From assembly GCA_023105745.1 (NCBI GenBank), contig JALGQZ010000008.1, forward strand, positions 46,559,618 to 46,623,617: 64,000 bases of DNA, in the 5' to 3' direction. Of this stretch, positions 1 through 64,000 are shown piece after piece (within the stretch, counting starts at the first letter, position 1; the number at the start of each line of letters is the position of its first letter). A program made the translations under genes and the position numbers. The notes beneath the pieces are model-generated. The model did no database searches. It saw nothing but the letters and a program-made list of their open reading frames with translations, and was not told the DNA's origin. Origin of the DNA: Austropuccinia psidii. Its lineage: Eukaryota > Basidiomycota > Pucciniomycetes > Pucciniales > Sphaerophragmiaceae.

Positions 1-250
1 TCTTGAAGAAATTTCTATTCTAGCCATAAATATATCTTTTAGATTAATTTTGGATAAATTTGAATTTTTGGTAAAACAATAAATCATTATAGTATTATTT
101 TTTATACTAATACAGCTAAATAAAATAATTTGTTTTTTTTAGTGGTGAAAATCTCAAACTCAAAATTTCTACATGATTTTACCTTATAAAAATATTGAGG
201 ACAGGAAAATTATTTGGTTTTTAATAAACATTTCATATCCACATCTAACT
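1..250 (+). repeat. 3' end of a family A LTR (fragment)
   Basis: The segment matches the last 250 bases of the family A LTR seen complete at 6415-8220 and, reversed, at 19270-21093. It reads in the plus orientation and reaches the region corresponding to the terminal CCTTACA, here decayed. The start of this LTR lies left of the window. No primer-binding site follows, so it looks like a solo or broken LTR, not the 5' end of a complete element. Confidence 0.75.
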
Positions 251-2344
251 AACAAATAATTTTCCAATGCCCTAAAGAAAGGAAATAAATTTTATGATAA
301 TTCTTATTAAAATGAGTTTTTTATTTCATTTTATAGATATAAGAATTTTGTTATTCATATTGCATAAATCAAGTTCTGAGGAATATAATTTTTTTTCTTT
401 GAGCTTTACTTATACCCTTTTCTATTTTTGAAGAAAGCTATTATGCATGTTTGACATATAGCATGAGGAGAAAAAAAGGCTTCAAAGAGCTATGTCATTT
501 AATTAAATAAATTTCCTCAAAATCATTATAATATAAAAGTGAAATAGCAATAAAAGAGAAGAAGATTTTATTTATTCTTGCCTATGACCAAAATAAAGGG
601 TAGATAAGTTTAACCAAGATATAATAAGCAATTTCATAAATAGTCTTCAGTAATGAATGAATAACTGAAATAAAGGGATCAAATTCATATCTATCTTAAG
701 TAGAGAATATCCACTTTAAGCTTTAACCAACACAATTTGATTTGAGTGAGGAGCTATAAATTGACTACATCTGAAAACGAAACTGAATATGTGGAATAAT
801 TTGCACGAGTAATTTGATATATACAGCTTTATTAAGAGAGCACAATTGGAGCTATTTCAAAAATCATTGAAGTAGACCTATCTAATGATAATAACTAAAG
901 AGGAATATCCTAAATAGATAAACTTTTGGAGTTAATTCAAAGTTAAATAATGATATCGGAAAGCTCAACTTATATATAGATTTCAAAGATTTTATTTGGG
1001 ACTATCAAGCTAGGTTATTCATAAAAACTAAAGTTAAATTCTTGATTGTACCGTCCAGAACACTGTAATATATTCAAAAAATAATTTGATTTATGATTCA
1101 GCCTAATCATTAGAAAAATATATAATTATCACATGTGAAAAGGCTTTGAATCTTTATAGTTGAGTCAATGGAACAAAGTAGAATGAATGTGTCAAAGGTG
1201 TAATTCGTATATAAATTATGAGCTGAATTTGAATCAGTTATTGTGAAATATGACTTGAATGTTTGGTATTGACCCTCATTATTAAATACAAATTGGGACT
1301 CAGATGATATCTCACCTATATGAAGTAGTAATTTCTAATCCATGAGGAACTTTTGAGCTTATCTCATTATTAATATTATTATCAATGAAAGGTTTAAATA
1401 AATAAAAACGAGGTCTTTTATTCAACAGAAATTCATTTCTGAATACTTCATCCAGGGATTTAAGAAGAGTAAATACTATTTTTGGCTAGAGAGCCCTTTT
1501 ATTAAGGTCTTAACTATCCCTCAAAATTGAAATTTAACATAATGGATTATAATGATCATTTTGGAGCTATATGATACAGTTAGCCTGAAAGCTCACCATA
1601 GTTGCCTCTTACGCAGATAAAGATTTAGACATATGTAGCTAAGCAATATTAAGGATAATATGTACAGATATCATTAAAGGGATTTATTTATATTGGTTTC
1701 TATAAAGAATGAGAGATTATTTTTAATGAGTTATTAGCTAAAAAACGCCACGACGAATTCAATTTTTTCATCAAATTTGAATATTAAAAATAAAAGAGAT
1801 GGTTTTATTATTTATTCTCTCTTTTAGACATGAAAAATGATAAAAACTGTTGATAAAAGTTTCATTTTGATTCAAAACTAAAATTTGAACATAAATTAAT
1901 ATCTGTTGATTGTAGGGCTTTATATTTAGATTAAATATTTTTATTGAATTTTGTTTTGTTTATTCACAAAAAAAACACGTTTGTGATAAATTTAAGGTTC
2001 TATGATCAATTTAACATCAAAAAATTGCTTTTCAATCATCAATGTGAATTTATTTAGATAAATCATGATCCAAAAAAAGAATAATCTAAATAAAATGAAT
2101 CTTTTTATCATATTTACTAATTCTACATGCTGGGAATCATTTGAAAAATTGTGGATCAAATATTTAAGATTATGTTTTTGATTAGAAGATCTAAGATTGG
2201 CTAATATTATTATTAATAAATTATTTAATTTAATATTGAATTTCTTTGTTATGAATGGATAATCTTAAAAGCAGTAAAAACCAAATTTCAAAATTTATCT
2301 TCTTCCTTTGATTAAATAAACTGAACTCAACTAATTTGTTTTCA
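251..2344. other. AT-rich stretch without recognisable gene
   Basis: About 2.1 kb of very AT-rich sequence with stops in all frames. I see no reverse transcriptase, integrase or other domain, no clear LTR ends and no tandem repeat. It lies between an A LTR end and a repeat X copy cut at its left side, so it is most likely part of a decayed element inserted into that X copy. Its left boundary is unknown. Confidence 0.4.
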
Positions 2345-3467
2345 ATTCTGGCTGTGAAAAGCCTCCTGTTTATCCTGAAATGGGGTGGAAAGGGTGCTAG
2401 ACCTTTGCACGTAGAGGAAGTGAAGATTTTTCACTCTCTATGACTGGCTTCTGGTTTGCAAAAAGCCTTTATAGCCTGTATTGGGCCCAGATGTGGTTTT
2501 GAAACCACATCTGGGCAGTTTTCACCAATACAGGGTGAAAATGTTCATCTGGGGACCTCACAGCCTGATTCTGATGTGTATGAAGCGTAGAATGCTGTAC
2601 AGAGACTGTATGGGACCCCAGTATTGGCTGACATATGAGGTATTGAAGTAAAAAAAAGCTTTTTTGTCTATTTGACACCTCATATTCATGGTTATGGGAT
2701 ATTATCCCATGGTCAGGCTGTATATGACAGAAGGTGGGAATCTGACCTTAAAACAGCCATACCTTTGTCAATTCTTGAGATATCAAGCTCAGAATTGGTT
2801 CAGTGTGTAGCCCTGTATGGTATCTACACAATGGTACCTCATTTGATATGGGTATCATTAAATATGGCAAAGGTATCCCATGTACAAGACTTTTGTACAT
2901 TTGCGTGGTATAGGCAAAAAGCTGTATTGAGCTTATTTGCCCCATAGCTTCTGTTATAGCTGAGATATGGGAAAATGGATAACACCATCAGATAGCCCTG
3001 ATTGTGATCTTTCTAAAAAGACCCCACTTCAAGTATCTCACACTAAAACTGTAGAAGTTAGATGGGAGGTGAATGTTTTGTTCACCCTTATTTGGCATGA
3101 AATTGAACATGACTCCAGTAATATTGGTTCTAGCTCAGTTTGGCTGGTACCATTGGATAGCCCTAGATTAGAGCTTCATTTTGAATACCCATTTGATGGG
3201 GTTAATCCTCTCCTTCTGGATTTTAGATGAGAGGTGAAAATTAAGGTTTATGCTCAGCAATAACTTTGAGCAGGAATAACATTGTTATTCTTTGTCCTAT
3301 GGTGATGGGACTTATATTTTAAGAAAGAGGTGGGTTTGCTCTTTACTTTGATACCTTTTGAGCTTCTTTGGCTCAGCTCCATGTTTTGGTGGTATCTTGG
3401 CTATACCATTGGTTTATGGTATTTTGGCTGTCATGCTTGTGCTCTGGTTTTGAGTCACATGCTGACA
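2345..3467 (+). repeat. Repeat X, copy 1 (left end missing)
   Basis: Matches the inner and right parts of repeat X, which is complete at 41860-43297. The right end is the family terminus GCTGACA at 3461-3467. The first roughly 300 bases are missing, cut near 2345 by unrelated AT-rich sequence. The right flank continues as family A LTR sequence, so X1 was inserted into an A LTR. It contains the long hairpin at 2485-2516 that is shared by all X copies. Confidence 0.75.
2485..2516. other. 15-bp-arm hairpin in repeat X copy 1
   Basis: Two perfect 15-base inverted arms (2485-2499 and 2502-2516, starting GCCCAGATG) are separated by only TG. The same hairpin with 12-bp perfect arms is in X2 (42318-42343). 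It is recognisable in X3, and its left arm is in X4. Confidence 0.9.
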
Positions 3468-3605
3468 TTGGGGCAAAAGGAATCTTGGCTTCAAGGGTTC
3501 CAGAATCGCCTAAATTCCTTTCTGACAGGCTGGGATGTCAAAATTCATGCAAACATTCATGAATTTGGGCCTGGAATTGAGTCATAGGGTCCGTGACTCA
3601 ATTGT
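3468..3605 (+). repeat. Disrupted A LTR, segment 1
   Basis: First surviving piece of a plus-oriented family A LTR that continues at 5495-5780 and 9513-10152. It includes the stretch around GACAGGCTGGGATG that is conserved in all A LTRs. It starts after repeat X1 and is broken at 3605 by solo LTR E1. The last five bases, ATTGT, are the target duplication of E1. Confidence 0.8.
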
Positions 3606-5494
3606 TGTAAGATGTGTCTATGAAACTGATGATAATATCACTATTAATCAACAGTACTATGACTGTTCTTATGAAATATAATAACAAAATATTATTACAA
3701 CCAAAATTAAATAGTTAAGGAATTATTTCTTTCACGTTTTAAACACTACTAGTGATTTTAACAGTGAGCAAGTAATTGTCTACAAGAATCAATTACAAGA
3801 AGATTTTATTAATAAAACTTTTTTTTATTAAAATAATAAAATTATTTTAATATATAATTGTCTTTTGAAAGAATAATTGAAATGGTAATTCTTGAAGAAA
3901 ACTAATTTTAGAGAAAAACTTTAAGAATTAAATATAAATCACTCAATAATATTCCAAAGAGCTTATTGAAAGATAAGATAGAGAGATTTGATGTAGAATT
4001 GTGGATTTTAAGGATCATAATGAATTTATAACAGTATTACAACAATATATAGTTGGATTCTATGATGTCACGTCTTTCTGATTGATTCTGAAAGATTTAA
4101 AACACTTAAGAAAAGCTTTAACTAATACTTACTTGGTGGTAATAATGATTTGAATCATAATAAGATGATGATGATATGGAAAAAACAGCAAGAGGAGGCC
4201 TCTTTTAAGTCAACAACAGATCACAGAGGCATTCCATCAAGCAAACTAAAAAATCAGGGAGTGAGAAAACAATAAACCATTTTGGATTATTGATTGCATC
4301 ATCTGTTGTCATGTAAGATTATCATAATTACTTAATTGATGCTTTTACGTGGCTACCAACCCTAATATGGTTAAGAATAAAAGGAGTAACATCTGTAAAT
4401 ACTCTTTTATTCAAAAATAATCATTGATTTCTCAAAGTTATCAATGTTATTGCCAATTTAGTCACAGCTTGTAATTACTGTGAATTTTTGAAGATTCAGT
4501 GTTTCATGTAGAATATCCAAAAATGGACTGTAAGTAAAACTTTAATTCTTTTTGGTTGTACCATGGATGATACAGTTCTCCATTGGTACTGAAAGCTTCA
4601 GAGAGATTCATTAAGAATTTTATTTTTAATGAATTTTCGAAGTTTTTACCTCATTTCTACATAGAATTGCAAATATCACTGTTTTACTGGTTGCTATGAG
4701 GTAAATCAATAGATAAAAGTTCAAAAAGGGTTTTAATTACTCCTTTGGGGTTTATCCATAGAAAATAATTAAGAATTGGCATGGTTACAGGGGTCTAAGG
4801 AGCTTTTTACCTCCTTGGCATGTCAAAATAGCATCTTATTTGCTATTTTCTTAAGATTTACTTTAGTTGTAACATGGTAACCAAGTTCCCAAAGTGTTTT
4901 AGTTTACTATTTGGGCCAAGATCAGCCATGAATCCAAGCTTTGGAGCTATCCACGCCTCTGAGGTCTCAGAAGTTGGGTATCCTGGCTCTCTTTGATGTC
5001 TTTTTTCCCCCTTGCCTATTTTTCACGTCAAAATAGTAATTTAAGCTTTAAGTGTGATCCACTATGGGTGTACCAAAAGTCCATGTAAGAATACCATGAT
5101 ATTAAGTGCTCAAATCATGCACAACACTATTCTCAGTGTATATTTAAAATGGGATTTCTCACATTCCCATTATTTTGGCATGAAATTAAGAAAAACAAAA
5201 GTTTTCAACGCTTGTTTATGTGGTATTGAAGTATTTTCCATTTTACCACCTCAAAGAGTTAATTTCAGCTTATTCACTCTATGGAGCTACCCTAGGTGAA
5301 ATCTTCTGTAGAATCCAAATCTGGCCTTAAATTCATGGATTTACTTACTCAATAAAACGTTATTCATCTTTTCTGAAATCAAAAATGATGAATTTTGGAT
5401 ATATGCATGACTTATGAGTTATTGATAGTTCAAAATTTCTTTTTGAGATAATTGTGGCCTATTTGGATATGTAAAATATACCTCAAGGCTCACA
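3606..5494 (-). mobile_element. Solo LTR of family E (E1)
   Basis: A 1,889-bp block beginning TGTAAGATG and ending GGCTCACA, flanked by a perfect 5-bp duplication ATTGT (3601-3605 and 5495-5499). The ends resemble those of family A and B LTRs, which is why I call it a long terminal repeat. Other copies are at 5781-9512 (opposite orientation) and 12376-16465. No protein-coding potential is seen. Orientation is assigned by analogy with A, whose internal region is known. A non-LTR explanation is unlikely given TG...CA ends and a 5-bp duplication. Confidence 0.8.
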
Positions 5495-5780
5495 ATTGTT
5501 GATGAGGTTTTGATACCAACCAGGGAAGTTTTAACTGTTTCAAAGAGGGTAAAACTGCCCTTAAGTTAAAAAAATCTTAGTAAAAACACCTTAAACTGGA
5601 TTTGATGTCTCTTACACATATTATTACATGTTTTTAAGGTTTGAAACCAGGTATTACTATATCAATGGCGCGTTAAAGTTTATAAAATGGCTAAAACCAC
5701 TCCTTTTTGGTTCAAACCAGGGTTTAATGATTCTATAACTGGCTCTTCTGTTGTCAGAGTGTTTCTCAGGACTGACAACA
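5495..5780 (+). repeat. Disrupted A LTR, segment 2
   Basis: Continues the A LTR of 3468-3605 after removal of E1. It contains the region near GATACCAACCAGG known from the intact A LTRs. At 5780 it is broken again by a second E LTR in the opposite orientation. Confidence 0.8.
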
Positions 5781-6414
5781 TGTGAGCCTTGAGGTATATT
5801 TCACATACCCAAATAGGCCACAATTATGTTAAAAAGAAATTCTGAACTATGCATAACCCATAAGTCATGCATATATTCAAAATTAATCATTTTTGATTTC
5901 AGAAAAGATGAATAACTTTTTATTGAGTAAGTAAATACATGGATTCAACACCAGATTTGGATTCTACAGAAGATTTCACCTAGGGTAGCTCCATATATTG
6001 AATAAGCTCAAATCAACTCTTTGAGGTGGTAATAGGGAAAATCCTTCAATACCACATCATCAATACCACAAAAAAGATCCATGAAAAGTTTTGTTTTTCT
6101 CAATTTCACACCAAAATAATGAAAATGTAAGAAATCTCATGTTACATATACACTAAGAATAGTGTAATGCAGGTTTTTGGAACTTAATATTATGGTATTC
6201 TTACATACACTTTTGTTACACTAATAGTGGATATCTCACTTGAAGCCTGAATTTCTATTTTGATGTAAAAAATAGTCAACGGGGACAAAAGACATCAAGG
6301 AGAGCCAGGGTACCCAACTTTTGAGGCCTCTGAGGCACGGAAAGCCCCAAACCTTGGATCCATGGCTGATCTTGGCCCAATTAGTAAACTGAAACCTTTT
6401 GGGAACTTGGTTAC

Positions 6415-8220
6415 TGTGAGCCTTAGAGGTAATTTCATATACCCAAAAGACCACAAATAACAAGATTAACATATAAATATAAATAAAATAAATTTATTTA
6501 TGTGATTAAAATAAAAATCAAAATATAAATATAAAATTATATTCAAAATGAAAAATTTAATTACAATTTAAAAATAAAATTACATTAAATTTTGGAATTA
6601 TAAAATTACATTTATACTTGAAAAAATTAAGTAGAAACGAAATTTCAACAAAATTGTAAAAAAATAAATAAATTTGGAAAAAAGTTAAATAAAAATTACT
6701 ATAAATTTTTATTGAATAAATAAACATATAAAAATTATTTCACCATTGGATTCCTCATAGAAAATCAGGTGGGGTCACCTCTGAGTGAAATTCTTGTAAC
6801 TCAACTCTAAATAAGCTTAAATTAAGTTTTTAGTATTTTCAATACAAAAGTTTAGAATCCTCAAAACTTTAATTCAATTCACACCAAATGTGGTGTTAAC
6901 CATCAATTTTTGTGTTAAAATTGAGGTGTTGTGTTTAGTTTAGAAGTTATGAGGAATTGAAGTATTTTCAATTGAATTCAATTGAAATGTCAAGATGTGC
7001 GCGTGTATTACATCAGTGAACTTTGATTTACATATGAGGTATCCATTATTACTGTATTGTACTGTACAATTCAATTGAATTACATATGTAAATTATAAGT
7101 ATAATACATGATGAGGAATCAAAGGCAAAATAAATTGGAAAGATTAAACTTGGGGGGGAAAAGGAACTCCAGCTCTAAGGGGGAGCTAGACCCCCAAACT
7201 CCTTGCTGACAGGCGTGGGATGTCAAAATTCATGCAAAAGTTCATCACTTTTGGCCTGGAATTGAGTTACAGGGTCTGTGGACTCAATTGATGATGAGGT
7301 TTAGATACCAACTGGGGTAGTTTTAGCTGTTTCCAAGAGGGTAAAACTACCCTTAAGATAAAACAATCATAGTAAAAACAGTTTTAACTGGTTTCTACGC
7401 CTCTGACACACATTCTGACGTTTTTTGAAGGCTCTAGGTCTGGTATTGCTATAGTAATGGCTGATTTAAGGGTCTAAAATGGCTAAAAATGGCTTAAACC
7501 AGCCCTTTTTGGTCTAAACCAGGGTGCAATGATGCCATAATTGGCTTTTCTGTTGTCAGACTGTTTTTCACGACTTACAAGAGTAAACTTTACTTTTGGA
7601 GTAAGAGAATTGATGGCTATAAAAGAATGTCTTCTTTGCGCCACTCTTCTCTTCATGTTAGAATCTTTTCCTTTTATTAATTAGTTTGAACACTGTTAAA
7701 CCAATCAATAAAATATTCCAACTTCCATTTTTAAATTATTTTAATCCTTTTAAACACGTGAAAAAATCATTATAATCATTTTTTACCCCTGAACCACCCC
7801 AAAAGTGAATTAAAGCATCTTTCATCACTGTAAACTTTGTCACTTTGTTTCCGAATTCACTATGGTCACTTTTGGCCGTGTTTTCTCTATAATATTCTTT
7901 TTAAAGACTTTGTTCTTTAATTACTTGCTTGCAGTTCTTTGCTCAATTAATTCCAATTGAAATTGCTCTTGAAGAAATTTCTTTTGTAGCCTTAAATATC
8001 TCTTGTAGAGTATTTTTGGATAAATTTTTATTGTTGGTAAAACAATAAATCTTTATAATATTATTGTTTTATACTAACAAAGCTATAAACAATAAATTTG
8101 GCGTGTTTTCTCTTAAAAATAATATTTCTTACTATTTTTAATTAATTTTTACTTTATACAAATTTTGAGGACAGGAAAAGTACTTGATTTTTAATCAAAG
8201 TTTCATATCCACACCTTACA
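6415..8220 (+). mobile_element. Solo LTR of family A inside the E LTR
   Basis: Complete 1,806-bp family A LTR, TGTGAGCCTTAGAGG to CACCTTACA, flanked by a perfect duplication GTTAC (6410-6414 and 8221-8225). It is clearly homologous to the two LTRs of the near-complete element at 19270-29349 but diverged. Without any internal region it is a solo LTR, the usual product of recombination between two LTRs. Confidence 0.9.
7617..7625 (+). promoter_or_regulatory. TATA box of family A LTR
   Basis: CTATAAAAG sits in the A LTR about 1.2 kb from its TGTGAG end. The same site is conserved in the other A LTRs (19884-19892, 28129-28137 and 56017-56025, all minus strand). The position separates a long U3 from about 0.6 kb of R-U5. 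Assignment as the LTR promoter is inference from the motif and its conservation. Confidence 0.6.
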
Positions 8221-9512
8221 GTTACCAAGTCAAAACTTCATTATATCATAAGAAAATAGCAAATAAGCTGCTGTTTTAACGTGCCAAGGAGGTAAATAGA
8301 ACCTTAGACTCTTGTAACCATTTTGATTCTTCATGAATCTCAATGGATAAGCCCAGAAAGAGTAATTAAAACCCTTTTTGGTCTAGTATCCATTGATTTA
8401 TCTCATAGCAACCAGCCATATAGTGCTATTTGCAATTCTATGTAGAAATGAGGTAAAAACTACAAAAATTCATTAAAAATAAAATTCTATATCAATCCTG
8501 CTGAAACTTTCAGGACCCTTTGAGAGCCCTATTATTCATATATAAAACAGAAATAATTACACCTTTATAAGTAAAGTTAAAAGGTTTACTTACAGTCCAT
8601 TTTTGATGATTCCATGTGAAATAATGAATGTTTAAAAATTCACAGAAAATACACTCTGTGATGAAATTTCCAATAAAATTGATACCTTTGAGAAGTCAAT
8701 GATTATTTTGGAATAAAAGAATATTTACAGTTGTTACTCCTTTTATTCTTAACCATAAATGGGTTGGTAGTCCTGTAAAAGCACCAGTTAAGTAATTATG
8801 ATAATCTTATGTGACAACAGATGATGCAATCAATAATTCAAAAAAGGATTATTGTTTTCTCACTCACTGGTTTTTCAGTTTGCTCTATGGAATGCCTCTG
8901 TGAGATGTCTTAGACACAACAGAGGCCTCCTCTTGCTGTTTTTTCCAAATCATCACATTATTCCATTATACCTTTATTACCAAGAAGTAAGTATTAGTTA
9001 AAACTTTCCTTAAGTGTTTTCTTCTTTCAGAATCAATTATAAAGACGTGAAATAATAGAAATCAATTATATATTGTTGTAATCTAGCTATAAATCAATTT
9101 TGACCCTTTTAATCGGCAATTATCCATCAAATTTCTCTACTATTATCTTTCAATAAGTTCTTTGGAGTATTAGTGAGTGTTTTGTTTCAATTCACAAAGT
9201 TTCTCTCTAGTAATATTTCTCTTAAAGGATTATTCTTATAATTATTATTATGGAAGATAATTATATATTAAAATAATTTTATTCTTTTAATAAAGAAGAT
9301 TTATTATTAAATTCTTCTTGTAATTGATCCTTGTAGACAATTACTGCTTACTGTTATAATCACTAGTAGTGTATAACAAGAAAAAGAAATAATTAATTAA
9401 TCAATTCTTTAATTGTGGTTATAATAATTTTTATTCTTCAATTTCATAAGAACAGTCATATTACTGTTGATTAATAGTAATATTATCAACAGTTTTATAG
9501 ACACATCTTACA

Positions 9513-10152
9513 CAAGAGTAAATCTTACTTTTGGAGTAAGAAAATTGGTGGCTATAAAAGAATGGTTCCTTTTATCCACTTTTCTCTTCATGTTATAATA
9601 TTTTCCTTTTATAATTGCCTTAAACACAGTCAAACAAATCAATAAAATATTCACAAAACCCTTTTAATATCATTTCAAACCTTTTAACCACTTGAACAAA
9701 TGAATATAATCATTTTTACCCTTGAGCCACCCCATAAGTGAATTAAAGCATCTTTCATCACTGTTAGCTTTTTCACTTTGTTTCCAAATTTGTTCTGATC
9801 AATTTTTTGTGTGTTTTCTGTTTAATAATATTTTTAGAGACTTTGTTCTTATATTGATTTCCTGAATTTCTTTGCTCAATTAATTACAATTGAAATTTCT
9901 CTTGAAGAAATTTATATTTTAGCCTTAAATATATGTTGTAAAGTATTTTTGGATAAATCAATATTGCTGGTAAAATAAAAAATCTTTCTGGTATTATTGT
10001 TTCATACTTATAAGGTTAAAAGAAATAAGTTTGATTTGTTTTCTCTTAATAATCTTAAAATTCACTCTTTCTACTTGAATTGTACCTTATACAAATATTG
10101 AGGACAGTAAAACTACTTGGTTTTTCATTGAAGTTTCATATCACAACTTAAA
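9513..10152 (+). repeat. Disrupted A LTR, segment 3 (right end)
   Basis: Completes the A LTR begun at 3468. It holds the decayed TATA region, the conserved CTTTCATCACTG stretch and the terminal part ending CTTAAA where intact copies have CTTACA. Immediately right of it, at 10153, the sequence is protease/RT coding sequence of A-old, so this LTR was inserted into the pol gene of A-old. Confidence 0.8.
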
Positions 10153-10829
10153 ATGCCATTCCACTATTACATGTGTTGATTTTCTTAGTTAATCATTGGT
10201 CAAAACCTATCTTAATGAACCAAGATTCAAGAGTTTTTAATTTGAAGCTCAAGGTCTTTCTGGGTATGCAGGCCTTCTTAATAGTGGTGGGTAAGGTATT
10301 TCAATTTTCAAAAAAAAATTCATATTAATGAATAATACTTGCTTGCAATGATTCTTTATCTGATTCAAAGGCTTCTTCATGATCATTCAAGAGGGAAGAG
10401 TTTTCATTTTCTTGCAAATCAGTGAGATGAATACTGACCTCAGCTTCATTCATTTGTTTTGAGTTAAGCTTCTCAAACTCCAAGTTGACTGGTGATAATT
10501 TATCTACCAAACATTTTCTTTTAAAATTTAAAAAGGCAATCTTCTGAAAACTAACTTCACCACTAGTAAGTTACTGGTCTATTTTGCTATTTAAATCATT
10601 GCCATACATGATTAAACAACCATTTCTGCAGTTTTCCTTAAGAAAGAATTCAAAAGTTATTTTTAAAATTCTGCTTACGTGTGAAAATATCATAGTGGTT
10701 TCAAATATCTCCAATTTCTTATTTGGATTGCTTGAAATTTTCAATTTTATTCTATCACTTGGTAATAATTTATCTTCTAAATTTGGCACATAATTCTCAA
10801 GAAAAGATGTTCCAACACAAGAGAAGATG
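10153..10829 (-). pseudogene. A-old pol fragment: protease to RT linker
   Basis: Minus-strand translation matches the Gag-Pol of A-young. The part at 10325-10510 matches the segment before RT (LSPVNLEFEKLNSKQ here, VSPVSLELEKFKSEQ in A-young). The part at about 10571-10829 matches the protease C-terminal half (CVGTSFLENYVPNLED). Several stops and frame changes make it non-functional. The right edge is cut by the F LTR at 10830. The protein continues at 16989, where the D-S-G triad lies. The left edge is cut by the A LTR ending at 10152, so the rest of RT, RNase H and integrase lies outside the window or is lost. Confidence 0.8.
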
Positions 10830-12375
10830 TGTAAGGTTTTTCTATGAAATTCTTTATAACAGTAACAAATATCAATATTACTATGAATTTCCTTAGTAAA
10901 AAATATAATATAATCAAATATCATAACTGAAAATTAACATAATTATTAAAGATCATTATATAGAAAGAAAATAATTATTATTGAATAATTTAATAATAGA
11001 AAGCTCTTGATAAATATTCTATTATTATTATAGTCACTAACAGTTCTAATAATAAGAAATATAAAAGCTCTTAATGAGACAATTAAATGTGGAAAATAAG
11101 AATTTTTATCCACTTATTAATAATATGAATATTATTTATAAAAGAAGTATTGTAGACACACTCTTCATAGGTAAATTGTATAGGGACATTCAATATAAAA
11201 TACTAATAGTAGATGGAAATGATATAGAAACCCAGAAAGAACTTTACTTATAATATTTATTTAATACAATAAATCAAACAACAACAGCTATGCTATTAAG
11301 TAATTTTTATAAGTTATGATAAAAAATTTGTGGATTTAAAAGATGTTTCAAGAGAAAAAGGCTATAAAATAGAATCTATTATTGGTGATTTCAACAATAT
11401 AATCTAAGCTCTATTATTTGAATTATTTATTTATAATTTAGAAATGTGAAATTAACTCTAAAATTACTTGAATGATAAAAGAGTTTATATTGAATAAAAT
11501 ATTACCTATCTAAAATCTCTAATTGAATTATTTATTATTTTTCTGGACAAAAACAGTGATGCAAAGGCTTTTTTTATGCATTAAGAGGAGCTCTAATGAT
11601 ACAAAATGGATGTAGAGGCTGTTCTCAGGTCAAAAATGGAAAATACTACTAAAAATAAGGCTCTTAACTTAAGGTTAATTCTTATTTCAATTCAATTGAA
11701 ATTTCCCAGTGTTATTATTGACTCAAATTAACTTTAATCCTTTTTTGGGTTGATTATTTGAGTTTTAATATAAAATTATTCCATTTATCTTAGATGTGAT
11801 CACATGAAAAACTTAGAAAAAGTTTCAAGTAAAAATTTCTCAAACTAAATTTTTGATTATTTTTAAATAAATCTTAATTTATTTTAAGAATAATTGAAAA
11901 AGCTCAATTGAAGCCTCATTACCAAAAAATCCTGTTTAAAAAAGATACCAAAAATTCAATTTATACACAGATAGCATTAAACTGTAATCTGTGTGAGTAT
12001 TTCAAGCAAATCTATTAAGAATTTGATTTTTAATGAATTTTTGAAGGTATTGGTATTTTTCCATTTAAAATAGCAATATTCACAAAACCGCAACTTTTAA
12101 TAGTTATAAATTGGGATTTCAAGCTTATTCGAACTTTTTAAACTTTAATTAAGCTTTTACAGCTCTTAAAACCTTGATTAAATGTCTCAATAGGGGAATT
12201 TACACTTTAGAAGCTTCTAATTCCTTTCCAAATTGGGGATAAACCAGTTTAAGATTTGATATCTAATAAATGTCTAATCCTAAAGCTTAAATAAGGTTGA
12301 AAATACTCTATTATAGGTTAAAGCTTTAATTTAGTTGCTAAAGATCACAAAAGCTTGGTAACCTGGCTCTATTTG

Positions 12376-15300
12376 TGTAAGATGTGACTATGAAACTGAT
12401 GATAATATTACTATTAATCAACAGTACTATGTCTGTTCTTATGAGACATAACAGTAAAATAATATTATAACCACAATTAAATAAATAAAGAATTATTTCT
12501 TTCACATGTTAAACACTACTAGTGATTTTAACAGTGAGCAGTAATTGTCTACAAGAATCAATTACAAGAAGATTTCAATAATAAAACTTCTTTTATTAAA
12601 GTAATAAAATTATTTTAATATATAATCATCTTTTGCAAGAATAATTATAAATATAGTTCTTGAAGAAAACTAATTATTTAGAGAAAAACTTTAAGAATTT
12701 AGGATAAATCTGTGAGCTTGTGAGGTATGTATAACATACCCATAAGGCCACAAATGATTTTATAAACAGTTGATTTTGTCTTAAACAGACTTTTTAGTTG
12801 AAATTAAAATAAAAAATAACAAAAAATAAGTATAACTTTTCTTTGGATAAACAAAGTTATAAATATTACGTCATTTTTGGACTCTACACCAAAAATGACC
12901 TAGGGTACATCCATAACGTGTTATACCCAAAAACACTTATTTCTTATGTTATTAGAAGATTTAAGAATATCACATTACTAATGGAACTTTTTTAACATTT
13001 TTTTAAATTTTTTAAATTTAAGCTTAAATAACCTTAAATTTAAAGTTGCATAAGGTTTATGCAAACTTACCAAAATTTTAGTTAAAATTGAGGTGTGGTG
13101 TATATTTACTGAATTGGCTAAGGATTTGCCATACAGAATGTAAATCCTGTGTAAGCTCAATTTGAAAGGGTTTAAGGCCATAGTATGGCTTTAAATAAAT
13201 AAAAGGGCAAAATCCATGCAAAAAGGCGGGACAAAGGAAAAAGACCAAATAGAGCTGGGGTACCCAACTTTTTGGATCTGCAATGATTAAATTAAGGTTG
13301 TCCACCTGTATTGGAGGATTTTCAACCTTATTTAAGCTTTAAGATTAGACTTTGATCCAACCTTAAGGTTTAAACTGGTTTTATCCCAATTTGGACAAGA
13401 ATTTCAAGCTGCCAAAGGGTAAATCCCAATATGCAGGCTTGAAATCAAAGTTTTAAGAACTGTCAAAGCTTAATCAAGCTTAAAAACCTTAAAGCTACAA
13501 GCATTAAAACCTTATCAAAAGCTAAGGTTTGGTGTGTCTTGCTATTTTACGTGGAAAAATGCAATAATTTCAAAAATTCATTAAAAATCCAATTCTTAAT
13601 TGATTTGCTTGAAAATTTCACACAGCTTAGAATTTAATACTATCTACATATAAATTAAATTCTAAGTATCTTCTATAAATAAATTTCCTGGGTAATTAGC
13701 CTGGAAATTTACTCTTTTAATTAAGCTCAAAGAAAATTATGATTTCTTTAAAAATTAATTAAAAATTGAGTTTAAGTGATTTCTGCTTGAAACTCTATTT
13801 TTAAGTTGTTCATGTGATGAACGTTAATATAAATAAGTTTATTTATATTGAAAACTTAAAATAATTAGCTTAAATGAGGATGAAAGCTACATGGAGTTGA
13901 GAATAACACTGGTAACTTTAAATTGGAATTAAAAACAAGTTGCCTTAAGTTAAGAACTTTGTTTTTAAGTATGGTTTTGCAGTTTTGACCTGAGCACGCC
14001 CTCTATATTCATTATGAATCATGAGAGTTTCTCTGAAGGCATAAAAAGAGTCTTTTCATCACTGTTTTTGTCCATAATTCATTATCAATCCAATCATATT
14101 AGAAATTTAAACAGGTAAAGCTTTATTATTTATAAAATCTTATTATTAAAGTAATTCTTAAGTTATTTTATTCTTTATTAATTGTAAATTAAAGAATTGA
14201 AATCATAGAATTCAGATTATAGTTGTAATCATCAATAATATATTTTATATTATAAAATTCTCATCTTAAATATCTTTTAAAATCCACAAATTCCTCTTAA
14301 AGACTCTTTAATCATAATTTTTGTTATAAAAAGTTGTTTTATCTTTAAAAATATTGATTTTTGGCGTGTTTTTAACTTATAATTATTATTTAATATAATA
14401 AATGTTGTTGTTTGACTTATTGTATTAAACAAATATTGTAAGTAAGTTTTCTTTAAGGTTCTATATCTTTTTTAATCTAAGTATTAGTTTTTTTATATAA
14501 AATTTTTATTCTATGAGAATTATTTCTGCACAGTGTGTGTTATAATTCTTTTATAAATAATATTTATATTATTTATAAGTGGTTAATATTCATATTTCCA
14601 CATGTAATTGTCTCATTAAGAGCTTTACACTTCTTATTGTTATAACTGTCAGTGACTATAACAATAATAGAATAATTATAATTTATTACAATTATTATTA
14701 TTTTTTATTATTATTATATTTTTATAATAATAATTAAATTTATTTATTTTTATATAATTATTTTTGATAATTATATTTAAATTTGTGGTTATAATATTTT
14801 GTTATATTATATATTTCTACTGAGGACAGTCATAGTACTCTTGATTTTGCTACTATTATCAAGATTTTCATAGACAAACCTTACAAAATAACTCATTAAT
14901 ATTTCAAAGAGCTTATTGAAAGATAAGATAGAGAGATTTGACGTAGAATTGTGGATTTAAGGGATCAAAATGTATTTATAACAGTATTAAAACAATATAT
15001 AGTTGGATTCTATGTTTCACGTCTTTCTGATTGATTCTGAAAGAATTAAAACACTTAAGAATAGTTTTAACTAATACTTACTTGTTGGTAACAATGATTT
15101 AAAAGATAATAAGATGATGATTATTTGGAAAAAACAGAAAGAGGAGACCTCTTTTAAGTCAACAATAGCTGACAAAGGCGTGCCATAGAGAAAAATGAAG
15201 AGCCAGTGGGTGAGAAAACAATAAACCCTTATGGATTATTGATTACATTATCTGTTGTCATGTAAGATTATCATAATTACTCAATTGATGCTTTTACGTG

Positions 15301-16465
15301 ACTACCTACCCCAATATGGTTAAGAATAAAAGGAGTAACATCTGTAAATCTTCTTTTATTCCAAAATAATCATTTATTTCTCAAAGGTATCAATTTTATT
15401 GGCAATTTCATCACAGGTTGTAATTACTGTGAATTTTGAAGATTCAGTGTTTCACTGAGAATAGTCAAAAATGGACTGTAAGTAAAACTTTCGATTTTAC
15501 TAGTAAAACCATAATTCTTTTTGGTTGTACCATAGATAATACAGTTCTCCATTGGTCCTGAAAGTTTCAGAGAGGTTAATTAAGAATTCCTTTTTAATGA
15601 ATTTTTGAAGTTTTTACCTCATTTCTACGTAGAATTGCAAATATTGGTGTTTAACTGGTTGCTATGAGGCAAATCAATGGATACACGTCCAAAAAGGGTT
15701 TTTATTACTCTTTTGGGCTTTATCCATGGAAAGTCATTAAGAATTGACATGCTTACAGCAGTCTAAGTAGCTCTTCACCTCCTTGGCATGTCAAAATAGC
15801 AGGTTATTTGCTATTTTCTTAAGATTTACTGCAGTTGTAACATGATAACCAAGTTTCCAAAGTGTTTTAGTTTACTAATTGAGCCAAGATTAGCCATGGA
15901 TCCAAGCTTTGGAGCTTCCCACGCCTCTGAGGTCTCAGAAGTTGGGTACCCTGGCTCTCTTTGATGTCTTTTGTCCCCCTTGCCTATTTTTCATGTTCAA
16001 ATACTAACTTAAGCTTCAAGTGAGATATCTACTATGGGTGTATGAAAATTCCATGTAAGGATACCATGATATCAAGTGCCCAAAACATGCACAACAATAT
16101 TCTTAGTTTATATGTAACATGGGATTTCTCACATTCCCATTATTTTGGCGTGAAATTAAGAAAAACAAAAGTTTTCACGGATCTTTTATGTGGTATTGAA
16201 GTATTTTCCATATTACCACCTCAAAGAGTTAATTTGAGCTTATTCACTCTATGGAGCTACCCTAGGTGATTTTTTTGTGTAGAATCCAAATCTGGCCTTA
16301 AATTCATGGATTTACCGACTCAATAAAAACTTATTCATCTTTTCTGAAATCAAAAATGATGAATTTTGGATATATGCATGACTTATGAGTTATGCATAAT
16401 TCCAAATCTATTTTTAAGCTGATTGTGGCCTATTTGGGTATTTAAAATATACCTCAAGGCTCACA
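12376..16465 (-). mobile_element. Family E LTR (E2) inside the F LTR
   Basis: Begins TGTAAGATGTGAC and ends AAGGCTCACA, with a perfect duplication ATTTG (12371-12375 and 16466-16470). After removal of the F LTR at 12711-14885 its length is about 1.91 kb, close to E1. It is a direct-orientation sister of E1. Confidence 0.85.
12711..14885 (+). mobile_element. Solo LTR of family F inside E2
   Basis: 2,175 bp, starting TGTGAGCTTGTGAGG and ending AAACCTTACA. Flanks AAATC (12706-12710) and AAATA (14886-14890) are a duplication with one mismatch; E1 reads AAATC at the empty site. It is a sister in opposite orientation of the LTR at 10830-16988. The outer copy is older, because E2 and then this copy were inserted into it. 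Confidence 0.85.
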
Positions 16466-16988
16466 ATTTGGCTTTTTTCCTTTATCCCACCTTATTGTGT
16501 GACTTTCCCCCTTTTATTTATTCAAAGCTATACAATGTCTTTAAACCAAGTTAAACATAGCTCATTCAAGATTTAAAACCTGTATCTCAAATCATTAGCC
16601 AATTAAGTAAATATACATAACACCTCAATTTTAACTTAATTTTTGTAAATTAACACAAACCTTATGCAACTTTAAATTTAAGCTTAAAATAAAAATTTAA
16701 ATATTTTAATAGATTTTTTGAAGATGTAAATTTGTACTGTGATATTCTTAAACCTTTTAATAACATAAGAAATAACCATTTAAGGTAATACAACCTATGG
16801 GTCTACCCTAGGTCCTTTTGGTGCATAATCCAAAAATGACATAATAATTGTAACTTCCTTTATCAAAAATAAAGCTATACTTATTTTTTACTATTTTTTT
16901 TTGAAATTTACTTGACAAGTCTGTTTTAACTGTATAAAAAGCTATTTGTGGCCTTATGGGTATTTCATACACACCCCACATGCTCACA

Positions 16989-19269
16989 ACAAGGTTCCTG
17001 AGTCAATTACTAGTTTAGTTGGTTTTTTATCAATCACCGCTTCTGTTATACAGGAATTTCCGGATGTATGACCTTTACCCCTGTTTGCTTTGGTTTATAT
17101 AAGCTGTGCATCTTTAGCTTTTGATAATTCAAGCTGACTATTACTCAACTGTGGTAAGTGGGAGTAAGATTCCATGATGCGAAATGTGACATTGATATTT
17201 TCTATATCTTTGGAAGATGCAGAAAATATAAATGATTTATAAGCTTAATTTTATTCATTCACATCATATTTTTCCTCATGAGGTTCTTTTTCAATGCTAA
17301 TTTTATTTATTTCCCTTTTTTGGACATGTATTAGCCAAATGTGTTGTACTTTGGCACAGATGCACTTCTTTATTGTTTCTTCACATTTATTTTTCATATT
17401 ACTGAGATTCTCTCTGGGTTTGTTTTCCACAGAGTCTTTAAAAGGTATATTAAACCTTTTTTCAAGATTCATCCTTCTAGAAACAATTTTTTTGGAGTGG
17501 TTACTTCTTCTATTATATTTGTAATATCTTCCACTGACAATTTTTTAGTAGTCCTTCTTTTTACAGAATATTTTAAATCTCCACTACATTACATCAGAGT
17601 TTCTCTAGAGATAATAAATTCTGAAATGTCAGGATATAATGCTTTTAGTCTGTCTTTTTTTTGAAAAACCATTTCAAAGCTCAGTCTTTGTCAGAATTAT
17701 ATTTTTCAGATTCAAAAGGTTGTCCCGAGTTTAAGCTTCCAAGTATCATTTGACCATTTGTTGATTATTTGGGTGTTCCACCAAGTCCAGAATTGGTGTA
17801 CATGTGCTTTTCTTAACTGGATATAACATCTATAAGCTTATTTGGTAAACAAGGGGTCAAATATTACTGTTACTAACCTGTCTGGAAATTCAAAGTCTTA
17901 TTTGATCTTGACAATACCTCTGATAAATTCCATATGATCATATTCTCCTTCACTACTGAAGTGAGACCATTCTTTAAGTTTTTTTACTTCTTTCAAAGGT
18001 TTTTGGCACACTGATGGTTCCAAGTTATGGAAAGAAGTGTAAAATTAATTTTCTATTTGTTTGTGGGTTGGAATTTCTTATACCCTCATTTTTGTTTAGA
18101 AGTGTAGATATTATTGGCAAAGTGTGCATAAATTGCGTAATTTCATTCATCTTACTGGTAGTACACCTGGTGGAATTTCTGAGTTCATGTTGGAAACCTT
18201 GTATTTAATTCATTGGCTGAATTTTGTACATGTATCATTTGATTTTCATTTGTTTCTATAATTCTGTTTGTCTATTATCATGGGAAATAATTGAATTCAA
18301 TCTCATGTTTAACTTTTATACTTTTGCTTGTGAGGTATCAAAACAATTTTCAAGGTGATTTTATTTCACTTTACTTCAGTAAATGAGTTTTTAATATTAT
18401 AAAGGAATTTTTATTATCTGCTTGGATAATATTTATGGCTTTATTAATTCTTTCTTAAATCATGTCATCAATATTTACTTGAGAATATTTATTTTTTAAT
18501 TATTTCATAATGACAGATTTCTCACTTATTTTATTTAAAAATGGAGTTTCACTGTTTTATGTCCTGATTTTTCCCAAAATCTTTTCAACACACATAAGTG
18601 TTTCATTTATTTGACACAAACTCAGAGCATATGTCTGGCAATTGTGACAAATATCTGAATTGTTAGCATAAATGTGAGTTTTCACATCATTTTTTGGCAT
18701 ACCACTCAAAATTTCAGAGATCATTGCATAGATTTTAATGTCTTCGTCTCTCTTCTTCATTCCCTTTGTATCTCTGACCATGTGAAATGCATTTTTCTGA
18801 CCTTTTGGCTTCTTTTTCACATTGGAATTTGTCCTGCTGGCCACTCAAGTTGGTTTTGGCACTTGTTCTTTGGTGAAGGTTTTTTTACCTCCATTCTTCT
18901 GTTGAAATCATCCTTTTCTTCTTTTCCATCAATGCATGTCATCCACTCAGTAACTTGAAAGTATGTGGATGGCACATAAACTTTCTCACAGTCAGGTTAG
19001 GGTTCATGCAGTTTTCCAAAGGTCTGTGAGTATCTGATACTCCTTGTTCTGGAGTGCATTGTTGCATGCCTTCTGGCTAAATTTTCAATTTCCACTGAGG
19101 CTTCTTTTGGAGGTGTAATCTCTTTTTGAAGTAAAAACACTGTTATCAGCATCAGAATGGAATAATTTGAAAGCTTGGGCTTCATTTACTGACCCTTGTC
19201 TTTCTGAAACTTATTGGCTTCTTCAATATTCATATCTATAAGATCTTTGGGATCCTCTTTAGGGGCTAT
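16989..19269 (-). pseudogene. A-old gag and protease start
   Basis: Minus-strand translations align with A-young Gag. From low to high coordinates they cover the protease motif D-S-G-T beside the F insertion (about 17000), the knuckle region (17251-17472, with its last Cys area decayed), the capsid region, and the coiled N-terminal part (18557-18844, with SLCQINETLMC as in A-young). The first part (18997-19185) carries EITPPKEASV against ELTPPQEASV in A-young. Many stops and frameshifts are present. The fragment ends at the A-young insertion (duplicated GCTAT at 19265-19269) and resumes at 29350. Confidence 0.85.
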
Positions 19270-21093
19270 TGTAAGGTGTGGATATGAAACTTTGATTAAA
19301 AATCAAGTACTTTTCCTGTCCTCAAAATTTGTATAAGGTAAAATTCAGTTAAAAATAGTATGAAATATTATTTTTAAGAGAAAACACGCCAATTTTATTG
19401 TTTATAACTTTATTAGTATAAAACAATAATATAAAAATTTATTGTTTTACCAACAATAAAGATTTATCCAAAAAATACTCTACAAGAGATATTTTAAGGC
19501 TACAAAAGAAATTTCTTCAAGAGCAATTTCAATTGGAATTAATTGAGCAAAGAACTGCAAGCAATTAATTAAAGAACAAAGTCTTTAAAAAGAATATTAA
19601 AGAGAAAACACGCCCAAAAGTGACCAGAGTGAATTTGGAAACAAAGTGACAAAGTTAACAGTGATGAAAGATGCTTTAATTCACTTTTGGGGTGGTTCAG
19701 GGGTAAAAATGATTATAAGAGTTACAAACAATGATTATAATGATTTTTTCACGTGGTTAAAAGGATTAAAATGATTTAAAAGTAGTGGTTGGAATCTTTG
19801 ATTGATTGGTTTAACAGTTTTAAACTAATTAATAAAAGGAAAAGATTCTAACATGAAGAGAAAAGTGGGGCAAAGAAGACATTCTTTTATAGCCATCAAT
19901 TCTCTTACTCCAAAAGTAAAATTTACTCTTGTCAGTCGTGAAAAACAGTCTGACAACAGAAAAGCCAATTATGGCATCATTGAACCCTGGTTTAGACCAA
20001 AAAGGGCTGGTTTAAGCCATTTTTAGCCATTTTAGACCCTTAAATCAGCCATTACTATAGCAATACCAGGCCTAGAGCCTTCAAAAAACGTCAGAATGTG
20101 TGTCAGAGGCGTAGAAACCAGTTAAAACTGTTTTTATTATGATTGTTTTATCTTAAGGGTAGTTTTACCTTCTTGGCAACAGCTAAAACTACCCCAGTTG
20201 GTATCAAAACCTCATCATCAATTGAGTCCACAGACCCTGTAACTCAATTCCAGGCCAAAAGTGATGAACTTTTGCGTGAATTTTGACATCCCACGCCTGT
20301 CAGCAAGGATTTTGGGGGTCTAGCTCCCCCTTAGAGCTGGAGTTCCTTTTCCCCCCCAAATTTAATCTTTCCAATTTATTTTTCCTTTAATTCCTCATCA
20401 TGTATTATACTTATAATTTACATATGTAATTCAATTCAATTGTACAGTACAATACAGTAATAATTGACACCTCATATGTAAATCAAAGTTCACTTATGTA
20501 ATACATGCGCACATTTTGACATTTCAATTGAATTCAATTGAAAATACTTTAATTCCTCATAACTTCTAAACTAAACACAACACCTCAATTTTAACACAAA
20601 AATTGATGGTTAACACCACATGTGGTGTGAATTAAATTAAGGTTTTGAGGATTTTCAACTTTTGTATTGAAAATACTAAAAACTTAATTTAAGCTTATTT
20701 AGAGTTGAGTTACAAAAATTTCACTCAGAGGTGACCCCACCTGATTTTTTATGAGGAATCCAATGGTGAAATAAAATTTATATGTTTATTTATTGGATAA
20801 AAAGTTATAATAAATTTATTTAACTTTTTTCCAAATTTATTTATTTTTTCACAATTTTGTTAAAATTTCATTTTTACTTAAATTTTTCAAGTATAAATGT
20901 AATTTTATATTTACAAAATTTAAAGTAATTTTATTTTTAAATTATAATTAATTTTTTATTTTTAATATAATTTTATATTTATATTTTTTATTTTTATTTT
21001 AATAATATAAATAAATTTATTTTATTTATATTAATATGTTATTTTTTATATTTGTGGTCTTTTGGGTATATGAAATTACCTCTAAGGCTCACA
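19270..21093 (-). repeat. 3' LTR of A-young
   Basis: 1,824 bp with TG...CA ends (TGTAAGGTG to GGCTCACA on the plus strand). Contains the TATA box at 19884-19892 (minus), a 22-bp perfect palindrome centred on GAATTC at 20522-20543, a 16-bp palindrome ACACCACA/TGTGGTGT at 20613-20628, and a run of eight C near 20354. Confidence 0.95.
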
Positions 21094-21105
21094 TTCCCTC
21101 CCCCT
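21094..21105 (-). other. Polypurine tract of A-young
   Basis: On the minus strand AGGGGGAGGGAA directly abuts the first base of the 3' LTR, the place where plus-strand DNA synthesis of LTR elements is primed. Confidence 0.85.
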
Positions 21106-21116
21106 AAAAAAGAATA

Positions 21117-23510
21117 TTACTTTGTAATATTGGTGTTTCTAGTGTGTCTGAATCTCCTCAGGAGTTTGGTGGCTTCTGGTATATCTTTCTCTTCTAACCA
21201 TTCATCTTCACAAGTTGGGTCACTGTACCTAACAAGGTATTCCCTTACTTTCTTGGTTCTTAATTTCCTTTCTTTAAGAACTTTGGTTATTTTCTTAGTA
21301 CCAGATGTCTCAATAGGAGGTATAACTTGGGGAATCTTATTCCTCAAGGGAAATTTCTCAGCATCACTAGATTTGTATGGCTTTATCAAGCTTACTGGAA
21401 ATGTAGGGTGCTTATTGCTAAGTTCTTCAGATAACTCTACTTCAACAGCATTTTCTCCATGGAGGGCCTTAATCACAAAAGGTCCTGCAAAGGAGTCTTT
21501 TAACTTTTTACATCCTTTGATGTTATTGAAGTTAGTGGTGGATACAAGAACTAGGTCCCCCACTTTGAAATCTGGAGTTGCATGAGATTTATCCCATTTG
21601 TCTTTAGCATATGCAAAAGAGTCCTCCATGCATCTCACTGCATGCTTTCTAGCTTTGTCTAGCATTCCTTTGAAGCTAGCAGCTGTGGGATGTATTTCAA
21701 TTAAGTCTTTCCTCAAGGAATCTTGGGGTAACTTGGGGTTCCATCCTTTTTCTAGAATAGCAGGAGTCTGATTGGTACTGGAATGGATTGAAGTTTTATA
21801 TGCTAATTCCAGTGCTGGTAACAGAGTACACCAATCATGGGTAAATCCATCACAATCTTTGAATTCAAGGCCATATGCACAAAATCTTCTCACCATGTCC
21901 TCTAAGGTTTGGATCATTCTTTCAGCCAGGCCATCAGTTTTTGGGTGGTAGGCTGTAGAGAAAGACAGTTTAGTGCCAAATAATTGGTGAAGATTTGTCC
22001 ATAGTGCTGAAGTGAATTTGGGATCTCTATCACTGATGATATTTGTAAATATCCCAGTCCATGACACTACTCTATTCCATATCAGAAGAGCTGTATCCAT
22101 GGCTGTATCATCTTTGTGACATGGTAAAAAGATTGGAGTTTTACTGAATCTGTCCACAATTACTAGGCAAGCATTATAGCTCCTGTCACCTCCTGGTGGT
22201 AGGCCAGTTACCCAATCCATATGGACAATTTCCCAAGGTCTGTTTGGTTCTTGGATTTTCATCATATTTCCAAGTCTTTTGCCAGTGGATTTATTTGCCT
22301 TTTGGCATCTGTCACAGGTTTTGCAATATTCTGCAACATCTTTTTGCCACATTGGCCACCATATGCAGGTTTTTACTTTCTCTCTTGTTCTGTCCTCAGA
22401 AAGATGTCCTGAAAAGGGACTATCATGGCATTCTTTCAGTACAAGATTGATTAATGACCTGTCTACAACTGTCATGACACATGTGTGCTTGGTTCTGTGG
22501 TAAATTATACCATCCAGTAGGTGAAATCTTCCTTCATTATAAGATTTTCTCCATACTTCATCCAAGGCATGTATTAGAGAGTTGTCTTTACAGTCTTTGT
22601 TAAGTAATTGGCATAAGATGCTACAATTCTTATCTTGAGTGTAAGTATTTCTGACTTCTTCAAAGAAGGTGGTGTTCAAGTCTGTAACACTTATTCCTTC
22701 TATTGGAATTTGTGGTGAAGCTTCTTCTGGAACATAAGCAGGATTATCAATGTTATTTGGTAATGGCCATCTGCTTAGTCCATCTGCATTCTTATGAATA
22801 TTCCCATCCTTATGAACAATAGTCATATTGCCTCTGTATTCTTGTATGGCTATTTGCCATCTGAGCATGTGTCTGTTAGGTGTTTTCATGTTCAAAAGTG
22901 ATTTCACAGCTGTACAATCTGTTATTACTTCAAAAACACATCCCTCTAAGAAATAGTTCAATTTCTCTAAGGCCCAGACAAGGCATAGACATTCCATTTG
23001 ACTTGCTCCATATCTGGCTTCAGTTGGTTTGATTTGCCTGGATATGAAACATATTGGTCCTTCTACAGGTTTGTCATTTATGATCTGAACTTGGTGAAGT
23101 GCAGCACCTAGTCCATCCCCTGATCCATCAATATACAGTTTGAAAGGCAATTTAAAGTCTGGCATCAGTAAGAGTGGAGCAGTGGTCAATGCTTCTCTTA
23201 GAGACTCAAAAGCTTTGACTCTGTCAACAGTCATCTCAAATACTGTGTCTTTGTCACACAACTTATAAAGTGGTCTTGCTATGGATGCAAAGTCTTTAAT
23301 GTGTTGCCTGTAATATCCTGCAAAACCTAAGAATGACTGAATTTCCTTCTTATTCTGAGGCATGGGTTTTAACAATACTGCTGCAACTTTGTTTTTATCA
23401 ATTCCAAGGGACAAACCAGATACAACATGTCCTAGTGCCTTAAGTTCTTTAAATCCAAAATGACATTTCTTCAAGGAGATTTTCATGTTTACTGATTGGA
23501 TTTTTGTCAA
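21117..23510 (-). CDS. A-young pol, downstream part: RNase H, integrase, chromodomain
   Basis: 797 codons in the same frame as the upstream gag-pol ORF and separated from it only by an amber codon. It starts inside the RT thumb ([17 protein letters not shown]). The RNase H acidic residues are D128 (YIDGS), E173, D198 and D243 (NADGLSRW). Integrase follows with its zinc-binding H362, H369, C396 and C399 and a DDE triad at D432 (HMDW), D494 (ISDRDPKF) and E530 (AERMIQ). A GPY/F-type region ([10 protein letters not shown]) comes next. The C-terminal chromodomain ([17 protein letters not shown], about residues 740-770) marks a chromovirus and would direct integration to marked chromatin. No frame damage is visible in this part. 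The first Met is only the first after the stop. As a separate protein it would lack the RT catalytic core. Confidence 0.9.
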
Positions 23511-23525
23511 AACTCTTGATAATCT

Positions 23526-26500
23526 CTACATGTGCTCCTCCCAAGTCTTTGAACAGATAATAATGTCATCAATGTAAATGATTAACCATCCTTCTGAGAG
23601 TTCTTCAGGGAAGATTTCATTCATCATTCTTTGGAAGTGTGAAGGTGCATTTTTGATACCAAAGGGCATCCTTAAGTATTCATACACTCCACAATGAACA
23701 ATAATTCTCAAATATTTTCTTGCTCTTGGTGTTACTACATTTTGATGGAATCCTTTAAGGGCATCCATAGTGGTTATATACACTGCTTGAGATATTTGAG
23801 TAAGGGCAATTTGGATTTTTGGTATTGGGTATCTGTCTGGAACAGTGTAAGTGTTCAGAGCTCTAAAGTCCCCAACCATTCTGGATTTTCCATTATGCCA
23901 CGCCACTATGACTGGTGTAGTTATTTCTACTTCCTCATTGTGGCCTACTTTTCTTATTACACCAAGGTCTAGAAGTTCTTTGATATGAATTTCTAGAGCT
24001 TCTCTTGATTTTGGACTTGCTGGATAAGCAGGTCTTCTTAAGAGTGGTGGATAAGGTCTCTCAATGTTAAGAATGATGTCAACTTCATGACCAATAATTG
24101 CTCCCAGGGGTTCTTTGTCTGTAGCAAATGCTCCTCTGTGGTCATACAAAAGGGAAGAAAGTTCATTTTCTTGCTTATCAGTCAGATGAAGGCTTATTTC
24201 AGCCTCACTTAACTGTTCAGACTTGAATTTCTCTAACTCTAAGCTGACTGGTGATACTTTGTTTACTGTAATTTGTCTTTTAAAGGGTAAAAAGGCAAAT
24301 TTCTGGCGCTTATTGTCTCCAATTGTAAAGTATCTGTCTTTGTTATTATGTAAATCTATTCCATACATGATTAAATAGTCATTTCCCAATATAAAATGGG
24401 TACTAGAGCAATTTTCCATAACAACAAATTCAACTGTGATCCTTAAATTCTCATTTATGTGTGGGAATATGACATTGGTCTCAAAGATTCCTAATGCTTT
24501 CATTGGGTTACTTGCACTGTTGAATTTTATACCATCAATTGGTAACAATTGGTCTTCAAAATTTGGTACACAAGTCTTAAGAAAAGATTTTCCAACACAA
24601 GAGCAGAAGGCTCCTGGGTCAAGCAAAAGTTTGGTGGGTTTGTTATCAATCACCACTTCTGTTATACAGGAGTTACCAGCTGTATAACCTTTTCCTCTGT
24701 TTGGTTTTGTCTTCATAAGTTGTGCATCTTGAACTTTTGATAAATCAACTTGACCATTGCTCAATTGTGGTAAGTGGGAATAAGATTCCATGATGTCAAA
24801 AGTGGCATTGATATTTTCTATATCTTTTGAAGATTCAGAGAATATGGATGACTTATCATCTGAATTGTCTTCAATTATGTCTTCTTTTTCAACATCTGGT
24901 TCTTTTTCAATGTCAATTTCATTGATTTTCCCCCTTTTTGGACATGTATTGGCTAAATGGGTGGTGCTTTGGCAAATATGGCATTTTCTGACTGTATCTG
25001 CAGATTTATATTTAATATTACTAGAATTTTCTTTGGGGTTTTTGTCCACAGAATCTTTCCAAGGTGTATTAAACCTTGTTTTAAGATTCACCCTACTAGA
25101 ACCAATTTTGGTTCTGGTGGTTACTTCTTCTAGTATATTGATAATATCCTCTGCTGAAGATTGTTCAGTAGTCCTGCTTTTGACAGCATGCTCTAAGTCA
25201 CCTCCACATTGTCTCAGAATTTTTCTATGGATCATAAATTCTGACATGTCAGGATATAATGCTGTTAATCTGTCCTTTTGTTGGCAAAACCATGGTAAAG
25301 CTTTGTCTTTATCAGCATTAAATTTGGCAGATTCAAAGGCTGTTTCAACTTTAAACCTCCAAGCATCATTTGCCCATTTGTTGATGATTTGGGTTTTCCA
25401 CCAAGTCCAACTCTGGTGTCCATGTGCTTGTCTTATTTTGATGTACCATCTGTGAGCTGATCTGGTAAACAAGGTGTTAAACCTGGCTGTTACCAATCTG
25501 TCTGGTAATCCAAAATCCTCTTTGATCATGTCAATACCTCTAATGAATTCCATATGGTCATACTCTCCTTCACCACTGAAGTGAGGCCATTCTTTAAGTT
25601 TTGGAACTTCTTTCAAGAGTGCTTGGCCCATTGATGGTTCCAAGTTATGAAAAGAAGTGGATAATTCATTTTTTAATTGTGAATTATCAGGATCCAATAC
25701 TTGTGGATTTGAAATTCTTGTGCCCTCATTTTGATTTAGAGGTGTAGACATTCTTGGTAAGGTGTTCAGTAATTGTTCAATGTCATTCATTTTACTGTTG
25801 CTACACCTTTGGGAATTTCTGTATTCATGTTGGAAGCTTTGTATTAAATTTATTACTTCAATTTTATACATGTCTTCTTTATGTGTAAGTTCTTGCCATA
25901 ACTCTGTCTGTCTTGTATTATCAGCAGTGACTTGATTCAATTTCATTGATAATTTTGATACTTCTTCTTGTGAAGCATCAAAACACTTTTTCAAGGCAAT
26001 GGTATATGTCTTTACTTCAGTAAATGAATTTGAAATGTCATCAAGGACTTTCTTGTTATCTGTCTTGATAATATTTATGGCTTGTTTAATTCTTGTTTCA
26101 ATTATGTCATCAATATTGAATTTAGAATATTTATCTGTTAATTCTTTAATAATGGCAGATTGTTCATTTATTTTATTGTTAGAAGAATTATCATTATTGG
26201 AATTTTTAATTGTTCTCAAAACTTTTTCAAAACACATAAGTGTTTCATTAATTTGGCACAGACTCAGGTTTTTTGTTTTAATGTTGTTACAAATGGTGTC
26301 ATTTTTATCAGAAAGATGTTTTTTCACGTCATTTATAGCATTATACAACTCTGGGATGGAATCAAATATGTCAGAAATCATTTCTGGAACCTTAATCTGG
26401 CTTCCTCCTTCTTCTGTAATTCCATCATGGTTCTGGCCATCTGAAATACATTTTCCATGGCATCCTGCTGAATCTTTGGGATTCTGTAGCCCTGGCTGTA

Positions 26501-27369
26501 AGGTTTTGGGGCTGGTGCCTTCCCTTTGCCCTTGTTTGGAGTTTTGTGGCTGCTTTTTCACGTTGGAATTGCTGCTGCTGGCCACTGGGGCTGTTTTTGG
26601 CACTGGTTTGGCTGGTGGAGGGTTGTTTTTCCTCCATTCTAGTGTCAAAAGCATCATGTTTTTCTTCTCCATCAATGGATGCCATCCATTGAGCAATTTG
26701 CAAGGGTTGGGATGGCCCAAGAATTTTCTTACTGTCAGGTAAGAATTCATGCAATTCTTCCACAGGTCTGCAAGGATCTGGTACTCCTTGTACTGCAGTG
26801 CATTGTTGTAAGCTTTGTGGCTGGCTTTGTATATGTCCACTGAGGCTTCTTGTGGCGGTGTCAGCTCTTTTTGAAGGTAAAATGGTATTATCAGCTTCAG
26901 AATGACCCATTTTAGTTGTTTGGAAGTCATCAACTGACCCTTTTCCTTCTGTACCTGGTTGGCCTCTGCCATAATCACGTCTATTACCTTTTTGGGAGCT
27001 GCTTGAGGGGTTGTAGCTGGCTCCTGATCTAGTTGAAGGCATAATTATGGTTAAAAAGGCTTAAAATAGTATTTTTACGTCAAAAAACTTACTATTGGCC
27101 AAATTTTTAGCTTTCTGAAGGGTATTACTTATGTCCAAGTTAATTAATTCAGAAGATATTGGTTCAGGCTGGTTATTTTGAGTCACAATAACAGTGCTAT
27201 TATGATCAGAATTGACAGTACTGGCAGGGATAATGCTGGTTACTGTTGAGGCTGTTTCAATGTTTTCTTGTCTTACCACGTTGTCAGACACTAAAATTAA
27301 TGAAAAAGCCAATTAATTAAGTAAAAAAAGGATATTTCAAAAAAAAGAAATAAAAATTTAAGCCTCACT
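23526..27369 (-). CDS. A-young gag-pol, upstream part: Gag, protease, RT core
   Basis: I model exons as 27369 (single A), 27290-27093 and 27028-23526, giving 1,233 codons before the stop at 23526-23528. The splice sites are read by eye. The frame across both junctions is supported by A-old. Residue numbers below count from position 26978, the first codon of the unspliced ORF. Gag holds a predicted coiled region (about 270-400), a capsid-like region (about 455-600) and a CCHC knuckle C666, C669, H674, C679. Protease shows D787-P-G-A where D-S-G or D-T-G is normal. RT has the catalytic Asp in TTMDALKGF (1072) and YIDD (1135-1138). The ORF ends 12 codons after YIDD with TAG, and the downstream part follows in the same frame. 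Confidence 0.85.
27093..27290 (-). other. Conserved leader exon of family A (Gag N-terminus)
   Basis: 198 nt between an acceptor (TTTTAG) and a donor (GTAAGT), open in the frame that reads SDNVVRQENIETAS. A-old has the same exon at 29404-29601, also exactly 198 nt, with the same acceptor and donor and an ungapped open frame (SENMVRQENIESAS). Upstream, a donor GTGAGG (27368-27363) follows an A, so splicing joins A to TG and creates the start codon. Downstream, a 64-nt intron (27092-27029) leads in frame into gag. In element B a related piece is at about 39597-39698. Confidence 0.7.
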
Positions 27370-27494
27370 TATAATATGAAAAAAATTATTTTTTATGGAT
27401 TTTTTGAATTATAAGTATTTTTTATATGTTTTTAAATTTTTCAATATAAGAAAAAAGATTTAAAAAGAGTAAAAAAATATGTCACAGGTAAAAT

Positions 27495-27512
27495 ATCACG
27501 GCTGGGCCCCCA
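27495..27512 (-). promoter_or_regulatory. Primer-binding site of A-young
   Basis: Two bases inside the 5' LTR the minus strand reads TGGGGGCCCAGCCGTGAT, beginning TGG as expected for pairing with a tRNA 3' CCA end. The equivalent sites in element B (TGGGGGCATGGGCTTGAT) and A-old (TGGACACGCAGCCATGAT) are related. I cannot assign the tRNA. Confidence 0.65.
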
Positions 27513-27514
27513 AA

Positions 27515-29349
27515 TGTAAGGTGTGGATATGAAACTTTGATTAAAAATCAAGTACTTTTCCTGTCCTCAAAATTTGTATAAGGTAAAATTCAGTTAAAAA
27601 TAGTATGAAATATTATTTTTAAGAGAAAACACGCCAATTTTATTGTTTATAACTTTATTAGTATAAAACAATAATATAAAAATTTATTGTTTTACCAACA
27701 ATAAAGATTTATCCAAAAAATACTCTACAAGAGATATTTTAAGGCTACAAAAGAAATTTCTTCAAGAGCAATTTCAATTGGAATTAATTGAGCAAAGAAC
27801 TGCAAGCAATTAATTAAAGAACAAAGTCTTTAAAAAGAATATTAAAGAGAAAACACGCCCAAAAGTGACCAGAGTGAATTTGGAAACAAAGTGACAAAGT
27901 TAACAGTGATGAAAGATGCTTTAATTCACTTTTGGGGTGGTTCAGGGGTAAAAATGATTATAAGAGTTACAAACAATGATTATAATGATTTTTTCACGTG
28001 GTTAAAAGGATTAAAATGATTTAAAAGTAGTGGTTGGAATCTTTGATTGATTGGTTTAACAGTTTTAAACTAATTAATAAAAGGAAAAGATTCTAACATG
28101 AAGAGAAAAGTGGGGCAAAGAAGACATTCTTTTATAGCCATCAATTCTCTTACTCCAAAAGTAAAATTTACTCTTGTCAGTCGTGAAAAACAGTCTGACA
28201 ACAGAAAAGCCAATTATGGCATCATTGAACCCTGGTTTAGACCAAAAAGGGCTGGTTTAAGCCATTTTTAGCCATTTTTAGCCATTTTAGACCCTTAAAT
28301 CAGCCATTACTATAGCAATACCAGGCCTAGAGCCTTCAAAACACGTCAGAATGTGTGTCAGAGGCGTAGAAACCAGTTAAAACTGTTTTTATTATGATTG
28401 TTTTATCTTAAGGGTAGTTTTACCTTCTTGGCAACAGCTAAAACTACCCCAGTTGGTATCAAAACCTCATCATCAATTGAGTCCACAGACCCTGTAACTC
28501 AATTCCAGGCCAAAAGTGATGAACTTTTGCGTGAATTTTGACATCCCACGCCTGTCAGCAAGGATTTTGGGGGTCTAGCTCCCCCTTAGAGCTGGAGTTC
28601 CTTTTCCCCCCCAAATTTAATCTTTCCAATTTATTTTTCCTTTAATTCCTCATCATGTATTATACTTATAATTTACATATGTAATTCAATTCAATTGTAC
28701 AGTACAATACAGTAATAATTGACACCTCATATGTAAATCAAAGTTCACTTATGTAATACACGCGCACATTTTGACATTTCAATTGAATTCAATTGAAAAT
28801 ACTTTAATTCCTCATAACTTCTAAACTAAACACAACACCTCAATTTTAACACAAAAATTGATGGTTAACACCACATGTGGTGTGAATTAAATTAAGGTTT
28901 TGAGGATTTTCAACTTTTGTATTGAAAATACTAAAAACTTAATTTAAGCTTATTTAGAGTTGAGTTACAAAAATTTCACTCAGAGGTGACCCCACCTGAT
29001 TTTTTATGAGGAATCCAATGGTGAAATAAAATTTATATGTTTATTTATTGGATAAAAAGTTATAATAAATTTTATTTAACTTTTTTCCAAATTTATTTAT
29101 TTTTTCACAATTTTGTTAAAATTTCATTTTTACTTAAATTTTTCAAGTATAAATGTAATTTTATATTTACAAAATTTAAAGTAATTTTATTTTTAAATTA
29201 TAATTAATTTTTTATTTTTAATATAATTTTATATTTATATTTTTTATTTTTATTTTAATAATATAAATAAATTTATTTTATTTATATTAATATGTTATTT
29301 TTTATATTTGTGGTCTTTTGGGTATATGAAATTACCTCTAAGGCTCACA
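27515..29349 (-). repeat. 5' LTR of A-young
   Basis: 1,835 bp, nearly identical to the 3' LTR. It has one extra copy of a 10-bp unit (CCATTTTTAG) near 28265 and one extra T near 29069. The U3/R boundary is suggested by the TATA box at 28129-28137. Confidence 0.95.
28129..28137 (-). promoter_or_regulatory. TATA box of the A-young 5' LTR
   Basis: CTATAAAAG on the minus strand, placed to start transcription roughly 25-30 bases downstream (near 28100). The transcript would run through R-U5, the primer-binding site and the leader intron into gag. Confidence 0.6.
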
Positions 29350-29821
29350 GCTATAGCTAGCTCTTGATATGGTTGAAGGCCTACTTTTAAGTCAAAGACT
29401 TACTACTGGCCAGGTTCTTTGCTTTTTTGAGAGTATTACTGCTACCCAAACTGAGTAATCCAGAGGAAATTGGCTCTGTTTTGTAATTCTGAGATACAAT
29501 AGCTGTGTTATCATGGTGAGAATTGACATTACTGGATGGGATAATGCTAGTTACTGATGAAGCTGATTCAATGTTTTCTTGTCTTACCATGTTTTCAGAC
29601 ACTAAAAATGATGAAGAAAGCAATTTTTTAAGTATAAAAAGAATTTTGAAAAATAAAAATTAAAAATAAAGCCTCACTTATAACATTAAAAAGAATAATT
29701 CTTATGAATTTTTTGAACTTTCAAGTATTTTTTATGGATTTGTAAGTTTTTTGACATATGGAAAAGAGTCTAAAAAGGTAAAAACACATCACAATTAAAA
29801 TATCATGGCTGCGTGTCCAAA
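29350..29821 (-). pseudogene. A-old leader and gag start
   Basis: Continuation of A-old right of the A-young insertion. From high to low coordinates: primer-binding region next to the LTR, donor at 29677-29672, intron, leader exon 29601-29404, donor GTAAGT (29403-29398), and the beginning of gag ending at the target duplication. Read across the insertion with one duplication copy, the frame matches A-young gag (QPYQELAIAPKEDP here, QLDQEPATTPQAAP there). The leader exon itself has no stops. Confidence 0.8.
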
Positions 29822-30402
29822 TTTAAGGTGTGAATATGAAACTTTCATTGAAAATTAAGTCCTTTTCCTGTCCTCCAAATTTGTATATGGTAATAATTGG
29901 ATTAAAAATAGTTAATTCTAAGAGTTTTGGAAGAAAACATGTGAAAATTATTGTCTTCAACGTTTTAAGTATAGATAACAATATTTTAAATATTTTGTTT
30001 TCTTACCAACAATAATAATATATCCAAAAAATACTCTACAAGAGATATTTGTGGCAATAAAACAAATTTCTTCAAGAGAAATTTCAATTTGAGCTAATTG
30101 AAAATATAACTGCAGGAAATTAAGATGAGAACAGGGTCTCCAAAAATAACATTAAAGAGAAAGCATGTCGAAAATTGACAACAGTGAATTTGAAAACAAG
30201 GTGACAAAGTTAACAGGGATGAAATATGCTTTAATTAAATTTTGGGATGGTTCAAGGTTGGAAATGATTATTAGAGGTACAAAAGATGATGATTATGATT
30301 TTTTCACATTTTAAAAGGTTTACAAAAACTTTAAGATTATGATTGGAATATTTTATTTATTGGTTTAACAGTTCCTAAGCTAATTATAAAAGGAAAATAT
30401 TC
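29822..30402 (-). repeat. A-old 5' LTR, left segment
   Basis: Starts TTTAAGGTGTGAATATG, a decayed form of the A LTR end TGTAAGGTGTGGATATG, and follows the A LTR consensus until 30402. There element B is inserted. Its last five bases, TATTC, pair with GATTC at 61414-61418. The intact A LTR reads GATTC, so one base has changed. Confidence 0.85.
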
Positions 30403-33400
30403 TGTAAGGTTTTACTATGAAACAATAAGTAAATATTATGAAAATCTTACCTATTGTACTCTTAATTTTCTAATTTAAATGAAGAATAAGATTAAGAATA
30501 ATTGTAATAATAAAGTATTATTATAGCTATGGTATAAAAATATTTAACTTATTTGAATAAATAAAATAAATATATTAATATTTAATAATCAATATATTTA
30601 TGGAAATTTATTATTGTTACCAACAAATAATAAATGCATAAAACAAACTTAATTAATAATAAAAAAACTTGTATAACAATAATATTACTAATATTAAAGT
30701 TATATATTAATAAAAGGATGATTAAAAATAACAATAAAGAGAAAAATATTATAATAAGAGGAAATAACTACTTTTGACACTTAATATAATAATTTTGAAT
30801 ACATTTATTCCTAAGAACATAAATAAAACTTATTTAAATTGTGTTTGCAATAGAAAATAGAGAGAATTACAAATTTAAGTATTTCTATGTGGAATTGAGG
30901 ATTTTAAAAATAATTCAAGAAAAGGAACAAAATATTGGATTATACAAATAAAAGCTGTTAGTTACTACAAGACTGATATTTTCCCTTTAATAATCTAATA
31001 TTTATATATAAAGAATAAATAAATTACCTTTTTAATGTAATTTTTTTATGTTTTTGATGCATCTGAGGGGGAAATAGAGGGAAAAAAGCTCTATTTATAT
31101 TAAGATCCTCCATCCTCTAGTTCAGAATGCTTCTTTTAGAAACTCAATAATGGTATCAACTGGAATTGATCATGTCAGCCTGCGACTCAAAAACAGAGCA
31201 CAAGCATAACAGTCAAATAACACAAATCAATGGTAGAGCAAAATAGCACCAAAACAAGGAACTGAGCCAAAACAGCTTGAAAAGTATCAAAAAAAGAGGA
31301 AAGTCACCTGTTCCCAAATATAAAAGTCCCATACTCATAGGAAAAAGAAAAAAAAGTTGTTCCTACTCAAAGAAAATGCCAAGCATAAACCTTAATTTTC
31401 ACCTCTCATCTGAAATCCAAAGAAAGAGACTGAACCCCATCAAATGGGTATTCATATTGAGGCTCTAGGTCAGGTCTATCCAATGCTACTAGCCAAACTG
31501 AGATAGTACCAAATTACAGAAGTTATGGCCAAAATAAGATCAAATAAGGGTGAACAAAATGTTCACCTTGCATCTAGCTTCTACAGTTTTAGTATGAGAT
31601 ACCTAATGTGGGGTCTTTTTGGAGAATGCACAATCAGCGCTATCTGATGGTGCCATCCATTTCCCCATATCTCATCTAGAAAAAAAGTTATGGAGCAAAC
31701 AAGTTCCATACAAATTTTGAGAAAATCATATATATGGATAACAAAAAGTGAACATGGCAAAAATTTTCCATAATTATTGTTACCCATACCAAAGGAGGTA
31801 CCATTGTGTAGATCGCATCAAGGGCTAGACAATGAGCCAGTTTTGAGCTAAATATCTTTAAAGCTGACGAAGTTATATCAGTTTTAAGGTTAAAACACCA
31901 CATTTTAGCCAATACACCTTTACTGTGGGATACTATCCCATAACTATGATTATGAGGTGTCAAATAGAAAAAGAAGCTTACCTATGCTTCAATACCTCAT
32001 AGTTCATTCAATACTGGGGTTCAATACAGGTTCTTTACAGCTTTCTATGTGTCATACATGCCAGAAGAGATCTGTGTGGTCCCTAGATAAATATTTTCAC
32101 CCTATATTGGAGAAAACAGCCCATATGTGGTTTCAAAACCACATCTCAGCCCAATGCATAGCATACAGGCCTTGTTAAAACTACAAGCCAGTACTCTGAA
32201 GTGAAAAAGCTTCACTTACTCTATGTAGATGGTCTAGAGGATCTTTCCACCCCATTTCACAAGAAAGGAGGCCTTTTCTCTGCCAGAAAAGGAATCCCCA
32301 TCCTGCTCTTGGATTCCTAGGTAGTACAACTGTCCAAAAAAGTTATACTCTTTGAAAATAACCAGGTATTCCTTAACTAGTGTATTGTAGCTCTTATTAT
32401 AGTAACCCAACTGGTAAGACTGCACCCAGGAATTTCAGCAGTGCTCACCACCACTATTTCTCATAGTAAAGCCCTTACATTATCTATTATAACCTTTTTT
32501 CAAGCTCAAATGTCCATGTCACAGTCAGAGTCAAATTTGTATATACATATATTTACCACTTCATCATTGACTCAGCCTTATATATCAATAGTTTAGTTTT
32601 TGGTTATGATTACATCATAATTCAACTTTTTTATCTCATTATTATGCCATTATTCAGATTTATTGCTGTAAATCTAAGTTTGCGGACCTCATATACTCAG
32701 TAAAAGCATAAAATTTGTGGATTTTATTAGTTTCAAGCAAATATACTAGTATCCACTGGTTTGATCACTTGATTAACTGTTAAGCTTGAAATAATATCAC
32801 AGTGAGTGATCATAAACATTTATTTTTAAGCTTCAACATTGATTATTAATACGTTTTGAGCTATTTAGGCTAAATAAGTTCAAGAAGTGAATTCTGGTAG
32901 ATTTAAATTTCCTACTAGGCCTCAAAGATGATTTCATTATGTCATGAAAAGCCTATTTTTGATGATTTTTCTTGTAGTTTATTCTTTCTGTTGAAATTTA
33001 CTATTTTAGACTTTAAACCATGATTTCGTGGGGTTGTACCTTGAATGTCATTCTTCACATATGAGCTATTCGAACTTTGGTGCATACTTTGTTTTAATCT
33101 TGCACCACTTTTAAATTAAAGTGGTCAACAGCTATTGCTATTTTTCTCAATAAACCCTTTTTAAGTTTTTGCTTTGCCTATAGCTTTCCAAAAAAAGTGT
33201 ACATCCATATTGTTACAGCTATTTTGTGGTAACTTTATTTTGGATAAACTCTTTGTCATGTCAATTCTAAAATATAAAAGCTAAAACCCATGAATATATG
33301 TACTGATAATAAAAGTGCATATATTCACGTTATATCAGTAAGTATTGAACTTACAGATATGACATAAGAGATTTATATGTGAAGCTTTTGATGTATAATC

Positions 33401-33583
33401 CAATTTTGTAATTTAATTCACATCTTTATACATTGGTGTCTGAGCTAATCCAGAATTTATCCCTTTTTATGGCATTTTTACTCATTTTAAGATTATAATC
33501 TCACTTCTTATTGTTAAAATAAGTTTTTCAAAGGTGTTTTGTGATGTTTTTTTGGATATGTGGTCATATCTTAAAGGCTCAAA
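30403..33583 (-). repeat. 3' LTR of element B, split by X3
   Basis: Pieces 30403-31172 and 32588-33583. The inner end reads GGCTCAAA where the other LTR has GGCTCACA. The two B LTRs differ by many substitutions and indels, so B is old. Confidence 0.8.
31173..32582 (-). repeat. Repeat X, copy 3
   Basis: 1,410 bp in reverse orientation to X2, starting TGTCAGCCTGCGACTC. The far end is decayed (GACTCAGCCTTATA against GACTCAGCCTGACA expected). Flanks GATCA (31168-31172) and TATCA (32583-32587) look like a 5-bp duplication with one change. The long hairpin core is recognisable near 32128-32152 with mismatches. Confidence 0.75.
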
Positions 33584-33699
33584 TTCTCTAACACAAAAAG
33601 GATTGTCCAACAATCTGATATAGCTAATTAGGGTATCATCCACTTTCCTAAATCTACAATAGACTTTCTTAGTCTTGAAGCACAATAATGCTTAATTTT

Positions 33700-36600
33700 T
33701 CTATTAATTAGGTCTTCTTTCATGTCTAAAACTCGTTGATATCTTATCAAAATTATTTATATCTTTCTCAAGTAGCCATTAATCTTCTTGGGTTGTGTTT
33801 CTATACCTTATAACGTATTCCCTTTCTCCTTTTTATTGACGTCCTTTCTTTGAGTACTTTTACAATTTTCTTTTTTTCTCCTTCTTCTAGAGGGGGAATA
33901 TCAAGTGGTGTTTTATTTCTTAGTGGAAATAATTCTTTATCACTTGAGCTGTAAGGCTTCATAAGACCTACTGGGAAAGCTGGGTGTTTGTTCATCAATT
34001 CACCTGTCTATTCTAGGCACACATAATTGGAGCCATGTAGTGCTCTTATCATGAAGGTTCCTGCAAAGGAATCTTTCAGTTTCTTTGGGACTTTGATATT
34101 ATTAAAATTTAGAGTTGATACTAAGACCATGTGTCCTACTTGAAAATGAGGTGGCTTATGGCCTTTGTACCTTCTTTCTTTTTCATATTCAAAAGAATTT
34201 TGCATAAATCTGTTTTCATGATGTCTTTCTTTTTCAAGAATTATCTTAAAACTACTTCCTTCTGGATGTATATCAACTGATTCCCTTTTGAGATTGTCAT
34301 AAGGAAATATTGGATTCCAACCTTTTTCTAACCTTTCTGGTGTTTTACCAGTTGAATAATGAATTTATTTCTTGTATGCCAGCTCAAGGGCTGGGATTAG
34401 ATTACACCAATAATGGGTAAAGCTATAGGAGTCTTTGAGTTCTAGGCCATAAGCACAGAATATTCTGATCATGTCTCCCAAAGGTTTTATCATTATTTCT
34501 GCTAATCCATCAGTATAATGGTGTTAAGCTGTTTATAATGATAATTGGTTTCCAAACAAGTGATAGAAATTTGTCCATCATGCTGTAGTGAATTTGGGAT
34601 GCCTATCCTTTATGATATTTTGGAATAAGCCTGTATATCTAATGCTGCTATTCCATCTCATTATGTCTTTTTCCATAGCTGTATCATCTTTCTCACAAGG
34701 TTAAAACATTGGGGTCTTGATGTATTTTCAACTAATACTAGGAATGCATTATAACTTTTATCTCCTTCTGGGGGTAGATCTGTTACCCAATCCATATGAT
34801 CTGTTTCCCATGGGGATTTTGGTTCTTGAATATGAATAATCACTGCAAATTTCTTTCCTGTGGCTCTATTTGGTTCTTTTGCATCTGTCACAATTCTGTA
34901 ATCATTCTGCAATATCCTTTCTCCAATTTTGCCGGAAAGAGCATGTTTTTACTATTCCTGGTGTCTTATCTTCTGAGAGATTTCCAGATACAACACCATC
35001 CTGGCATTAAATCAGTATAGTGCTTATTAGAGTTCTATCTGTTAGGGTCATGACACATGTATCTTTGTCTCTATGATAAAGAATTCCATCAAGGAGGTTA
35101 AATATTCCTCCATCATAAACGTTTTTCATATTTCATCTAGTTTGGTAGATAAAGATGGGTCTTTAAAACCTTTCATTAAGAGCTGGAATAATATATGAAA
35201 GCTCTTTTCATATTATAGCTTTCTTCAACTTTGCTAAAGAACTCTGTGCCAATATCTGTAACATATATTCCTTCTATATGATTTTCTTCCTGTGGTACTC
35301 ATGCTGGGTTTTCAGGTGTGTTTTCTAGAGCCCATATTCTAAGATCATCTGCATTTTTATGAATATTTCCATATTTATGAGCTATAGTCATATATCCTCT
35401 ATATTCTTGGATAGCCATATGCCATCTCATCCTATGTCTATTTGGTGTCTTCATGTTGAATAAAGATTGTACAGAATTACAGTCTTTGATTACATCAAAC
35501 ACTGTACCATCTTAGTAATAATGTAATTTTCTTAACACGCACACTAGGAGAAGAAATTACATTTTCCTAGCTCCATATCTTTCTTCTGTTGGCTTAATTT
35601 GTCTTTAAATGAAACAAATTGGTCCTTCAACAGGTTTATCATTGATGATTTGTGTTTGATGTAGTGCATCACCTAATCCTTCTCCACAAGCATCAATGCA
35701 AATATTTAAAGGTAATTTCTAATCTGGAATTAGAAGAAATGGGAAATTTCTGAGGGTTTTCTTCAGTTCCTCACATGCTTTAACCCTTTCTTCAGTCATT
35801 TCATAGACTTTCTGTTGGTCACAGATTTTATACAAGGATTTTACAATTCTTGCAAAGTCTTTTATATGCTTTCTCTAATAACCAACAAATCCTAGAAATG
35901 ATGAAATTTCTTTTTTTTGGGGGGGTATTGTTTTTAGTAGTACTTCTGCTAACTTGTATTCATATATGCACAAGCTCAGTCCAGATACAACATGTCCCAG
36001 TTCTTTGCATCAAATATATTCAAAATGACATTTTGTTCAAGGAAATTTTAATATCTACTTGTACTATCCTTTTTTTAATACTCTTTATAGTCTTTTTAGG
36101 TTATTCTCCCAATTTTCTGAGTAAAATATAATATCATTGATATAGATGATTAACCATCCTTCTGATAATTCTTCAAACAATATGGTATTCAGCATTTTTT
36201 GATAATGGGAAGGGTAATTTTTTTATACCAAATGGCATTCTTAAGTATTCATATATTCCAAAGCAGACTATTATCCTCAGTAGCTGTCTGGAATTTTCTG
36301 TCAAGACATTCTGATTAAAACCCTTTAGAGAATCCATAGCTGGAATGAACTTAGCCTGTGATACTTGTGTTAATGTCTCATGGATTCTGGGTATTGGATA
36401 TCTGTCGGGGACATTATGGGTATTTAGAGCTCTAAACTCCCCTACCATCATTCATTTGGCATTATGCCAAGCTATAAAAACAGGGGCAGGAACCTTTACC
36501 TGTTCATCATGTCCTACTTTCCTTAATACCGCTAGGTCCATAAGTTCTTTAATTTGTACCTCTAAGGTCTCTCTAGCTCTTGGGCTAGCTGGGTAAGCTG

Positions 36601-37320
36601 GTCTTCTTAACAGGGGTAGATAAGATTTCTCTACCTTTAAAATAATTTCTACCTAATCCCCAATAATAGCACCTAGTGGTTCTTTTTAAGTTTCAAAGGC
36701 ACTTTTGTATTTGTATAAGAGATGAATGAGTTTTTGTTTCATTGTTTCTGTTAATTCTTGATTGAGTTTTGCCTCTATAACCTGTTCACCTATGAATAAA
36801 TGTCTTTCAGGCCTTTTGTCTTCATTTTTTAAAACATTAATTTGTTTTTTGTTGTTTAAGAAACCAAAAGCTCTGTCTTTTATTGTCTCCTATGTTGAAA
36901 TATCTGTCTTTTTGGCTAGAGATATCTATACCATAGATTGACAAGTAATCATTCCCAAGTATAAAGTGGTTACTAGTACAGCTGTTGATTGCTACAAACT
37001 CTACTTTTACTCTTATGCATTGGGAAGGGTTAGGAAAAATTATTGTTAAGTCAATTATTCCAAGGGGCTCCACACTTTCAGTTGCACTACTAAATTTAAC
37101 CCCTTTTATTATTATAAGTCTCTCTTCCTAATCTGGTTTAATTTCATGTAGATAAATTTCCCCAGCATGGGTGAAGTATACCCCTGTTTCCAGGTTTAAT
37201 TCTGCCTCTTGGCTCTCTACCATAAAAATACTTATAAATGACTTTCCAGCTGTATATCCCAATCATTTTTCAGGTTTGGTTCCATGCAGTTTGGCATATT
37301 TTATATTTCTGAAGCATGTA
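33700..37320 (-). pseudogene. Element B pol remnant
   Basis: Minus-strand pieces in order along pol, all matching A-young. Protease lies at about 36840-37270 (FILGNDYLSIYGID). RT lies at about 36120-36700 (MVGEFRALNTHNVPDRYPIP and YLRMPFGIK). RNase H lies at about 35300-35860 ([21 protein letters not shown]). Integrase lies at about 34210-35280 (DHMDWVTDLPPEGD). The C-terminal region with GPY/F-like and chromodomain-linker sequence is at about 33790-34205 (HPAFPVGLMKPYSSSD). Stops and frameshifts occur every few hundred bases. A stop also lies just after the RT catalytic region, but not at the same codon as in A-young. Confidence 0.85.
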
Positions 37321-37439
37321 TCAGATGTTCCAATTTGTTGAAAATTTAAATTTACATTTAGGAACTCATATATCCAATCAATATTGTGAGTTTGTGCATT
37401 AATCATATTGATTTAATCACTTTCAGAGGTGCCTTATTC

Positions 37440-39700
37440 TTCATTATCTCTTTCAGAGTCTGATTCCTTTTCTTTGTCATTGTGACTTTCTGTTTCCACA
37501 ATTTCATTGATATTTTCCTTTTTGAGGAAATTATTGGCTAAATGTCAAATACGTCCACATATATGGCATTTCCTTTGCTCATTAGTGTTGGATGAATTGG
37601 CTTTGAAAGGTTCTTTTGGCTTTCCTTTCTTAATAAATGGATTTTTCCGAATTTTAATATCAAATTCTCTCCATGTTATGCCAATTTTGGTCCTTGTCAC
37701 TGTGTTTTCTAGTGCATTAAGGTAGTTCTCTATGGAACATGGTTCTATGCATCTACTTCTGAGGGCATGTTCAAGTTCTCCTGGAAATTTTTGAAGTATG
37801 CTCATATGCACCATTTTTTGTGACATTTATGGATATAATTCATTTAATCTTACAGCTTTTTTTAAGAATCAAGTTAAAGGTTTCTCCTTTTCTGGGTCAA
37901 CAATGGAATTTTCAAATGCGTTTTCTATCTTGTACCTCCAGGAATAATTTTTCCACTTGGTGATTATTTCAATTTTCCATCAATATCAGGTATATTTGCC
38001 ATTTTTTTTCTTATGCAATAATACCATCTTTTTGCATATTTTTCAAATAATGAATGTAATCTTGGAATTGCTTAATTAATCTGGTATTGAATAATCCTCT
38101 TGAAACATGTCAATTGTTTTCATTAATTACATATGGTTGTATTCACCTTTGCCTGTGAATATTGTCCATTCTTTAAGCTGTGGTGCTTCTTTCATCAAGA
38201 CTTTATTGTTTTCTTGATGGCCTAAGTCTTTTCTGAAGGGAATTTTCATTATCTCCTTGGTTTAACAGGACTTCTGTGAGAAAATGCTGTTGATAACTTT
38301 GGCATATTTAAGTTAGCCTTGTTCATTTTTTTCTATTTTCTCAGTAATAAGTCATATTCCACTTTTGTTTTCATTGTTAAAATTCATTCATGCTTCATAA
38401 TTCTTTTCTACATGGTCCAGAAGTAGTTTTTGATGTTATGAAGTTTTTTCCTTGAATTTTTCAACATAATGAGATAATCTGTTCAATTCTTTAGTCAAAT
38501 TATCAATACTCTGGTCATAAGTAATTGTCAAATTTTTTCCTTTGATATTTTTTATGTTTGTATATACTTCATGTTGTCCTTGTATTAATTTCTCAGTATT
38601 TTCAATTAATACTTTTGTTTGTTATTTTCAACCATAAATTTAATTTTATTGATTTCTTTTTTATTTTGTACAGCAATTTGTGTTGAAAATAATATACTAC
38701 TGTTTATTTCTTTTAAAGACAATACACTATTTTTAATTTCTTTCATATGTAATATACCATTTTTAACTTCTGTTACAGTATTTAAAACATAAGGAGACAA
38801 ATTTATTTCTTTGGGAAATGGGGTTGTCTCATTCTTTTCTCCTCTTTGTCTTCAAATTCCATCAAGGCTCTGGCCATGTTGAAGAAATTTTTGATATAAT
38901 CCTGTAAGTTTTCAAATATGTTTTCCTCCAGTTCTTTTTCTTGTTGTTCTTCCCTTCTTGGGGAGGCCGGATGGCTTGTGGCGCTCTGGTAGAAGCTATT
39001 GGGGCTTCTTCCTTGCTTTTCTCCCTTTTTTTGTTGTGCCAGCCCTTAATATTTTCAATTTGAGGTTTTGATGATAGTGTATTCCATCCTTTTGAGTATC
39101 TCACTATTCCCTCCTCTTTGAGAAACTTTTTCAGGATATGCCAGGGGTTCATCACTCCTTGGTGGATTTGTGGCAAAATTTCCCAATCTTTGTCCTTTTA
39201 TAAAGTGTGATACTGCTTGTACTGGCTCATTTAAATGTCTATCTAAGCCCTCTGAATGTGCTTTTTATCCTTTGGAGTTACTAATACTTAGTTCCAACTC
39301 TGGCTCATAAACTATAGGCATTCCTGGGACTTTCCTTTGGTATATGGCATTTCCCTCTATGGATTCTGTTCCACAAGGTATTTTGCCCTTTATTTTCCCT
39401 TTTTTGGGATCATTCCCATTCCTGAGTCCACCTCCATCTGATTTGGTAGAGTATTGAAAACCTCTTTTAGTAGTCATATTGAAAGAATAAGAGATGAAAA
39501 GATATTATAATACAGAAAATCTGTTTATGGCAATGTAAGAAAGGTACTCATATTCAGAGTCCTGAATAGTGGGTCCTTGAAAAATTAATTTCTTACCTGC
39601 TATTTTCGTATTTAAGGTTGGTGTTGGAGAACTCTCACAAGTTCTTTGCACCAGTTGTTTAACAACGGCTTTATTGTCCTCTGTTGGATTGTCTTTAAAC
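37440..39700 (-). pseudogene. Element B gag and leader remnant
   Basis: Holds the first half of a knuckle (RKCHICGRI, about 37550), capsid-like sequence (LEHALRSRCIE matches LEHAVKSRTTE of A-young), a degenerate coiled region (38300-38800) and the gag N-terminal part. At about 38822-38940 the frame reading MARALMEFEDKEEKRM aligns with A-young sequence that is out of frame in the A-young ORF. A leader exon lies at 39597-39698 with a GTAAGA donor. Many stops make it non-functional. Confidence 0.75.
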
Positions 39701-40149
39701 AATAAAATGACAAATAAATCAAAGTCACTTTATAAAAAAGTATTTTTGTGGAAGATATGGAAATTCCCAAGTGAAAATTGCTTTTATATATTTTTACATA
39801 AGAGAAATGAAAAAAAATGAATAATTTTTTTTTTTATATTTTTCATTTATTTTTATTTTTGAAGAATAAAATGAAAAGTATAATCATTATTACAGTTAAA
39901 TTATAACTTAAATTTATTTTTAATTTATAAATATATTTTTCAACAACTAGGGTCACTCAAGGAAAGTTCTTGCAAGTATAAAGATGTAAAACACCACATG
40001 TAAGACAGTACAACTCCTTTCAAAATGCCTCAATAGCTTTGAAAATCAATAAATATACACTTATTATATAATTTTTTTATTTTACAATATAATTTCTTCT
40101 TGGAAAAAATTCAATTTTAATCTTTTTTAAATGTCTTGTAATGAAATAT

Positions 40150-40165
40150 CAAGCCCATGCCCCCA
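40150..40165 (-). promoter_or_regulatory. Primer-binding site remnant of element B
   Basis: Next to the 5' LTR the minus strand reads TGGGGGCATGGGCTTG. The first six bases equal those of A-young and the following GATATTT is shared. Confidence 0.5.
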
Positions 40166-40315
40166 AATCTAAGGTTTGACTATGAAAAAATAAGTACATA
40201 TTAGTAATATTTTATTTATTGTACTCTTAATTTCCTAATTTGAATGAAGAATAAGATCAAAAATAATTATAAGAATAAATTATTATCTTAATTATGGACT
40301 GAAAACATCTATATT

Positions 40316-40340
40316 AGGGGGTGTCAAATTCACCAAATCC
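40316..40340 (+). repeat. Left terminal inverted repeat of the Harbinger-like element
   Basis: Begins AGGGGGTGTCAAA and continues with ACCAAATCC. It pairs with the right end at 22 of 25 positions. Further CCAAATCC/GGATTTGG-like motifs follow in the next 150 bases. Confidence 0.9.
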
Positions 40341-41678
40341 TGCGTTAAAATAACATGGGATTTGGAACCCAAATGCCAATACTAAATCCTGTGTTTTTTA
40401 TGTGTAAATCACATGGAATTGTAACTGAGTCCCCTGGTATTTTGACCAAATCTTATGCATCTGGGATTTGAGTTTTAAACCAAACCCAAATGAGTACTCA
40501 CAATTCATACCTGTACAACATATTGTTCTACACTCCATTTTGGACAATCTGACCAAACAGCTTACAGTCCATTTATACTTCTTCATCCATATAATAATCC
40601 CTTGTTCCACAGAAAGACACATCAAGTAATATATAAAGATCACCTCTGGCCTGCCACATCCATCAGGTAACTCAATACGTACAGATTATTTAAGCATAAT
40701 TAATTGGCTTTCAGTCAAGTCCAATTTCAACTCATGTTTTGGTACTAGTGGTTCAACATCTATTGGAAGATCTTCTTTGTCAAAGCAGCATGTATGTCAG
40801 CTTATGGCCATTGAGGTCAACAAAAAATCATGAAATTGCCTCAAACTTAGTTCAAGCAGCATCCAAAATTGATGGCAAACATATAAAAAGAAATATATGG
40901 CAGCAAAAAAATTTGAAAATTTAACTGGGGCTGGAATAAGGGAAGAAGATGAGAGTAAAGGAATAAAATCAATGAGTGAAAAGCTTGGAAGTATGTGGCT
41001 TTGCTATGCTGAAATGGATGTGCTCTTTGGCCACAAGCCCAATGTCACTCCCATTGAAGCCTATGATTCACAAGAAAAAGACAGCTTCCATGGTGATGAT
41101 GATGTTGATGTTTTGCTTGATAAGGTAATTTATCATCTCTTCCTTTTTTACCTGCAAAAATTAATCCCCATTTGCTTTTTAAAGGAGAATAATGGTTTGG
41201 AATCACCACTCAATCTGGTTCCTTTGCTTCATAATGAAGATGACTTGGTTCAAGAAGACAACCTTCAAGATGAATCAGTAAGTATGTTTGATCCTGATAC
41301 TTATGAAATCAATTGTTGATTATTTCTCCTTTGACCAGAAAAGTAAATCCATAATTCATTCAGCACAAAAGCATAATCAACTATGCCTCCCAACTTGAGT
41401 GACAAGAGTGGTTCTAGGAAAAGGCCGATGGATATGTTTGCACCAACATATGCAAATTTGCTTGAATCACGGCAAAAGGGTATGTTTTGGATGTATGGTT
41501 ACTCTGACCAATCCTACTGACAAAATGCATGATTTGTAGCCTATGAAACCAGTGAAAATGCTTGTTTGGAGTGGGAAAGGGAGAGGTGGAATGAAGAAAA
41601 AGCAAGAAACATGGAAAAGCAACGGTTTGAAGAAGTCAAGTTGCAAAATAAAATGGAGTTTGAGGAGAAGAAACATAC

Positions 41679-43883
41679 TGTAACAACCCTCCATCAGGGG
41701 TAAGGGTATTCATTCATACACCCACTCAAACACCTCAAATCAGCAAATCCAGTATGTGCATCAGCATTCAGTTTCAGAAATCTTCATTCTGAAACATGCA
41801 TACAGCTTGGTACATCAATACAGCCTGTCAATACCTATACAGGTTGGATTCACCCAATATGTCAGGATGAGTCTATGTTGAAGTGGAAATAAAGCTATTT
41901 ACAACTAAAACTATGACTGTGACACGTGGAAAATAGTTTAAAATAGTTTTATAAGGGTTAGGGATGGATTCATTTAATAATAAAGGGGCTTTACTATAAG
42001 AAATATAGTGGTGGTGAGCGCTGTTGAAAGCCCTGGGTGCAGCTTTACCTGTTGGGTTACAATAATAAAGACTACAATACTTTAAATTAAGAGTATACCT
42101 GTTTATTACCCAAGAGTAAAACTGTTTTTGACAGTTTACTACGTAGGGTATTCAAGAGCAGGATGAGGAAAGGTTTTTGGCTGCAAAAAGCCCTCCTTTT
42201 ATCCTAAAATTGAGGTGGAAAGGCTGCTAGACCTTTCCACGTAGAGGAAGTGAAGATTTTTCACTCTCTATGACAGGCTTGTGGTTTTCAAACAGCCTGT
42301 ATACCCTGTATTGGGCTCAGATGTGGTTTTGAAACCACATCTGGGCAGTTTTCACCAATACAGGGTGAAAATTTTCATCTGGGGACCTCACAGCCTGATT
42401 CTGACGTGTATGACGCGTAGAATGCTGTACAGAAACTGTATGGGACCCCAGTATTGACTGACATATGAGGTATTGAAGTAAAAACATGCTTCTTCGTCTA
42501 TTTGACACCTCATATTCATGGTTATGGGATATTATCCCATGGTAAGGCTGTATCTGACAGCAGGTGGGATTTTGACCTTAAAATGGTCATACCTCTGTCA
42601 GTTTTTGAGATATCAAGCTCAAAGTTGGTTCATTGAATAGCTCTGTATGAGCTCTACACAATGGTACCCAGCTTGACATGGTTATCATTAAATATGACAA
42701 AGTTATCCCATGTACAAGTATTTTTGTACATTGGCGTGGTTTGCATTAAAGCTGTATTAAGCTTGTTTGGCCAATAACTTCTGTTGTAGTTGAGTTATGA
42801 GGAAATGGATGGCACCATCAGATAGCCCTGATTGTTCTCTTTCCAAAAAGATGCCACTTTAGGTATCTCACACTAAAACTGTAAAAGTTCGATGAGAGGT
42901 GAATGTTTTGTTAACCCTTATTTGGTCTGAATTTGACCATAACTCAAGTAATACTGGTGCTAGCTCAGTTTGGCTGGTACCATTGGATAGCCCTGGCTTA
43001 GAGCTTCATTTTGAATACCCATTTGATGGGTTTAAGCCTCTCCTTCTAGATTTTAGATGAGAGGTGAAAATTGAGGTTTATGCTCAGCAATAACTTTGAG
43101 CAGGAATAACTCTGTTATTTCTTGTCCTATGGTGATGGGACTTATATTTTCAGAAAGAGGTGAGTTTCCTCTTTCTTCTGATACCTTTTGAGCTAATTTG
43201 GCTCAGTTCCATGTTTTGGTGGTATTTTGGCTATACCATTGGTTTATGGTATTTTGGCTGTCATGCTTGTGCTCTGGTTTTGAGTCACAGGCTGACACAA
43301 AACAGTTTCAATACACCAGTATGGAACTGTATGATCACTCAAATACACCACACCTCTTGTACAGACTCTGTACAGCTGTACAGGACCTGTATTGGCCAGA
43401 CTCAATTCAATCATCAATTATTCTCATGAAAATTCTTCCTCTGGATCAGGGCTGGTGATTCTCACATATACCAGCCCCTCTTTCTCCCCCCTGGGGACTT
43501 TTCCCCAGTTAATTAATTTAGTTTATTTATTATTTTATAATTATTCTTATCCTTATATTTGGGTATTATAATTATTTAATTTTAAGTTAGTCTTTGCCTT
43601 TTCTCTCTTTGCCTGTACAGTATGAGTTGGGTGGCCATATCCTTATTAACCCTTCTCTTTTCATTGTGACAGGTTGAAACAGTGGACTTGGACTTGTTTG
43701 TGGTTGGCTCTTATATTTCTTACTCTTATTTCTTGTTGCTGCTTTTCTTATATTTATTCTTTTAGCAATTCATCTTTAACACTCTTCAGTGTATTCCTTC
43801 TTACCATATCTTTGAGCCCTCCATAAGTGAGTCCCAGTTTACTGAGTGCCAGGCCCTCTTCACTTCAAAGAGCCCCTGTGACA
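41679..43883 (+). repeat. 5' LTR of element C, split by X2
   Basis: TGTAACAACCCTCC to CCCTGTGACA, in two pieces, 41679-41859 and 43303-43883. No TGG-type primer-binding site follows directly; the leader starts TTAAATTAATTAAC. Confidence 0.9.
41860..43297 (+). repeat. Repeat X, copy 2 (complete)
   Basis: 1,438 bp, the reference copy: TGTCAGGATGAGTC at the start and GAGTCACAGGCTGACA at the end, so the termini are short inverted repeats of TGTCAG. Flanks CAATA and CAAAA are a 5-bp duplication with one change; the uninterrupted 3' LTR reads CAATA. TG...CA ends and a 5-bp duplication fit a solo LTR of a further family. A foldback DNA element is the alternative. No protein is recognised. It includes a strong hairpin at 42318-42343. 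Confidence 0.85.
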
Positions 43884-44591
43884 TTAAATTAATTAACTCA
43901 TATTTGATTCTTTCTTTTCATTCATTTATATTCATTTTCTCTCATTCATCAATTATGATCTCTTTAATGATTTAATGACCTTGAATGATTATGATTTTTC
44001 TCTCTCATCAATTTCATCTCATTCATTTCATTCATCCCATTTCATTTTATCAAATCAATTTTTCTGTGTTCTCATTCAGGTCTTATTTAGGATTGTTTTA
44101 TTGGTTCAATTGATTGGATTATTCATTGGGATTCATTGGTTTCTTGATTCAGCGGCTCAGGATTCTTATTTGGATTGGATTGATTGATTTTGACTTCTCA
44201 AGATATTGATTGATCCTCAAGAGCTTATTTTGATTATTGATTGACTTTGAAACCTCAAGATATTTTATTGATCCTCAAGAATTGATTTTGATTATTGACT
44301 GATTTTGACTCATCAAGATATTGAATTGATTTCTGAAGATTTTAAATTGATTGATTGATTCCTCAAGACCTTGATTTCATATTGAAGACACTGATTTATT
44401 GATTGATGGATTATTGATTGAATATTGAATTGATTGTTGATTGTTGAATTGATTTGATTATTGACTGAATTTGATTTCACCTCAAGATTTGAATTGATTC
44501 CTCAAGATTCATCAAGATTTTATTGTGATTGACTTGGCCCAGTTCTGATTATTATTCTCATACCATCAAGTTTTATTTCATTTTGTCAAAA
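43884..44591 (+). other. Leader of element C with degenerate tandem repeats
   Basis: Untranslated leader between LTR and gag. From about 44140 to 44540 it is built of imperfect units of GATTGATT and CCTCAAGAT-type words, spaced roughly 50-60 bases. Position 43920-44060 is rich in TCATT repeats. No conserved ORF is seen. Confidence 0.7.
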
Positions 44592-45953
44592 ATGCCAGTT
44601 CAGCATAGTCCCCCAGCCAAAAATACTAGATCCCAAAGAATTCAAGCTGTTCTCACTTCTACAGCAAGGGCTCCTCTTGACCGCACACCATCAGTTCATC
44701 AACTGAGTGCAAACTTGGACAGAGGACCACCAATGGAAGGAGCAGCACCCTCAAGAAGAGGTGGAATGAAATCTAGAAGATCAAGATCCTTTTCTGGACT
44801 TTTGGGTGGCTACCCTGGCATGTCTGAACGTGCAAGAGCAAGACAAGGGGAAGTTGAAGATGAAGAGGGGGAAGAGTCTGTGGAAGAGGAATATTCTGGG
44901 GAATCTGAAGTGGCAGATGCCTTGGCAAATGCTCCAGAGGTGCCTCAGGGTTCTAATCTAGCCCTTTCTAGTAAACCTCTTGTCTCTCAAACTGATCCAA
45001 GTCTCCTCAAGATGATGGAGAAGATGACTCAATTCATGGGGCAACTCACTCAAGAAGTTGCTCCCAGGGACAATTCCAAAGCCCCTGATTTCAAGACTCC
45101 ATCCATGAAGACACCTGATTCTTTTGATGGTACTCAAGCTCATAAATTGAGAGGATTTATTCAATCCTGTCAATTAATCTTCCATAATGATCCAGCAAAT
45201 TTCTTCTCTGACAGGAAGAAAGTTCTTTACTCAACTTCTTTTCTCACTGGTAGAGCTGGAAAGTGGATTGAACCCTATCTCTCAAATATCTCCAATGAAG
45301 ACCCTTCCTACCTCCTGAATAATTGGCCCTTATTTGAATCTCAACTATTCACTCTGTTTGGTGACCCCAATGAAGTCTAGAAAGCTGAACAAGAGTTGGA
45401 CAATTTGAGGATGAAGGAAAGTGGTCATGTTTCCTTGTACATTGCATATTTCAGAAGCTTAATGTCACGAATTGGAGATTGGGGGGAAAGAGCTTATATC
45501 CATGCTTACAGAAGAGGATTGGCATCAAGATTATTGGATCAGTTGGCTTCTCACCCTGGAACTTTTGATACTCTTCAATAACTTATGGATGTCACCTTAG
45601 AATTGGACACAAGATATCATGAGAGGCAAAAAGAAAAGGGTGGCAATCAAGAGAAGAAGCCTCCAGTCATTGGATCCAATCAATCTAGTCCTCCTCAAAA
45701 CTCATCTTCAAAGAGGTCTCACCAGAAGAAGAACAAGAAGGGCAAGCAATTTTAATCTTCAAAGGACAAGCCCCATGCTGCTCTCCTCAATGAGGACAAT
45801 AAATTAATTGGTTCTGAAAAGGAGAGGAGGATTAAAGAGGGGTTGTGTACTTATTGTGGTGGAAAGCACCCAATTGAAAAATGCTTCAAGAGACCTCAGA
45901 ACAAGCCTGGGTCATCATCAAAAGGCTTCCCTAACAAGCAGGGAAAAGCCTGA
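44592..45953 (+). pseudogene. Element C gag
   Basis: Start ATG at 44592 (MPVQHSPPAKNTRSQR), stop TGA at 45951. The order is a basic/acidic N-terminal segment with a Glu-rich run, a Ty3/Gypsy capsid region (about 45110-45580: FDGTQAHKLRGFIQSCQL, GRAGKWIEPYL), a Lys-rich linker and a knuckle CTYCGGKHPIEKC (C-x2-C-x3-H-x4-C, one residue shorter than usual). In-frame stops TAG 45378, TAA 45579 and TAA 45753 break it. All are single-codon changes and the frame is otherwise continuous. Pol follows in the -1 frame. Confidence 0.85.
45941..45947 (+). other. Putative -1 ribosomal frameshift site GGGAAAA
   Basis: In the gag frame the codons are CAG GGA AAA GCC TGA, so the heptamer has the X-XXY-YYZ phase. 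A -1 slip leads into AGC CTG AGT GGG, the open protease frame. The gag stop is only four bases downstream. No strong stem-loop is obvious to me just after it. Confidence 0.6.
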
Positions 45954-48900
45954 GTGGGAATCATGATGTGTTCAATGGTTCTGACTTATTTCCTTCAAGA
46001 GCACAATTGTGCACTCTGAATACTAGTGTCAAGAAATCTTTAAAATTTCTTATTTTCTCTTCTGTCTCTTATATTTTTTATAGTATTCTCATTGATTCTG
46101 GTGCTACAAACTCTTTTATTGCAAAGAATTTTGTTCTCAAGTACTCATTGACTCTGTCAGAGCCCCCTGAAAAGATTCCTCTTTTCATTTTGGATTCTAA
46201 TGAATCCCCTACCTTGTTCATCACCCATTATACCAAGTGGGTAGTTGACTTTCCTTCCTTCCCAAGCTCTGAATGGGACTTCTTTATCATAGATTCACCC
46301 AAGGGAGAAGACCTGATATTGGGCTATGATTTCCTTTACCATTTTAATCCCATTATTGATTGGAAAAATGGATTGATCACCTATGTTTCTAGTCATCAGG
46401 ATTCTAGTGGTATTACTCCTTCTACTAGTAATGACTTGGCCACTGCTGTCAACAGTGTTGCTCTGGTTGGTGAACTTAAGACACCTTCCCTTCCTTCTTC
46501 TGTCCATATCCCTTCCATCATTCCCTCTCAGTAATTACTTCCATTAAGAGATTAAGTCTTCAAAGAGATAAAAGAGGTTGGAGAAGATATTGCTATATCT
46601 TCACTTCATCTCTTTCAAGGGGATATGGACATTCCTACCTTATCCTTTCATGCATCCCTGGAGGAGCAGTGGGATGAGGAGGAAGATCCAGAAGAAATTG
46701 AAACTGTGTTGAAGGTAGTACCTCCTGCTTATCACCAATATTTGGATGTATTCTCCAAGATGAAAGCTGAGAAAATTCCTCCACACCATGCCTGTGATCA
46801 CCATATTGAATTAGAGGGTCTTCTACCTCCAATTGGTGTTATCTACTCATTATCAAATCAAGAGTCAGAAACACTGCAGGCCTACATTTCAAAGAATGTA
46901 GAGAAAGGTTTCATTAGACCAAGCTCCTCTTCAACAGGAGCACCTGTCCTTTTTGTCAAGAAAAAGGATGGAGGTCTTTGTTTGTGTGTTGACTACCACA
47001 AACTAAATGCTGTCACTAGGAAGAACAGATACCCTGTTCCTCCTATGACCAAGCTCCTTACCATATTCAACGGTTCCACTATCTTCTCCAACATAGATTT
47101 GCGTGGTGCATATAACCTTCTGAGAATCAAAGAGGGGGATGAGCACTTAACTGCCTTTAGAACCAAATATGGTAGCTATGAGTATTTGTTCATGCCATTT
47201 GGTTTGACCAATGCTCCTGCTTCTTTCCAAGATCTAGTAAATGATATCTTTGCAGAATTTTTGGATGTGTTTGTTGTGGTTCATTTAGATGATATTATGG
47301 TCTTTTCCAGTTCTGAGGAGGAACATGTCAAACATGTGGCCTCTGTCCTCCAAAGACTGAGGGACAATAATCTGTTTTCCAAAGCCTCCAAGTGTGTATT
47401 CCATGCCTCAATTGTGGAATACATGGGCTATGTTGTTTCAAGTGATGGCATCAAGATGGATTCTATAAAAGTTCAGCAAATCCTCAATTGGCCTCAGCCC
47501 AAAAACATCAAGGCCCTTCAATCTTTTCTTGGCTTTGCCAATTTTTATCGTTGTTTCATTAAAAATTATTCCAAAAAAATCACTTCTCTCACTTCCCTTA
47601 TCAAAAAAGATTCTCCTTTCATCTTCAATGAGGAAGCTCTTAGTCAGTTTCAAGCACTCAAAGAAGCTTTCACCTCTTCTCCTATCTTATCCCATTTCAA
47701 TCCATCTCTACCTACTATTGTAGAGACTGATGCTTCTGATTATGCATTGGGCGCCGTATTGAGTCAGGTGAATGACTCAGGAAAGCATCCCATTGCATTT
47801 GATAGTTGCAAGCTCTTACCAGCTGAACTCAACTATGAAATCCATGACAAGGAACTCCTTGGCATAGTTTGGGCTCTCAAGTGCTGGAGGGCATTTCTTC
47901 TTTCTCTTTCCAATCTTTTTGAGGTCTTGACAGACCACTATTCCTTGCTGTATTTCCTGTCTTCCAAAGTTCTTACTTGTTGTCAGGCCCGTTGGGCTGA
48001 ATTTCTCTGAGAATATCATTTCACTATCACTTACCGCCCAGGCAGGCTGGCCACTTTACCAGATGCCTTGTCACGTCGGGACGACGTGTACCCAGAGAGG
48101 GGAGTGGACTTCATCAGAAAGAATCCTCAAACTTTTCATCAAGTACTTAAGCAAGATGGAATTCAAGAGTAAAGATTCTTCTCAATCAAAGTGGAAATTT
48201 TCTCAGATTTAGTGGACAAGATTCAAAAAGAAGTATGGCAAGACAAAGACTATAAAGAAATACTCAAGCAACTAGCAAGAGGTGAATCAGTTCCAGGTTA
48301 TTCTCTTGAACCTCAAGCCAAGTTATTATTATTCAAAGATAGAGTGGTAATCCCAAGCAATGAAGAACCTCAACTCAATATTCTTCAAAAGCGTCATGAC
48401 TCACCATTGGCTGGCCATCCTGGCCAGGAGAAGACCCTCAAGCTCATCAAGAGGGATTTTTATTGGGCTGGCATCAATCAATTCATCAAGGACTATGTGT
48501 CCTCATGTCAGCAATGCTCAAGAAACAAGAACATTCATCACAAGAAGTTTGGATTACTCAAGCCTCTTTTGATTCCGTCTGCTCCTTGGAATTCATTATC
48601 AATGGACTTCATCACTCAATTGCCACTGTCAAACAACTTTGATTCAATTTTAGTAGTTGTGGACAGATTCTCAAAAATTGCAATCTTCATTCCAACTTAT
48701 GGAACAATCACTGCTCTGGATTTAGCTCAAATCTTCATTAGTCATGTATTTTCCAAGCATGGCCTTCCAATCAGTATTTTCAGTGATAGAGGATCCTTAT
48801 TTGTTTCATCATTTTGGACTCAACTGTGTCAGCAGCTCAAGATATCAAGAGATCTTTCAACTGCCTTTCACCCTGAAACAGATGGACAGACAGAGAGGGT

Positions 48901-49669
48901 AAATCAGATACTAGAACAGTACCTTTGGATGTATGTCAGCTATCATCAAGATGACTGGTACACCTGGCTCCCTCTGGCTGAATTTGCCTATAATAATGCA
49001 GAACACTCATCAACCAAGCAATCACCTTTTTTCACCATTTATGGAAGAAATCCCAGCTTTGACTCAATCCATATTTCTCAAGACTCACCTGCTGGAAAGT
49101 TATCAACAAAACTCCAATCAGTACAGCAAGTTGTCAAAGAAGAATTAGAGTCAGAAATAAGGATATTCAAGAAGTATGCAGATAGAAATAGAGCGATTCC
49201 ACCTGATTTCCAACCTGGGGACAAAGTATGGCTAGCTTCCAAGAACATCAAGACCACAAGAACCACCAAGAAGTTATCAGAAAGATGGTTGGGACCTTTT
49301 GAAGTTCTGAAGAAGATTGGAAGCCATGCATATCACCTCAAGTTGCCTCAGCAATGGAAGACAGTTCACCCTGTATTCCATGTGTCCTTATTAGAACCAG
49401 TCAAGCATTCAACTATCCCAAATCGTCATCAATTGCCGCCACCACCAGTTTTAGTGGAGGAGCAAGAATAATGGGAAGTGGCTCAGGTTCTGGACTCAAA
49501 ACTCAAAAGAGGTAATTTATGGTATCTTGTATAGTGGAAAGGATTCAGTGAAGACCCAGAATGAACCACTTGGGAACCAGCTTCAAGCCTTACCAACTCA
49601 CCAGACCTTGTCAAGGACTTCCATTCATTGTATCCAGACAAGCCTGGTCCAAATACCTCAAGAGTTTGA
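45948..49669 (+). pseudogene. Element C pol: protease, RT, RNase H, integrase, chromodomain
   Basis: One frame throughout, broken by stops at 46532, 46553, 48008, 48170, 49469, 49532 and 49562. Protease has D-S-G-A (about 46096) and ILGYDFL-type sequence near 46320. RT (46850-47400) has the catalytic Asp in NIDLRGAYN and HLDD at the YxDD site, Tyr replaced by His. RNase H shows ETDASDYALGAVL and YEIHDKELLGIV. Integrase (48380-49000) has HDSPLAGH, CQQC and D, D, E in SMDFITQL, SDRGSLF and TERVNQ. The GPF region (RWLGPFEVL) precedes a chromodomain (49472-49600, with WYLV, stop, WKGFSEDPE). The first stop upstream of RT is TAA at 46532, just after protease. Confidence 0.88.
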
Positions 49670-50333
49670 TTTATGGTTCTTGTTGGGGAGAAGAAGTTAT
49701 GAAAGTTCAGGAAGCATACAACACCAATACCCTCTGATTTGGACCTTATCAAGATATGGCCAAATGTTCCTTTCTTTGTTTTTCTTTTCTTTCTTTTTAT
49801 TTATCTTTTCAATTTATGCCAATCATCATAATTCAAGACATTCATTACTTCAAGTCATTTACGGCAATTCTTTTCAGAAGTCATTTATGGCAATTCATCT
49901 CAGAAGTCATTTATGGCAATTCTTTTCAATTTTATGGTGCTTGGTGGGGAGTGGAAGTTATGAAAGTAAGTTCCATCTCCTGGTATGCATCCCTGAGGGT
50001 TCTACTTCTTGTAAAACATCACCTTGGCCACTCTGTGAGCATCAAATGCTTGGTTTTCATTTTTCAGACCCTTTTTGGCCAGAATCAAGCAACTCACCAC
50101 AAGGAGGACCAGCCATCAGGATTTTTTCTTTATTTCTTTCTTTACTCTCATTTTCTCTTATTCTTTTATTTTTCTTTCTTTATTTACTTGTATAATTTTC
50201 TTTCTTTTATTTCTTTAAAGCAGCAGCATCCCCTCCCAAATCATGTATTGGGAGGTTCCGTTATTTTTCATGTTTTAGTATTTATAAGAGTGGGGATAGA
50301 AGTCAAACCAAACACAAACAAGGAAAAGAAAAA
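49670..50333 (+). other. Spacer after pol with a 26-bp triple repeat
   Basis: Non-coding. Three tandem 26-bp units at 49854-49879, 49880-49905 and 49906-49931 (each starting GTCATTTA and including GGCAATTC) differ at a few bases. Around 49770-49800 and 50120-50215 are runs of TTCTTTCTTT. Confidence 0.75.
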
Positions 50334-51487
50334 CTAGTTATCTCTACCCAAATCATCAAAAGTTCTCTGGAAATCATTTATCAACTCATCTTCTTACCAC
50401 GCAAATTTTGCAGCCATCTCTTCAGAAGCAGTACCTGGAATAGTCCTGTCATTGGCATACATAATCACCTCTCTGCTATTTCTATCAACCCTCCTGAACA
50501 ATCTGGCCACAGCATCTCGACTTTCACTAGCCGCGTTGGGATCTTCTCTGGTAACACGGATAGGCCAACGTTCTCTTCTTTGAAAAACTTGAGCAGCAGG
50601 AAACAGCAAAGGGGACAATCCATCTCTTCTTCTGCTGGAGCTGGCCACAGGTTGGAGTTGATGGGAGGTGTTTATGGGTGAGTTTCTGGACTAGTGAACT
50701 GGTGATGGTCTTACTGCTGGATTCAAGGCAGGCCTGGTGGTGTGGGAAGTAGTTGGTGAAGGAGGAGGAAGGGTTGTAGGAATGGAAGCAAGCATTTGTT
50801 GGAAGGTTCTTGGAGTGCTGGGAATAACTTGACTTTAGAATCTGGTGTTGGCAAGAGGTTGATAAGAAGAATTGCTGGACGGATGGCCAATTGAATGAGG
50901 AATAACTTGAACTTCTTCACAATTCAACTCATCACTTCCTTCAGCATCTGGATCTGTTGGGGAATCAACAATTATTCTTAGTTTCTTCACTACTTTCACC
51001 ACTCCATCAGCATTGGTCCTTGAGATTGGGATTTCTGAGCTGTAGTGTATGGGCCTACCACCGGTTGGAGTGGACCCTTCAACATTAGTCCATCTGGCCA
51101 CATCCCTCTGCCTGGAACCAGTCACTACATCAAAATATCAGCACCAATTCAACCAAAATATGCAAATCACTCACATTGAGAAAATCCAGAAGTTGCATCA
51201 GGGGTAGGCTCCTCAAGAATGGGGAATTCCTGCCCATGAGGCCCATCTTTCCTGCTCCATAAGTGTCTCCTGACCTGGGACAAAGTTGATCCGGTACGGC
51301 GGCATGGCTTCTTCCCAACAAAGCAAAAGTGGCATTTTGACGATCGAGGATTGTAATGTTGAAAGAAATCCTTACCCTTGACCAAACACTCAGTACAGGC
51401 AGGATCAAGAACTTCAACTGCTCTGAACCCATCATATGTTTGGGAGGGATCAAAATGGCCAGAAGACGCCATGGAAAGGGAGGACAA
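50334..51487 (-). pseudogene. Antisense Cys-rich gene carried by element C
   Basis: Minus strand, opposite to gag-pol, between pol and the 3' LTR. Exon 1 runs from TTG 51487 (or the first ATG at 51472) to 51175. A 50-nt intron with GTGAGT donor and TAG acceptor spans 51174-51125. Exon 2 runs to TAG 50334-50336. Splicing keeps the frame (SGFSQ, then TGSRQRDVARW). Exon 1 has Cys pairs with spacing typical of a small zinc-binding module (DPACTECLVKG, SKCHFCFVGKKPCRR) ahead of a WSRKDGP motif. The middle is Pro/Ser-rich and the end conserved-looking (DAVARLFRRVDRNSREV). Three nonsense codons interrupt exon 2 (50835, about 50692 and 50394). I recall many similar unannotated proteins from rust genomes; function unknown. 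Confidence 0.65.
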
Positions 51488-52558
51488 TCAACTGAAGACA
51501 CCCGAACCATGAAGAACAGACGGTGGTGGTGCAGAAGGAGAAGATTCAGTGAGTTCAGTCAGTTTGGAACTCATAACTAAAGAATATGCAAGCAGAAGAT
51601 TCAAGACGTCAGAATCAATCCACTCCATATCAAGAAAAAGGAATTTGACCTCAAGGAAATGGGGCCATAACTCAATTATGCCCCCCCTCAAAGCCTGTAA
51701 GGTGAAGGTTCATACCCCTTTGGGGCTGAACCCATCACCCAGGGCCTCCCCTGCAACTTTGAGGAGGCCAGGATCTTGATGTTCCTGGACCCCATCAATG
51801 GGTCCAGGCCATGTATGGTGATATCTATGATTGAGCCATTTTTGGGCCCCTTGGTCACCCTGGGTCCCCAGCAAATTTGGGCCCAGGGGCTCCATTTTGG
51901 TCCTGGGGGCCTCCAATAACCCCCACAGACCGCGGTCCGCGGCGTACGGCCCATGGACCGCAGACCACGGACCGCGGACCGTAGGACCCCAAAGGCATAA
52001 AAAGGCCAAATATGGCCAAAAATCATATAAATACCCAAGTTCACCAAAACACCCAAAAGGCCCAAAAGGCCATAAAAATCAAGAAATGTCAAGATTCATC
52101 AGGGGTAAAGACCACAGCCCAAAAAGCACTTTGGAGGGCTGTTGAGGCCATTTACATGGGTAATGGGGACAAGACCCCTTGGAGGAAATTTTTTCAATTT
52201 TTCAATGGATTAAGCCTTGCCCAATGAGTACACTTCATATACTCATTGGGCATCATTTTTTGAGCACAAGAGCTCAGTGGTCCTTATTCTGGGATACATT
52301 CCAAGGGCATGGTTGATTGATTCAGAGGAAGACAAAAGCATATTCAAAGTGGAATACTTACTCAAACTTGGAAAAAAAGGGGGGAATCAATTGATTTTGA
52401 CAGAGAAAAAGTAAAAGAAGGACTTTCAGTATAATGGTCAAGAGGAAGAGAAAATTAAAAAGAAAATTTTGGAAGAAATGTGGGGATATTGAGATGCCAC
52501 TCAACAGTGGCAGGGTATTATGGTTTTCAGGAGACCACCAGTTTCAAGAGGGGAATAC
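51488..52558 (+). other. 3' untranslated region of element C with GC-rich palindromic block
   Basis: About 1.1 kb without convincing gene. At 51927-51987 a GC-rich block, alien to the AT-rich surroundings, repeats ACCGCGG/GGACCG words with three CCGCGG sites and overlapping inverted repeats. From 52000 on it is A-rich. A short plus ORF at 52217-52414 is not recognised. Confidence 0.7.
52546..52555 (+). other. Polypurine tract of element C
   Basis: AAGAGGGGAA lies three bases before the 3' LTR, the normal place for plus-strand priming. Confidence 0.6.
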
Positions 52559-53320
52559 TGTAACAACCATCCATCAGGGGTAAGGGTATTCATTCATACA
52601 CCCACTCAAACACCTCAAATCAGAAAATTCAGTATCTGCATCAGCATTTAGTTTCAGAAATCTTCATTCTGAAACATGCATACAGCTTGGTACATCAATA
52701 CAGCCTGTCAATACCTGTACAGGTTGGATTCACTCAATACAGTTTCAATACACCAGTATGGAGCTGTATAATCACTCAAATACACCACACCTCTTGTACA
52801 GACTCTGTACAGCTGTACAGGACATGTATTGGCAAGACTCAATTCAATCATCAATTATTCTCATGAAAATTCTTCCTCTGGATCAGGGCTGGTGATTCTC
52901 ACATATACCAGCCCCTCTTTCTCCCCCCTGGGGACTTTTCCCCAGTTAATTAATTTAGTTTATCTATTATTTTATGATTATTCTTATCCTTATATTTGGG
53001 TATTATAATTATTTAATTTTAAGTTAGTCTTTGCCTTTTCTCTCTTTGCCTGTACAGTATGAGTTGGGTGGCCATATCCTTATTAACCCTTCTCTTTCCA
53101 TTCTGACAGGTTGAAACAGTGGACTTGGACTTGTTTGTGGTTGGCTCTTATATTTCTTACTCTTATTTCTTGTTGCTGCTTTTCTTATATTTATTCTTTT
53201 AGAAATTCATCTTTAACACTCTTCAGTGTACTCCTTCTTACCATATCTTTGAGCCCTCCATAAGTGAGTCCCAGTTTACTGAGTGCCAGGCCCTCTTCAC
53301 TTCAAAGAGCCCCTGTGACA
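52559..53320 (+). repeat. 3' LTR of element C
   Basis: 762 bp from TGTAACAACC to CCTGTGACA. It gives the uninterrupted sequence at the X2 site (CACTCAATA then CAGTTTC) and so proves the X2 insertion in the 5' LTR. Confidence 0.95.
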
Positions 53321-53422
53321 CATACAAAGAAATATGAATTTGAAAAAGAAAAGTGGAATAGTGAATTGGAATTGAAGGAAACGCAATGCCAGATGGATCT
53401 CACTATAGCAGCATTGTCATAA

Positions 53423-54975
53423 AGCAGGCCAATTGGGGAGCTGGAACGCATTCTGACTTTAATCAACAAAAAATAACATATTAGGGATACATCATGTGAT
53501 CATTTTATATGTGGTTATTTTTTAGATCAAACTGATGTTTATGTTTAATTATTGATCTTATGTCATGAAATCTAACTTCACTTTATTATCAAATTGAAAA
53601 TTCAATGTTTATGCATAATTGGGGAACCAACTTGTAATTTCAATTTTGTACAAAATTTAATTGCAATTCAGTACAAAATTGAAAATTTGGGCCAGTTTTG
53701 CATCAAGATTTTATGTGAAGTCTGTTCAAAATGAAATTGATGGCTCCCTCCATATTTCCTTTTGTTTGGAATTTTTGCCAAATATAAGTTTATGACACCT
53801 TTTTTCCTTTTTTTTTGAAATGGTATTTAATGTCATTATTTATTTATTTATTTTAATTTTTTCATCTTTTTCTATATGTTTTGTTTTTTTTTATAATTCA
53901 TTATTCATTTGTATTTTTTTATTTTGAATTGATTGAACTTTTAATTTTGTAATTTTCCTTTTATTTTTGATTTTTGATTTTGAATTATTTTTTTTTAGTT
54001 TGAAGTTTTTTTCTAGAAAATTTTGATTTTTTTTTCAATTTCAATTTTGAATTCTTCATTTCTTATTTTTATTTTTCCTTTTAACCCCTCACTCTTCCAA
54101 AAGAATTCACCATTTTTTTAAATCAGGTAAGTGAATTTTTCTGGTTTTTATTTCACAACTCTGATTTTTTTCCACCTCATTCTGATTTTTGTTTTTTTTA
54201 TAGGTAATTTTTTTAAATTTTATTTCATTTATTTTATCCACCTCAAGAAATCCCCCATTGATCACCATCCCCCACCAAAAACCCACCATCCATTACCATG
54301 CACCTCCTAAAAGCCCCCACCCATCACCATCCACCTCCAAAAACCCCACACCCATCTCATTCCTCCACACCACTCACCCTGGAACCTCCCCAAAAGGCTC
54401 CTGGGAGGTTCCAGGGCCTAGCTGGCTCAAATCGCGTGGAATCAATTCTGAATAGATTCTGAGGCTTTTTTTGAATTTTAATGCTAATGGCCTCAAGAGG
54501 CCATTAGCATGGTTTTTATTTTATTTTCTTTTTCTTTTTCTTTTTTTAATGATATAATACTGATATACTGTTTTTTTTTAATTTTTATTTTACCAATCAT
54601 AATCTTATTTATGATTTTTTTTCTAATGAATGATCTTTCAATGCTGTTTTTTTTCTTTTTTTGAATATCATAATCATGAATCACTGATGATGAATTTTTT
54701 ATATTTTATTTTTTTTGAATCATAATAATTTTGACTTTATTTTTTTTGATCATTATGATTGCTGACCTTTTTTTTTTCATAATCAGCATCATTAATAACT
54801 GATGATTTTTTTTTTGCTTTTTTTTTAAATCATAATCATGTTGAACTTATGATTATTATTTTTTGGATGATAATTATTACTGACCCATGATTGATTTTTT
54901 TATTTTAATTTTTGTTTAAACTTTTTATTTATTTGTTGATATAGGGGAGGATCATTTATAAGGGTTTCTTTTGCA
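53423..54975. other. Intergenic part of the Harbinger-like element with two strong hairpins
   Basis: No gene. From 53800 to 54240 it is T-rich. At 54240-54420 there is a C-rich plus strand, ending in an inverted repeat with 14-bp arms and a 12-base loop (54377-54390 and 54403-54416, starting CCCTGGAACC). At 54481-54510 there is a 30-bp hairpin with 14-bp perfect arms around AA (starting ATGCTAATGG). From 54590 to 54930 follow degenerate units of poly-T and TCATAATCAT. It lies directly upstream of the dioxygenase gene. Confidence 0.7.
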
Positions 54976-57900
54976 ATGTCATTCAATTTCACCCCCATTC
55001 CATTATACTTGAAATTCACAAAAAATGCTCCTCCTCTCTCTCACTCTTCAAATCATTTTGATGATGTCATGGTTAGGACTAAACCAGACACAGCACATCA
55101 TCAGATTGATTTGAAAGATGATGAAGCTATTATTACTCCTTTTGATGTCATGGTTAGGACTAAACCAAATGTAGAACATCATGAGGATAATAATACCAAA
55201 TCAAATCATAAAAGAAAGCTTACCCAAAGCCAAAGACAACACATCCATTATTCAAAACAAATTGTGTCTCACCTTGGCCATTCAAACAAAGAATATAAAA
55301 ACTTTTCAACCATTTCAATTGACAAGAAATCAGCCAATGCCTCATGGTTAAAACCTCCATCTCTCAACACTCTCCCCCATCCTTATATACTCATGGATTG
55401 TAAGTTGTGGATATGAAACTTTGATCAAAAATCAAGTACTTTTCCTGTCCTCAAAATTTGTATAAGGTAAAATTCAGTTAAAAATAGTATGAAATATTAT
55501 TTTTAAGAGAAAAGACGCCAATTTTATTGTTTATAACTTTATTAGTATAAAACAATAATATTATAAAAATTTATTGTTTTACCAACAATAAAAATTTCTC
55601 CAAAAAATACTCTACAAGAGATATTTTAAGGCTACAAAAGAAATTTCTTCAAGAGCAATTTCAATTGGAATTAATTGAGCAAAGAACTGCAAGCAATTAA
55701 TTAAAGAACAAAGTCTTTAAAAAGAATATTAAAGAGAAAACACACCCAAAAGCGACCACAGTGAATTTGGAAACAAAGTGACAAAGTTTACAGTGATGAA
55801 AGATGCTTTAATTCACTTTTGGGGTGGTTCAGGGGTAAAAATGATTATAAGAGTTACAAACAATGATTATAATGATTTTTTCACGTGGTTAAAAGGATTA
55901 AAATGATTTATAAATGGTGGTTGGAATCTTTGATTGATTGGTTTAACAGTGTTTAAACTAATTAATAAAAGGAAAAGATTCTAACATGAAGAGAAAAGTG
56001 GGGCAAAGAAGACATTCTTTTATAGCCATCAATTCTCTTACTCCAAAAGTAAATTTTACTCTTGTCAGTCGTGAAAAACAGTCTGACAACAGAAAAGCCA
56101 ATTATGGCATCATTGAACCCTGGTATAGACCAAAAAGGGCTGGTTTAAGCCATTTTTAGCCATTTTAGACCCTTAAATCAGCCATTACTATAGCAATACC
56201 AGGCCTAGAGCCTTCAAAACACGTCAGAATGTGTGTAAGAGGCGTAGAAACCAGTTAAAACTGTTTTTACTATGGTTGTTTTATCTTAAGGGTAGTTTTA
56301 CCCTCTTGGCAACAGCTAAAACTACCCCAGTTGGTATCAAAACCTCATCATCAATTGAGTCCACAGACCCTGTAACTCAATTCCAGGCCAAAAGTGATGA
56401 ACCTTTGCGTGAATTTTGACATCCCATGCCTGTCAGCAAGGATTTTGGTGGTCTAGCTCCCCCTTAGAGCTAGAGTTCCTTTTCCCCCCCAAATTTAATC
56501 TTTCCAATTTATTTTTCCTTTAATTCCTCATCATGTATTATACTCATAATTTACATATGTAATTCAATTGAATTGTACAGTACAATACAGTAATAATTGA
56601 CACCTCATATGTAAATCAAAGTTCACTTATTTAATACACGTGCACATTTTGACATTTCAATTGAATTCAATTGAAAATACTTCAGTTCCTCATAACTTCT
56701 AAACTAAACACAACACCTCAATTTTAACACAAAATTTGCTGGTTAACACCACATGTGGTGTGAATTAAATTAAGGCTTTGAGGATTTTCAACTTTTGTAT
56801 TGAAAATACTAAAAACTTAATTTAAGCTTATTTAGAGTTGAGTTACAAGAATTTCACTCAGAGGTGACCCCACCTGATTTTTTATGAGGAATCCAATGGT
56901 GAAATAATTTTTATTTGTTTATTTACTGGATAAAAAGTTATAATAATTTTTATTTAACGTTTTTCCAAATTTATTTATTTTTTCACAATTTTGTTAAAAT
57001 CTTATTTTTACTTAATTTTTTCAAGTATAAATGTAATTTTATACTTACAGAATTTAATGTATTTTTATTTTTAAATTGTAATTAATTTTTTTTATTTTTA
57101 ATATAATTTTATATTTATATTTTGATTTTTATTTTAATAATATAAATAAATTCATTTTATTTATATTAATATGTTATTTTTGTATTTGTGGTCTTTTGGG
57201 TATATGAAATTACCTCTAAGGCTCATATGGATAAAACAACAAAGGCCTTTTTGCCTGTCATCATATATGAAATAACCCCTTTTGATAATTCTTCTGGACA
57301 CTCTCAAATTCTTCAAAACCTCATCATGACATTAATGTTCTTATCTCAAAATCAACAAGAAATTGAAACCAATAAGCAACTCCAAGGTGGAATTATGAAA
57401 GGTATTGGGTTTTGTTCTGGTTCAGATTCTGGCAAATCTGCAGGTGTGTGATCTTTTTTGCTTATCATTTTAATTGTTACTAAATAATTACCAAATTATT
57501 AGGTGTTTACTCCTGAAAACCAGCTTTAACTCCTCATCAAATTGAAACAGATAATAACCAATGGACCAAACTTCATCAATATGACAAATTTTTTTACTCA
57601 ACAATCTCCCATTTTTCAACATTAGCAGCTAATGGAAATCAGTCATTAATGGAAGCAGCCAAATTACCAAACTTCAGTAAACTTGAATGGACTTCTTCCA
57701 ATACAAAAGAAGAATTCAAATCATTTACCAATGTCATTGTCACTCAAGATCGATTTTTCAATAAGCCACACCAAGATTTAAATGATCTCAATGCCTGGCC
57801 TTATGGTATATTTTCTTTTGTATCAAAAAAAGATTTCCATTCCCTTCCAACTGTCTTAATCCCCTCTGGACATGGTTTGCACTTCCCTAAATTGAAAATG

Positions 57901-58146
57901 GAGATCAATTCTTCAAAAAAACCAGGAATCATGGAAATTCCTTGGAAGACATCAACTATGGTTTATCATACAACAAACCCTCCTCCAGAAATTATCAATC
58001 ATGATGAAATAACTCATTTTGGATTTTCTTTTCAAATAAACCATAAATTATTTAATTTAGGTGACAAATTATTGAAAATGACACCCACCAAAATTAATTC
58101 AAAGTCAATGGGTACTTTGAAAGAAATATGCAGGATCAAAAAATAA
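54976..58146 (+). pseudogene. TET/JBP-like 2OG-Fe(II) dioxygenase carried by the Harbinger-like element
   Basis: Exon parts are 54976-55398 and 57233-57443 (split by an A LTR, in frame when one TGGAT copy is removed), then an intron 57444-57502 (GTGTGTGA...ATTAG), then 57503-58146. The N-terminal part is low-complexity, with a duplicated VMVRTKP segment and KRKL basic residues. The C-terminal half resembles the rust Tet-like dioxygenase domain. H-x-D lies at 57769-57777 (FFNKPHQDLND) as candidate iron ligands, with a distal His in MVYHTT (57967). The 2OG-binding Arg expected near FSFQINHKL appears to be Lys. A TGA at 57514, right after the intron, breaks the frame. TET/JBP enzymes oxidise methylated bases. 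Identification rests on motif recall, not on a search. Confidence 0.65.
55399..57227 (-). mobile_element. Solo LTR of family A in the dioxygenase gene
   Basis: 1,829 bp, TGTAAGTTGTGG to GGCTCATA (the last CA changed to TA), with a perfect duplication TGGAT (55394-55398 and 57228-57232). The sequence is close to the A-young LTRs. The TATA box is at 56017-56025, minus strand, oriented against the gene. Confidence 0.95.
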
Positions 58147-58247
58147 CTAAAAAATATGAATGGTAAATAGTTTTATTTTACCAATAGCATCTCCACTCCA
58201 TTGTATGCCATTAAATTAAGTACATAAATCAATGGTCCTGATGAAAT

Positions 58248-59491
58248 TTACAATTGACTATTTTTCCATTCCAAAGTAATTGGTTTAATTTTTTCATGCA
58301 TATTTACCACATCTTCCCCAATGTTGTTATTGGCCAGATTTTCTGCATGTGGTTGATCATCATCTTCATATAAATCAAACCATTCATCACCAATTTGTGC
58401 TAAAATATTATGTAAAATCATGCAAGTAACAACCCAACTAACAAAATATTCAATTTCATGATTATCCCTCATTTGATTTTGCATTTCCCTTAGAGAAAAC
58501 CACCTCCCCTTCAGAATTCCAATTGCATGCTTGATTCTAACCCTCAATTTTGCTAGACAGTAATTGAAAGAAAAATTGTCTTCATTCTATGCTACAACTC
58601 CCTTATATGCCAGAACAACCCAAGGAGAGCTTGAATATGCTGAATCAGTAAGTAAGTCCTGATCCTTTTTCATAAAACTCTTGCAGTGTTTGTGCTATTT
58701 TCATATGTTTATAGGCATTCAAATAATGAAGTGATCCAGTACAGCCAACATGTAGAGCAGTGAACTGTTTGTTGATATTGCAAACCAGTTGTATTGACAT
58801 AGAATACCTCAATGGTAGACAATTAGTAAAAATGAAATAAAGAATAAAGATTCAACAGGTTACCTCTTTTTGTGATCAAAATAGGTTTCACCATCATTGG
58901 GGGAATTTTGTGATAATGGTATGAGACCCCCATCAATAAACCCAATGCCCCCAGGGAAGCCTTCCGCTTGCATTACTTGAGAAACCTCTCTTTGTTGTTC
59001 TATTGTTGGCCATACAATCACTTTGTGCTTCAACTTCATTAATATCTGGATCACTCTTTGAGTGTACAACACAATAGCCCCATGGCAAAATTCCAAATAA
59101 CATTCCAATCTTTCCCAAAGTGACCCCATTGCCATTTGATACTAGCCTTGATAATTTGTGATGAGTTTTGAAAGGTTTTATCAGCTTAAATTTGTGCAAC
59201 CAATTTTTCAAATGATTCATGTGTGGTCTTACATAGCTCTCAAAACTTTTCAAATGATAATGTTTTTAAATCATTCGTTGTATACATGTAATGTGATGGA
59301 GATCTTCTACAAGGATTGATGTATCTTTCTGATGTTATCATATCTAATAAGATTATATCTTCCTGGATATCAGAATCACTATTCAAGTTGAGAGCATCAA
59401 TGAACTGCAGTGAGATTAAGGTCTGAAGTAAAGGTAGCCTTTGTGATTCCTTGGGCATGGTAAATGAAGAAAAGGCCTGTAGTAAATGCAA
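58248..59491 (-). pseudogene. Harbinger-type DDE transposase (HARBI1-like), inactivated
   Basis: Minus-strand pieces are 59491-59240 (N-terminal), 59253-58860 in two overlapping frames (GNGVTLGKIG, then HGAIVLYTQRVIQ, WPTIEQQREVSQ, GFPGGIGFIDGG) and 58830-58248 (ending RVRIKHAIGILKGRWFSL, WVVTCMILHNIL). These match the DDE_Tnp_4 family in order. The first Asp is present in FIDGG. At the second site the usual HD is HY (SLHYLNAY). A third Asp remains near 58645 (TDSAYS frame). The expected Glu in RxEHxxG is Lys (RIKHAIG). Frameshifts near 59090 and stops near 58590-58680 also break it. Transcribed away from the right end, convergent with the dioxygenase gene. Confidence 0.8.
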
Positions 59492-59757
59492 TTTGAAATC
59501 AAATACTTTAATAAATGATGAGAGTATTCATATTTCATGCAAGAGAACAAAAGGTTTATGCATTTTAACATTCCCTTACTGAGTTGTGTGTTTTAAACAT
59601 GTGCCTTGATGGGAAGCTAAAGGCCAGATTTTAATATTTAAACATGGGATTTGGTACCAAAAACCTGGGTTTTTGTACCTTAAAATACCACACCTCTTGA
59701 GGTTTGGGATTTCTAAAATCTCAAAACATTAATGCAGTGTTTTGGCAAAAAAAAGTG

Positions 59758-59782
59758 GGATTTGGTAACTTTGACACCCCCT
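59758..59782 (-). repeat. Right terminal inverted repeat of the Harbinger-like element
   Basis: Reverse complement begins AGGGGGTGTCAAAG. Subterminal GGATTTGGTACC-like motifs lie at about 59648-59660, mirroring GGATTTGGAACC near 40358 at the left end. Confidence 0.9.
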
Positions 59783-61413
59783 ATTATTGAAATACAAAAA
59801 ATAATATAATAAAATAAATATATTTATGGCAATTTATTATTCTTCCCAACAAATAATAAATGTGTAAAAGCTTTTCATTTAATAATAAAAAACAATTTTC
59901 AACAATAATATAACTAATATTAAAGCTATATATCAATATAAATACTATTAATATCAATAAAAGAACTACTCAGATTAAGAAGAAAAGAGAAAAAAATTAT
60001 AATAAGTGAAAATAACCTACTTTTGACACTTAATATAATAATTTTGAATAAATTTAGGCCTAAGAGTATAAATACAACTGATTCAAATTGTATTTAAAGT
60101 GAAAAATACAGATACTTACAAATTTAACTATTTCTATGTGGAAATGAGGATTTTAAAGAGAATTCAAAGAGAACAAAAAACATTGGATCAATAACATCAA
60201 AGTTGGTGATTACTAAAAGGCTGATCTTTGGTCTCAATCAATATAATACTTTTATATATAAAGAGTAAAGAAATTACATTTTTGATTCAATTTTTTGATT
60301 TTTTTGATGTGTCTGGGGGAAAATAGAGCAAAAAGAACACCATTTCTATTAGAGTCCTTCCCCATGAAGTAAAGATGAATTCTAGTAGATGGTTTCTAAT
60401 GGTGTCCACTACAAATGATGAATATTTGAAGGCTTAGTGATGATTACATGATAATTAAACCTTCTTATCTCATTATTTAGATTTATCATTCTAACTCTAG
60501 TTTTGCTGACCTCATAGGCTTGGAAAAAGGTTAAGCTTTTGGGATTTTATTATTATTCAGCATAAAATACTAGTATCTGCCAGTTGTATCACTTATTTAA
60601 CTGCTAAAGTTAAAATAAGATTACAGTTAATGATAATTTCTAAGCTATAACTTTGATCACCGATACCTCTTGAGTTATTCACACTAGAGAAATTCAAGGA
60701 GTGAATTCTGATGGCTTTGAATGTCCTTTTTAAGATTGCAAGAGCATTTCATTACAAAATCAAATATCTAGTTTTAATTATTCTTCTTGTAACTCATCTT
60801 TCCTGTTAAAATCTACTATTTTAGACTTTAAACCATGATTTCATGGGTTTTTACCTTAAATATCATGATGAAAATCACATCATTCTTCATGTATGAAGTA
60901 GGATAATCTGAATATATAATTTTTTGAAGCTTGCACAACCCTTAAAACAAATTGGTCAACAGCTATTTCTATTTTTCCCAATAAACCCTTGTAAGTCTTA
61001 ACTTTGTCTCTAACTTGCCAAATGATGTTTTTATCTGTAGTCTTACAGTTACTTTCTGGTAAATTTATTTTTGGATCAACTCTTTATCATGCCTATTTCA
61101 ATAGATAAGATCTAGAAGCCATTAATATATGTGCTGATTATAAAAAGTGCATATATTCAGATTATCTCAGTAATTCATGACTTTACATGTATGAAATAAG
61201 AATGTTCTATGTGTATTTCTTGATAGATATTCCAATGGTTTAATTTAACTTACATGTTCATTCATTGGTTTCTGAGATAATCAAGAATTTATGCCTTTTT
61301 ATGGAATCTTTAGCTATCTTAGGATTATAATTTTAATTATTATTGTTAAAATAAGTTTTTCAGAATTGTTTTGTGGCCTTTTGGGATATGTGGTCATATC
61401 TCAAAGGCTCACA

Positions 61414-61820
61414 GATTCCAATATGAAGAGAAAAGTGGGACAAAGAAGACATTCCTTCATAACCACCAATCCTCTTACTCCAAAAGTAAAATTCACTATT
61501 ATCAGTTTTTAGAAACACACTTATAATGTAAAGGCCAATTATGGCATCATTGAACCCGGGTTTGGACCAAAAAAGGTCTGGTTTTAGCCATCTTTATGCT
61601 AATTTCAGCCATTTTAGACCCTTAATTCATGCATTTCTATAGTAATACCTGGTTTCAAGCCTTCAAAACATGTCATAATGTGTGTAAGAAAAATCAAAAC
61701 CAGTTAAAACTGTTTTTAATGAGATTTTTTCAGCTTAAGGGTAGTTTGGCCATCTTGGAAATGGTTAAAACTTCCCTGGTTGGTATCTAAGCCTTATAAT
61801 CAATTCAGTTACAAACCCTG
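61414..61820 (-). repeat. A-old 5' LTR, right segment
   Basis: Continues the A LTR of 29822-30402 across element B, including AATATGAAGAGAAAAGTGG and the TATA region, here decayed to TTCATAACC. At 61820 it is cut by repeat X4. The remainder is outside the window. Confidence 0.85.
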
Positions 61821-62289
61821 TATCAGGCTGAGTCTATGATAAAAGTATTCAAATGTATTTAAAACTTTTAACTATGACTGTGACATGGTAAAGAAGGATT
61901 TAAAAAGAGTTATAAGAGTTAAAGATGTTTTAATTTAAGAATAAAACCGCTTTACTATATGAAATATAGTGGTGGTGACTGCTGTTGAAAGCCCTGGGTG
62001 CAGCTTTACCTGTTGGGTTACAATAATTAATATTACAATTATACCTTTTTATCACCCACGAGTAAAACTGTTTTTGACAGTTTACTACGTAGGGTACTCA
62101 AGATCAGGATGAGGAAAGCATTTCTGGCTGTGAAAAGCCTCCTTTTTATCCTGAAATGGGGTGGAAGGGCTGTTAGACCTTTACACATATAGGAAGTGAA
62201 GATTTTTTCACTCTCTGAGACAGGCTTGTGGTTTGCAAGGACCTGTATAGCCTGTATTGGGCTCAGATGTGGTTTTGAAACCCCATCTG
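61821..62289 (+). repeat. Repeat X, copy 4 (interrupted)
   Basis: Starts TATCAGGCTGAGTC (TGTCAGG changed to TATCAGG) within the A-old LTR at CCCTG. It follows X2 for 470 bases and stops within the long hairpin, where a B-like LTR begins. The remainder is expected right of the window. Confidence 0.8.
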
Positions 62290-64000
62290 TGTGAGCCTTT
62301 GAGATAGGACCACTTACCCAATAAGGTCACAAGAAAGACTCAGAATAATTATACCTTTAAGATAATTATACTAAAATTACTTAGAATAATTATACATTAA
62401 AAATAATTACTTCAAAAATACAAAAATACCATAAATTGGTACAAAAATTGGTTTAACTTAAAAACCAATGAATCAACATTTGAAATAAACTATACCATTG
62501 GATTCCCCATGGTAAAATACACATATACCATTTTTATGGCATATCTGTAAAGTCAATATTTAATGAGTTATAAGGAATAATACCTTATAAAAACCATAAA
62601 TCCTTATTTATTTCAAGAACCAATGAAACAACATGTAAAATAAATTGTTCCATTGGATTCCCCATGAAAATTCACACATAAAACAATTAATGAGCTAATT
62701 TCCAATGTTAATACTTAAGGAATTAACCTGAATATATGCACTTTTTTGGTCAATGCATATATTCAAGGATCATAGCTAATATCTCTTAAACTATACAAGA
62801 TAGAGTGATGAACCAAAAATAAAGTTACCACCTAATTACTGTAGGAACACAGATATGAACTTTATTTTACAACTTCTAAACAAGGTTAAAACCTATGATG
62901 ACATATTGATAAAAATCAACAGAGCTGTTGACCACTTTGTTGTGAAAGTGGTCCAAACTTAAAAAAAGTATACAGTTGGATTCTACTAGTTTATTCGTGA
63001 AGAATGACGTAATTCTTATCATTAAATTCAGGGTAAACCCCCTGAAATCATGATTTGAAGTTTAAAATATTGAATTTCGACAGAAAAGATGAGTTACAAG
63101 AAAAATCATCAAAATTAGAGTTTTGATGATGTAATAAAAAGCTCTTTGCAGAATAATAATGTTATGTCAGGCTATCAGAATTCACTCTCTGAATCACTGT
63201 AGCGTGTAAAATTCCAAAGTTATTAAAGATCAAAGTTTGAGCTTAAATTGAGCAGTTATGATTACCTACTGTAACCTCAAATTACGTTTAACAGTCATAT
63301 GAGTGATAAAATTGGTGAATACTATTATTTTATGATTAAAACTAATAAAATCCACAAATTTTGGGGTTCTGCCAAGCCTCTGATGTCATCAAACTTAGAG
63401 TTATAGTGATAACTCTAAATAATGGTGTACTAATGATGCAATATGGTTTGATCATGATGTAATCATCTCCAAACCTTAAAATATTGATCAATTCCAGTAG
63501 ATATGATCAGTACACGTCTACTAGAAGCCTGCTGGACTCTAGGAGGGAGGTATTTACTATAAATAGAACTCTTTTTACTCTATTTTCCCCTCAGACACAT
63601 CAAAAACATTAAATCAATTAAATCAAAGGTACTTTCTTTATTCTTTATATATAAAACCATTATATTATTAAAGACCAAAGACACCTTGTTGTAATCATCT
63701 ATTTTGACGTTATTAAATCATTTATTTAATTGTTTTTGTTAAAAATCTCTCTAAAACTCATTTCCACGTAAAAATCAAGAATATTAGTAATTTTCTTTAT
63801 TTTTTATTGTAAATACAATTTGAAAAGGTTGTATTTATATTTTTTGGCATAAAATATTTCGAAATTATTATATTAAGTGATAAAAGTAAGTTATTTTCTC
63901 TTATTATAATAATTTTCTCTTTATTATTATATTAATAATTCTTCAATTAATATAAATAGTATTTATATTAATTTATAACTTTAATATTGGTAATATTATT
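62290..64000 (+). mobile_element. B-like LTR, plus orientation, cut by the window end
   Basis: Starts TGTGAGCCTTTGAGATAGG and, read in reverse complement, is homologous to the LTRs of element B over its whole visible length (for instance GAATATATGCACTTTTT and AGCTGTTGACCA). About 1.71 kb is visible of an expected 1.77 kb. Whether it is solo or the 5' LTR of a full element cannot be seen. Confidence 0.8.

Follow-up and report, generated by a model that had tools for sequence, protein, structure and literature searches.

A broken copy of a PHISTA-type Harbinger element in Austropuccinia psidii carries a Tet-like gene with a signal of past selection and a histidine at the presumed 2OG-binding arginine position

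The window, a 64,000-nucleotide stretch of Austropuccinia psidii contig JALGQZ010000008.1, contains an element that is bounded by terminal inverted repeats (TIRs). The left TIR (GGGGGTGTCAAA..., 40317-40341, plus strand) is preceded by TA at 40315-40316 and the right TIR (59757-59781, minus strand) is followed by TA at 59782-59783, giving a TA target duplication on both sides of the element. The two TIRs are imperfect, agreeing in 21 of 25 letters; the left one is the best left match within the window. In other copies TA preceded the left TIR in all ten cases in which that TIR was found (14 regions fetched), and TA followed the right TIR in 26 of 30 copies, the window included. Between the TIRs lie, in order, a third ("partner") gene, a Tet-like gene and a DDE transposase gene. 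This arrangement, a Tet-like gene between a partner gene and a transposase and within TIRs, had been proposed in a preliminary description and was borne out by matches to PF20515 and DDE_Tnp_4 and by the TA-flanked TIRs.

The element spans 19,465 bp from TIR to TIR, a length that is inflated by two nested insertions, one a Ty3/Gypsy element and the other an LTR-like repeat. Subtraction of both insertions and of one copy of each duplication left 5,984 bp, which is close to the common spacing of TIR pairs in the genome. The nested Ty3/Gypsy LTR retrotransposon (41679-53320, plus strand, 11,642 bp) was delimited by its LTR pair and junctions and carries RT, RNase H and integrase domains. It is flanked by the duplication CATAC (41674-41678 and 53321-53325), and its left LTR holds a further repeat at about 41862-43297. 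Elsewhere in the window, the minus strand at 21120-27044 holds another retroelement, whose RT, RNase H and integrase frames are long and open.

The Gypsy insertion cuts the partner gene, on the plus strand, into a 5' part (40873-41676), which is in pieces and includes an open piece at 40873-41316, and a 3' part (53326-53476), recognised by its reading frame and interrupted by an internal stop at 53420-53422. The Gypsy element was absent from 13 of 14 upstream regions of other copies, the two parts of the partner gene being contiguous there; the remaining region (L042) matched neither piece. No Pfam family was matched by the three 5' pieces of the third protein in the window, and the 3' piece gave a sub-threshold coiled-coil match. 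Among relatives of the protein, Myb_DNA-bind_4 was matched in two of eight, again below threshold, and three of the 120 that were listed bear a Myb/SANT-like name in UniRef. Sequence comparison with the 40873-41316 piece found 163 relatives; the 120 that were listed could be used, and 119 of these are named as A. psidii. One listed relative was dropped because it had no O181 tag; none of the 119 that were left lay near a Tet or transposase relative by locus tag. Most of those listed may come from other elements, which a related protein may serve.

The Tet-like gene lies on the plus strand. Exon 1 (54976-55398) is an open frame with an N-terminal sequence as in the relatives P0050 and P0060, and was complete in 25 of the 29 other copies. 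It is followed by the second nested insertion (55399-57227, 1,829 bp), which was recognised by its junctions and by other copies of the repeat in the window, three in number and 94-97% identical to it. The duplication TGGAT flanks this insertion at 55394-55398 and 57228-57232, and in each of the 25 other copies whose exon 1 is complete the repeat was absent and exon 1 adjoined exon 2. On account of this duplication and this absence, 55399-57227 was rejected as an intron. The actual intron is at 57446-57502; it measured 55-57 bp in all 29 copies compared and had GT..AG ends in 24 of them. Exon 2 (57228-57445) was full in 29 of 30 copies, the window included. Exon 3 (57503-58146) holds the PF20515 domain, an HxD motif and a distal His; in the window an in-frame stop, at 57514-57516, falls within the exon as given in the preliminary description. 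The window copy is broken, since the Gypsy element splits the partner gene, the LTR-like insertion splits the Tet-like gene and exon 3 contains this stop.

The profile search that had been suggested for the Tet-like translation gave a clear match: the 209-residue open piece at 57517-58143 matched PF20515 (Tet-like 2OG-Fe(II) oxygenase) with 59.6 bits against a cut-off of 27 (E=5.7e-16), over profile positions 67-210 of 211. The annotated relative P0004 matched the same family at 2.6e-34, and 103 of the 104 Tet relatives came from A. psidii MF-1. A profile search of the PDB with the Tet-like protein returned three weak hits (E 0.68 to 0.82), with no TET chain among them. The predicted structure was poor (mean pLDDT 44.9) and was built from 39 closely related proteins. 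PF20515 is hugely expanded in the 1.015-Gb assembly, with 7,499 first-look candidates, and all 150 that were scored passed the cut-off; other PF20515 clades are plentiful in the same genome. In one of these other clades, open PF20515 frames of 396 residues that hardly differ from one another are found at three loci on two chromosomes (L001, L002 and L003); they have Arg at the 2OG position and may represent a young Tet-carrying element.

The transposase gene (58246-59460, minus strand) is decayed and of the PIF/Harbinger type, as judged by its DDE_Tnp_4 matches. Five minus-strand pieces were recovered between 58248 and 59527; the piece at 58248-58586 passed the DDE_Tnp_4 cut-off (25.9 versus 24.8 bits), that at 58645-58851 matched below the cut-off (15.5 bits) and the other three matched no DDE family. 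The annotated relative P0105 matched at E=1.4e-17, and all 32 transposase relatives were from A. psidii MF-1. At the position that we take, from the DDE family, to be the third catalytic one, the window copy has Lys; among 30 copies Lys was found in 21 and Glu in seven, and among the 32 annotated relatives there were 11 with Lys, six with Glu and 15 in which the position was not found. The Lys-majority transposases (58246-58640) look as if a disabled-transposase subfamily had spread with help from others.

The recurrence of this arrangement was examined in several ways. A DNA search with 57503-59781 gave 2,381 first-look candidates, of which 40 were scored, and 34 of these 40 places, the window included, reached from the Tet exon as far as the right TIR, with matches that began no later than query base 4 and ended no earlier than base 2261. 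As these are the best matches, the count indicates that such copies are many and does not give their share among all copies. The exact 26-base end TAGGGGGTGTCAAAGTYACCAAATCC occurred 1,346 times in the genome (681+665), and the reversed control pattern did not occur on either strand (0+0), so that the TIR pair was rejected as a product of chance. Among 100 listed ends, all on one sequence (C1), there were 34 convergent neighbours less than 30 kb apart (null expectation: mean 0.86, maximum 6 of 2,000). Each of the 34 convergent pairs consists of one C-type and one T-type end, and 16 of the pairs measure 5.6-6.4 kb.

Of these pairs, 29 were shorter than 10 kb (five others exceed this length), and the first 20 of the 29 were then sampled regardless of Tet. 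The stretch expected to hold Tet exon 3 was probed in each pair, or the whole element for the two shortest, and Tet exon 3 was found in 15 of the 20. The Tet-less pairs comprised two derivatives of 2.2-2.3 kb that have neither exon 2, exon 3 nor the transposase, one pair of 4.5 kb with other element sequence at the probed place, and two pairs of 7.6 and 7.9 kb with no element sequence there. The two derivatives of 2.2-2.3 kb (L067 and L071) share the same TIRs and the same internal structure and are likely to be a non-autonomous derivative family. In the opposite direction, all eight Tet exon-3 hits listed on C1 that fell in the covered range lay 1,640-1,680 bp inside a T-type end and in the matching orientation; a ninth listed hit lay beyond this range. 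Some TIR pairs thus lack the gene (two of 20) or showed no Tet exon 3 at the probed place (three of 20), but all eight hits lay close to a TIR end, so that the outcome named beforehand as evidence against carriage, element copies lacking the gene together with the gene standing alone elsewhere, was not encountered in that form.

Linkage was also evident in the annotation of the MF-1 assembly, in which a Tet relative lay within three locus tags, on a contig of equal length, for eight of the 32 transposase relatives; a jittered-tag null gave a mean of 0.21 and a maximum of 4 in 20,000. One Tet relative without an O181 tag was dropped from this comparison. Independent copies support the earlier proposal: the Tet-like gene travels in an element of PIF/Harbinger type that has TIRs of its own and is distinct from the KDZ elements. 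The window region is a broken copy of a high-copy TIR element, with a layout that is typical for the genome, and the joint recurrence of its parts was directly observed.

Tet-bearing Harbinger-type elements are already known, both in kind and in A. psidii. In six species of Pucciniales, A. psidii among them, Kojima 2025 describes fifteen families of TET+ Harbinger elements that have TA duplications (PMC12730594). The lineage was named PHISTA and encodes three proteins, the third of which is described as having no Myb/SANT domain (PMC12730594). Like PHISTA, the window element has a TA duplication, a Harbinger-type DDE transposase (DDE_Tnp_4), a TET/JBP gene and a third protein, and from the published account no difference between it and the PHISTA elements of Pucciniales was established. 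The element is accordingly regarded as PHISTA-type, a placement made by published description. Canonical PIF/Harbinger elements differ in having a 3-bp target duplication, whereas the A. psidii element has TA only. The KDZ elements (Kyakuja, Dileera, Zisupton) are similar in being basidiomycete DNA transposons that carry a TET/JBP gene, but their transposase belongs to another superfamily; 8-bp duplications are described for Zisupton and one Dileera family (PMC12730594). As far as that report was seen, the selection signal and the fixed His presented below are additions to it; its main text makes no mention of Arg or arginine, the alignment figure being outside this search (PMC12730594).

Our preferred reading, which we consider probable, is that the window holds a broken copy of a PHISTA-type element in which the transposase would move the unit, the Tet-like protein would act on 5mC and copies would thereby escape silencing. 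The transposase would cut and paste the whole TIR-bounded unit; the Tet-like protein would act on methylated cytosines of element copies, by oxidation or another use of 5mC; and copies that escaped silencing by CpG methylation could then be transcribed. We infer the 5mC chemistry and the anti-silencing role. Escape from methylation silencing was also proposed by Kojima 2025, where the case for function was based on coding regions that are mostly undisrupted and on the large number of TET+ families in each genome (PMC12730594). Weighing against the preferred reading are the His at the Arg position, the PDB profile search with no TET among its hits, the poor structural model, the absence of CpG sparing, the selection comparisons for exon 2 alone and the C part of the transposase, which were not significant, and the zero of 119 listed third-protein relatives that were linked by locus tag.

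CpG methylation of transposable elements in A. psidii has been reported (PMC12774611) and inferred (PMC8063080), and CpG loss has likewise been reported or inferred in these two papers (PMC12774611, PMC8063080), the main texts of which contain neither the word dioxygenase nor the word Harbinger. The observed/expected CpG ratio was 0.133 for the window and 0.077 for the element's own stretches within it. Across 30 copies the ratio was 0.117 inside the element versus 0.187 in the flank beyond the right TIR, and there was no sign of lasting CpG protection inside these copies when compared to that flank. Such protection is not to be expected in copies that are old and broken. The earlier suggestion that the element edits DNA methylation around itself was not borne out, given the missing canonical Arg and a CpG ratio that is lower inside the copies than in the flank.

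Both the H-x-D motif and the distal His that had been noted in the window copy are present, and the complete HxD..H Fe(II) triad was intact in 33 of 42 copies, the window copy among them, and in 37 of the 51 annotated relatives that cover all three positions. The position 16 residues after the distal His is taken here to be that of the 2OG-binding Arg of TETs. At this presumed position His was found in 41 of 42 copies and Asp in one; the Arg that had been sought alongside the HxD motif and distal His was not there. Annotated Tet relatives of 190 residues or more (46 of 104) were aligned, and among the 29 with a letter at the position there were 21 with His and none with Arg. The protein resembles CcTET of Coprinopsis cinerea (AG type) in the HxD..H Fe(II) triad of the TET/JBP group but differs from it in having His at the canonical Arg position. 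In another PF20515 clade of the same genome, Arg was found in all five aligned sequences, among which L001-L003 are nearly identical. Five of eight loci entered that alignment, L004, L005 and L008 being left out; L004 shows Arg as printed, and the open frames of L005 and L008 stop before the position.

These results bear on an alternative that we regard as possible, though clearly less so than the preferred reading: that the Tet-like protein was maintained but is not a canonical 2OG-dependent 5mC oxidase, using another co-substrate or binding methylated DNA instead. Retention of the Fe triad in most copies while His occupies the Arg position in nearly all of them argues for it, as do the Arg of the other clade (five aligned sequences and L004) and the past purifying selection indicated by shared variation in the gene. 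There is also a precedent in CMD1, a TET/JBP relative that uses vitamin C (PMC12730594). Conversely, 2OG could be anchored by a different residue, and the structural prediction is of low confidence. The placing of the Arg position is itself our assumption.

Copies of Tet exon 3 differ by a median of 9%, and most are decayed. With the frame fixed, exon 1 was free of stops in two of 25 copies, exon 2 in 13 of 29 and exon 3 in five of 30; one of 25 copies had no stop in any of the three exons. The column majority of each Tet exon is nonetheless an open frame. No codon-position bias was seen in variants shared by two or more of 25-30 copies, the distribution being flat. A split by the number of sharing copies, chosen after this flat result, was applied to non-CpG variants of Tet exon 3 in a set of 42 copies, made up of 30 copies from the DNA search and 12 of the 15 Tet-bearing sampled pairs. 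Private variants comprised 70 synonymous and 282 nonsynonymous changes (20% synonymous; neutral expectation 21%), those in two or three copies 31 and 103, and those in four or more copies 38 and 51 (43% synonymous); the difference between the last class and the private variants was significant (Fisher p=2.5e-5). In smaller sets of 22-30 copies the same comparison gave p=0.0044 for exon 3, p=0.019 for exon 1 and p=9.3e-5 for the N part of the transposase; neither exon 2 by itself (p=0.47) nor the C part of the transposase (p=0.099) reached significance. The non-coding right end, used as a control, had no synonymous-type bias (p=0.57). Variants of related copies are not independent, so these p-values are rough; with that qualification, the comparison of copies gives a signal that the Tet-like gene was formerly under purifying selection. 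A fitting history would be constraint on the gene during the active period of the lineage and unhindered decay of the copies thereafter.

Such a history makes it unlikely that an amplifying element captured the Tet-like gene a single time and has since carried it as a neutral passenger. The widespread decay of the sampled copies and the neutral appearance of private variants are what a passenger would show, but variants in four or more copies lean synonymous in Tet exon 3, in exon 1 and in the N part of the transposase while the non-coding end is unbiased, and the majority sequence of each Tet exon has an open frame. That a Tet-like gene of a separate transposon landed in a Harbinger element by chance, and in this window only, is extremely improbable even in a window full of nested repeats, since the order and spacing repeat in other copies and the linkage is found in another assembly (MF-1); 34 of the 40 best copies and 15 of the 20 TIR pairs rule out a chance nested neighbour.

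A more specific idea is offered tentatively, with somewhat less confidence than the general alternative of a maintained, non-canonical protein: the Tet-like enzyme may be a selected non-canonical member of its family, with the Fe(II) triad kept and His fixed in place of Arg, that acted as a transposon anti-silencing protein. If this were true, the co-substrate of the enzyme may be a different one, or the enzyme may recognise 5mC without oxidising it. TET-carrying transposons offer an opportunity to learn, in nature, whether mobile elements counter DNA methylation by means of an enzyme. The comparison of shared and private variants adds evidence that the gene was under selection while the element moved, and the fixed His at the presumed 2OG-binding position puts the assumed chemistry in question.
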